Shown: one piece after another, positions 1 to 64,000 of the stretch
Numbering within the stretch: position 1 is the first letter of the stretch
How the letters are laid out: the number at the start of each line of letters is the position of its first letter
DNA from: Antedon mediterranea
Lineage: Eukaryota > Echinodermata > Crinoidea > Comatulida > Antedonidae
Length of the DNA stretch: 64,000 nucleotides
Reading direction: 5' to 3'
Assembly: GCF_964355755.1 (NCBI RefSeq)
Contig: NC_092677.1
Coordinates: 28,366,101-28,430,100 of the forward strand
Program-made: the position numbers and the translations under genes
The notes under the pieces: generated by a model
The model's database searches: none
The model's input: only the letters and a program-made list of their open reading frames with translations
Told to the model about the DNA's origin: nothing

Positions 1-130
1 CCATCGTACAGTATCGTGTGCGTGTTTTTTAAAAAGGGGAATCCCCGACGGTCAGCAGAAAGACGTAGCAGCTGTGAGGAAACAGATACCAGAAGGCGCA
101 GCTCCGATTGGTTTGAGAGAATGTTTCAGA
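1..130 (-). repeat. Dispersed repeat fragment related to interior of the 42.5-kb MITE
   Basis: The stretch around 25-85 reads, in reverse complement, much like 42890-42960. Shared blocks include the run of A/T next to a GGGGAATCCCC-like palindrome, a GGTCAGC block and the ACGTAGCAG block. The two lie in otherwise unrelated sequence, so this is probably a fragment of one dispersed family. The open frame at 16-219 crosses it and has no recognisable domain. Similarity was judged by eye over about 55 bases. Confidence 0.45.
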
Positions 131-220
131 TGGCGAGTCGCCTTTTATTCAACAGCACAATGATCATTTTACTGAAGAAATTCTTTTCAACCCTTTTGGT
201 TTTAGAACATTCTAATTAAC

Positions 221-1430
221 ATGCCTAATAAATATCCTCATATCGGGTGTATATTTAATTTTAAATTAAACAAGACAGTGAAGAGGCACGGAATAATACG
301 TACACAGACGTACGACGAATACACACACGCACGTCATCATTTACGACATATAGTGGTGATATGATGCAATTTTATAATTGATATAATGTAATATAACTTT
401 TATATTTAAGAAATTGACCTTTGTATCGGAATTTAAATAGGTTCACAAACTTGACCCAGAAAGTCCAGAGGAGAGTTTGTCCAGATGTTTTAATGACCAT
501 TTAGTTTATAATAGAGTCCCTAAAGAAAACACTTAGCTTAATTTTGTGACTTTCCCATCGTTAAACCAGGAGTGACTGACACTATTTAAGTACAGATTTG
601 ACAGTGTCATCCATCACAGAAATACCTTATTATACCGTTAATCACTCCCACTTAAACACCCCTGGATCAACTTAGGACCAATCGTTACCCTCACAGATTA
701 CGTAATTGACATATGCTAATGAACTGAGCCAATATACTCCCAAGTTTCAGAAGGGCCCAGACACACCTTACAGCCATTTCACGGAGCACACACCTTACAG
801 CCATTTCACGGAGCACACACCTCACAGCCACTTCTTCAGAAGCAGACCTACACACTTCACACCTCACCGACAGCATCATTGATTGTCCGTTCCTTATGTA
901 TACTTATAGTTGTATATTGTACTGAAGTATTATACTGAATAAACAATATGTGTTACGACAGTCAAGCGAGTTAGAGTCTTTCATTAGTACCTCAACAACG
1001 CAACATTATATTACAATAATGATGAGATAGGCCTATTCCAGGCTTACAATCAATGTTCATTGTAATACTATGTATAATAATAGTAAACTGAATGTTTATA
1101 AATAAATTGTTTTACGTAATTTGTTGCATATAAAATAAAAGACACAGACGCAGCCTACGTTTCCTATAAAATATTTCACATTTAAATAATTATGTACTGT
1201 CAAATGACATTATGCTGGATAATAATATAATCTTAAACTATGTTTACAAATTGTCATTTTTTTAAGGCACACATCTTTCCCATCATACTGACCTGTAAAA
1301 TAAAAACAAAAATCAATTATTAATATAGACCTAATAATAACAATAAATATTCATCGACCAAAGTAAAAATAATCTAGATCGTATAACATCATTTTATCGC
1401 CACCAAAATTAAACGCGACCGATTTCGAAC
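221..1430. other. Gene-poor AT-rich stretch
   Basis: No open frame here resembles a known protein. The only structure I see is the short tandem repeat at about 766-838. The minus-strand frame over 691-879 is made from that repeat. Confidence 0.5.
766..838. repeat. 27-bp tandem repeat, about 2.7 copies
   Basis: A unit of 27 bases containing TTACAGCCATTTCACGGAG is repeated in tandem. Because 27 is a multiple of three, it gives a repetitive minus-strand frame that has no other sign of being a gene. Confidence 0.8.
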
Positions 1431-1436
1431 GCGACT

Positions 1437-1670
1437 GATATCATCGTAAAACTCCGGCGGGGTTTCCCCATCTTCAGAATGGTGCGTTGTAGTGCGACAA
1501 CGGCGGAGTAATTACGGGGTTTCCCTCAGCTCTGCTGGTAAGCTATAGCACGTTAGTGCGACCGCTGAGTGATTAGTCGGGGTTTTCACTCTGATGATGG
1601 GGGTGCGTGCCGATCGTGTGAGCTGAGACTACATGGCGGGGCTTCCCCTTTTATGCCTACACGTTCCGTG
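1437..1670. repeat. Imperfect GGGGTTTCCCC-containing repeats
   Basis: Four loosely spaced blocks carry a GCGGGGTTTCCCC-like core separated by about 60-70 bases with similar neighbours (GCGGAG, TGCG). The periodicity is irregular and the copies have diverged. It may be the subterminal part of an old transposable element. No coding capacity is evident. Confidence 0.35.
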
Positions 1671-1728
1671 TTATTTTGTGTATCATTGCGACATTTTACG
1701 CACTTGTAAACTATTTTTTAACGTTTTG

Positions 1729-1924
1729 GGGCGACTTTGCGATAGGGCGACTTTGTGATGGGGCGACTTTGCGATGGGGCGACTTTGCGTTGGGGCGACT
1801 TTGCGATGGGGCGACTTTGCGATGGGGCGACTGTGTCGGGGCGACTTTGTTTTGGGGCGACTTTGCGATGGGGCGACTGTGTAAGGGGCGACTTTGTATG
1901 GGGCGACTTTGCGATGGGGCGACT
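1729..1924. repeat. 16-bp minisatellite, about 12 copies
   Basis: The unit GGGGCGACTTTGCGAT is repeated with small changes. It is far more GC-rich than its surroundings. The overlapping open frames on both strands (1676-1927 and 1683-1943) are products of the repeat. Confidence 0.92.
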
Positions 1925-2031
1925 TGACTAGCATCCGTGGCAAAGAACGAATATAGTACTAGTCATCTGGGTGGTTTGTAATTAGGGTATATGCATGATA
2001 TGTATATAACCTCTTGATTCTGTCAGGATCT

Positions 2032-2062
<31 letters not shown>

Positions 2063-2064
2063 TT
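2032..2064. repeat. (TTTA)n microsatellite
   Basis: Eight or so uninterrupted TTTA units. Confidence 0.9.
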
Positions 2065-2654
2065 CTTTCCTTAGCACTATTAGTATTTTGTCCGTGAATT
2101 ATCTTGATATCAGTTTCATCTAGCTAAGTCAATTTTTCAGAGTATATTCCTTATGGCCAGGAATCGATGTGGTTATGCTTTCACGGTGCGCAATCAAACA
2201 TTACGCGGTCTACGCACGATTTAATGATTATCACGTTTGTAATCATATTAATGATTATCACGTTTGTAATCATATCTTCACAAGCATGAATCATTTTTAA
2301 ACAAAATTTGGTACTCATAAATTTCAGGTCATATTTCATCATATGGCAATACAATTAGGTGCGTAGCGCATATAACGCATGCGTACACGCGCTTAAAATG
2401 TTCAAAATTGTCAGAATTTATTTTCGATGAAATTATAGTACGTTTCAGGCAATTTTAAGCGTTTAAAAAATTACCATGAGTGCGCAGATTTTTGCACGCG
2501 CACTGCGCATCAAACGTTAATGCGCACTTTTTTGTCCGATTACTGTTGTATAACCTTTCTTTAATAATATCATCATATTTTATTCACTTTTCAACGCGAA
2601 ACAGCGTTATACGAGCACGTCAAAAGTGACAGGCTATGCACGTGTTTTTGTTTG

Positions 2655-2828
2655 CTAACGTTTTCCGTCTTCCGACATTACGCTTTCCACAATTTGTTTC
2701 CATTTTTTTCTGTTTATGGCAGGATGGTTTGTTATTGTGTTAGTGTCTACTAGTCCTTGTAAGTCTTTCTTTATTTGATTCATCCAGTTATTTCTTGGTC
2801 TTCCTACGGGTCGTTTTACTTTCCTGTT
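2655..2828 (-). mobile_element. LINE reverse-transcriptase C-terminal remnant
   Basis: The reverse complement translates without a stop to a peptide containing RPVGRPRNNWMNQIKKDL, followed after a short linker by RKKWKQIVESV. A basic GRPR-x-W-x-(D/N)-x-I-x-x-DL stretch followed by an R-x-x-W segment is typical of the extreme C-terminus of many invertebrate non-LTR retrotransposon ORF2 proteins. No upstream reverse-transcriptase motifs remain, so this is a short dead fragment. The family was assigned by eye only. Confidence 0.6.
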
Positions 2829-3283
2829 ATGCACGTGTAAGTTAAAAAAATGGTGAAAATATGCTAAATTTTAAAATTAATATATATCGTTAGAATGCTC
2901 GGGAACACCTATTTTTTATTTCATTTTCTTGAAGTGTATGTATCATATGTATGATTTATTATGAAATTAGGAGAAAAAAAGTTGATTAAGTCATCATTAA
3001 TGGCATATTAAATTTTAAAAAATTAATTTTGACAATCAAACAAATTATAACATTTTCTTAGGCCGAAATAACAAACTTAACATTAACTTTCTTCCTTAAG
3101 GAGTTCATATATTAAAGTTAAAAGTATATAGTTTGACAGTGCATCATTTTTTTAAATTTTCAAAGATGTCATCATAGTAAAACATTATAATTCATTGCGA
3201 TATGTAATAATCTATCTGCACCAAAGTGGTTACTGCATAGTAAATACACGGAGGAATCTTTCCATAACTTTAGTCAGTTGTGT

Positions 3284-3352
3284 ATGGCTCGTTGGTCTTT
3301 GCTCGTGTCTATAGCATTCAAGGTACCGAGTTCGAGTCTCACCTTGGGAAAC
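3284..3352 (+). other. Possible tRNA-like (SINE head) sequence
   Basis: ATGGCTCGTTGGTCTT resembles a Pol III A box, and GAGTTCGAGTCTCACC about 50 bases downstream resembles a B box. The arms do not fold into a convincing cloverleaf, so a tRNA-derived SINE or tRNA pseudogene is more likely than a working tRNA. Confidence 0.35.
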
Positions 3353-4032
3353 GAAACGTTTGTTTGTTCAATTGTATTTCTTAGTGTATAGATTATACAC
3401 ATGATTTATAATGAAATCTAAATAAAAACTCAAATGTGGTTTATGACATTATATACGCAGAAGGATCTTTGATCGGATTATGATACCGGCTATTGTATTT
3501 GCGTTAGCAAGATCCTATAATATATTATAAATAACTAACGATTCTGAGAATCTTAAATCAATCAATTATCTTTATTTAAATCAATGCATATAACCTATAA
3601 TTCGTCATAGTGACAAATTAAATCTAGCTATTATTTTATAGTGCAGGAGATTGTTATTGGCACAGTCTACCACAAATGTCGAACCGTTTTTATTGTTGTT
3701 AGTATCATCGGCACAGAGAACAAGCAAGGAGATATGCAGGTGTGTGACTAGACTGCATGCATGGCTAATTGTGCTGATAGACTGCTGTGCCGATAGTCAC
3801 TTCTGATGTGATGATATGCATATAAAAAATGTATGACTTGAAAAATAAAAAAATTAAAAAAAGTCAAGCAAAACAAATTGTATTGAATGCCATGAGTATT
3901 CTGAACTTTTATAACTGGAACTGTTTGATAGTAAATTTCATCCCATGCGATGTTAATAAATAATAGTGTGGGAACCAGATTCAGTCCCGACAGGTTTTTA
4001 TTCACAGTTATTAGTACAATTGTTTGCTTTAG

Positions 4033-6698
4033 ATGTGGAATATAAAGATTAGTTTGGTGGGTGGTGTTATTTTGCGGTTTGGTCTTCTCATGTTTGGAAA
4101 ATGGCAAGATTCAGTGATGGAAGTCAAGTTTACAGATGTCGATTATCATGTGTTTTCAGATGCATCTAAGCATGTTGCTAAGGTTAGTATTTGTTATTCT
4201 TCTCCTGAAGTCCAGTAATGATATATATGATATATATGATATATATGATATATATGATATATAGGATATATATGATATATATGATATATATGATATATAT
4301 ATATTATGCAACATATTTTCAACTAAATTGTAAACCTCATACTCAATATGGTATGATAAATAACATACAATTGTATTTGTTATATTTCAGGGTGAGTCAC
4401 CATATGCAAGACCAACATACCGCTACACTCCACTTCTTGCATTAATGTTATTACCAAATGTCTATATATGTGAATTGACAGGCAAGATAATGTTTATACT
4501 GTGTGACTTACTAACAGGGTTAATGATATACAAGTTAGCTATGCGTGGACAATCAATAAAAACTGCTGTTTTATGCTGTACTTTGTGGTTATTAAATCCA
4601 CTACCAGCTGTAATTGCAAGCCGAGGAAATGCGGACTCAATTATGACATTTCTTGTATTAAGTACATTACATTTGTTTTTACTTGGTTATGTTAAGTCAT
4701 CAGCAGTTGTCTTTGGTCTCACCGTTCATTGGAAAATTTATCCCATCACATACTCATTACCAATGTACCTCGCACTAACAGATGATAATAATGTTCAACT
4801 CTTAGACTTATTCTGGCCAAATAAGAAACGAAGAGATCTTGTATTTGTTTCTGTTTTCACTTTTTTGTTTTTAACAAGCATAATGTATTGGCAGTAAGTA
4901 TAAACCTGACATTTAAGCATGGACTTAATAGCATGTGTGTTTACAAATGAACCAGTAAAGCAATTACAAAGTATTGATTTCTATTCATTAGCACAGGTAT
5001 ATAGCTAACCATCAATGTTATCAATTTCTGTGAGTCTTTAATAATATACCTTTCATTGCAGGTATGGGTATGAATTCCTCCACGAATCTTACGTTTACCA
5101 CCTTACCAGACGTGATCTTCGACACAATTTTTCACCATACTTCTATTTAATATACCTGACAGGCAACGAAGGCGCTTCAGTATGGTTGTTAGGCCTGATC
5201 ACGTTTTTACCACAGGTTGTTTTACTAGTAGCTGTATCATTTTATTTGTATAATGATCTGCCTTTGTGCTGTTTAGTACAAACAAGTATCTTTGTTGCAT
5301 TTAACAAAGTATGTACTTCCCAGGTAAGTTTCAAACTTTATTCCAAACTAAACATGGTGTACATCAAACATTTAGCAATTTCCAAATATTGAATCTATAC
5401 AATTGATTTACTTTTAGTATTTTTTGTGGTATTTGAGTATCTTACCAGCAGCATTACCACACATTATATATCAGCCATCAACGGTTCTTTCTAGTCTATT
5501 ACCATGGATATTGTCTCAAGTAGGTATTAAACAATTATTTTAAAATGAGTTTTTAAAAGATAATACTAAATTCTACATGTGGATATGTACAACAAACAGC
5601 ATCATACATTATCAAGTACTGCACCATAGTATGTATATAACTGTGGATATGTACAACAAACAGCATCATACATTATCAAGTACTGCACCATAGTACGTAT
5701 ATAACTGTGGATATGTACAACAAACAGCATCATACATTATCAAGTACTGCACCATAGTATGTATATAACTGGATATGTACAACAAACAGCATCATACATT
5801 ATCAAGTACTGCACCATAGTATGTATATAACTGTGGATATGTACAACAAACAGCATCATACATTATCAAGTACTGCACCCTAGTATGTATATAACTGTGG
5901 ATATGTACAACAAACAGCATCATACATTATCAAGTACTGCACCCTAGTATGTATATAACTGTGGATATGTACAACAAACAGCATCATACATTATCAAGTA
6001 CTGCACCATAGTATGTATATAACTGTGGATATGTACAACAAACAGCATCATACATTATCAAGTACTGCACCATAGTATGTATATAACTGTGGATATGTAC
6101 AACAAACAGCATTCATACATTATCAAGTACTGCACCATAGTATGTATATAACTGAGGATATGTACAACAAACAGCATCATACATTATCAAGTACTGCACC
6201 CTAGTATGTATATAACTGTGGATATGTACAACAAACAGCATCATACATTATCAAGTACTGCACCATAGTATGTATATAACTGTGGATATGTACAACAAAC
6301 AGCATCATACATTATCAAGTACTGCACCCTAGTATGTATATAACTGTGGATATGTACAACAAACAGCATTCATACATTATCAAGTACTGCACCCTAGTAT
6401 GTATATAACTGAAAAATAGAATTTTATTCATGATTTGAGGTTTCCTATAGTATTAGTATGTACACTAATAATAATTCAATGTTATAACGAAATATCAAAA
6501 TGTATAAAATAAAATGTACGTTTTCTTTTGTAGGGGTCATGGTTATTTTTTGCCTACCAGTTAGAATTTGAAGGTCAGCAAGTTTTTCTGTGGCTGTGGT
6601 TGTCGTCTTTACTTTTTTTAATTTCTCATGTTGGTCTTATATCTGACTTTATAAAATGGTCAAAAACTCACAAAATTCAGAAGGTTAAATCTAGTTAA
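4033..6698 (+). CDS. PIGM: GPI mannosyltransferase 1 (PIG-M)
   Basis: This enzyme of the ER membrane adds the first mannose to glucosamine-inositol phospholipid during GPI-anchor synthesis, working with PIG-X. Five exons join in phase: 4033-4182, 4391-4893, 5062-5323, 5418-5519 and 6534-6698, giving 393 residues (the human protein has about 423). Visible signatures are the luminal DXD motif in FTDVDYHVF near residue 37, then [52 protein letters not shown] and FNKVCTSQ, all family hallmarks, spread over many hydrophobic segments. The ATG at 4033 directly follows a TTTGCTTTAG acceptor-like sequence with an in-frame TAG, so a noncoding 5' exon is likely. The N-terminus is about 15-20 residues shorter than in human. 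Introns 1 and 4 carry tandem repeats. Confidence 0.95.
4216..4310. repeat. 9-bp microsatellite (ATGATATAT)n in PIGM intron 1
   Basis: About ten units of ATGATATAT lie just after the intron 1 donor. The frame that repeats Met-Ile-Tyr is an artefact of the repeat. Confidence 0.9.
5576..6412. repeat. 64-bp minisatellite, about 13 copies, PIGM intron 4
   Basis: A 64-base unit, recognisable by ATGTACAACAAACAGCATCA, is repeated head to tail with rare differences (CATAG or CCTAG; one unit lacking TG; CATCAT or CATTCAT). It fills most of intron 4. Confidence 0.95.
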
Positions 6699-6839
6699 GA
6701 TTATAAATTTGTTAAGTTGAAAGTATAGTAATCTAATTTGACAAATAAATTTGAAAATCAGCTTTGTATATTCTTGTTGTGCTTTAGTACTTTGATTTCG
6801 ATGTAAACAAAAAAGTAATACATGAATTTTATGATGCAT

Positions 6840-6995
6840 AAGATTTTTTGTCTAGCGCCCTCAGTTTATTAATCTCGCGTTCTTGGCGGTGTGAATTTGA
6901 CGGATGAGAGAAACGGAAACGGTGACAGAAGAAACGCGTTGGATCGGACGGTTGCATTGTATATCGTGCAGGCAGTGAGGCGTAACGTACCCAGC
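6840..6995 (+). promoter_or_regulatory. CpG-richer block, candidate ENTR1 promoter or 5' exon
   Basis: This block, 140 bases past the PIGM stop, is locally richer in CpG (TCTCGCG, AACGCGTTGGATCGGACGG) than the introns. ENTR1's first coding exon starts after an acceptor at about 8681, so an upstream noncoding exon is expected. The position fits but no donor is decisive. Inference only. Confidence 0.35.
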
Positions 6996-7410
6996 CTAGG
7001 TCTTAACATTAAGATATGTCACAGGCCTAGGCATACATAATTTTAAAACAGATTCATATAGGTATATATCGTGGGTAGTCTTTAAGGATGATCCGTCTTT
7101 AATCTCCTGTTGCCACTTTACTAGGCTAGGCCTAGGCCCATTCCTATTATTGTTTTTCTTATTGTTGGACACACAGTACACAGCACACCCCCACCCAGAG
7201 AGAGGGCAGGCTTTCATTACACATACATACCTCATACAGACACATACAGTAGTACTACATGAATGTTGATCCAAATAAAAAATGTAATGCTACAAGACAA
7301 CCCAACTCTCCCAGAGTGACATTACTATTTCCTATGCTAATATATTGTTTTATGATAGGTATCCATGCGTATAGGCCTACTAGCCTAGTGACTATATGAT
7401 TGCGAGGTTA

Positions 7411-8470
7411 ATTAATAATAATAATTTAGGGTATTTGTATAGCGCCAGAATCAACTAAACCGTAGTAAAAATCAAAGGCGCTTATATTGGATGTTAAAAA
7501 GATGCGTTTGATTTAGTAAAATGACGAGGAAGAGAATTCCATAGAGAAGCAGCAGAGAACATAAAAGACTTTTGTCCATAAGATTTGGTGTTAATTCTAG
7601 GAACAAGTACTGTAGTAGGTTTTGATCAGCCGAACGAAGACAAGCAAGAGGGGTGTAGGAGAAGAAGATCAAGGAGATAAGTAGGTTGTTTAAGAAGTAG
7701 CGCTTTATATGTTAGTAAAAGGATCTTATATTTTATACGGGAGTCAATAGGTAGCCAATGGGGGTTATATATAATAGGAGATATGTGTTAGGATCTTCTA
7801 GTAAGAGTTAGAATACGTGCAGCAGTGTTCTGGAGACGTTGAAGTCGATTTATTAAAGATTTCGGTAGGGCAAAAAAAGAGAGTTGCAATAATCAAGGCG
7901 AGAAGTGACAGAGGCATTTATTAATGTAAAGGCAGTACGCTTTGACAGATACTTTTGAAAGCAAGCAATGTTACGTAGATGGAAGTTAGTAGTTTTTGTA
8001 ACATGACTTATATGTTTGTTGAAAGATAAAAATTCATCAAAATAAATCCCAAAATTTTTAACAAAAGGTGATGGAAAAATTGTACAGGAATTAAAAGAAA
8101 TCGAGGGAATATTGAATTTGGAACGTATTTATTTGTTTGGTGGAAAAAATGATAAATTCGGTTTTATAATTGTTAAGCAAGAGCATGTAAGATGCTAGCC
8201 AGGATGATATTTTAGAGAGAAAACTGTCAAGTCGTTTAGTTATATCATGATATTCAGAAGGATTAAAATCGACATAGCTGCAAGTCATCAGCATATAGGT
8301 GGTAGTGTAAATTGTATTCTTTAATAATTTCAGTGAGAGGAGAAATATACTGAGAAAAAAGCAAGGGCCCAAGGATAGAACCCTGTGGAACTCCGCATTC
8401 AAGGCTCTTAGGAGCAGATCTAGTATCATTTATTTTATCCAGCTGGCTTGTTGACAGAATAGGCAAACTG
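7411..8470 (-). mobile_element. Decayed CR1/L2-like LINE, 3' half of ORF2 with tail
   Basis: In reverse complement, separate frames carry the reverse-transcriptase motifs [13 protein letters not shown] and YADDLQL (8263-8466), then SFLSKISSWLA and NKTEF-like text (8091-8429), then fragments ending in SYGQKSFMFSAASLWNSLP, the usual CR1/L2 C-terminal block. Frame changes between these pieces show it is dead. The 3' end reads GGCGCTATACAAATA followed by an ATT-rich tail, typical of such elements. It probably lies in the 5' intron of ENTR1, in antisense orientation. The element's 5' part is missing. Confidence 0.85.
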
Positions 8471-8705
8471 TAAAATTGTACTAGTAGTGGTGCCTCCCTA
8501 TGTTATTATACAAATATTCATAAACAACATCCGCGGCGTAAAAAATATTAAACACATTTTTAAAGAAAGTAGGTCTAATGTTTTGCACTTGTGCATAGGA
8601 CAGGGTTATGCATAGAATAGGGTGTAATGTTTGTTGCTGTTAAAGCTCACCCATGTTTTAACCCACTTTTTCTCTGTTTAGCGAAGAATAGTGAACATTC
8701 CCCAC

Positions 8706-11700
8706 ATGGAAGAAAATGATGGTGAAGAGCAACAATCCTGCAATCCATTTTCTTTTGAAAGTTTTTTGAAAAATCATTCCAAAGACGATGAAAGTGTTCA
8801 GGAGACCACCAACAAGTGTCCAGAAATAGAAGAAGATGTAATATCATTGGACACGTCGCCAGCGCCAACTGATCTGTCGGGTAAAATAATCTACTTTTGC
8901 ACAATTAAATTGAAATGTTTTCAATGGTGATTTTGTAGTCATTTGAATTTGTTGCTGTGACTCAGAGAGACTGGCTTAATGTCATTAGCTTAATGTCATT
9001 ACAATCAATGTAGTCAATGGATGATCTTTATTTGTAAATCTTGTAAAGGAGTATTATTTTCATGACCTTCATTTAATGAGATGGCAACTAAGGTGCAAAA
9101 ACATGTTTTTTTGGGGTTTTAGTACAATAGTTCATTGGTGATGCAATTTGTTTTGAGACTTTTTAAACTAGTGTAATACATAGGCTAGCAGGCGATGGCC
9201 AGGGGCCACACCCGCCCTAAGCAACCTTTTTTTAGATAAAATAAGATACTCTCTGTAACTGTGTATGAATTGTGTTCATTATTTACTGGTAACCAGATGA
9301 TTACTGCTGTATTTCTTCCAAAAAACTAATAAATAACACTATTTGCGGTCGTTTTAAATCAAAATGATTAAGCATTTATTTACTGAGAACATTGTAAAAC
9401 AGTGTATGATGTCATAAGAAAGGATATCAATCTGGTTTATTAGTAGCTTCCTGACAGAAGCCTAGATACCTGTGCTGCTGTATTAACACATTTACTTTGA
9501 ATATTCTATTAATTTACATGCAAACATTTGATTTACTTCTTTAATATAACTTCTTGAACAACAAAGCAATTTTGTTTCGATATGCGGAAAAAGGTAAGAG
9601 TCTGTTTATTTGTTTGCAGATAGTGATTCGCTTTTAGAAGATGAGAAACAAAATCCATTTTTATTCAAACATTTTGTAAAGAATGGCTATCGGAATGATG
9701 GATTTGAGGTAGAGTATACATTTTAATATCAGCTAGACACTCTTATGTATAGAGGTATACTGTAATTGTTGTGGATATAGTCAATGCCTTTACATGGCTG
9801 ACAAGGACACCACATGACTGGCCTGTCTACACCCTATCAAACTTTTTACACAAATAGTATGATGTGCCCAAATATGGTAGTGATACAGGTATGACATCAT
9901 CGTGTCCATATATGGGCACATCACATTTTTGATAGTGTAGACAGAGCTTTAGGGAAGAAATATGTTTTGAAAAGTGTTTTTCTATGAATCTTGTATCATT
10001 TATGAAACAAAAACTGTATAGACTCTGTCATTGCTAATAATAGGGTAATCAGTGTCTCACTTCAGTAAACTGATAATTGGTAATTTCCTTGTATAAAATA
10101 AAACAACAGTAAAACGACTGATTCATTCATTATTTAAATTCAATTTATTTTAGATTTGTGGGTTTTTTTTTCAAAATATATGTTATTGGATAGATATCTT
10201 CATTCCATCTGTGAAATGTTCTATAATGAAACCAATGTCTGACCCGCCGTGTGCTCATGAATATTCATATTGTAGTTGGATATTCCACAGATTGGTTTAA
10301 TTTGATCAGTTCTCTAGAGAGAATAGTAGAATTCTTGTACAAATAAGTTTGCAGTGGTGTCATAAGTTACAACCCAGGGACGATTACACAGCCCAAGCAG
10401 GAAATCTCTTCGTTAGGGACAAATTTTTTGGGCCACACTATCTAAGCAGCGGGGAAGGTCATGGTTGTAGGAATAAATTGTTTGAAGAAAAGCCTTTATG
10501 TTCAATACACTTAAACTGCTCTTTTGGATTGTTTCATTTTGTATTGAATATTTCAAGTATACAGCGATTGTGCTTGTGAAAAAAAATAGAGGAGAGCGTT
10601 GCCGGTATGCGGGTGAGTCAAAATGCATTTTCCTCTCGCGTCATTAGTCTAATTCAAACTTCCTGTTAGCAAGGATGTTACCCTAAGTCATGATAGGCTG
10701 TTCAGTAAGTCGCCATTAAAAACCGACACACTGCTGACATGGCTTTTGTTAGGAGGTTGTTTGCTGGCGGTAGCTCAGCACCTAAGCATCATAAATTGGC
10801 AAAAGTAAGAGGTGATCTTCCTTGAACATTTCTGATTAAAAACTATATCAAAATATGTTTTTACTTCAAATGCTAGATTTCTTTTATTTCATTTCAGTCG
10901 CAGAATCGTCAGCCACCCCCTTCCCAGCAACCACCTGTTCTTCCGGAGAAAGAATCAAGTAAAGGTGTCCATGGATCTAACGGAGGCAGCAAGACAGCAC
11001 AACAACAACAAGCTGAAATCATTGACTTCCTTTACGATGTACCACCGACTCGTAAAACAGAAGACGGAGACAGTCATAGAAGCAATAAATCTAACACTGC
11101 TGGAAGAAAGGGTGATATAGACACAGGTTGTGAAGATTATGTGATTCCCAAAAATCATCAAGATTATGCTGTGCCGAGAACTACTCGTTCCACTTCACAC
11201 TCTCACGGTTCTGGAACAAAAGGTCATAAAGGAGATAAGCATGGTTCGAGAGCACGTTCCAATACAGCTCGTGAAGACCGGAAGGTAAATCGTAAAAGTA
11301 AAGCTAACACTACTCATAACGATAAACATGAAAAACAATCGGACACTGATAACTGTCCTGAATACGAGGATGATGTACACGTTTCAATTGAAGACATTTT
11401 GTCTGAAACTGGTAGCCCTCACGATGTGAGAAGAAAAACTTTTACAGGAATTAGACCAAGTGACCAAAAATCCAATCACAAAGAAAATGGTGGAGTTTCA
11501 TCTGATATACAACGCCTTAAACATGAAAATACTAAATTAAAGAAGGACCTACAAGACACTAAAAGACACAGTGAAAAGGACAATAAAAAGTAAGTTTTTA
11601 TCTGTTTAGATTTATGATTTGATGCTCACACAAAGGATATAATATAATTATGTATAACAGGTTGTAGTGCATGAGTATTGATATCAACATCCTTTTGTAA

Positions 11701-14700
11701 AACTATCAGGCAACCATCATGTGAAATATATTTTTCTCAGCCATCATTCAGTTATTTAAGCATAAGCTTGAGAACATGTTGGATTACAGTGCGATTACTA
11801 TTCACAACACAGGCATTAAATCACTTTGGTTCACATTGTAAATAGTGTAGCTTATAATATTATTTATTATTTATCCATTTCAATTACTACATACTTTTTT
11901 TTAATCAATGAGGTCAACTTTTAAACAATTTATGTTCTCTAGATTTTTGTTTAGACTGTATACTAATAATAGTTTATTGTAGCAGTAGTAGGCTCTTGTT
12001 AGACATTGCATAGCCCATGAGGGAGGGTGGGTTACCAGCTACAAGTGATAGACCATGAGGAGTGATGTCATCATCAGTAGAACATGTAGAGTGGATTACA
12101 TTACTTGCCACTTAGACCATAGCCTGTGGTGTGTACTAATAATAAGATCATAATGCTATATAAATGATAAGTTTGTTTTTTAAAGGATGTGAGGTGGCAC
12201 TTAGATATTTGCTTACCATTGAGGCCTCACACTAATTTCTTTTAATTTTTTAATGTTTCTTATTTTAGTTCATTTCATCAGTTTTAGGTGTCGTACTATA
12301 TTTACTGAGTTGTAAGACTAACTGAGAAAATGTTTTATCAATAAAACTAAAAACCATATTAATTCCTAATAATTATTGACAGAACGATTTCAAGGTGATA
12401 ATCTAGTGTACCGTATCAAAACTTAAGATATTGTTGTTGTTTGAGTGTCTGTCAAAGGACTTGTTTGATTATGAACAGCCTACTATGGCCCCGCAAATTA
12501 CTATAAGATAGGAATACTGACTCTTGTGCCAGGCACAACGTTATGACCAATCACTGACAAGTATTTAGGAAGTGCGTAACGGTCACATGATGTAAGCTTT
12601 CTGTAATGTAGGACTGGTTTTTTTAATTGAATCTCTTTATTAAACTCTTCACTGTGATTTCCAGTCCTCATGAACTATATTAACCTTTAAAAATAATTGT
12701 TATAAAATTAATAATTTTCACCAACCGTAAACATTACTCATACGGCATATTGAAAAGGTTTTCTAATACTAAATTAGGGTAAAATTATACAAACATGCAG
12801 ATTACTTTTTTTTTTTAGTTTTTATCTCGCTGTTTATCTCACCATATCCAATTATTATTTTGATGACAGTAATTGCGTTGCTCAATTTAGCATAAAAGAA
12901 GTTGTGTAATCACTATTTTTAGATACTGTTTCCCACTGTCAATTTTTTGTCATTTTGCCCATTTAAAGAATTGGTTTAGATGCACAGCTAATTAATAAAA
13001 TTATACTTTTAGAATTTGCTTTATAAAGTCCTGCTTTCACTATAGTTTCTTAAAGTATTCTAGTACAAAATGTATGCATCGCATCTACAAACCAATACTT
13101 GACTTTCGTGCACTTGTGAAATGGGTATGTTCCTGCAGTGAATGGGACTTTATATAACATTTCAACTTTTCAAATAATAATCAGTTTTAAGATTTGTCAT
13201 CACAGTCTTAACAATAATACACGTGGTACAGTATCAACTGTTTCAGACTCTTCAATACAGGTTCTTTTTTCAGTGTCAAAAAAATCATACTTGGCTCTTT
13301 CAATATTATTTATTCTTATTGATTTTTTGGCATTTTTCCTGTAGTACACAATTATTAAATTATAATTTTATTAAGAATGTGAGTGCAAGTGCATTATCAC
13401 TTAAATGGTGTCCACAATCGCTGAACCACATTTACATTACAAATATAGCATGGTTTTTGTTTGTTTATTTTAAGAATGAGGGAAATGGAAAGTGAAATAA
13501 GACGATTAAAACAAAGAGAAGCAGAAGATGCAAAAGCACTTGAAACCATGGTACAGCATGTTGAAGACAACCTTAGAAGAACAACAGTCAGTATTCAATT
13601 CATTACTAAATTTGTACAGCTCTCACTCATCACTATCACCTTTGTACTGTGACAGCTCTCTGGATCCTAAAGCTTGTAATGAAATCATTTACAATGGCAC
13701 TCACTCACACACACTGACGTCTACATATGCAAACTTTTTTGTGTACATAAGGCATATTTTTAGGAATGGAATATTCACTATGTGTGTCATAGCACCCACC
13801 ATAGCAACCACCATACTTAGCACCCACCATAGCAACCTACTGTACTAAGCAAATTTGAACAGAATCCCTAAGTTTTAACCGAACACATGGTAACCAAACT
13901 CCCTAAGTTTAAACCAAACTCTCAACGTTAGATCTAATAACATTTCTAATTAAAAAACAATTATCTTATAACTTTGTATTGATTCAACAAGCATTATTAA
14001 GATGTCCTATGCCTTTTAGAAATCATAGTCTTGTTGCCCAATCTATAGGAATGTAAAGCTTTTATTGTTTTTTTTTTGTCTGTAGGATCGTGCTGTTGCT
14101 GCTGAAAATCATGTTTCCAAATTAAAGCAAGAAATCAAACATTTAAAGGTGAATTATTAAAAAAGAAATTTCTAACTTTTAATTTTTTTAAAGAGTAACT
14201 TACACAGGAGAACTTGAGCATAGATACAGACTTGCATAAAAACACACTACTGTACATATTGAGAACTTGAGCATAGATACAGACTTGCATACAAACACAC
14301 TACTGTACATATTGAGAACTTGAGCATAGATACAGACTTGCATACAAACACACTACTGTACATATTGAGAACTTGAGCATAGATACAGACTTGCATACAA
14401 ACACACTACTGTACATATTGAGAACTTGAGCATAGATACAGACTTGCATACAAACACACTACTGTACATATTGAGAACTTGAGCATAGATACAGACTTGC
14501 ATACAAACACACTACTGTACATATTGAGAACTTGAACATAGATACAGACTTGCATACAAACACACTACTGTACATATTGAGAACTTGAACATAGATACAG
14601 ACTTGCATACAAACACACTACTGTACATATTGAGAACTTGAGCATAGATACAGACTTGCATACAAACACACTACTGTACATATTGAGAACTTGAGCATAG

Positions 14701-16957
14701 ATACAGACTTGCATACAAACACACTACTGTACATATTGAGAACTTGAGCATAGATACAGACTTGCATACAAACACACTACTGTACATATTGAGAACTTGA
14801 GCATAGATACAGACTTGCATACAAACGCACTACTGTACATATTGAGAACTTGAGCATAGATACAGACTTGCATACAAACACACTACTGTACATATTGAGA
14901 ACTTGAGCATAGATACAGACTTGCATACAAACACACTACTGTACATATTGAGAACTTGAGCATAGATACAGACTTGCATACAAACACACTACTGTACATA
15001 TTGAGAACTTGAGCATAGATACAGACTTGCATACAAACACACTACTGTACATATTGAGAACTTGAGCATAGATACAGACTTGCATACAAACACACTACTG
15101 TACATATTGAGAACTTGAACATAGATACAGACTTGCATACAAACACACTACTGTACATATTGAGAACTTGAGCATAGATACAGATTTGATTAATAGGCAC
15201 CACTAGCTCTTTTTTAGATATGTAATAAGTGAATGTTTTAAGGTTTTTTATTCATGTATGTTTTTAATTGTATGGTACGATATCTAATTTTATTAAGATG
15301 TTTCTATTTTTATAGCAATTTTAACTAATTTTTAGTCATTTGTAATACATTTCATTTCAGTCCTTGACTGTCGTTTTGTAATATATTTTTATATACCGAA
15401 TAAATAAATAAATAAATAAAACACACTACTGTACATATTGAGAACTTGAGCATAGATACAGACTTGTATACAAACACACTACTGTACATATTGAGAACTT
15501 GAGCATAGATACAGACTTGCATACAAACGCACTACTGTACATATTGAGAACTTGAGCATAGATACAGACTTGCATACAAACACACTACTGTACATATTGA
15601 GAACTTGAACATAGATACAGACTTGCATACAAACACACTACTGTACATATTGAGAACTTGAGCATAGATACAGACTTGCATACAAACACACTACTGTACA
15701 TATTGAGAACTTGAGCATAGATACAGACTTGCATACAAACACACTACTGTACATATTGAGAACTTGAACATAGATACAGACTTGCATACAAACACACTAC
15801 TGTACATATTGAGAACTTGAGCATAGATACAGACTTGCATACAAACACACTACTGTACATATTGAGAACTTGAGCATAGATACAGACTTGCATACAAACA
15901 CACTACTGTACATATTGAGAACTTGAACATAGATACAGACTTGCATACAAACACACTACTGTACATATTGAGAACTTGAACATAGATACAGACTTGCATA
16001 CAAACACACTACTGTACATATTGTTTTACACAGTTTAAAAGAAGCATAAAAGTATTAAATATACTGCATAATTACAGTCACAAGTGAAAGTCACACTACA
16101 GTGTAATAGGTAGTTATAGTGTATAGGAATTTATACAATCAAGACCTATGATGATGATGATGACCTATGATGTGTGGTGGTAAAAATTAAAACAGTATTT
16201 TTAGTACAGCAGGCGGGTATTGTTTGTTATTACGGATCTTTGCTTATTATAGGAATTATGCATAATTAAAACATGAGTTCCCCCAACCCCCACCCCCACT
16301 TCTTTACCCTCTTGCGACGGGTATCACTTGCTATATTTGTAAGTTGTATATTAATGTGTTGTTTTCTTTATTATTCTAGTCTCACATTCATCATATGCAA
16401 TCAGAACCAAAAGGTGCAGCTGCTGCTGAAGACAACAATGGCGACTTAAATGCAATTCGTTTGAAAGCACAAGCAACTTCTTTGAAATTGGCTTCATTGT
16501 CAAGAGATGCAGAACAACAATTTAAGTATGTTGACATTCTGTTTACATTCCTTTATTAATGCAGTCTTCTTCTTCTTCCCTAGTCTCCTGGTCTAGGCCA
16601 TTTATATACACAGCACATAACAGTCAGTACAGTAGAATATTATTACACTTAAATGCGATAATTAACTAACAAGTTTAACTAGTTGTATCTGTTGTCATTT
16701 TATCTAAATGTAATTTTAAAACTCCATTGGTTCTTCTGATTCAGTTATATTTAACTTATTACTTTCACACAGTGTTAATTAATACAGAATGATGACATGA
16801 TAGATGTATGTTGATTCTGTATTTGATATTGATATATGTATTTCTTTGTAGGCAATTACTGGGAGGTGTTGAGACATTAAAGGTGATTGCAGAGACTTTA
16901 GCTTGTATAGATAAAGTTGTTGAAGATAATGAATCCAGGCATTCAACTGCATTATGA
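8706..16957 (+). CDS. ENTR1: Endosome-associated trafficking regulator 1 (SDCCAG3)
   Basis: ENTR1 is an endosomal coiled-coil adaptor that works in recycling, cytokinesis and cilium-related trafficking. Seven exons join in phase: 8706-8880, 9620-9708, 10898-11589, 13475-13586, 14086-14148, 16380-16525 and 16852-16957, giving 460 residues (human about 435). Two NPF motifs lie at residues 13-15 (NPFSFESFL) and 70-72 (NPFLFKHF); the first matches the human NPFSFREFL block. The middle is polar and low in complexity. The C-terminal third is coiled coil with VQHVEDNL, RAVAAENHVSKLKQEI and a GVETLKVIAETL tail, which match the human order. An acceptor precedes the first ATG. A second possible first exon is listed separately. 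The intron at 14149-16379 is mostly minisatellite. Confidence 0.9.
9818..9950. mobile_element. Small MITE with inverted ends, ENTR1 intron 2
   Basis: The left end CTGTCTACACCCTATCAAA is mirrored by TTTGATAGTGTAGACAG at the right end. The subterminal GATGTGCCCAAATATGG is mirrored by CCATATATGGGCACATC. The arms enclose about 30 bases. This is the structure of a short nonautonomous DNA transposon. Target duplications were not resolved. Confidence 0.75.
10739..10804 (+). CDS. ENTR1: Candidate alternative first exon of ENTR1
   Basis: An ATG opens 22 codons (MAFVRRLFAGGSSAPKHHK...) ending in GCAAAA next to a GTAAGA donor. The phase matches the exon starting at 10898. The upstream 60 bases look like a leader and lack an obvious acceptor, so this would be a second promoter giving a shorter isoform without the two NPF motifs. 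Inferred from phase, donor and basic N-terminal sequence; no transcript evidence. Confidence 0.5.
14205..15182. repeat. 53-bp minisatellite, about 18 copies (first block)
   Basis: A 53-base unit containing GAACTTGAGCATAGATACAG and ACACACTACTGTACATATT is repeated with few changes (GAGCATAG or GAACATAG). It fills the intron after ENTR1 exon 5. Confidence 0.95.
15183..15420 (+). mobile_element. Retroposon-like insertion with (AAAT)n tail
   Basis: About 238 bases unrelated to the 53-bp unit interrupt the array, which resumes afterwards. The insert ends in several AAAT repeats, as LINE or SINE copies often do, on the + strand. A few bases of the repeat unit are missing at the junction. No clear target duplication was seen. 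Confidence 0.6.
15421..16023. repeat. 53-bp minisatellite, about 11 copies (second block)
   Basis: This block continues the same unit as 14205-15182 after the insertion, with the same GAG/GAA variants, so both blocks were one array before it. Confidence 0.95.
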
Positions 16958-16999
16958 GACTTGTTTTGTAGAAATTGTTAATAATTTTAATATATATAT

Positions 17000-18765
17000 G
17001 ACTTTCCTTAAAAATTACTTGGGGTTTTGTAGTCTGCTATGTTTCAATATTTGGGGTTTTATTATGTAGTATTTTTTACTTATTTTTAAATTTATCAGTC
17101 ATTCAAAATTTGTCGTAGCTACTGTAAAGTACATAACATGTGCGATGCGATGAGAAAAAAACATTTGGCTCAAGGTATGGTTAAATTTCTGACACATTTT
17201 CATAATAGTCTTGTGACTCTCATAAATAATAAAAAATGCCAGCCAATGCTTTGTGCTGACAAAGGTCAGAGTGATTTAAAACAAACGTTTAGTTATCAGT
17301 GATGTTGGAAAATGCTAAACCCATTACAAGACAATTATAAAGTAATAGCCAAGTAATTATTTTTTTCTGTATCATAACTAACTAATCATTTAAATTTTCC
17401 TTTAATGCCTCCTATTCACACTTATGGATCCAGTGTAAGCCCAACGAACTGCAATGTTGGGAGCACAACCGTTTTATGAGCCATATATTGACATTGATAA
17501 TTGTTTGAAATATTGTGTCTAAAGTATGCAGCCTTGTTATATTTTAAATGTAAATTCTAGATTTTTGTTGGTGCAATTTTATTTCAATATTGTATATAAA
17601 ATGGATGTACATAAAGTAGTGTACTATAAATAAAGATGTAAAAAAATACTGCGCAGTGTAGATTAATTGGTTTATATATCACTGTTTCAAATAAATGATG
17701 ATGCACCCCCCAAACGAGAGAGTGCGCACTCAGGAGAAAGAGGAGGAGGCCCTCTCTCCAGCGGTGGATGGATTCGGTTAACTGCACACAACGTAAGCAA
17801 AGGGGAAGCAAAGGTATGCTGCACCACACTACACACGAGTTAATCGATCCAGTCCTGTCAGTTGTCCCAAGCTTGCTAGGCGTTGAATCAATAGTCAACC
17901 AAAGATATTTTGGCCTTGAAATTGTGATTGCTCGTTCAAGCTCTACAGTCGAATTTGCGGATCCGTTGAGTAAAATAAAAGCATTATCCATTAATTTGTA
18001 TGCTCAATATATTGTGCATCCATATTATGAAATGTAACCTTTATTTACACATTGTTGAGTAGAAGGTAAGAAATTTGTTAATAAATAAATATGTTTATAA
18101 TATAAATTGACAGTTAGTTAGGCCTAATAATAATAATATGTAGGCCTAGCTAGGCTAGTACTGTCTGTAGGATGACTGCTGTAGTAAGTAGGCCTAGTAT
18201 GTAGCTCCACTGTTTGCTTCCTCAACTGCTATCACCCCGGCGCCTCCCATAATCACTTTAGTTACACCTGACCGACCCCACCTTCCTCAACTGCTCCCTC
18301 CCCGCCTCCCTCAACTGCTCACTCCCCGCCTCCCTCAACTGCTCCCTCCCTGCCTCCCTAAATCACATTAGTTACGCCCGACTGACCCTGCCTCTCTAAA
18401 TATAATTTCCATCCCAAACCCTCAACGAATACCACCCCACCTCCCTTAGTTGTAGTATTAACTGTCCCCTCGACTGCTCCCGCCCTGCATCCCTAAATCA
18501 CTTAAAGTTACACCCGACCAACCCTGCCTATCTCAATATAATTTCCACCCCAAATTCTCCCTATTATTAACTGTTTCACTCGACCGCTCCACCCCCAGTT
18601 CCCCCCAAAATAATCGCCAACACTTAGCTAATTACGGTAATTTAAATTTCAATTTTGTAGACATTTAAATACTGTAAATTGCTATTTAAACTTTAATTTT
18701 AAGTGAGGGATGAACTCAGTAAATCAGAAATACTGTATATACTAATTTGTTAATTTTACAGTATT
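17000..18765. other. ENTR1 3' region and FA2H upstream region
   Basis: An AATAAA-like signal (17627) suits the end of ENTR1. Frames at 17584-17991 (-) and 17768-18037 (+) overlap antisense and show no domain. 18230-18600 is a pyrimidine-rich stretch with repeated CCTCCCTCAACTGCTC blocks. A TTTTACAG acceptor-like site at about 18762 precedes the FA2H ATG, so a noncoding FA2H exon probably lies somewhere here. Confidence 0.4.
18225..18605. repeat. CT-rich imperfect tandem repeats
   Basis: Blocks of CTGCTCCCTCCCCGCCTCCC and AAATCACATTAGTTAC-GCCCGAC recur imperfectly about every 100-180 bases. Confidence 0.6.
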
Positions 18766-18769
18766 ACAA

Positions 18770-21700
18770 ATGGGGGAGGCCAATATCAATAAGGGTGATG
18801 AAATGTGGGACGATGAACGAGTCAAGGAAGAAATCAAACTAGGAAGATTGCTTGTCATATTAGATGAAAATGTGTATGATTGCAGTAGATTTGCTAATAT
18901 TCATCCAGGGGGTAGAAATTATATTGAACAATATTGTGGAAGGCAAATGCATAATGTAATGTATAATGGACCTCATGAACACTCTTTCAATGCTTATCAA
19001 TTGATGAAGGATTATTATTGTGGGAAATTAGCCAAAACATCAAGATATTTACCATTACAAAAGGTGTGTAACTATTTTCTTTAATATTGATCCATAAATA
19101 GCAATAAATGTAAGAATCTCCTCAAAAGGTGTGCTACATAATGATCAAAACCAACTAAATGCTTGTCCACCACCTGCATGCAAATTGCCCATGTGATTCA
19201 AATCTGTGATAATAAAAGATGACTTGAACATTTTGAGGTGCTCTCCAGAACTGGCATTACCCAGACTAGAATACTGTATAAAGGTTAAGACTGAATGTTT
19301 GAACAGTGAGCTTGTGACTGGATAGTTGTTAACGAGTCACAGTGTATGCTTTGTAATAAATACTGTACACACATTAAATACCTGCATAATAATATTATAG
19401 GCAATTGTAATTGAATATTCAGTTTAATTGTTAAACTATTTGGAAATCAAGATAAAACAAATCGCAAACTAAACGGTTAATTTGTGCATATTAAAATTAA
19501 TCACAATAATAATATCTTCATTCTTTATTCAATAAAAACATTTAGAATTCAAAGAATGATCCAGGTCATTGTCAAACAATAATAAGACATTCAACACAAA
19601 ACACATATAAATTGATCAAACATATAAATAAAAGATTTTTATCCAGGCATTGTTGTTGGTGTATTGATAAGGTAAAATGTATTTTTTACAGAAAAAAGAT
19701 GTTGATAAAATGACTGTGGATAACACCAGTCAACAAACTTGCTCATCTGAGGTTGGTGAACACTTTATAACTTATTATTATTATTATTAACTCTGTGCAA
19801 AAGTTCAAGAATTTCCCAGTTAATAAAAAAGGCCTAACTAAACACGTTATGCTATACAGTGTATTAAATCATGGATGGATTGAGGGCTTATTGTGATTTG
19901 TACTGCTGGACAATGAATCTGTACTGTGAAATGCCAGCGGGTATTGTGTGTGATTGTTAAGCAACTTATTTGCTCTAGATATCTTTTATATTTGTCCCCT
20001 GAAACACAAAAAATGAAGGTCAAAATAATCTAAATTTAAATTGGCCATATCAAAGTAATATTTAAAGTTTACGTAATTAATAGGTAAATTAATTTGATTA
20101 CATTTCGTCTCGAAAATTGTCATGAGCAAAAGTAAACAAAGATTTCAAACCACGAGTATGCATTATGCATGATGCTAATTAGGATTGTTTACAACTCGTC
20201 ACAGTTCAGAAGGTGTTTTCACACAGATCGCGAGGAAGTTTTATGATTATGCATACAGAGTAGCCAAACAAGCGCGTTGCATTATGAGATATGTTTTGAT
20301 CGAAAACTTTGACTGGAAGTCAAAGTTATTTTTTGAACAAAAAAATGTCTGTATTTCAGTTAAATAATTTTTTTTGACTAATTTTTTGGTGAAAGTTAAT
20401 AACTATTATGATACTTCAAAATTACCCACTTTTTTTAAAAATCTTTTTTAAAAATTTTTTTTGGAATTAGTCAAAGGGACAATACATCTTTAAGCTTTAA
20501 ATTCAATACAGTCCTGTTAACTTTATTTATGTAGTACAATGTTTATCTTTTTATTGCTTTATACATTAAATAAAAGTTTATGCTGACAGTTAGGATTATA
20601 TGTTGCTCTTAACAGATTGATTGGAGTAAGCCTGTGCTTTGGCAAGTATATAAACTTGGTGCCAACTACAACCAGTGGGTTCATACACCTGTTGATAAAC
20701 CTTTGCGACTTTTTAAATCAGACTTTGCAGAGTTTTTTTCCAAAACACCTTGGTTTGTTATACCAATCTTTTGGATACCTGTCATTTTATTTGCATCATT
20801 TAGAAGCATTTTAACCTTCACTGAATCAACACCACAATGGTCAGGTAAATTTACTAACCTACCCAACTACTAACTTATTACAAATAGTACCAGCATGTAA
20901 AATTTAATGTATATAAATTAGTTATTATAATGAAGCAGTGTATTTTTAAACCAGGAACAGTTGAATAATTCATTAAAGGCTGGATTATCAATTAACTCAA
21001 ATAGAAAAACATGATTTGTCATTAACAGTGTACAACTTTAATCAGTTCTATTTACAGTATTGTATCAACATAGAAGTAAATTAACCAGTAACCCTATAAT
21101 ACTGTGTAACCAAGTTGAGTAAAAATGGCAAAAATTTGGGAATTTGTACAGTAAATTGTTATGCAATTGTCTTGTGTCCATATTTAGAGTAAATTAGAGG
21201 GTGAGTGAGATTATAGCGTATATTGCAAAGATGAATCTGTGATGTCATCATTTGTCCATATTTAGACTAAATTAGAGGGTGAGTGAGATTATAGCGTATA
21301 TTGCAAAGATTAATCTGTGATGTCATCATTCTTTCTATTTGTTTGCAGGCTTTGATGTACTTGAGATGTTCATCTTGTATTTCATTGCTGGTGTTGTGAC
21401 TTGGACAATTCTGGAATATGCTCTTCATAGATTTCTGTTTCATTTAGAACCTTCCCCAAAGTATCCAATGTTAGTTACATTTCATTTCTTACTGCATGGC
21501 CAGCATCACAAAGTAAGTCATGTATTAACATTTAAAAACATATTTACTCATATTATCTTTGTTAGTAATTTTGTGTTTATTTTAGTCCTTATAATATGCA
21601 ATAAGTTTAGCTAATTGTTTATTGAGTATTAAAGCAGATGAATATCTAAACAGCATACTATTTGTTTTCTAACAGGTGCCTTTTGATTCAGGCCGTCTTG

Positions 21701-22104
21701 TTTTTCCTCCTGCCGTTGCCTCAATATTAGCTGTTTGTTATTACATCATTATTGGATTTTGTCTTGAAGTTGGTAAAGCACAGGCTTTGTTTGCAGGCAC
21801 TGTGTTGGGCTATGTTTGTTATGATCTTATTCACTATTATTTACATTATGGAAAGCCATCATTTTCTTACTTCAAGATGTTAAAAGTATATCATGTTAAA
21901 CACCATTTTGAAGACAAAGACAGAGGTATTGTTATTTGTTTTGAAGTACTGTAGTTAAATCATTGCTATAACTTGAGTAGTATACCAAATAATACTGTAT
22001 TACTAATTATCACATTTTTTATTATGTGTTTAGGGTTTGGAATATCAAGCCCAATATGGGATATGCCATTTGGTACGCAGCTCGACCTCACCAACAAAGA
22101 ATAA
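18770..22104 (+). CDS. FA2H: Fatty acid 2-hydroxylase
   Basis: This ER membrane di-iron enzyme 2-hydroxylates fatty acids used for sphingolipids. Six exons join in phase: 18770-19063, 19692-19751, 20616-20844, 21349-21512, 21676-21925 and 22034-22104, giving 355 residues (human 372). Residues 1 to about 95 form a cytochrome b5 domain with the haem motif HPGG near residue 45 and a second conserved His in the following helix. The hydroxylase domain shows the expected His clusters: LEYALHRFLFHLE, HFLLHGQHHK, HYYLHYG and YHVKHHFEDKD. Hydrophobic membrane spans lie between them. The start is the first ATG after an acceptor. The exon 2 donor (GTTGGT) is weak. The last 65 bases up to just past the stop are exactly duplicated downstream. 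Confidence 0.95.
21175..21331. repeat. 78-bp tandem duplication in FA2H intron 3
   Basis: TGTCCATATTTAGA(G/C)TAAATT and the bases after it up to TGATGTCATCATT occur twice head to tail with two differences, just before exon 4. Confidence 0.9.
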
Positions 22105-22175
22105 ATGCTTCAAGCCCAATATGGGATATGCCATTTGGTACGCAGCTCGACCTCACCAACAAAGAATAAATGCTT
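22046..22175 (+). repeat. Exact 65-bp tandem copy of the FA2H 3' coding end
   Basis: 22046-22110 and 22111-22175 are identical. The first copy encodes the C-terminus (SPIWDMPFGTQLDLTNKE) and the stop. The second lies in the 3' UTR and repeats the same codons out of use. Confidence 0.95.
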
Positions 22176-24542
22176 TATGAACTGGATCGACAACAATATT
22201 CAGATGATTATCTTTAATAAGATTCTTAATTTCCATATATCTGAAAACCAAAATAAAATAAATGTTACAATATATTCTAATAGTTAGCATACTAATTAGT
22301 ACAGTTACTAATTGCATGTAAAAATGTGATATATTTTATATGAATTTAAAGCAGGCCTTAAAATAGGTGTGTGCCGAAGCTTGCCTATTTAACAAACAAA
22401 TACTATTCTATGCACATATTTAGCTAATTATCTGAAAAGACAATTTGCTTTTTAAAATTATTTATTTTCACGTTCTCATATTATTTCTTTTCTAAATTGC
22501 AACTGTTTATATATACCATCATTATGATGAAATCATACAGTAGTTAATCCAATTGATAGATACTGATTATATGCCATCGTTATGATGAAATTGATAGATA
22601 CTGTTTATATATGATGAAATCATAGTTTGTTTTTCTTCATTTTGGGATATGATAGAAATAGCTAGGTATGAGCTATTTGGTTTATATCCGTTTTTTTATA
22701 ATATGGACTATGGATCCTTCATGTCATAAATATTAAACCTGGACATGGTGCTGCTGTGTATTTCTTTGGATGTTGTATTATAATGCATCATACATCTACT
22801 GATGTGAATAAAGTTAATGATTCATGCTATGGTGGACTAATTACTAACAATCTGATTGTAATAATGTACTTAGTTCATTTTGTTTGCTGTGAATACTATA
22901 GATAATTTCAAGACTACTACTAATCATAAATATTTAGTATAATTTAAAGGTTTATTAAAGTTTCTCTCCTTCCATTTATATTATACCTGTACATTATATA
23001 TTATATATTTGAAACTGGCACACTGCAATGTGTATAGTATTTATAATAAATTGATTTATTTACTGGTTAAGATCATGGACCTAGGTTAAGATCATGGACC
23101 TAGGTTCATGCTTTCATTATGCAATGTTTACTGATAGAACATGACCTATCAAAGGTCAACGTTTAATGAAGTGAATCGTATAATCATGTTTTTTATACTT
23201 GATATATTTTTGTAGCATTTTATTTGATCTTGATAAAACGATCATAATGCATAGTAGAATGATCATGTAGTACTTACACATTTGTTTATGAAAATAACAA
23301 GAAAGAGAATTTTGAATCATGGAAAAAAATTTGGTTTTTATTGTTTTGTGATGGTGTACAAAGATAGAAGTACCGATGCAGTTTCACCTTTTTTAATAGC
23401 TTAGTGAATAACTATAGATTTACTTGGTATTTGGTATTTAGATTTATTTAATTTGGTTTTTGATCAACTCTTTATGAGCTGCATCTGCATACTGAAGGTG
23501 CTTCCAGCAAACATGTTTGTATTCCTTTTATTTATTAATATATTAGTAAAACTGCTGTAGTATTTAATACTGGTAACTCTAACTTTAATAACAAATACTA
23601 ACCAAACTCAGCAAGAAGAGCAACTTTCATTAGCTGATTATATGTTTATCATCTTGAATGAACGATGTCCGGGAATAGTGGAATAAAACAAAATACTTTA
23701 GTTTCGTTTTTGCTTATTATTTTTCTTTATTATGTATGAATGTAGAGCGAAGTGAGGTGGTGAAGAGTTTACTTTTACAGTTTCTTTCCGATTAAACTGT
23801 AATATTAAATGGTTTTAGTCTTGTTACGATTGCTGCACATTGACTACAGCTGTAACCAAAATTTGTGCATTTGGCCTTCCATACATGTAACTGGTTGTGT
23901 AGCGCGCGATGCTTTAATGTGGTGTAGTAGCATTCGCAGCCTCATCAGCAGCAGACAGTAATCACTTTTCAAACTTAATAAACAGGTATAGTACTAAACA
24001 ATTTTAATGAATAGCACCTAGGTAGGCATACATAAAGTCATTTTGTTATACCATATCTACTCTCTGCTTTATATTTACGTAGCATAGATCGTATATTTAG
24101 GTACGTGCTTAGGTTTAGTGGACGTTTCATTTCGGTCGCGTGTCAATTGAGGTAAATGTATGCGTTTAAGGGTATCGGTCGCCATGTATAGCACGCCAAG
24201 TATGCATTATTAATACACGAACATGCATTTTACAGTAAACTGTTTTAGAACGCCCATTTTATTGGCGTCTTTTAAATTAAAATCGAGGTATATATAATTA
24301 CTATTGTTTTGTTAAATAATGATTGAACTGCATAAGTTACAGATATATTCTTCTTGATTAACAAATTTGAAAGCTATTTTTTAGTGATCCTTAGTCATCA
24401 TAGTACCACCAGTGTGAAAAAAACGTCATGTTTTTTACAAAAAAGTGCAGGATTATTCTCCTTAACCACAGTCTACTATTGTGCATTATTTTATGTTCTC
24501 CATTTTCTTGATTTTGAATTTATGATTCTTTTTAAGATGAAA
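22176..24542. other. FA2H 3' UTR, spacer and MEAK7 upstream region
   Basis: AATAAAATAAA at about 22250 can serve FA2H polyadenylation. A 20-bp duplication (TTAAGATCATGGACCTAGG) lies near 23068-23105. No protein-like frame was found before MEAK7. Confidence 0.5.
23885..23985 (+). promoter_or_regulatory. Candidate MEAK7 noncoding first exon and promoter
   Basis: A locally CpG-containing stretch (GTAGCGCGCGATGC) leads into AATAAACAG followed by GTATAG, a plausible donor. The first coding exon at about 24535 has no strong promoter-like sequence just upstream. Inference from composition and splice consensus. Confidence 0.35.
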
Positions 24543-27500
24543 ATGGGAGCAGCTAAATCAACGAGTGATTCTGCTTCAAGGTCTTTGACCAAATACAATC
24601 AGTCCATTACACTATTCTCTCCTGAAGAACTTGCTGAGTTAAAGTTAATTTTCCATGACATTTGTAGAGATAATGCTAATAAAAATGTATTTTGTGAACA
24701 ACATTTAAAGGTATGAATAAAAACATTGTTCCCTATACATTAAAAAAGATGCCCACAAATTTCCCCTTGATTTTTTTATAAACTGTTTAAAACTAGTCTA
24801 TTTCTAGAAACCTAAGTATACAATATTGTGATATTGAAAAGATTTATTATCTATTATTATTTATAATTCACAGAAATATATTAGTGGTAGAGTACCAGAC
24901 ACAATTGTGAGTAAATTATTTATGATGATGTGCGACAAAGAAGAGTATGTATCATATGAGAATTTTATGGTTTCCATGGCAGATTTTATTAAAGGAATGG
25001 TTGATCAACAGGCATCTGTTTTGTACACACTGGCAATTTCTGAAGACAAAATATTCACTTTAAGTTCTTTTAGAAAGGTGAGCAAAACACAATTATAATA
25101 GGAACATTTATTTATCATACTTATTTATTATCATGTAAATAGTGCACTATATAATATGCAGACTCTGGTAGCCTACTGTACATTAGGAGCACAAAAACAG
25201 ATTGAATGCAAGATCACCATCTGACCAGGGCCAGCCTCATCGTAGGTTACAGGACCCACCCTAAATGTCATGTCATAATATAATTATTTACATGATTCAG
25301 GTACTTGAAATGTTTCTTAAGTGTTATGAGGCTATTCTTAAGAACATGGATGTTAATCTGACACCATCAGACACGACAAAACCAAATCAAGTTTTCGTGG
25401 ATGTATGTGTGCAAAACGTTCAAGGTAAGGTTACCTATGGTACAATTTAATCTGTTTATGCTCAATCACATCATCCTAATGATATTGACCTCTAATGTAA
25501 TATCATTGCTAGCAGTAAGTATTATTTTGCGTTGTTTAGATGGAGATATAAAGAGTGCCCTCGATGTTTGCACATGGCTTCAAGACAAACCGCTGATTCA
25601 GACAATTCTAACCGACATAATGATGTATTGCTTTCATATAAAAAACAATCAACTAAAGGTACCATCAGTTTTTTTAAATTAAATTGTGTGTTCTTACTAG
25701 TAGTATCATTCTGATGTTATGGTTAAATTGTTATTTTTATTATTTTTTGCTTTTTTATGGTAGTTCACCTCATTGCCATGTCATTTTCTAAATGTTTTAA
25801 TCGCACTCAAAGTAATCATCACATGTTGTTACTTTTCAGGAAGAGCAAAGTAAAGCAGATAGTACAACAACTTACTTGTCTCCACTGTTGCCACAATTGG
25901 TAGATGTAAATTGGGATAATTTCACATCTTTATTGAGCATGCCGTCTATTTTACTAATTAATCATCACTTACCTCACAATTTGAGGCATATTTGGAGATT
26001 AGTATATGCTGTTGATTTGCACGGAGCAAGCTTCTCTACACTTGTCAAAAAAATCAGCTTACAGGGACCAAGTATTCTACTAGTTAAAGACAAAGAGGGA
26101 CATGTTTTTGGTGGATTTGCATCTGTAAATTGGAAAATTGGACCTAGTTTTATTGGTAATTAAATCTTTATTTTTAAATGACTATGATTATTGATAACTT
26201 GATTTATTATGTATGTCCAACTAGTATTGTACGATTTTGGTTAGTAAAGATATTTTTTCTTCAATGAAATAGAATTGAGGTTTAACAAGAGCGTGAGTAT
26301 AATTAAAATGAACCATTAAGTTTTCCTTTTTCTATTTTTAATAGGTTCCAGTGAGTGTTTTTTATTCTCATTGTTGCCATCAATGGCAATATATGAAAGT
26401 ACAAGTATCAATGAACATTACATGTATTTGAATATGGATCAAGAAACACTTCCTAATGGGCTAGTAAGTACAGTTGTGGCACAACAGTTTATCTCATTAA
26501 ATTAGTCAAAGGTTCACCAGATTACAATAGAACCTTCTATTAAGAGGAAACCTTCAGACATTAACAAAGTGTTTCCGTACTAGAAAGGCTGTAGTGCTAA
26601 AACATAGAGCCATTGTTCATTTCACTGAAAATGTTCCCTAAAAAGGCTGTAGTGCTAAAACATAGAGCCATTGTTCATTTCACTGAAAGTGTTCCCTAAA
26701 AAGGCTGTAGTGCTAAAACATAGAGCCATTGTTCATTTCACTGAAAGTGTTCCCTAAAAAGGCTGTAGTGCTAAAACATAGAGCCATTGTTCATTTCACT
26801 GAAAGTGTTCCCTAAAAAGGCTGTAGTGCTAAAACATAGAGCCATTGTTCATTTCACTGAAAATGTTCCCTAAAAAGGCTGTAGTGCTAAAACCTAGAGC
26901 CATTGTTCATTTCACTGAAAATGTTCCCTAAAAAGGCTGTAGTGCTAAAACATAGAGCCATTGTTCATTTCACTGAAAGTGTCTCCTAAAAAGGCTGTAG
27001 TGCTAAAACATAGAGCCCTTGTTCATTTCACTGAAAGTGTTCCCCAAAGGGGGATGTCTACTGTACTGTACATTTATAAATTGTAGAGTAAACTGTATTT
27101 TTTAATATTTTAATTCTAGGGTATGGGAGGTCAGTTTAGTTATTTTGGTTTGTGGTTGGACCAAGATTTTGGTATAGGTCACAGTAAGGCTCAGCCGAGA
27201 TGTACTACATATAACAGTACTCAACTCTCTGCATCAGAACAGTATAATGTTGATATGCTAGAGGTATGGGCAGTTGGAGATATTCCTAAAGTTACAATAA
27301 AGGTATAATATTTACATTTTATAATAAATTATAGTTAAAATAAATATTATTTATGAATATGAATGCGATTGTGCATAAATTAGATGCTTGAATATTACTT
27401 ACAGGAAGAACAAACGTGCAGTATTTTAGACAAAGACCCAGAAGCAAGAGCTCTTTTGGATATCATAGGAAAAGAAAGAAAGAGTGAAGGATTAAGAGAA

Positions 27501-27548
27501 GATCCTACTAGTGACATTCCAGAGATTCACAACCTGCCACCTATGTAA
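24543..27548 (+). CDS. MEAK7: MTOR-associated protein MEAK7 (TLDC1)
   Basis: In mammals MEAK7 is a lysosome-associated TLDc protein linked to an alternative mTOR signal. Eight exons join in phase: 24543-24710, 24874-25077, 25301-25424, 25540-25658, 25840-26155, 26345-26463, 27120-27302 and 27405-27548, giving 458 residues (human 456). MGAAKSTSD at the start suits N-myristoylation, so I chose the second of two close ATGs (the other is 24537). The TLDc domain covers about residues 237-410 with LVYAVDLHGASFSTLV, HVFGGFAS, INEHYMYLN, LPNGLGMGGQFSYFGLW, CTTYNSTQLS and LEVWAVGD. The tail ALLDIIGKERKSEGLRE also matches human. Intron 6 holds a minisatellite. Confidence 0.95.
26584..27047. repeat. 58-bp minisatellite, about 8 copies, MEAK7 intron 6
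   Basis: The unit, marked by GGCTGTAGTGCTAAAACATA and CATTTCACTGAAA, is repeated head to tail with a few substitutions. Confidence 0.95.
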
Positions 27549-28038
27549 AGCACCAAATCATTACATCACAGGTAGGCATACAACCTCATTTATACGTCTG
27601 AGTGTACTTAATTATTAAAACAGAATCTGGTAATACCATAATACTTTCACACTTTATATTCTGTGCGTGTACTTTACAATTTACACCACAAATGACATTA
27701 ACAGTCCTAATAGTTATTAAATATTGTAAAGTTACTGTTTGAAATTCAATATAACGATGTAGATATAAACTATTTATTATACAAGTAATTTCTCAATCTA
27801 CAGAAAATGCTGGGATATATTTATATTAACATTAATGAATACACATGATATACTCTTTGACTAATTATTACACAGCAACATAAAAGTAATTTCTAGGTGG
27901 ATAGTTTACCATTGGTTCTGAATTTATTTGTACTTGTATTGTACAAAACGAAACAACATTTACACCAAGAAATAAAATACAATTTTGATTTATATTGCTA
28001 CAAATAATGAATATGTCCATCTTTTGCTTCTGATTATA
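27549..28038. terminator. Convergent 3' ends of MEAK7 and NAPG
   Basis: 490 bases separate the two stop codons. A + strand AATAAA lies near 27968 and a minus-strand signal (TTTATT on +) near 27920. If both are used, the 3' UTRs overlap antisense. Which sites are used cannot be told from sequence. Confidence 0.4.
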
Positions 28039-30979
28039 TTAACATAAATTTCCCTCTGACAATTCATCATCATTTCCACCAACTGCTCCTACTTCTTTTG
28101 TTTCCACTTTGTCATTATTGCTACCTGGAGCTGTTAGTCCTCTTGCTAACTTGGCATACTAAATAAACAATTAAAATAATTCAAATACTGTAACAAACAA
28201 CCTTGCCTCTTAATACTATAAATGCCTAAAATATTGCACTTACTTCATTGTCTAAATAAGTAAAATATGGCATTTTGCATATTTTTAAAACTCCTTCGCC
28301 ATCTTGATTGTCATAAGCTTCTAGCAATTGTTGTAACAAATATGACGATTCATGTTCTGCAAATCCTTCCAAGCTATAAATAAAGCTATACATTCAGATT
28401 AACTCTGCTATGATATTCATTTTCTGTTTTTTTTTTTTCAGGAAATATATCCATATTAACAAGAAAGCAATGGGGTTATGAAACCACTCATTACAGTATA
28501 AAAGCAAGGAATTTATATTCAGGGGGTCTAAAAGAAGGCAAGATTTAAATGTTTTTTTTACTAATTAATCGTATGTTTTTAAATAAGGCTAACAAATGTT
28601 TGTTTGCTATCAAACACCACCCTGTTATGGATTGGATTTTGTAGAGCACTCCAACACAATCCAGTAAAGTGAAAAACTTAATAATTAACCAGTGGGCCAT
28701 AGCATCACAAAGTTGATACAGATGTCGTTCAACACCTGGCAGAAAATGACCCACATAGGCCTAGCATACCATTCAATAATTCCCAGCTGCAGTAGCTGGT
28801 TTGGATGAATTAATAAAAAAAAGCTTTGTTTTTCCACCCCTTATTTAAAAAAATGGTATTGTCTTAGTCTTACTCAAATGATGCCTTCACGATTTTGTCT
28901 GCTGCAACATAGTCATTGGTGTAAAGAAAAACGAGCACAAGAACAGCAGTACTCTGTAAAGTCAAAAAAGAATGTACAGTGGTTAAAGGAAAGATCAGTC
29001 TAAAATTGTATATAAATTATATATAGAAAAGAAACAATATCAATATGCTGTTGTTTAGGAGAAGGTAATTACTAAATGTATAGTAATTAAGTTAATTGAC
29101 ATTCTTACTCTAAATGATGATTGGTAGTTTTCTAGTTCTATGTACATGTCTCTTTCCTTTTTTAAAACATTTGCTGCATCACTCATAAACTTCATTTTCA
29201 CCATTAATCTTGCAGCTTTTCCAAGTAGGTCCACAGCCTGTCTTAATTTTTCTTCATTCTGTAAATAAATACAATCTCACTTTCAATAGCAACTGGTGGG
29301 CTAGTGTATGAGCATGTAGTTTTATAGGTCTCTGGTCTCTATTTAATTGAGCCTTAAATGTTACTACTTGCAATCATTTTTAGAATGTTTAATAGATCAT
29401 TTCAACATACCTCTGCAACCTCTGATGCTTTCATGTACAGTTCTATTGCCTCTGAGGGATTCGGAGTTTCCATAATCCTATAAAACATTTAAAATAAAAT
29501 ATATTACAATTCTTGCGAGTCATGTAATTGTATAGCTTAATATTGAACAGTAATAACCTGTGTCTTGCAGCCTAGCTAGATTGCACAAAAGATTAAAGGT
29601 CCACACAGGTGAGATTTCCAACTGAAAAAATGGTCGAGTAGTGAGTTGAACCTGTGCTGATTGTATAGCTATGGTTTGCAGCACCTTAACTGATCTGCTG
29701 CTCGAACCCTAGTAATGCTACTGTATCTAGATAATTACATACTACCCATAGACAACTTACTTTGCAGCTCTTTCTAACATAATAGCTGCTGTATCTACAG
29801 AACCATACTGCCTGTATAGCTGTGACGCCCGTTTAATCAATTTAACAGCCTCATCGTACTGCTTCTGATCCTACAAAGATTACACATACATTACATTAGA
29901 TAAAAAGCATCAGATGTAAATTTTTAGTTCCTTATGTGATTGCTTGCTGAAAGTAAAGTATCACTGCATTAAAAGTATATTAATAATTATATCCAACCTT
30001 CAAAATCATAGCCGCTTGCTCAAAATCTTTTGCTGCATGAAACAATCTTGTGATAAGAATTAAGGTCAATGAAACTGTAGTATTCTTTACCATTGATCTA
30101 TTTAAACCAAATTGGATTATGTGTGAATCTATCTTTATTGCAATAAATTCAATTTTTTAAATGTTTTGTGTTGCTTTTATTTGGTTACAAGAACTTGGTT
30201 AAGCAGTACTGTACTTCATTATGTTACAATTAATGAATGTGTTTACTACCACCTAACCCTAACCCATAAATAAAAAAATATACTGGATTCTTGTTATTCA
30301 CTTGAATCAGTAATCATGAAAGGATACGCTTTGTTCTGTCCATGACAATCAGCTGCACGCAAGTAAGTTTGTTTGGCCTCTTCAAAATGTTTGGCAACTT
30401 TAAAACACAAGGCTGTGATATAAAAGAAGACAATATGATATTAAATCATTATCAAGTAATTTATCATCAAGAATAAAAATAGATGAATCTTTACTGTACC
30501 TGCTTTTTCAAAACTATGTGCTGCACTGTCAAGATCAGGCTTCCACTTGAAAAACGATGTCTTCATACTGAAAATAAATTATGTTCAATTTAACTATTAT
30601 TAGGTAGCCTATTAGTATTGCATAAATTTCCCAAGCTTATTTGAATTTGACAAATCAAATTGTTTTTTTTAATAGCAAAGTTCATTCTTAGTATTGTTTC
30701 CTCATTGAGGTTCATAAAATGGGATGAAGTGGGGCGAAACGTCCCGCCGGATTTGTACCCCTGCGCCTAGTATGTACATTAAGTACCAATGCGGCCTGCC
30801 TAGCTAGTAGTAGAGCTAATAAGAATAACGATCGGACTAGCCTACCCTAGCTAGGCTAAGAAAACTGGAATCTGGAAAGCTTTAAAGTCATTTTTTTTTT
30901 TCAAAAACATAAAAGCTTACTGCTTTTCTGCCTCATCCAATAGCTGTTTTGCTTCTTGTAATTTTTTATCAGAAGCCAT
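28039..30979 (-). CDS. NAPG: Gamma-soluble NSF attachment protein
   Basis: Gamma-SNAP recruits NSF to SNARE complexes for disassembly after membrane fusion. Ten exons on the minus strand join in phase: 30921-30979, 30500-30567, 30328-30412, 29998-30046, 29761-29870, 29411-29477, 29109-29258, 28874-28953, 28244-28373 and 28039-28158, giving 305 residues (human 312). Family landmarks in order are SFFKWKPDLDSAA, ALFHAAKDFEQAA, DTAAIMLERAAKI, NEEKLRQAVDLLGKAARL, YTNDYVAAD, LLQQLLEAYDNQDG, YLDNEYAKLARGL and the short acidic tail ending in NLC. The protein is all alpha-helical TPR-like hairpins. The start is the first ATG (MASDKKLQ) with stops upstream. It is tail to tail with MEAK7. Confidence 0.94.
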
Positions 30980-31305
30980 AATGTTTTCTTTGTAGCTAGG
31001 CCTAGACTCTTTTTTTTAATGCGACCGACGTCTAGTCTCTAGCTTGCTGGGCTTGCACGACACGAGCACGTCCTCTAGAGGTGTGGTGTGTAGAGCCTAG
31101 CCTACGTCGTTTGTTTGTTTACCGTGCGTTTGACATGCATCAACATTGACGCATTAGTTACATGGTTGACGCGTTTTTTTATTTTACCAAAAGATCCGAT
31201 CGATCCGGGGACAACTCCCTGATCGATCCATACAATATTATATAATTATAAATTAAATTATTTAAATTAATAATAATCGAATAAATTATAGACCTCCTTC
31301 AAATA
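30980..31305 (-). promoter_or_regulatory. NAPG upstream region
   Basis: This is the 5' flank of NAPG, with several CpGs (GCGACCGACG, CACGACACGAGCACG, ACGACG). A CGATCGATCC stretch follows at about 31200. It is a plausible promoter but no core element is certain. Confidence 0.4.
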
Positions 31306-31309
31306 TTTT

Positions 31310-32470
31310 ACCATCATCAGTGCTCCGCTCCCTGATCCAATAATTACCGGCGGCTCCCTCGCTCTCCCTCCCAAAGACCATCAGTGCTCCCCTGATCCAA
31401 TTACCGGCGGCTCCCTCTCCCTAAACACCATCAGTGCACCCTGATCCAATTACCGGCGGATCCCTCTCTCCCCCTCCCCAAAGACCATCAGTGCTCCCCT
31501 GATCCAATTACCGGCGGCTCCCTCTCCCTAAACACCATCAGTGCACCCTGATCCAATTACCGGCGGCTCCCTCTCTCTCCCTCCCCAAAGACCATCAGTG
31601 CTCTCCTGATCCAATTACCGGCGGCTCCCTCTCCCTAAACACCATCAGTGCACCCTGATCCAATTACCGGCGGATCCCTCTCTCCCCCTCCCCAAAGACC
31701 ATTAGTTCTCCCTGATCCAATTACCGGCGTCTCCCTCTCTCTTCCTCACCAAAGAACATCAGTGCTCCCTGATCCAATTACCGGCGGCTCCCTCTCTCCC
31801 CCCCCCCCTCCCCCAAAGACCATCAGTGCTCCCTGATCCAATTACCGGCGGCTCCCTCTCTCCCCCTCCAAAGACCATTAGTGCTTCCTGATCCAATTAC
31901 CGGCGTCTCCCTCTCTCTTCCTCACCAAAGACCATCAGTGCATGCTCCCTGATCCAATTACCGGCGGCTCCCTCTCTCTCCCTCCAAAGACCATACAATG
32001 CCTCCTGTCCAATTACCGGCGGCTCCCTCTCTCCCCCTCCAAAGACCATTAGTGCTCCCTGATCCAATTACCGGCGTCTCCCTCTCTCTTCCTCACCAAA
32101 GAACATCAGTGTTCCCTGATGATCTAATTACCGGCGGCTTCCTCTCTCTCCCTCACCAAAGACCATCAGTGCTCCCTGATCCAATTACCGGCGGCTCCCT
32201 CTCTGTCCCTCACCACCAAAGACCATCAGTGCTGCCTGATCCAATTACCGGCAGCTCCCTCTCTCTCCCTCCCCTCACCACCAAAGACCATCAGTGCTCC
32301 CTGATCCAATTACCGGCAGCTCCCTCTCTCTCCCTCACACCAAAGACCATGGAGCTAAATTTTACCATCATCATCAGTGCTCGATCCAATTACCCGCGGC
32401 TCCGCGGCTCCCTCACCAAAAAGACCATGGAGGTAAATGTTATACCTCCATGCCAAAGACCATGCATTTC
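31310..32470. repeat. About 55-bp CT-rich minisatellite, about 20 imperfect copies
   Basis: Each unit holds TGATCCAATTACCGGCGGCT then CCCTCTCTC and CAAAGACCATCAGTGCTCC. Units vary from about 45 to 65 bases. Frames encoding repeated LPDPITGGSLS arise from it and are not supported as genes. Confidence 0.93.
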
Positions 32471-32734
32471 TTTCAAAATCCTTTCAATAATAGACCAGTT
32501 TAAATAAATGTTTATAATGCATTTTTAGTGTAAACCAGCCATTGACATTTTGAAGAAGAAAATCGCAGACCTGGCAAGGCTAAACTGCAATTTTTTAAAT
32601 ACACACAATTAAATGAACCTGATTGTACATTTGCCCTAACCCTTTTCGGTGGGAGCAAGATATTACTGACATTTAAATTTCTCTAAAATAGTAGTAATTA
32701 GCGCGCGTCTGTACTGTCTTAATTTGAAGAGACC

Positions 32735-33095
32735 AATACTGACCACTCTGCAACCTCTCGCATGTCTGGTTGTAATAGATGGAGGTATAGATACACACAA
32801 AGAGACCAATATACTGACCACTCTGCAACCTCTCACATGTCACGTCTGGTTGTAATAGATGGAGGTATAGATACACACAAAGAGACCAATATACTGACCA
32901 CTCTGCAACCTCTCGCATGTCTGGTTGTAATAGATGGAGGTATAGATACACACAAAGAGACCAATATACTGACCACTCTGCAACCTCTCACATGTCTGGT
33001 TGTAATAGATGGAGGTATAGATACACACAAAGAGACCAATATACTGACCACTCTGCAACCTCTCGCATGTCTGGTTGTAATAGATGGAGGAGGTA
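32735..33095. repeat. 75-bp minisatellite, about 4.5 copies
   Basis: The unit, marked by TGGTTGTAATAGATGGAGGT and ACTGACCACTCTGCAACC, is 75 bases, a multiple of three. Several frames on both strands therefore stay open (up to 144 codons) with periodic peptides. No start context, splice signal or homology supports a gene. Confidence 0.93.
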
Positions 33096-33099
33096 TAGA

Positions 33100-33913
33100 T
33101 AACACAGAGATAGAATTTCTATACTGTATAGATAAAAATAATTTGTGTAACAAAAGGAAACAGCATAATAATATAGTATGTACATTTTTATTATAATCAA
33201 AATTTAATAATAATTAAAATTTAAAATTAAAATTGACTAGCTACAATAGGGCTACAAAATATAAATACAAAGACAAAAAATCACAAATTATCATTTGTAG
33301 TGTCGTAGAGTATTAATTGAATTAATATATGAAGAATTAAATAAATGCCATTTATTTTTATAAATGGTCTGAGTCATTTATTTATTTATGCAAAAACTAA
33401 CTGATGATAAATGAACGAACGATTCGATTTGGTGGATGATTTGTGCGGCACGCATGATTGTACGGTAGGTAGCCAATATATAGTGACCTTGGAATTTTGT
33501 TATGGTTGTAATTGTATTTTTGGCGGGGATTGCCTTCCATAGGAAAATGATTGCGACGCCGCCATCCTTGTTGTTTAATAATATTATGCAATAGTTTTAT
33601 ACAATTTCTGAGTAGGTAACCTTACTTACACTTACTGTTTACACCGACTTTACACACTTACTAACCATCTAGGCTAGTCCTACCTACATCTACCAGTTAT
33701 ATTGTAAGTATTTGATAAGCTATTTTATATGATTAGGCTAGGATATTAGAGTATTTTTACTTTCAATATAGGCATTTTTAGTTAGGCTACCGCCGACAAT
33801 CACTCTCTGGACCGGCCAATCTGTAATTTCTCTCTCTCGCGTGTTGTAGAGCTAGGCGCGTGTCTCGTCTAGTAGAGGCCTAGCCGATTTACTTAATACA
33901 GTTGAATTTCTTA

Positions 33914-33950
<37 letters not shown>

Positions 33951-34226
33951 CCATATAATAATAGGCCCATGTTTTATCTTTGTAGGTACAGTAGAGTCAA
34001 AATGGTCTAGTCTAGCCTATTTATAATTTAGGTGTACTGCTGTACTGAGTGTACTACAGTACTAAATTCGGATGAATTCTGTCACTATGACCGATTGAAT
34101 ATATCAATACATTCATTGGAGAATATGTTTAATCGTATATAACATTGCATTTTAAATACAGTGTGGAGGTAAAACTCATTCATATAATTAATCTAACATG
34201 CCTTTTTATTGTATTTTTAGAAATTA
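33100..34226. other. Upstream region of the C/EBP-gamma-like gene
   Basis: The stretch is AT-rich and holds an (AT)n microsatellite at about 33921-33949. A TTTTTAG acceptor-like site at about 34220 precedes the ATG, so a noncoding exon is likely upstream, perhaps around 33400-33700 where CpG is denser. No other coding signal was found. Confidence 0.4.
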
Positions 34227-34628
34227 ATGATCATGGAAAGTGACAACCTAGAGTTACATGAAACTGACAACAATAAAAATACTGAGTATTCTGAAAGAAG
34301 AAAAAGAAACAATATTGCTGTTCGAAAAAGTCGCAATAAAACAAGACAACAACACAAAGAAACTCAAGAAAAAGTTGAAAAACTCAAGTCTGAAAATGCA
34401 AAACTTGAAGAAAAAGTAAAACTATTATCAAAAGAATTAACTGTTTTGAAAGATCTGTTTCTTGTACAAGCTAAGGATGTCCCAGACCCAAGTACCACAT
34501 ATGCGTTATGTAATGCTCAATGCAATGAAAACAAAACACAATCGATTGAAGAAGAAGATGATACCACGGCCCTCGTTGATCATCAATATTCAAGACATAC
34601 TACAAATACAAGTAAACAGAAGTTGTAA
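34227..34628 (+). CDS. CEBPG: C/EBP-gamma-like bZIP transcription factor
   Basis: This short nuclear bZIP protein probably dimerises with other C/EBP or ATF factors and lacks a clear activation domain. It is a single coding exon of 133 residues (human C/EBP-gamma 150). The basic region RRKRNNIAVRKSRNKTRQQ starts near residue 24 and has the N-x-(A)-V-x-x-S-R DNA-contact pattern of C/EBP proteins. The zipper that follows has Leu heptads, and KLLSKELTVLKDLFL matches the C/EBP-gamma end almost exactly. The C-terminus is acidic and poorly conserved. The start is ATG 34227; an ATG two codons later is also possible. An acceptor lies just upstream. Confidence 0.88.
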   Translation: MIMESDNLELHETDNNKNTEYSERRKRNNIAVRKSRNKTRQQHKETQEKVEKLKSENAKLEEKVKLLSKELTVLKDLFLVQAKDVPDPSTTYALCNAQCNENKTQSIEEEDDTTALVDHQYSRHTTNTSKQKL

Positions 34629-34842
34629 TGACATATTCCGGAGACAACACTAAATTTGTTCAAACTCAAAATCTGTGTAAAATAATAAGAGTTTCGGCAT
34701 GGCTGCCTTTGTTTATTTAACAATTGTTAGTGAATACAATCATGTTGTATTATGGTATAGTAATTCATTATACAATACACACAGCACCATTACAAAGCAA
34801 TTTGCTTTATGTACATTATTATTAAAGACTTTTTAGTAAATT

Positions 34843-35510
34843 AGGCCTCCACAATAACAAGCTTCATTATTACATTAGCCATTTTGTTGTAGTTTATTAG
34901 GCCTCCTCCACAATAACAAGCTTCATTATTACATTAGCCATTTTGTTGTAGTTTATTAGGCCACAATAACAAGTTTCATTATTACATTAGCCATTTTGTT
35001 GTAGTTTATTAGGCCTCCTCCACAATAACAAGCTTCATTATTACATTAGCCATTTTGTTGTAGTTTATTAGGCCTCCACAATAACAAGCTTCATTATTAC
35101 ATTAGCCATTTTGTTGTAGTTTATTAGGCCTCCTCCACAATAACAAGCTTCATTATTACATTAGCCATTTTGTTGTAGTTTATTAGGCCTCCTCCACAAT
35201 AACAAGCTTCATTATTACATTAGCCATTTTGTTGTAGTTTATTAGGCCTCCACAATAACAAGCTTCATTATTACATTAGCCATTTTGTTGTAGTTTATTA
35301 GGCCTCCACAATAACAAGCTTCATTATTACATTAGCCATTTTGTTGTAGTTTATTAGGCCTCCACAATAACAAGCTTCATTATTACATTAGCCATTTTGT
35401 TGTAGTTTATTAGGCCTCCACAATAACAAGCTTCATTATTACATTAGCCATTTTGTTGTAGTTTATTAGGCCACAATAACAAGCTTCATTATTACATTAG
35501 CCATTTTGTT
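34843..35510. repeat. 56/59-bp minisatellite, about 12 copies, 3' of CEBPG
   Basis: The unit contains CACAATAACAAGCTTCATTA and TTAGCCATTTTGTTGTAG. Copies differ by a CTC insertion (GGCCTCCA or GGCCTCCTCCA) or a short deletion. It lies 215 bases past the stop and may be transcribed as 3' UTR. Confidence 0.94.
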
Positions 35511-36870
35511 TCATCTATCTTACAATTATTGTACTATTCATCATAAGAAGTGCTAAATTAGCCATTATTCTTTTATTCATTTATTTAGTTTATCAAATTA
35601 ATAATACTGAATTATAAATGGTTCGTTTTAGACTAATAATAAACCATTAATTTCTCTAACTACTGGCCAGCACTGCAACTGGACATTACCATTATCCGTA
35701 ATAATAATTTCTGTAAGTTCTGGATCTTACTAAAATATATAACTCCGTTTATTCTATATTGATTGTCTGTAATGTATTTGTCAAGATCTCATTGGACGTT
35801 TGAACTACTCTTGGTGTAGCATGTATACAGCACACCTTATTAAAACAAATTATTATATTAAACGTCGTGCACAAAACGCGATAGTTATTAGATGCTACAG
35901 AGATGTACACTCTTATTATTTATTTACAACTCTTTTGCCGCTGCTACTGTGCGTTCTCCTACGTATACAATGTTATATTGACAATGGAATAACATTTACT
36001 AGGAATTTGATAGGCCTTTTACAGTTAGATGTATAAAGATAGATTTAACCGAAGTGAACATTTTGAAAAACTGTGTTTAGATGTTTGTTTAATTTTATTT
36101 AAAAGAAGAGTAATACTGTTGTGAATAAACTCGGGATAATGTTTTCCCATTTTGAAAATTGGTAGTAATATTGAGTATTTTAACAGCTAAAAATCATAAT
36201 ATGCGATTGGTTTTTCCGCTATATTTGCCATTCGTACTGCTTACTGTTTTCTATTGTATTATTATTATTTCGCTTTTATTACTGAAATTTTAAAGCATAG
36301 AGGAATTGCATGACCAAGCTAATTATAGAGAGTACGACCTATTCACTGTGTACTTTTTAGCCAACCCTATTCATTCCACAGTTCACTAACCAGTTATAGT
36401 ATATTGGGTTGTATAATTCTATAGTCATTTTCCTGGTCACTGTGTAAAGAAATGCATACAATAAGATTAATAGGCCAATATTTACAAAGTATTGTGTTTC
36501 CGAAAATATATTCAATGCAAGTCAATCCCTGCATGCCATTCACTGCAAGACAATCCCTGCGTGCCACTTTGGTATTGTGATAACTTGAGTTTACTGGTGC
36601 TTTTTGGTTTAGAGACAAACTAAGATAGGTAGGTTGATTTATTATCATTATTATAAATATTATTATTTAAAATCATTTTGTGACCGTTAAAGCGTTTGTT
36701 TCTACTAGTTAAACATTTATATTTTATATACCAAGTCAATGTTTCCGAAAGAATTTGGGATTTCTGATAAAACTACACTCGTCTTCCTTTAATTACAGTT
36801 TTTGCTAGTTTCCACTCATAGAGATTTTTGTGTGTCTCTATAATAGATAAGGCTGTCATTCGGTCCATCA
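35511..36870. other. Intergenic, no supported gene
   Basis: Frames at 35800-36036 (+) and 36394-36648 (-) show no domain, compositional signal or splice context. Nothing else stands out. Confidence 0.45.
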
Positions 36871-36920
36871 TAGTTGTATAATAATAATAATAATAATACT
36901 TCTCCAAACAGTGGCAAACT

Positions 36921-37055
36921 TAGACCAGTCTTGAGATGTCATAGGCAGAATATGTATTGTCTGTATAGACCAGTCTTGAGATGTCATAGGCAGAATATGT
37001 ATTGTCTGTATAGACTAGTCTTGAGATGTCACAGGCAGAATATGTATTGTCTGTA
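36921..37055. repeat. 45-bp tandem repeat, 3 copies
   Basis: AGACCAGTCTTGAGATGTCA and GGCAGAATATGTATTGTCTG form a 45-base unit repeated three times just upstream of the B-box/NHL gene. An (AAT)n run precedes it at about 36880. Confidence 0.93.
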
Positions 37056-37141
37056 TAATCAGTTGCTGCATAATACAAATCGTGTGACGTTTATTACTCT
37101 GTCTACATTGTTTACCACTCTATCTATTTTCTTTAGTGACA

Positions 37142-38941
37142 ATGTTGAAGAAAAAGACAAAAAGTACCAAATCGCAAATCTGCAAAACACATAAAGGAAT
37201 GGCTGTTACAAAATATTGCTTAACTTGTAAGGAAAAAGTTTGCAACGTGTGTACAACAGATGTGCACAACTTACATAATGTAACTAGTATGGAAGAAGCA
37301 GTGGATTTGAGAAGAAAATCAATGGTAGATACATTACAGCAATCTGTAGAGAATAAATCTCGTCTGAGCAACTCTAAATTGAAAAGTCAAAAGGCCATTG
37401 AGGATACTAATGAAGAGGAAGACACCGCTTTGCGTTCTGTTGAAGGCCATCGACAAACATTACAACATGCCATTGATGAACATTTCGACAGATTCATTAA
37501 TGAAATAAAAGAGGCAAGAAAGGACAAAATTGACGCACTTAATAGCCACGTAGCAATGATAGTTGAGCGAGAGGAAAGCATCGAGGATTCGGAACTGGCG
37601 ATTAAGAACTATTTGAAGCTGAAAGGTGAAGTAATGTTAGATCAACCGGAGGTAGAGTTAAGACTACAAGATATGATACGTTTGACGAATTCAGAAACAG
37701 TACCAACAATATGTAAAGTGCCTGTAACATTCATTGTTAACGAAGAGTGTATAAATCTTGTTAAATCGTTGACAATCGGTTTAGTTGTAACAGAAAGGAA
37801 TTTTCTTGACATGAAGATACAGAAGAATAACCAGAAAGAACCAGTAGTGGGAGAACCAATTAGCGTCCTGCTCAACAGCCATCCCGACTTTGCTAAAATG
37901 CCGATCACCAATCATTTTCAACCAATATTGACTGATAAACGAGGTAATACTACCAAACTATCTATAGAAAACGACGTTGATGGAAAACGTGAGATAAAGT
38001 TCATTCCTGTCGCTGCAACAAATTATACTCTTAAATTACAATTGGGAAACGGTAATTTTAGTGGAAAAATCTTGGAAATAGATGTCCAACCACGCAATCG
38101 AATAGTTCTTGAAATTGGAGGAATGGCTGCCAACACTGCAGAGGTAAAGTTACATCGGCCAAATGATGTATGTATTGCATCCGATGGTGTATATGCAATT
38201 GCCGACCGGTTTAATAAAAGAATAATATTGTGCAACAAACTAGGACAACTGCAAAATGAGATCAAGTTATTAAAAGTGAATGAGGTCGAGTGGCGAATTT
38301 ATCCCCATGGTGTCTGTGTGACTCAAGATGGCAGTATACTCATTGCCGACCCAGAAAACAAAGTTGTATTCTTATGTGATCCTAAGGGTAACCTACAAAA
38401 TAGGTTTGGTACAGATATTTTACGATTTCCAACATCAGTTACTGTAGACATTGAAGGTCTCGTACATGTAATTGATAGTAAGCATAATGCATTGTTTACT
38501 TTTAGCAGAGAAGGAGAATTGCTGAGAAGGATTCCCAGTATTGAAGATGCTATCTTGACATTAACTAATCCACGTTATGTTTGTGCTTCAAAAACCGGTG
38601 AAGTGATTGTTGCAGATACTGGTAACGGCAGACTTCTTGTGCTCGACACGTCAGGAAAACCACTCAATTTCATCAAAATTGATAACAGTGGCAAAAGTGG
38701 TTTTCCAGTTGGAGTTACCGTTGACGATCAAGGTACACTATATGTTTCCGTATTTCAAGAAGGTGGAGATGATCACGCTATTCTGAAGTATAAGATGACG
38801 GGGACGTTGATTGGTAAGGTCGATACAGATGAGACAAATGTGTTTGCTCGCGGAATGTGTCTGGATACTTCATTTCCTTCCAATGTGTTGGTAATTGCAG
38901 ATCACAGTACCAACAGTATTAAAGGATATTATGTTGAATAA
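37142..38941 (+). CDS. B-box, filamin and NHL-repeat protein (TRIM-like, no RING)
   Basis: This is a single-exon protein of 599 residues. An N-terminal B-box2 zinc finger (about residues 13-45: CKTHKGMAVTKYC, CKEKVCNVC, DVHNLH) is followed by a coiled coil to about residue 150. Next come a linker, a filamin-type Ig domain near 235-320, and six NHL-like beta-propeller blades to the end (LHRPNDVCIASDGVYAIAD, YPHGVCVTQDGSILIAD, FPTSVTVDIEGLVHVID, PRYVCASKTGEVIVAD). This is the TRIM2/3/71 class layout without a RING. Those relatives are ubiquitin ligases or RNA regulators; without a RING this one may be an adaptor. A TTTCTTTAG acceptor sits 5 bases before the ATG and the phase would allow an upstream coding exon, but none was recognised. 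Confidence 0.85.
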   Translation: MLKKKTKSTKSQICKTHKGMAVTKYCLTCKEKVCNVCTTDVHNLHNVTSMEEAVDLRRKSMVDTLQQSVENKSRLSNSKLKSQKAIEDTNEEEDTALRSVEGHRQTLQHAIDEHFDRFINEIKEARKDKIDALNSHVAMIVEREESIEDSELAIKNYLKLKGEVMLDQPEVELRLQDMIRLTNSETVPTICKVPVTFIVNEECINLVKSLTIGLVVTERNFLDMKIQKNNQKEPVVGEPISVLLNSHPDFAKMPITNHFQPILTDKRGNTTKLSIENDVDGKREIKFIPVAATNYTLKLQLGNGNFSGKILEIDVQPRNRIVLEIGGMAANTAEVKLHRPNDVCIASDGVYAIADRFNKRIILCNKLGQLQNEIKLLKVNEVEWRIYPHGVCVTQDGSILIADPENKVVFLCDPKGNLQNRFGTDILRFPTSVTVDIEGLVHVIDSKHNALFTFSREGELLRRIPSIEDAILTLTNPRYVCASKTGEVIVADTGNGRLLVLDTSGKPLNFIKIDNSGKSGFPVGVTVDDQGTLYVSVFQEGGDDHAILKYKMTGTLIGKVDTDETNVFARGMCLDTSFPSNVLVIADHSTNSIKGYYVE

Positions 38942-39504
38942 TTATGACATCATTCAAATCATGATCTGTGTTTTGCGCGCCAACCAGTCGATCTACTAAA
39001 GTTGAATGAACTACTGGGAAGCTTCCGATAATATAGCAGCTTATAGTAAAATGTAAACTAACTAAGAGTAACATTATAACATAACTGCAGATAACTTATT
39101 GAGAATAAAAACATTTATTGTTGAAAATAGAAAACTGATTTCCGATCATCAAGCTGGTAATTATTGCGTTTGTGACAATCGGTTTAGCAACATAGGCATT
39201 ATTGGAGTTTAGTGCGTTTTATATTTAGTTTACCTCTAGGTACAGATTGTCATAAATTAATATTGTTAGGCTTACCACAATATTTTAGAGATTGTTTTTC
39301 TTTCTATTAGTATTAGCAACAGAAACAGAAAGACGCTCGAAATGTCATTGATATGAATCGATTAAAATGATATAGTTTATCGACAGGTTGTTAAAGAGTA
39401 AACAGAATATCATTTATTACTTAATGTTGGCTGCAATAAAGTCCACATTGTATAATGGCAAATTAAATTTGACTCGTGTTGGATTGTATCGGTATGCAGG
39501 AACT
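38942..39504. terminator. Convergent 3' ends of the NHL and MARVEL genes
   Basis: AATAAA at about 39104 suits the + strand gene. TTTATT at about 39412 can be the minus-strand AATAAA for the MARVEL gene. No open frame of interest. Confidence 0.45.
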
Positions 39505-41154
39505 TTAATTATCCATGTCTTTTGACGACTCTCTGAATTCCATAACTGCTTTAAATATTATTTGTTTTTTCCATGCTTTTACGATAAAATAGATCTCGTC
39601 AACATAAACAGCACATGCAGTGAATCCAAACACCTGAAGAAAAACAAGAAAGCCAATTAGCTCATTAAAGGCCAGGTGCGGGCAAAAAATTTCTATTGAT
39701 CATACATTCCAATAATTATCGATCTATAGTTTCCCCTATGTTTCATAATTTTTTGGATTTTATTTGTGTTACACGAGCTTGTTGAAAATAAGCCCTTTCT
39801 TATCAGTGGGGGGATAGTTCAAATTACACAGTAAAATCTCTATTCTTTTGTACACAAATTTTGTAAATAGAGAGGCATTTTAAAAAGCTATTAAAAATAA
39901 ATGGTGTGGTAAAAAATGTTATCAGATGACTAAATATAGGTAATATAACTTGAATATTACATTTCTGATATTTTTATTCAACTTCAGATTTTTTATTTTC
40001 ATGATATAGCAAAAATTATCCACCATATCCACCATCTTTTTTCACCGTCTAGGGAGTCACCAGACATGTTATTACATTAGGTTAACTACCTAACTACTGA
40101 AAAAAAGTCTTCCTGGTTTTTATAGAAGAATTTTGCCAAATTTTGTATTTGACCATATTAAGGAAAATTCATGTTTTTTCGTCTCGATTTCTGTTACAAA
40201 TATTTGATTTATGTACAATTAACCAAATATTATATTTAAAATTCATGCCTGTACTTGAGCTTTAAAACACTATGATTGTTCGTGCTGCAGCGGCTTGTGG
40301 CAGCTATTAATTTGTGTTAAAATATACGTACGGTGCCAGCTACTAATGCTCCAACATTGTTTGTGTTCGCAGCAACATGCGATGTAGTTGATAGAAGGCT
40401 CACTGCAGCTATTACATTGAAGAACAATTCCTGTAAAAAGTCGTATATAACGGAAGCTGTTAATTTAGTGTCTTTCTGAGAAATCAGTTAGATCGACATC
40501 TTTTTATGGTTACATTTTAATTTATTTAATTATTAAATTAAATGCAAGTATTTTTTATAAATTGTTATCTTGTTCATTTATAATATAATTTTCTTATTTA
40601 AAAACAAAGAAAACAAAAGTAATGTTCATTTCTGCTATTCTTACCATTAAACTCCATGGAATGTCAAATCTTTTAACAAACATAGTTAAGTAAGCTATGA
40701 CTAAAAATAAACTCAGGATACAGCATATCATGGCAGTTGTTATAAAATGCACATACGCCGATGATTCTGGATCTGTGTCTGTTGCTAGGATCACGCACAT
40801 AAACCCAATGAAACAGCATAGCTATAACGAACACAGTACAGTTTTTACTATACACGAAATGAAAAAAATTAAACAGGGACAAAAAACAATATATAATTCA
40901 GACTCGATCCACATGGTAAGTTTGGTGCCTAATTGTTTCTAAAGTCAACGTGGTGTCACCCGACGCGGATACTTTTAATAGTAATGTATGAATTACTTTC
41001 TGTTTAATGTTATAACGTTAGTGTACAAAAACAAATACCGTACTGATTCTGTTGCTTTCAAAACTCCTGAAGCAGACGTTAGATACTTGGGTCCTACAGG
41101 TGGGTACTGTTCGGCCACTTCGCTGATGTTTACGAGTATTCTTTCTTGATCCAT
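39505..41154 (-). CDS. MARVEL-domain four-helix membrane protein (CMTM/MAL-like)
   Basis: Four minus-strand exons join in phase: 41044-41154, 40645-40821, 40332-40430 and 39505-39633, giving 171 residues. A soluble N-terminus of about 30 residues (MDQERILVNISEVAEQ...) precedes four hydrophobic segments: LCCFIGFMCVILAT, ITTAMICCILSLFLVIAYL, LFFNVIAAVSLLSTT and VAGTVFGFTACAVYVDE. A charged tail ends in SSKDMDN. The TM1 lead-in GVLKATES and four-span layout fit CKLF-like MARVEL proteins, which act in membrane sorting and signalling. I cannot say which CMTM or plasmolipin subgroup. The exon 2 acceptor is one of two close TATAG sites; the other leaves an in-frame stop. It is divergent from NHE8. 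Confidence 0.8.
39661..40325. other. MARVEL gene intron 3, AT-rich
   Basis: Intron sequence with no recognisable element or open frame. The start (AAAGGCCAGGTGCGGGC) is less AT-rich than the rest and may mark an old insertion, but ends were not found. Confidence 0.3.
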
Positions 41155-41970
41155 TTTAGTCTAATTTTCTTAACAAAACGAAGGTGGTGTGATTTGTTGT
41201 TTAGTTGACCAGATTGAAAGTCCAAAGTCCGACTGTGAGGCTCTTCAGTGACGATGTAGATTTTCAATGTGATTATTTTTTCATTAGTATCATTTCGAAA
41301 CGAGTGACATGTTTAATCTATATGGCCCCACTACCTATATGGATTTAAGTGCGAAACTATTGTTGACCAACAGAATATATAAGTGATATCTACAATACAA
41401 GTTGATGACGTCGGCTGCACTCTCCCATAGGATTAATAATTATACAAAAAGGGTTGTTTATAGGCTCTAGCTCTTCGTAGCCTAAAAGTCGTTAGATTAT
41501 TCATGTTGATAATTGAGAAAATGATATGATGACGATGTACAGTATGATGATAATGATGATGTATATTGATGATGTATATTGATGATGTATGGTGATGATG
41601 TATGATCTGTCAGTAGTAGTGGTATAAAGTAATACATTATTTACACCTTTGGCGCCTCATAATTGTTTTGCGGCGATCCTCTCGCCGTCGGCGGCAGCGC
41701 GGAGAGCGAGGCGACTCTAGAGTGTGGGCCGCCGCGGCCGGCAGTGAAAATTCGGAGATCAGCAGAGCGTGACGTGTAGAGTGGAAGCAGCAAAGATTGT
41801 ACGCGGCGCTATATAATCTTTGGTCCGGTAGCAGAGTGGTGTTTTCCTCGGCGGCCAGCAGCTGTGTGATGTGGTGTTGAAAATTGAAATTTCGTTTCTA
41901 TGAATATGATTTACTGTACAGCATGAAAGTACAAAATATCGTTGTTGTGTAATTAATACTAAAGTGCGTG
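41155..41970. promoter_or_regulatory. Divergent promoter region of MARVEL gene and NHE8, with CpG island
   Basis: 816 bases separate the two start codons. 41640-41860 is strongly CpG-rich (GCGGCGATCC, GCCGTCGGCGGCAGCGCG, CGCCGCGGCCGGC) in an AT-rich landscape and probably drives NHE8, perhaps both genes. A GATGATGTAT-type run lies at about 41530-41605. No certain TATA box. Confidence 0.6.
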
Positions 41971-44900
41971 ATGGGGTTGTTATCATCAGTTTGGTATATC
42001 TGTCTGGGTTTAATAATTGTAAGCATTCTAAGCCCGATGACCGTGTATCGTCGGTCTCACATTGACAGTGCAGTTGCAGCATCTGATTTGCCTGTTGTGA
42101 CTGCTAGGCCTAGGCCTAGTAGTGATGTAACGCAGTCAAGCAATACCGATTCTGGTGATTTGGTAACCACAAATAAAACTTTCCACAATCATAGGTAAGG
42201 TACAGAATTCCTAACTGGAAATAGCATATAGGCCTAGTAGGTAGATGTCCTGAAATCGAGGTTTTAGTTTTTGTGTTTGTTTACTTTGTATTGAATTGTA
42301 TTGTACTTTAATTAAGTTTAAGTATTCAATAAGTAAGTAGTTTATTATATTAGTTAGTAATATAATATAGGCCTAGTGAAATATAGTCCATAATATAGAC
42401 CTAGGCCTAGTAAGTATTTAGTTTTGTTTCAAATTGTTTTATTTTTTAATATTTTATGGTGGTGGGTATACAATATAATAAACAATTGTTTAACTAGATT
42501 TCGATCCAAGTCGGCCCTAAACCGTCTCGGCCAAAGTCAAGTCGGCCCCAAGTCAAGTCGGCCTCAAGTCAACTCGGCCTCAAGTCAACTCGGCCTCACG
42601 TCAACTCGGCCAAAAAAATAATCGGTCAACTCGGCCCCGTTAAAGTATGGAACGCAAAAAGTGCAAATGAAGGCGATTGATAAATAATATTTCTTCACAA
42701 TTTTTTAACTATGAATAATTCTGACTTTTAATGAATATTATTATTTAGACAATAATATATTTAGCAAAAAAAATAGGAATGATTTCACCAACTTTCCTTT
42801 ATTTACGTTTAATAAAATTTCAAATTGCACAATTGAAAACAATTCGTAGCGGAGCCTCCCCGCGCGTTTGGCAGCTTTTTCGATATCTACAACTGCTACG
42901 TGTTTTCGCTGACCGGGGGATTCCCCTTTTTTTTAAAACGCAAATCATGGACAAAAACGATGTACGATCATTTTTTCTGTGACCAAATGGTGGAACGTAG
43001 GCCTCCATTCGATTTACTAGAATGCGGTACCTGCACGTATTTTTGTAACACGCGGGTACTTCTATTCAGATCGGCAATGAGTTAATTTTTTTATATATTT
43101 AATTATATTATATTTTTTATTTCTTCATTTTTTTTAAAGCCTGGATGTAAGAATCATAATAATATTAAGCACTTTTTGCGTTCCATACTTTATTGTGGCC
43201 GAGTTGACCGATTATTTTTTGGCCGAGTTATGTGAGGCCGAGTTGACTTGGGGCCGAGTTGACGTGGGGCCGACTTGACTTTGGCCGAGACGGTTTGGGG
43301 CCGAATTGACCTGCACCCGTTTAACTAATGTGATTTTAAACGTTGCGTATGTATTTTTATATGCTTTTCATTATAATATTTAGCACTGAAACAATTATAA
43401 ATCCATTGTTAAAAAAAAGTAAATCACCGACAACAGAAACTCCTGAGCGTGATAATCTCCTTCCGGCAGAAGGATCAGCCGATGAAGAAACATCTTCTAG
43501 TATGACAATATTCTTCATTCTTATTGTGGTTGGTAAGTGCAACAGCAGCTCATTGGTTTTAAACCTGTCATCATTGATTGTGTATTGTACATCATAAACC
43601 AACACTTTATAATTTTATAATAATTTTTTTACAGGTATATCAATATTTTGTGTACATTCTTTAATAAAGTACCAATTTCATTATTTACCTGAGAGTGTTG
43701 CTGTGATTTTACTAGGAGCAGTTATTGGCCTATTGCTTATGATTCTCAACAATAGGAATCTGACAGATTGGACAGTAAGTTTAATCAGACACACATTTCA
43801 ATGAGCATGGTAACAGCTTTTACCACTAGTGGTATCTTTCAATGAGCATGGTAACAGCTTTTACTACTAGTGGTATCTTTCAATGAGCATGGTAACAGCT
43901 TTTACCACTAGTGGTATCTTTCAATGAGCATGGTAACAGCTTTTACTACTAGTGGTATCTTTCAATGAGCATGGTAACAGCTTTTACTACTAGTGGTATC
44001 TTTCAATGAGCATGGTAACAGCTTTTACCACTAGTGGTATCTTTCAATGAGCATGGTAACAGCTTTTACCACTAGTGGTATCTTTCAATGAGCATGGTAA
44101 CAGCTTTTACTACTAGTGGTATCTTTCAATGAGCATGGTAACAGCTTTTACTACTAGTGGTATCTTTCAATGAGCATGGTAACAGCTTTTACTACTGGTA
44201 TCTTTCAATGAGCTACTACTAGTGGTATCTTTCAATGAGCATGGTAACAGCTTTTACCACTAGTGGTATCTTTCAATGAGCATGGTAACAGCTTTTACCA
44301 CTAGTGGTATCTTTCAATGAGCATGGTAACCGCTTTTACCACTAGTGGTATCTTTCAATGAGCATGGTAACCGCTTTTACCACTAGTGGTATTTTTCAAT
44401 GAGCATGGTAACAGCTTTTACCACTAGTGGTATCTTTCAATGTACATTGTATGTTATTGTTCTTCCTATGCGACATGTGCACAGCACGTTAATTAATGTC
44501 TTAATTCATTATGTGATTCCAAATTCGTAAACAGAGGAATTTTAGTATAATTATTATTTAATGCTGCATGGTAGAAATCAATTTTGATTATTCATTTTAA
44601 CAGAAAAAACTTGAATCTATTAATTGGGAACATAAAATTCAGTGAACCTAATGAAAAAAAGTCACGGTTTAAAAAAATATATGTGTATAGATTATTTACC
44701 AACGCGTGTTTTATTTTGACAGAAAGAAGAAACTTTGGATCCAACTACTTTCTTTTTGGTTGTTTTACCACCAATTATATTTGAATCTGGATATTCATTA
44801 CATAAGGTAAATGGTGATTATTCTGAAAAACTAATTTCCAAGCACAGAAAACAAAGTATCATTATTTATAATTGTCTCCTGTCAAACCTAGAGATAGAAA

Positions 44901-47900
44901 TTGAAACTCTAACCCTAATCTTTTTTAAATTTTGTGCTTTGAAAGACATTTTCTCAAAATGTGGTTGATAATAACAAGTAACTTTCAATATGATGGATAG
45001 TGACAATAAGTCTTATCATTTCATGTACAAAAAATTATCCCTGAGATACTTCATGATATTTTTCAGGGTAATTTCTTTCAAAACCTTGGATCAATCTTGG
45101 TATTTGCTGTTTTTGGAACATTCATTTCAGCAATGGTAATAGGTGGAGGAGTCTATCTTCTTGGACAGGTAAGTCAGTAGATTATATACATTGTTTACGA
45201 ATAATCTCTTATACCAGTGTTATTGACAGTATTGTTAAACTACAATATTATTGAGGATAAAACAAACAAAAACATAATTTTATCAATAGGTTTGGATGTC
45301 ACCTTATAATAAACTTTGTAATGGCAGGTTTTTATTTGTATTAGTAGTTTCTTGTAATTTTACCCATTGTTTAACTGGCTTTGATGTTACTGTACAAAAT
45401 AAATATTGTATTTTAACTAATTAATCATAGTGTACTTGTTCATGAACCGTTTTACTGGGACTGAATTAAAGAATTAAATGTTTATAATAATTAATATAAA
45501 AATTTTGAGCAATAATATTTATTATTTAGGCTGGTGTTGCATATGAACTGAGTATGGTAGAAAGTCTTGCCTTTGGTTCCACCCAGTAGCTATCATTAGC
45601 TATATTCTCAGCACTTGATGCTGCTGAACCACTTCTTAATATTTATTATTTAGGCTGGTGTTGCATATGAACTGAGTATGGTAGAAAGTCTTGCCTTTGG
45701 TTCGTTAATATCAGCTGTAGACCCAGTAGCTATCATTAGCTATATTCTCAGCACTTAAAGCTGAACCACTTCTTACGCCCGTATTCTTAAACCGGACTTT
45801 AGTCGTAGTTCGAGCTAAAACTAAAAAAATGACGTCATTTTAATTCATAAACCGAACTTCAACTAAATCGCCGACTAATTCAGGCCAACCTCGACTAAAT
45901 CGAGACGGATTTTGATCGATTTTTTTAGTCCTGGAGGGGGCAGGCTAAATGGTCGACTAAATGGTTTTTAAACGATGTTTATGAAAAACGTAACAGTCAT
46001 TGAGTTGTTATATTGGCCAGATATTGAAGAATGAAATATCTATTTTTATATTAGCTTAATTAAATATACATTGGTATATGTTATAATAATGAAAATCATC
46101 TTTATTTACAACTGTATACAAATTACATAATTTTCTTCGCGCAAGTCCGACTTCAACTACGTCACGCCATAGCGACAATGGCAGATGCGGAAATTCACCA
46201 CGCGATGGAATGTTTAGGGGGCCTAGCGCTTTCTTGTCACGCTATGAAGTGCGTGGTTCGTCGCGATCATACTTTGTTGGGGGCCTAGAAAATATAAAAG
46301 TTACCGTACCGCCATGGTTCCTAAATATATTTTGAAGATTTTGTTTGTTGTTAATCAAAATACTTCACTGTTAAATTAATACTGATCTTGTTCTAATAAT
46401 TAACGATTAAAATTATTTTTCATGTATAGTCCTGATGCGTAAAAAGTGTTGTAAGAAAATGGAAAGTGATATCAATGCGCAAAATTTCGTCTGCTCCTCA
46501 AATACTCTCTTGTCATTGGCCAATGTATAGCCTTTTTAACCCAGACGTGTGCAACTCGACTAAAAGCTCGACTTCATTAAGTTGAACTGCAAACTTTGAC
46601 TACTTCGTTTTTGAATCGAATTTGAAGTAATAGCTCAAACTACGACTTTTTCAAGTCGAACTTCGAACTACGACTAAAGTCCGGTTTAAGAATACGGGCG
46701 TTAATATTTATTATTTAGGCTGGTGTTGCATATGAACTGAGTATGGTAGAAAGTCTTGCCTTTGGTTCGTTAATATCAGCTGTAGACCCAGTAGCTACAT
46801 TAGCTATATTCTCAGCACTTGATGCTGAACCACTTCTTAATATGATGGTATTTGGAGAAAGTATTCTGAATGATGCTGTATCCATTGTTATGAGCAAGTA
46901 AGTTGTTTCAATTGTTGTTTGTTGTTTACGTATAAAATAATGAAGTCTATAATTCCTATTTTCCAAGAGAGTTTCCCTGTAAACTGATGTTAGTTTTACT
47001 ATTTAGTACTGTAATGATGCTAAATTCTCCAGAGATGGCTGATATAAGCTCCACACATGCTTTCTTCTCCGGTGTCATGTACTTTTTCTTCATGTTTATC
47101 ACGTCTGCTTTTATTGGCATTGGTTTTGCTCTACTCAGTGCTCTTATATCCTTTACTGTATGTCATTCATAGTAGGCAATAATTCATGATTAGTAATAGG
47201 TTATACTGTTATCATAATTAGTTATCCGCTTGGTTACCAAGCGGATAACTCCTTGTTATTGTATGAGATCAACATTTTTTTTCTGTATTATTAGTTATCC
47301 GCTTAGTAGCGGATAACTCCTTGTAATCGTCCTGTTTCATCATATTTTTTTTTTTTTTTTTTTTCTGTATTATACTTCTTTCCTTCTGTCATTTTTGTGC
47401 GTCGCGTTTCTCTGAAACGTGTAAACAGAACAAATCGTAACTTTGTCAACATATCGACATTTACGTGAACTTGTGCACCTCCTATTTTTTAATGACGTCA
47501 GAGTTGCGCAACGTGACTTACGCGCGATTTTATGAATTTCAATGATTGATCATAGACTAAAAACCAAACATAACTTTGTTTTGACACTTTGTGAAAATTT
47601 AAGTTACATCAAGCGCAAACTTTCTATGGATTAAAAATAGCATCTTTCACAAGAAGTTACGCGCGCACGCGCGTTTAAAATTTTAGAGTGCGAAAAATCA
47701 ACTTCTAATCAACTTTCTATGCGTTTCATGTCATTTTGAGCATGTCAAAAATTCCCACGCGCGCGAAACTTTTTACGCACGCGGTGCACACGTAGCGTTA
47801 AAAACATATTTTTTTCGCGTGATTTATGTTTTTTCAGCCTTTTATAGTAATGTTACCAACTTTTAAACAATTTCGACTTAAAATTACGTCATACGAGCAC

Positions 47901-50900
47901 GTCGAATTAAATAATTTGCACGCGTTTCTGGTGAAAAAGTTCAAAAATTCGTCAAAATTATGCCTATTTTTAAACAGTCATAGATTCTAAACTACATGGA
48001 GAACTTTTTTTTAATTACATATTCTGGAAGTGGATGAGTTGTAGATATCGAATCATGCATTAATATGGCTAACCGGACATTGTAACGTCATCGTATGGCC
48101 ACGCAAATATAAAATATAGGATTTTTGTCTCTTTCGTCATAGTTCATCACATTTAATAGAGCGCATCTCCACTTATTCGTTGTCCATTTTCACCCCGATT
48201 TTAATATATTCTAGGTCAATCAACTATCTTTTGCATGAATTAAAAATTTTTTAATTTTTTCAACGTCATCATGCCTAAAAATTTAAATTACGTTGGTCAT
48301 TAATTTCATCTTTACAGTAAATTTTAATCTGTTATAGCTCGTAAGAATAAAATGTGATAATCACGATTAAAACGTTTTCAGGAAGCTATTGTATTGTAGA
48401 TACAAAATCATGTGAAAATTGCTCCAATCGAATGTTGTGACGTCATCATATGGCCAGTTAAATACAAAAAGTCGTATTTTCATCTTTCGCGTTATATTTC
48501 ATTACATTTAAAAGAGCGCGCATCAATATTTCACGTATTCAAATTTCTTCTACACGTTAATATGTTGTTGCTGAGATAATTTCATTCTGAAATTTCTACT
48601 TTTGCATTTCATTTTGAAACCGTCAAGATGTTAAAAATTACAATAAAATACGGGTCCCGTAATTTCACCTATTTTACACTGTTTGTGATATGTATACAGA
48701 TTGTACTGTGTATACTATGTATATGACACAAAATAACAGAATTCAGAAATAACAACATATCATATTCTTCAGTTCAGGTCATAATGCCTTAATATTTTTC
48801 TGTGTGCAATATTCTAACGTATGACGTGCACATGGCGTTTGTCGAGCGGATAACTAACTCGTCATAGTAACGAGTTTCATGTCTAGTTAGTTATCCGCTT
48901 AGTAGCGGATAACTCCTTGTAATCGTCCTGTTTCATCATATTTTTTTTTTTTTTCTGTATTATACTTATTAGTTATCCGCTTAGTAGCGGATAACTCCTT
49001 GTAATCGTCCTGTTTCATCATCTTTTTTTTTTTTTTTTTCTGTATTATACTTCTTTCCTTCTGTCATTTTTGTGCGTCGCGTTTCTCTAAAACGTGTAAA
49101 CAGAATATATCGTAACTTTGTCAACATATCGACATTTACGTGAACTTGTGCACCTCCTATTTTTGAATGACGTCAGAGTTGCGCAACGTGACTTACGCGC
49201 GATTTTATGAATTTCAATGATTGATCATAGACTAAAAACGAAACATAATTTTGTTTTGACACTTTGTGAAAATTTAAGTCACATCAAGCGCAAACTTCCT
49301 ATGGATTAAAAATAGCATGTTTCACAAAAAGTTACGCGCGCACGCGCGTTTAGAATTTTAGAGTGCGAAAAATCAACTTCTAATCAACTTTCTATACGTT
49401 TCATGTCATTTTGAGCATGTCAAAAATTCCCACGCGCGCGAAAGTTTTTACGCACGCGGTGCACACTTAGAGTTAAAAACATATTTTTTTCGCGTGATTC
49501 ATGTTTTTTCAGCCTTTTCTAGTAATGTTACCAAATTTTAAACAATTTCGACTTAAAATTACGTCATACGAGCACGTCGAATTAAATAATTTGCACGCGT
49601 TTTTGGTGAAGAAGTTCAAAAATTTGTCAAAATTATGCCTATTTTTAAACATTCATAGATTCCAAACTACATGGAGAACTTTTTTTTAATTAAATATTCT
49701 GGAAGATGATGAGTTGTAGATATCGGATCATACATTAATATGGCTAACCGGACATTGTGACGTCATCGTATGGCCACGCGAATATAAAATATAGGATTTT
49801 TGTCTCTTTCGTCATAGCTCATCACATTTAATAGAGCGCATCTCCACTTATTCGTTGTCCATTTTCACCCCGATTTTAATATATTCTAGGTCAATCAACT
49901 ATCTTTTGCATGAATTAAAAAATTTTTAATTTTTTTAACGTCATCATGCCTAAAAATTTAAATTACGTTGGTCATTAATTTCATCTTTACAGTAAATTTT
50001 AATCTGTTATACCTCGTAAGAATAAAATGTGATAATCACGATTAAAACGTTTTCAGGAAGCTATTGTATTGTAGATACAAAATCATGTGTAAATTGTGCC
50101 AATCGAATGTGGTGACGTCATCATATGGCCAGTTAAATAAAAAAAGTCGTATTTTCATCTTTTGCATTATATTTCATTACATTTAAAAGAGCGCGCATCA
50201 ATATTTCACGTATTCAAATTTCTTCTACACGTTAATATGTTGTTGCTGAGATAATTTCATTCAGAAATTTCTACTTTTGCATTTATTTTGAAACCGTCAA
50301 GATGTTAAAAATTACAATAAAAGACGGGTCCCGTAATTTTACCTATTTTACACTGTTTGTGATATGTATACAGATTGTACTGTGTATACTATATGACACA
50401 AAATAACAGAATTCAGAAATAACAACATATCATATTCTTCAGTTCAGGTCATAATGCCTTAATATTTTTCTGTGTGCAATATTCTAACGTATGACGTGCA
50501 CGTGGCGTTTGTCGAGCGGATAACTAACTCGTCAAAGTGACGAGTTTCATGTCTAGTTTCCTTCCGTCATTTTTGTGCGTCGCGTTTCTCTAAAACGTGT
50601 AAACAGAACATATCGTAACTTTGTCAACATATCGACATTTACGTGAACTTGTGCACCTCCTATTTTTGAATGACGTCAGAGTTGCGCAACGTGACTTACG
50701 CGCGATTTTATGAATTTCAATGATTGATCATAGACTGAAAACCAAACATAATTTTGTTTTGACACTTTGTGAAAATTTAAGTCACATCAAGCGCAAACTT
50801 TCTATGGATTAAAAATAGCATCTTTCACAAAAAGTTACGCGCGCACGCGCGTTTAAAATTTTAGAGTGCGAAAAATCAACTTCTAATCAACTTTCTATGC

Positions 50901-53900
50901 GTTTCATGTCATTTTGAGCATGTCAAAAATTCCCACGCGCGCGAAACTTTTTACGCACGCGGTGCACACGTAGCGTTAAAAACATGCTTTTTTCGCGTGA
51001 TTTATGTTTTTTCAGCCTTTTATAGTAATGTTACCAACTTTTAAACAATTTCGACTTAAAATTACGTCATACGAGCACGTCGAATTAAATAATTTGCACG
51101 CGTTTCTGATGAAAAAGTTTAAAAATTCGTCAAAATTATGCCTATTTTTAAACAGTCATAGATTCTAAACTACATGGAGAACTTTTTTTTAATTACATAT
51201 TCTGGAAGTTGATGAGTTGTAGATATCGAATCATGCATTAATATGGCTAACCGGACATTGTGACGTCATCGTATGGCCACGCGAATATAAAATATAGGAT
51301 TTTTGTCTCTTTCGTCATAGCTCATCACATTTAATAGAGCGCATCTCCACTTATTCGTAGTCGATTTTCATCCCGATTTTAATATATTCTAGGTCAATCA
51401 ACTATCTTTTGCATGAATTAAAAAATTTTTAATTTTTTTAACGTCATCATGCCTAAAAATTTAAATTACGTTGGTCATTAATTTCATCTTTACAGTAAAT
51501 TTTAATCTGTTATAGCTCGTAAGAATAAAATGTGATAATCACGATTAAAACGTTTTCAGGAAGCTATTGTATTGTAGATACAAAATCATGTGAAAATTGT
51601 GCCAATCGAATGTTGTGACGTCATCATATGGCCAGTTAAATACAAAAAGTCGTATTTTCATCTTTCGCGTTATATTTCATTACATTTAAAAGAACGCGCA
51701 TCAATATTTCACGTATTCAAATTTCTACTACACGTTAATATGTTGTTGCTGAGATAATTTCATTCTGAAATTTCTACTTTTGCATTTCATTTTGAAACCG
51801 TCAAGATGTTAAAAATTACAATAAAATACGGGTCCCGTAATTTCACCTATTTTACACTGTTTGTGATATGTATACAGATTGTACCGTGTATACTATGTAT
51901 ATGACACAAAATAACAGAATTCAGAAATAACAACATATCATATTCTTCAGTTCAGGTCATAATGCCTTAATATTGTTCTGTGTGCAATATTCTAACGTAT
52001 GACGTGCACGTGGCGTTTGTCGAGCGGATAACTAACTCGTCAAAGTGACGAGTTTCATGTCTAGTTCTTCTTTCCTTCCTTCCTTTTTGTGAGTCGCGTT
52101 TCTCTAAAATGTGTAAACATAACATTTCATAACTTTGACAACATATGGGCATTTACGTGAAGTTGTGCACCTCCTATTTTTGAATGACGTCATAGTTGCG
52201 CAACGTGACTTACGCGCAATTTTATGAATTTCAATGATTGATCATAGATTAAAAACCAAAAGTCATTTAGTATTGACACTTTGACAAAATTTAAGTCATA
52301 TCAGGGGCAAACTTTCTACGGATTAAAAATGGCATGTTTCACAAGAAGTTACGCGCGCACGCGCATTTAAAATTTCAAAATGCGCAAAATTAATTTCTAA
52401 TCAACTTTTTACGCGTTTCATGTCATTTTGAGCATGTCAAAAATTCCCACGGGCGCGCAATTTTTTACGCACGCGGTGCGCACGTAGCGATAAAAACATA
52501 TTTTTTTCTCTTGAATTATATTTTTCAAGCCTTTCCTAGTAATTTTGAAAACAATTTAGACCTTTTCCAGTTTAAATAACGCCATACGAACACGTTGAAT
52601 TAGACAATTTGTGCGCGTTTTTTATGAAAAAGCTTAAAAAATCATCAAAATAATGTCTTTTTTTAAACAGTCATAGTTTCTAAAGTAAACCGTGAACCGT
52701 TTATTTTTATTACAAAATCTAGAAGTTGATGAGTTGCAGATATCGGATCATGCATCGATAAGGCTAAAAAAACATTGTGACGTAATCGTATGGCCACACG
52801 AATGTAAAATATAGGATTTTTGTCTGTTTCGTTATTGCTCATCACATTCAATGGAGCGCATCACGCTTATCTGTATTCCTTTTTCTCCTATATTTATATA
52901 TTGTCTAGGTCAATCAACTTTCTTTAGCATGAGATAAAAATATTTAAATTTTTATAACGTCATCATGCCTAAAAATTTTAATTACTTGGGTCATTAATTT
53001 CATCTTTACAGTAAATTTTAATCTGTATTGGCTCGTAAGAATAAAATGTGATAATCACGATTAAAACGTTTTCTGGAAGCTATAGGATTGTAGATACGAA
53101 TTCATGTAAACATTTTGCCAATCGGATGTTGTGACGTCATCATATTGCCAGTTGAATAAAAAAAGTCATATTTTCATATTTTGCGTAATAGTTCATCACA
53201 TTTAAATGTGCGCGCACCAACATTTTACGTATTCAAATTTCTTCTACACGTTAATATGTTGTTGCTAAGATAATTTTCTTCAGAAATTGCTATCGTTGTG
53301 TTGTTTTTTTTATGACGTCATCATGTTAAATATTTGAATTAAAGGCAGGTCCCATAATTCAGTTAATATGTCATATAATATACAGTAGTACAATGTACAC
53401 CAGCATAGTCTCTGATGTGAGCAAATTGTTGTTTGCCGCCCTCTGTATCATGTAGAATTAATGTCTCCTTTTATACACAGTGTACTGTATAATTATAATA
53501 CAAGGCGAAAATACAGGACCACCTCTTATTATAGTTTTTAACGTATGACGTGCACGTGGCATCTGTCGTGCGGATAACTAACTCGTCAAAGTGACGAGTT
53601 TCATGTCTAGTTATTAATTGTTATGTGCTTGTTAAGCCTTTATATTTAGCCTCCCTTTTTTCTGTTCTATTATAATTCTATTATAGAAAAGTGTCTTTTG
53701 TGAGAATAATGAATTGCCAATAGGCTTGTTACTAATAATAGTCTAGTATAATAATTGTTAAACACTCTCACTTTGACTCTCACTCAGGAGAGACTGCAGA
53801 GAAAGAACCAGGAGATAGACAATAAATACCAGATCACTTATGATTGTCTAATGTTATTATTAATACTAATAGTCAGAGTACAATTAACATCTAATCATAA

Positions 53901-56900
53901 CATAAACACTTTTAATGTACTAACACCCTGTCTCAAGGGAAAAGGAGATTTTTAAGATGTTTGCTTCCTTACATTAAGTACATTTTAAAGCATTTTGACT
54001 TGAGGAAGACACCGTCCCTTGAATTGGGTATGCTTTTGATTTTTTCTTATTTACCGTATGGATTTGCAGAAGGAGTCAAATTATCTGGTAAGTATACTTA
54101 TATTACATAGTCTATATAAATACGCGAACGTGATTGGTTGAAACTGCATCACATGACTACCGCTGCGAGGATCGTAAATCATATCCTCGAGAACGATGAT
54201 ATTGACTGAGTAATTTTCGCGTAATTATCGTGTCCCTGTCATTAACCATTTCAATTCTTGAGTACGATGATATGGACTGTGTAATGTTCGTGTGGCAACA
54301 CTCGCGTTTGCCGATAAAATAAACAAAAGTCATCTACTGGGTCTTGAACTTGCGATGAAATTGTCACTACATCACAAGACAACGCTTCATGCGCTGCGCC
54401 ACGGAACTTGCTTGAAGAAAGTAATCATCTAAACTATTTAAACTATGCATACATAGCGCCCTCATTTATTTTTAGTCCTCCCTAGATAGGATGAAAGACC
54501 GTTTGTGATTGGTTAATACTCACAGTAGTAACCGGTACGCGCGCGACGCACTGAACATCCGGTGATTCGGCTCGAAGAAGACGAATTATTATTTATTCGG
54601 CCTAGGCCTACCTGATAATATTATTATTATTAATGTAGGCTTATTGATGGAAATTCTTCTGTTATTATTTAAACGACCTAGGCTAGTGAATATTTTATTG
54701 TCAAGGAATCATTAATTAGTAATTATCTGTATATTATTCTTCGCAAGGTACGGTGTCTAGACAGCTTGTTTACATACACTACAAAAAGGAGGCCTAGCCT
54801 AGCTACCCGACCCAGCAGATATTCTACTTAGCCTAGTACTTGTTGTTGGCTATGTAATATAACAGATATCGCCTTTTATATCGGTAAAATATAAGATTTA
54901 ACAACCCCTCAGGATAATATTATGTTCTCGGGGAATTATATATTTACCTCAGCTGCTCTTCGGTAAATATATATTCCCTCGAACATAATATCATTCCTTT
55001 GGGGATGTCAAATCTTATATTTAACCTCTAAGCAGGCAATATCTGTATAATATACTACCTGCACTGTATAGAAGGTACTAAATAAGCACACCAACTATAA
55101 ACTTCAGGTCTCTTTATGTGAATGGAAATCACAGCAATCACTATAACTTATATCAGTAAGTTTTCAGCTGATTGAGTTGGGAGGGTTGTCCAATCCTAAC
55201 TATGTATGTAGACTCTGGCGTTGTCACTAACAGTGTGGTGTAGTAACTTGAGCTGACAGGCTTTGTTGAAGATTGATGATTTCTTTATATTTGTAGGAAT
55301 AATGTCAATTTTATTTGCTGGTATTACCATGTCCCATTACACCCACTACAATCTGTCTCCTATCACCCAAATAACGGTGCAGCATACATTCAGAACCATG
55401 GCATTTATTGGTGGTAAGTTTAACACTGTTATATTTGTGTAATCAAACAATCTAAGCATCATCAATTGTTATAATATGTGTCACTTATCTTATTACTGTA
55501 GAAACTTGCGTATTTGCATACCTTGGCCTTGCAATATTCAGTTTCAACCACCGGTTTGAAGCGGCACTTGTTATTTGGAGTATAGTAAGTTTATTATTCA
55601 TTTATGAAGTAATGCCGGTATCAAATAAAATATATATAAACAAATTACTAACAAATTGCTTTTACTTTTGTTTTTAGTTTTTGTGTTTGATTGCTAGAGC
55701 GTTGAACATTTTTCCTTTGTCGTTTCTTGTCAATTTCTTCAGAGAACATAAAATTAATCACAAAATGCAGTTTATAATGTGGTTTAGTGGTAAGGCATCT
55801 TTTGATATAATTCATAATATTCATAATATTCATAATATTCATTTTCATTTGCTCCTTCCCTTGCAACTATATGCATATTACTATCTCAGGTGGCTTATTA
55901 TAATATTTATATAGTTTTACTATTTAGTTATCCGCAACGAAGTTGCAGGATAACTCCTTGTAATTGTACGAAATCATCATCATCATCTTTTTTTTCTTTT
56001 TCTTCTTTCTTTCTGTAATTTTGTGTCACGTGTATCTATAAAACTTGCAAACATAAAATTTTGTAACTTTCTCAACATATCGTTATTTTGAGCATGTCAA
56101 AAATTCCCATGTGGGCGCACATTTTTACGAGTGCGGTGCGCAGGTAGCGTTAAAAACATCATTTTTCCGAGTGATTTCTGTTTTTCCAGCCCTTTCCAGT
56201 AATTTTACCAACTTTTAAACAATTTTCGACTTAAAATGATGTCATACAAGCACATAGAATTGGACAATTTGAGTGCGTTTTTGATGAAAAATTTGTCAAA
56301 ATTATGCCTTTTTTTAAACAGTCATAGTTTCTAAACTAAACGGTGAAAGTTATTTTTATTTCATATTCTGGAAGTTGATGAGTTGTAGATATCCGATCAT
56401 GCATTAATATGGCTAACTGTACATTGTGACGTCATCGTATGGCCACGCGAATATAAAATGTAGAGTGCATCTCCACTTATCCTTTTTCCATTTTCACCCC
56501 GATTTTGATATTGTCTAGGTCAATCAACTGTCTTTCGCATGAGTTAAAAATATTTTAATTTTTATGACGTCATCATCTCTAAAAATGTAAATAACGTGGG
56601 TCACTTATTTTCATCTTTACAGTAAATTTCAATCTGTTATAGCTCATCAGAATAAAAAGTGATAATCATGATTAAAACGTTTTCTGGAAGCTATTGGATT
56701 GTAGATACGAATTCATGTGAACATTTTGCCAATCCGATGTTTTGGCCTCATCATATGGCCAGTTGAATAAAAAACGTATTTTCACCTTTTGCGTCATAGT
56801 TCATCACATTTAAACGAGCACGCATCTATATTTTAAGTATTAAAATTTCTTCTACACGTTGTTTGTTGTTCCTGAAATAATTTCCATCCGAAATTGCTAT

Positions 56901-58391
56901 CTTAGTGTTTCATTTTGATACCGTCGTCGTGAATAAACGGCGTGTCCCGTAATTTCACCTATTCTACACTGTATGTAATATGTATACAGATTATACTGTT
57001 TATACTGTATATACTATATGACACAAAATTGACAGAATTCAGCAATAACAACATATCATATTCTTCAGTTCAGGTCATAATGCCATAATCTTTTTCTGTG
57101 TGCAAAATTCCAACGTATGACGTGCACGCGGCGTTTGTTTTGCAGATAACTAACTCGTCAAAGTGACGAGTTTAAATCTAGTGTATTAAGAAGTGTACTC
57201 TTACATTGATATGAAAGCCAGAAGAAAATGTTTTCACTACTGTTACATTATTGACCTATCTGTTTGTGTTTGGTAGGTTTGAGAGGTGCTATTGCTTATG
57301 CTTTAAGTCTTCACTTGGAGTTTGCTGATGATACCCACCATGTTATTGTCACTACAACACTGGTTATTGTATTGTTTACTGTTGTAATCTTAGGAGGTTC
57401 CACTATGCCATTACTAAAGGTAAGAGTATAGAAAAATATTACTGCATAAGCTGCTGCTTTGTAACCATTACTTAAGGTAAGAGTATAGACATATATTACT
57501 GCATAAGCTGCTGCTTTGTAACCAATCAAATACTTCATCATGGTGACATAGTTTAAATGTGAATTAGTAGAACCTAACCCAATACATTTTTTCTACAGTT
57601 GTTAGAATCAAACGAAAGTAAAAAACACAAGAAACATGTCAAGTTCAGCAAAACTGAAGAAATGGTGATGATTTCTCTTTTTTTTAAATATAAATAGTTT
57701 ATGCTTTAAATATCTATCTATGTTGATATATGTGGAGCATTGACTATCCAAAGCAAGTAAATTCCTAGTTTTTATATTAATCTGTTATTCTATCAGGGCA
57801 GTGCTGTAGATGCTGATCATCTGTCAGAGTTAACAGAAGAAGAGTATGAAGTGAACTATGTGAAACCAAACCAACAAGGATTTGTAAGATGGGACACAAA
57901 ATATTTCATCCCATTTTTTACAAGGAGATTTACACATGAGGTACTTGATATTGTTGTTTTACAACCACACAATCCAGTCTAGTCTAAGGGCCAGGCTTCA
58001 ATTTTTATCAAAATAATAGGAAAAGTTTCAGTTTCAGTTTATTTTCCATTTCAATTTATGAACATAAGATAAACAACTTATAAGTATTCTATGGCTGTAC
58101 ACTGTTCAATTTTGTGGGTATGATGTCCGTAGCCTTGGTCTAATGTGTTGCTGGTGATAAAACCTTTTTGCTTTAAGTTCCACAACAATTTTACATTTTT
58201 AGCTTATAAAAATTGATCAAGTTGAATGTAGTTTGTATAGCCTAAACTAAACTGGAAATTGGAATAAGTTTGTAATTATTTTTGATCGCCAGGAACTCCA
58301 CAATGGTCAAATGGAGATGAAACGACTGACAAACAGATGGTATTCTCAGCTTCAAGGTCGTACATCAGAAACAGATGAAGAAGAGTTATAA
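41971..58391 (+). CDS. SLC9A8: Sodium/hydrogen exchanger 8 (NHE8)
   Basis: NHE8 exchanges Na+ for H+ in Golgi, endosomal and apical membranes. Fifteen exons join in phase: 41971-42194, 43384-43532, 43635-43774, 44723-44806, 45067-45168, 46719-46897, 47007-47157, 53979-54087, 55297-55413, 55502-55584, 55678-55789, 57277-57419, 57599-57664, 57797-57940 and 58293-58391, giving 633 residues (human 581). Landmarks are SSSMTIFFILIVV, LPPIIFESGYSLHKGNFFQN, ISAVDPVATLAIF, the FGESILNDAVSIV signature with the transport Asp, DLRKTPSLE, GITMSHYTHYNLSP, and GLRGAIAYALSLHLE with its conserved Arg. The acidic tail is LTEEEYE...ETDEEEL. The N-terminus is longer than in human, with one hydrophobic segment. 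Exon 6 has two degenerate upstream copies, and introns hold several transposons. Confidence 0.95.
42497..43318. mobile_element. Mutator-like MITE with repeat-built inverted ends, NHE8 intron 1
   Basis: The 822-bp element is flanked by the 9-bp direct repeat GTTTAACTA (42488-42496 and 43319-43327). About 150 bp at each end are inverted copies, built of tandem CAAGTCAACTCGGCC-like subrepeats and a shared AAAGTATGGAACGCAAAAAG block. Long ends with a 9-bp target duplication fit the Mutator (MULE) superfamily. The interior has no intact transposase frame. The interior at 42890-42960 resembles 25-85 of this window. Confidence 0.85.
43794..44440. repeat. 41-bp minisatellite, about 15 copies, NHE8 intron 3
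   Basis: The unit TCTTTCAATGAGCATGGTAA followed by CAGCTTTTACCACTAGTGGTA repeats head to tail. Each holds the palindrome ACCACTAGTGGT, which in some copies is reduced to TACTAGTGG. One unit is truncated near 44195-44225. Confidence 0.95.
45511..45774 (+). pseudogene. Two degenerate copies of NHE8 exon 6 with its acceptor
   Basis: Copy 1 (45511-45637) and copy 2 (45638-45774) repeat the polypyrimidine/acceptor stretch and the first two thirds of exon 6. Copy 1 lacks about 18 bases around TTAATATCAGCTGTAG. Both have CTATCATTAGC where the true exon has CTACATTAGC, which shifts the frame. Neither keeps the exon's 3' part or a donor, so neither can replace the functional exon at 46719-46897. Confidence 0.9.
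45776..46700. mobile_element. Harbinger-type MITE between NHE8 exon 6 copies
   Basis: The 925-bp element starts CGCCCGTATTCTTAAACCGG and ends with the exact inverse. The perfect inverted repeat is about 36-40 bp, with more inverted similarity inside. TTA occurs on both sides (45773-45775 and 46701-46703). The copy1/copy2 junction gives the empty site CTTCTTAATATTT, confirming a 3-bp TTA target duplication, the PIF/Harbinger signature. No intact transposase frame. Confidence 0.88.
47220..48886 (+). mobile_element. Helitron/Helentron-like element, copy A
   Basis: Starts with hairpins AGTTATCCGC/GCGGATAACT; a divergent short one at 47220 is followed by a regular one at 47293. Ends with GCGGATAACTAACTCGTCAT, a stem ACTCGTCA/T(A)ACGAGT, and about 7 bases then CTAG. 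A 3' hairpin close to a CTRR end is the Helitron hallmark. Paired subterminal inverted repeats suggest the Helentron or HINE subtype. No Rep/helicase frame, so nonautonomous. It lies in NHE8 intron 7. Confidence 0.65.
48887..50556 (+). mobile_element. Helitron/Helentron-like element, copy B
   Basis: It directly abuts copy A and has nearly the same body sequence. It has two tandem copies of the 5' hairpin segment (48890 and about 48968), each followed by a T run and TGTATTATACTT. It ends in the same 3' hairpin and CTAG at 50553-50556. Confidence 0.65.
50557..52064 (+). mobile_element. Helitron/Helentron-like element, copy C (5' truncated)
   Basis: It begins inside the element (TTTCCTTCCGTCATTTTTG) without the 5' hairpin. 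It runs in parallel with copies A and B and ends at CTAG 52061-52064 after the ACTCGTCAAAGTGACGAGT hairpin. Confidence 0.65.
52065..53610 (+). mobile_element. Helitron/Helentron-like element, copy D (5' truncated, divergent)
   Basis: It is also 5' truncated (TTCTTCTTTCCTTCC). It is clearly more diverged from A-C throughout, with a replaced stretch near 53370-53520. It keeps the 3' hairpin and CTAG end at 53607-53610. Confidence 0.6.
54330..54413 (-). other. tRNA-derived SINE head
   Basis: In reverse complement, CCGTGGCGCAGCGCATGAAG looks like an A box and GCAAGTTCAAGACCC like a B box, separated as in Pol III promoters. The anticodon arm does not fold well, so it is a SINE or tRNA pseudogene in NHE8 intron 8 rather than a working tRNA. 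Confidence 0.55.
54862..55052. mobile_element. Long hairpin (foldback) element, NHE8 intron 8
   Basis: Two arms of about 80 bases (about 54867-54950 and 54963-55048) are imperfect inverted copies: AAATATAAGATTT near each outer part, ATAATATTATGTTC near the inner part and AATATATATTTACC next to a short loop (CAGCTGCTCTTC). This is a MITE-like or foldback structure. Target duplications were not resolved. Confidence 0.8.
55924..57181 (+). mobile_element. Helitron/Helentron-like element, copy E, NHE8 intron 11
   Basis: It starts AGTTATCCGCAACGAAGTTGC with a 5' hairpin and ends with the 3' hairpin ACTCGTCAAAGTGACGAGT, then TTAAATCTAG. The body matches copies A-D but lacks a block of several hundred bases after the 5' end. 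It stands alone 2.3 kb from the array, in the same orientation. Confidence 0.65.
57405..57525 (+). repeat. Tandem copy of the NHE8 exon 12 end and donor
   Basis: CCATTACTAAAGGTAAGAGT, the exon 12 end and its donor, is followed 56 bases later by CCATTACTTAAGGTAAGAGT and a copy of the next 40 bases (ATTACTGCATAAGCTGCTGC). This puts a second usable-looking donor in the intron. Confidence 0.88.
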
Positions 58392-59588
58392 CATCATTGG
58401 TTATTTTATGTGATCTGAAGCACATTGGTAGTTGAATAGTGCAGCACTGATATTTGATACAGTAAAAATAATGCTAGGGTAGTTTTGTTAATGCCCTTTA
58501 CTATATAACACTCCAGATGTTTCTCTTTCTTGACTCTGACAAGTTTTATATACTGTATTATTCATTTCATATACTGTACAACGTATAGTCATCTTGAGGT
58601 ATGTGGATACTAACATTTATACAATACTATAAAGTATAGTGTGATAACCTTAATATGTATGGACATGAAAGCATTCCGTTAGGGTGTTATTGATGCCTTG
58701 TAATAGTTTGGTGCTGTATTTGTATGTGAAAGTCGTATAGGTAAAGGGATTATAGTGGAATTATGGTAGATGGTTATTAAGGGGATTAGTGTAAATTAAG
58801 GGATTTTTAGAAACAAATTCTTTGTTTTGATAAGTAGACATAAAGAGGCTAGGCCCGAATTAGTTATTGTGGACAGTAATTTATATTATTACTAAAAGGC
58901 TAACAAATTATTTATTTTGATACATTTTATTTATACTGGGTGCAATAAATTATTTCACATTCAAAGTACAGTAGTAGAGTATAGTATTGTTATCTCAAAG
59001 TATTTTATCATTACATTGTGTTTGATGCGTTAGTTGCATCCTTTTGACGTGTGAAATACTGTAGTTTCATAAGCCTATTGAATACTTTCAAAGAATAAAA
59101 TGGAATAATTCCAAATTCAGGTATACTACTTACTACTTTATTGCCGGTCCACCAGATAGTATACAGTAAGGGTTAGGGGTTAGGCTAATCCTAACCCTTT
59201 ATTGCCGGTCCACCAGATAGTATACAGTTGAAAATATACACTACCGTATATCAACATATCTTTAATATATTTTGAACAGAGTATTAAAATCAAGGAATTT
59301 GATTATTTGACTTTTCATCCATACAGTAGTTGACAAAAGGAATTTACTTCTACCAAATATCAAAGTATTCACCCAGTATTACTTTATTTCTCTTTATTAC
59401 ACTGTTAACATACAAAATGGAAAATACAGATCTGTGAGGATATTACAGTTATCTGATTTGGACACATCCTAAGTGACGTGTCTAAAATCATTGGTTCAAC
59501 TGCTGTCAGATATATTTTGCTTCTTGGTTCGAAGTGGAAAATAGTGAGTACTTTTTCTTATTGATCATGCATTTCATACGTATTATGT
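58392..59588. terminator. NHE8 3' UTR and convergent spacer to RNMT
   Basis: AATAAA signals at about 58944 and 59095 suit NHE8. A 31-bp repeat (TTATTGCCGGTCCACCAGAT) occurs at about 59140 and 59199. Nothing coding found. Confidence 0.5.
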
Positions 59589-59833
59589 GATATCCTTACA
59601 AAGAATGTTTCATTTTCTTTGACGGCGACTGCTCTAGCTGATCGCTGCTGTCTTCTATTGTTGATGGATGAGAATGTTTCTTAAACACAAATGCACAGTA
59701 AAGACTGTGATATCCTTACAAAGAATGTTTCATTTTCTTTGACGGCGACTGCTCTAGCTGATCGCTGCTGTCTTCTATTGTTGATGGATGAGAATGTTTC
59801 TTAAACACAAATGCACAGTAAAGACTGATATCC

Positions 59834-62240
<2,407 letters not shown>

Positions 62241-64000
62241 TGTTGTTATTTTACAAAAGCCAACAGTACAGCCCAAAAATCGACTTGCTACTGCTATTTT
62301 GTTCGAACACCACCAACACTCTTCCACCAACAAAACACAAAACAATGATTTTTGTTGTTGCATGATGCATGCTCTGCTTCTTTTTTTTTGCGTCTCCCTC
62401 TCTCTCTTTTGTTGTACTGAAACGCAATAAGCGTCAAATGGTTTAAATTTGCGTCAAAAAACAAGGATGAACAAATTAAGTGTGGAAGCTGGCACGCACT
62501 TGGTTATTGTCGTATTCGATTTAGACTTTCACCGTTGAGTACAGTTTTTCCGTTGAGTACTTCTTTAACGGAGTATTTTGAGCGTTGAGATTGTTCTTAA
62601 CGAAAAAGCTTTCGTTGTCAACGTTTTCTATTCGAATGACTTTCTGTTGAGCACAAATTTACAATTCGAATACAAAAAGTAGGCCTATACTCAACGAATC
62701 TTTACGTTGACAACGAAAGTTCCCAATCGAATACGACAATTGTTTTATCGAATTTTACTTATTTGCATGCCGCCAGGTCCAGATCCAGGGGTCATAAAAT
62801 TGTGGTCTTTCAAAAATAGTTAATATCTTTGGGAGTGGCGCTCCAGGTCGGCGCTCCATGTCGGCGCTCCGGCCTCTAAAATTCTTCTCAAGCGATTTGA
62901 TTGAAATCAAGCCATGTACGAATTGTTTTTTTTAATACAGAAAGATATTAAAATCATCAAAGACTGTGTCTGGGTGTATTAAAAAAAAATATATGGATGG
63001 TTGTTTGTTTCTTTAGTACTGTACCTCAACTATCGACGAGCCGATCTTTTTATTATGGTACAGTATTTGGTAATATAAATAATCGGCAGGTTTATTAATC
63101 CGTGTTATAAACAAATAAAATGAAAGTTGATACTAAACAAAAAGAAACAGAAGACTAAAACCGGTATATTTGGTGAGAATTTAAGTGTATGCACGCATAT
63201 CAATCAACAATTTATTTTCATAGATGTCTATGTTTTTGCGCGCCGCCGCCTTTCGGCAGTTATTCAACAAGAGGACGGAAGTTTTGCGCGCCGCGCCTTC
63301 ATTACGCGGACCAGGCTACGTTAGCGTTACGGTTAGGCAATTTGGTTTTGACAAGCAATTACTGTCAGTGCTTTGTAAGTTATTGTGATTTTATTGCCCT
63401 GGAGTGTCATTTGAGCCACAAGTTCTAACTACAAGTCCTGCCCACTGGAGGTTGGTCTAACCTGAGATGATTCGCATGGAAGAGCTTGAGTCATCCTCTT
63501 AAATTTGGCCTTGATGACCTTTTCGCAGGCTACCTAGAATTCTCAAGGGCCATTAAATATTCAGTTTCAACTTTTAGATTTTATGTGGTTTGAGACTTTG
63601 TTGAGCATTTTTAAAAATGTGTATAGGACTACTACAGTACATAATATTAATATTTAATCAAAGATAATAAAAATAATGCAATATACATTGAGATATAAAT
63701 GATGTAAAATAAACCATAAAGATTAATACAATAAACTACAAATAGCCAATTTTTAAGTTTTAATGGAAAAAAATGATTGACAATTATGAATATGAATGAA
63801 TATGTTATTAATTTAAATAACCAATTTAAATTAATACACATTAAAAAGTGTTATCATCATGTAAATAATTATCTTAAATTAAAAATGAAAGATATATTTA
63901 GGTTAACAAATTGAATATACTGTAATATGTTTCCTTTTTTCTTATTACTCTTGAAAAGTAATGTTATCTGTTATCTGCCAGAGTCACATGTTCTGACCCT
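62241..64000. other. RNMT 5' flank and gene-poor end of window
   Basis: Frames at 62230-62430, 63127-63428 and 63647-63841 have no recognisable domain. 62820-62880 has a short TCGGCGCTCCA repeat. 63235-63310 is a GC-rich island (GCGCGCCGCCGCC, GCGCGCCGCGCC) of unknown role. The remainder is AT-rich. Confidence 0.45.
62506..62742. mobile_element. MITE of about 235 bp upstream of RNMT
   Basis: The left end ATTGTCGTATTCGATT is mirrored by AATCGAATACGACAAT at the right end. Internally, GTTGAGTAC- and CGTTGACAACGAAAG-type blocks are also partly inverted. No coding capacity. Target duplication not resolved. Confidence 0.75.

Follow-up and report, generated by a model that had tools for sequence, protein, structure and literature searches.

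The window analysed here is a 64,000-nt stretch of the genome of the crinoid Antedon mediterranea (NC_092677.1, positions 28,366,101 to 28,430,100 of the forward strand), and coordinates below are those of the window unless a contig is named. Between 47218 and 53610 it carries four units of about 1.6 kb, all in a single orientation, which are copies of a non-autonomous Helentron (HINE). A preliminary description of this DNA had reported four Helentron-like units lying head to tail in the same orientation, each ending in a repeat, a hairpin and CTAG and joined exactly after the preceding CTAG. All of this is borne out, with 3' ends at 48886, 50556, 52064 and 53610. The array had also been placed in an intron of NHE8; the intron that holds it does belong to a Na+/H+ exchanger gene (PF00999, E = 9e-11), an assignment that stands at the level of the exchanger and not of the paralogue. 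Two of the units, C and D, were said to have no 5' hairpin. This is not the case, as all four 5' palindromes are present, stacked upstream of their own bodies; those of C and D have been parted from their bodies by younger copies. The array has four 5' ends (47218, 47291, 48887 and 48969) and four 3' ends, which, written as opening and closing brackets, follow one another as (()(())). It parses as the nest D[A][C[B]], with the following parts:

47218 to 47290, + strand: displaced 5' arm of D, comprising TT, the palindromic subterminal inverted repeat (subTIR; 47220 to 47250), a CTTGTTATTGT box and a T-tract ending in CTGTATTA; matches the arm of the D copy at locus L057
47291 to 48886, + strand: element A, complete (1596 bp, from 5' TTAGTTATCCGC to 3' CTAG), inserted in D at CTGTATTA↓TTCTTC (the arrow marks the insertion point)
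48846 to 48886, + strand: 3' end of A, with subTIR, hairpin (two changes) and CTAG
48887 to 48968, + strand: displaced 5' arm of C, directly after the CTAG of A; matches the arm at L037
48969 to 50556, + strand: element B, complete (1588 bp), inserted in C at ATACTTA↓TTTCC
50516 to 50556, + strand: 3' end of B, with subTIR, hairpin and CTAG
50557 to 52064, + strand: body and 3' end of C (1590 bp in total, minus B); nearest L037 and L040
52024 to 52064, + strand: 3' end of C, with subTIR, hairpin and CTAG
52065 to 53610, + strand: body and 3' end of D (1619 bp in total, minus insertions); nearest L057 and L033
53570 to 53610, + strand: 3' end of D, with subTIR, 9-bp-stem hairpin and CTAG; right boundary of the nest
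55924 to 57181, + strand: E, a fifth family member, solitary and uninterrupted, with its own 5' arm joined to its body; the reference copy within the window

The elements share the layout TT-AGTTATCCGC (palindrome)...GCGGATAACTAA-hairpin-CTAG or, more fully, TTAGTTATCCGC (palindrome), a CTTGT(T/A)AT box, a T-tract, the body, GCGGATAACTAA, the hairpin and CTAG. At every 5' end TTAGTTATCCGC leads into the second half of the palindrome, and all four units terminate in GCGGATAACTAACTCGTCA(A/T)AGT(G/A)ACGAGTTTCATGTCTAG. The 3' hairpin has a 9-bp stem (−10.8 kcal/mol) and stands immediately before CTAG; the 3' end of A departs from the GCGGATAACTAA-hairpin-CTAG form by two changes. Because TTAGTTATCCGC at the 5' end and GCGGATAACTAA at the 3' end are a perfect 12-bp inverted repeat, of which the 5' copy is palindromic, the true 5' terminus takes in the TT.

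A nest predicts that the arm of D (to 47290) and its body (from 52065), once rejoined, give an ordinary junction, CTGTATTA↓TTCTTC. A genome search for this uninterrupted D junction returned 15 exact matches and 43 at three or fewer mismatches, and the reversed control returned 0. Uninterrupted D copies, the empty sites that the preliminary description had proposed looking for, are thus present in the genome. Those fetched from other loci were complete D elements (L052 to L056 and L058; L057 likewise, with neighbours). The ends of other arrays are also balanced as nests where the array lies whole within the fetched stretch: alongside (()(())) in the window, L030 and L034 read ((())), and L032, L033, L035, L043 and L044 read (()). 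L029 has one 3' end too few for balance.

The displaced arms can be assigned to their bodies. In 12 of the 15 cases in which the assigned body has a close uninterrupted relative, the cases to which this comparison was confined, the arm of the nearest such relative was the best match to the displaced arm among the 33 to 34 arms ranked. Both displaced arms of the window were among these first-ranked cases. The D arm is identical to that of L057, an uninterrupted D (score 1.00, rank 1 of 33; control arms 0.53 to 0.54), and the C arm matches that of L037, whose body is nearest to C, equally well (score 1.00, rank 1 of 33). Three other arrays (L063, L065 and L069) have one body beyond their matching arms. 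The extra body needs a further step, either a subsequent loss of one member of an adjacent pair of direct repeats of about 75 bp or another process, such as the mobilization of a chimera.

The kinship of the units points the same way. D is 19 to 20% divergent from A, B and C, because it belongs to another subfamily and not because it is older, as had been suggested; its nearest relatives elsewhere are the uninterrupted L057, at 0.27%, and L033, at 0.41%. The remaining three units are close, as described, at 2.0 to 3.1% from each other; however, each is nearer still to copies at other loci. For A these are L031 and L030, on other contigs (0.8 to 0.95%). B (L041, 2.3%) and C (L037 and L040, 0.4 to 0.5%) likewise have relatives that are nearer than the other units of the array. 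Amplification in place and concatemers do not fit this pattern, since the units of the window are nearer to copies at other loci. We therefore hold it very probable that four HINE insertions, separate and independent, built the array as the nest D[A][C[B]].

A is found in D at the identical nucleotide at four loci whose flanks are unrelated (the window, L032, L033 and L044). We initially read these shared junctions as an A–D dimer that had spread as a composite. A finished nest might be mobilized whole via its outer ends, and work on Fusarium Helitrons does propose mobilized chimeras with several 5' termini (PMC5148889); such a process could also give the extra bodies of L063, L065 and L069. 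However, monophyly of the A guests in the four D hosts was rejected (AU test, P = 3.5e-89, log-likelihood loss 129), on trees that gene conversion between nested copies could blur. The guests are also several times more divergent (2.0 to 3.6%) than their hosts (0.4 to 1.2%), and congruent guest and host trees were not seen among hosts less than 1.2% divergent. Since the A guests of the four loci are not one lineage, they were inserted independently. The AU test and the divergences rule out the spread of the A–D dimer, and the composite reading in general is very unlikely.

Outside the family's own ends, the target consensus is TWA↓TT, with T-rich DNA downstream. CTAG was followed by T in all 100 sampled flanks, and A preceded the insertion at 87% of non-self sites. 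For the hosts at L038 and L039 many uninterrupted paralogues exist, and these match in length across the junction; with the limits of the element set at TTAGTT...CTAG, insertion has thus neither duplicated nor deleted anything. We also considered a duplicated TT target site and rejected it, because the right flanks TA, TC and TG stand beside a left TT and this TT forms part of the 12-bp inverted repeat. At L039 the host is an element of another type, present as a stack of three, whose 5' end is palindromic (TTAGGTGATCATTT...); at L038 the host carries a palindrome located about 30 nt upstream of the insertion point. Since these hosts have palindromes as well, the hotspot probably goes with Helentron 5' zones as such and does not depend on a particular subTIR sequence, although L038 and L039 are few cases.

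Self-insertion is frequent throughout the genome. In the 354 Mb of the genome, the family's 3' end motif has 1,097 matches at three or fewer mismatches and the reversed control 0, so the motif does not arise by chance. At the exact hotspot we counted 285 right junctions, 187 left junctions and 380 empty hotspots, with mismatch limits that differ between the patterns. About 26% of some 1,100 family 3' ends thus share a single self position, and the exact hotspot is filled in roughly a third or more of its occurrences. Among 100 3' flanks, a non-random sample consisting of the first ones listed (contigs C1 to C3), 59 lay at a Helentron 5' end: 44 fell within the 5' zone of the family itself and 6 within that of a sister family, and 9 abutted a family 5' boundary. 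None of the other 41 lay in a family body, save for T-tract, microsatellite or own-locus matches. Across the genome, between a quarter and a half of all family copies are self-insertions.

Such numbers might arise if elements inserted at random over T-rich sites and those inside other copies persisted as harmless, the bodies of elements being presumably neutral ground. Insertions would then be expected all along the body. Under a position weight matrix (background, 57 kb of the window), about 4.5 million sites of the genome match the D hotspot in score, as do 14 further sites within the body of a D copy. All 14 were unused in the sample, whereas about a quarter of the copies have gone into a single site of the 5' zone. 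With so many equal sites, and without flanks in family bodies, neither sequence preference nor harmless survival is sufficient alone, and we regard survivorship as highly improbable.

Rolling-circle transposition with read-through was one of the two causes offered by the preliminary description. A single event reading past the 3' end, or a circle copied repeatedly, would leave tandem units, and the head-to-tail order and the exact CTAG joins are what it would produce; tandem Helitrons of bats were interpreted in this way (reported in PMC2267711). However, a concatemer predicts ()() and not (()). For the window array, the displaced 5' arms that match downstream bodies, the uninterrupted hosts and the fact that adjacent units are not each other's closest relatives all contradict it, which leaves this explanation extremely unlikely. 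Unequal crossing-over or segmental duplication, which could give the arm-less bodies of L063, L065 and L069, is scarcely credible for the tandem units: the flanks of the loci are unrelated and no flanking sequence has been copied with the array, the units are 2 to 20% apart, and the breakpoints always fall at element termini, exactly CTAG↓T. The absence of copied flanking DNA, like that of target-site duplications, bears on the preliminary description directly, since it had named the presence of either as evidence against its reading.

The preliminary description had also proposed looking for an autonomous partner with Rep and helicase, and related elements with near-identical ends were found. 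More than 40 open reading frames with Helitron_like_N are open in the genome, at roughly 1,000 to 3,100 amino acids, about 30 of them near 3,000. The two autonomous relatives that we examined, of about 21.5 and 18.5 kb, have GGTTATCCGC ends, a matching hairpin and CTAG:

C1:12324657-12346152: autonomous relative 1, starting TTGGTTATCCGC and ending GCGGATAACC...GACGAGTT...CTAG
about C1:14500503 to 14519043: autonomous relative 2, with the same start and end sequences; a related HINE is nested in its 5' T-tract

Their open reading frames (2898 and 3109 amino acids) encode Rep/Helitron_like_N (PF14214), a PIF1 helicase (PF05970) and Exo_endo_phos (PF03372), along with OTU and DUF6570 domains. They run opposite to the 5' to 3' direction of the element, an inversion known in Helentrons (PMC4067079) and in Helitron2-like elements (PMC5148889). 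The best partners are identical to the family subTIR at 11 of 12 positions (TTGGTTATCCGC vs TTAGTTATCCGC), in a comparison that covered part of the autonomous copies, and none of the copies examined had exactly AGTTATCCGC ends. The published rule for assigning families and subfamilies is at least 11 identical subTIR base pairs plus 80% of the last 60 bp (PMC4067079). Judging from ends that are one subTIR base apart, these autonomous relatives probably mobilize the window family.

The elements are ordinary Helentron-type HINEs. They have subterminal inverted repeats, a 3' stem-loop, a TT target without duplication, and relatives with Rep, helicase and endonuclease. Canonical Helitrons (Helitron1) begin with TC and lack terminal inverted repeats, whereas the 5' end here is TTAGTT with a 12-bp inverted repeat; the canonical 3' CTRR after a hairpin (here CTAG) and insertion between A and T are shared.

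An element thus inserts between TWA and TT in T-rich DNA, without target-site duplication, and we propose that the transposase of the related autonomous Helentrons would carry this out. The T-rich zone 40 to 80 nt inside a resident 5' end carries CTGTATTA↓TT and is a very strong hotspot. A newcomer there displaces the resident's 5' palindrome upstream, its CTAG abuts the resident body, and repeats of such insertion produce stacked 5' ends and then an apparent head-to-tail row. The element's own TT would also re-create TWA↓TT at its 5' boundary, which may explain insertions directly before a 5' end as well, such as the join between A and C. This join is the sole possible 3'-end insertion in the window, and it is equally well an insertion at the 5' boundary of C. 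The preliminary suggestion that the element repeatedly targets its own end is therefore right as to self-targeting, but the target is the resident 5' zone and not the preceding 3' CTAG.

Why the 5' zone is favoured is more speculative. We tentatively suggest that it is preferred as the start of transposition, where Rep binding, nicking and unwinding would expose T-rich single strands, and not for its target sequence alone. It is conceivable, with similar reservation, that Helentrons are self-homing, in that their choice of target depends on the condition of the resident 5' end (Rep-bound, nicked or unwound, or extruded as a cruciform) across families with different subTIRs. If so, the place where transposition starts would also be the place of landing, and each insertion would regenerate the element's landing site.

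For the head-to-tail Helitrons of bats, maize and fungi, few cases have been available to decide between concatemers and repeated insertion (PMC2267711, PMC5148889). The present family provides hundreds of cases with empty sites, and it favours repeated, position-specific insertion at resident 5' ends. Annotated 'tandem' Helitrons, extra 5' termini and copies lacking a 5' end may be nests, and target choice by Helentrons becomes directly testable. The family also hints at how an element can proliferate even though its insertions go largely into its own copies.

Compared with known systems, the family is closest in structure to HINE/DINE-1 (Thomas et al. 2014, PMC4067079). Shared features are subTIRs that are palindromic and lie 2 nt from the 5' terminus and close to the 3' terminus, a 3' stem-loop, a T-rich/TT target without target-site modification, and a partner with Rep, helicase and endonuclease. 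It differs in its 12-bp subTIR that includes TT, its CTAG 3' end, its mostly A↓TT insertion and its massive self-insertion, which is absent from the portion of that description used here. Proto-Helentron-Pi of Phytophthora infestans (PMC4067079) likewise has 5' TT...3' CTAG and inserts between A and T without duplication; however, it is said to resemble canonical Helitrons in structure, whereas the family here has palindromic subTIRs. Back-to-back Helitrons in maize (a single adjacent pair; PMC2267711) and in bats (cited there) had left open the choice between consecutive insertion and rolling-circle tandems. Those are boundary-to-boundary pairs, whereas most joins here lie inside the resident 5' zone. 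Non-canonical (Helitron2-like) Helitrons of Fusarium oxysporum (PMC5148889) have duplicated 5' termini of 31 to 85 nt for which self-insertion was proposed, one FoHeli4 lying 2 bp upstream of another 5' terminus, an inverted open reading frame in some copies and a TNAT↓T target; for three tandem copies in Metarhizium, insertion at the 5' end and a rolling-circle origin were both considered (PMC5148889). The Fusarium cases are a handful and their mechanism was left open, whereas here there are more than 1,000 3' ends, empty sites, tests of independence and position specificity. What is new here is that self-insertion is dominant and fixed on a single nucleotide position, that empty sites exist and that the events are independent.

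Within the window, a solitary fifth member of the family has a body that directly adjoins its own 5' arm, and belongs to another subfamily, about 16% divergent from the nested copies A-C. The window also holds five long minisatellite arrays.

55924-57181, solitary fifth family member (5' AGTTATCCGCAACGAAGTTGC, 3' ...GTTTAAATCTAG)
5578-6411, minisatellite array, 64-bp units
14208-16023, minisatellite array, 53-bp units
26580-27048, minisatellite array, 58-bp units
34840-35510, minisatellite array, 56-bp units
43796-44442, minisatellite array, 41-bp units

Elsewhere in the genome, three nests (L063, L065 and L069) have bodies that outnumber matching 5' arms by one; the surplus body may reflect either arm loss or mobilised chimeras. 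A different element type, with the palindromic 5' end TTAGGTGATCATTTAGAATAAAATGATCACCT, was found in the upstream flanks of loci L039 and L059. Three of its 5' arms are stacked ahead of the family copy in L039, which suggests that this type shares the habit of self-insertion.

At L047 (1-1264) and L049, an autonomous Helentron hosts a non-autonomous relative of ~1.2 kb inside its own 5' T-tract, and an array of additional ~1.15-kb units lies downstream of its 3' end. A second Helitron_like_N group (L009-L013), with open frames of 400-1,450 aa and much higher scores, is probably a separate Helitron family within the same genome. Autonomous Helentron ORFs of ~3,000 aa, the majority open, are clustered in the genome (C1:14.51-14.55, C3:20.30-20.36, C4:19.88-20.02 and C8:0.80-0.94 Mb). 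These ORFs are often spaced 20-29 kb apart on the same strand, and the clusters are possibly larger nests of autonomous elements.
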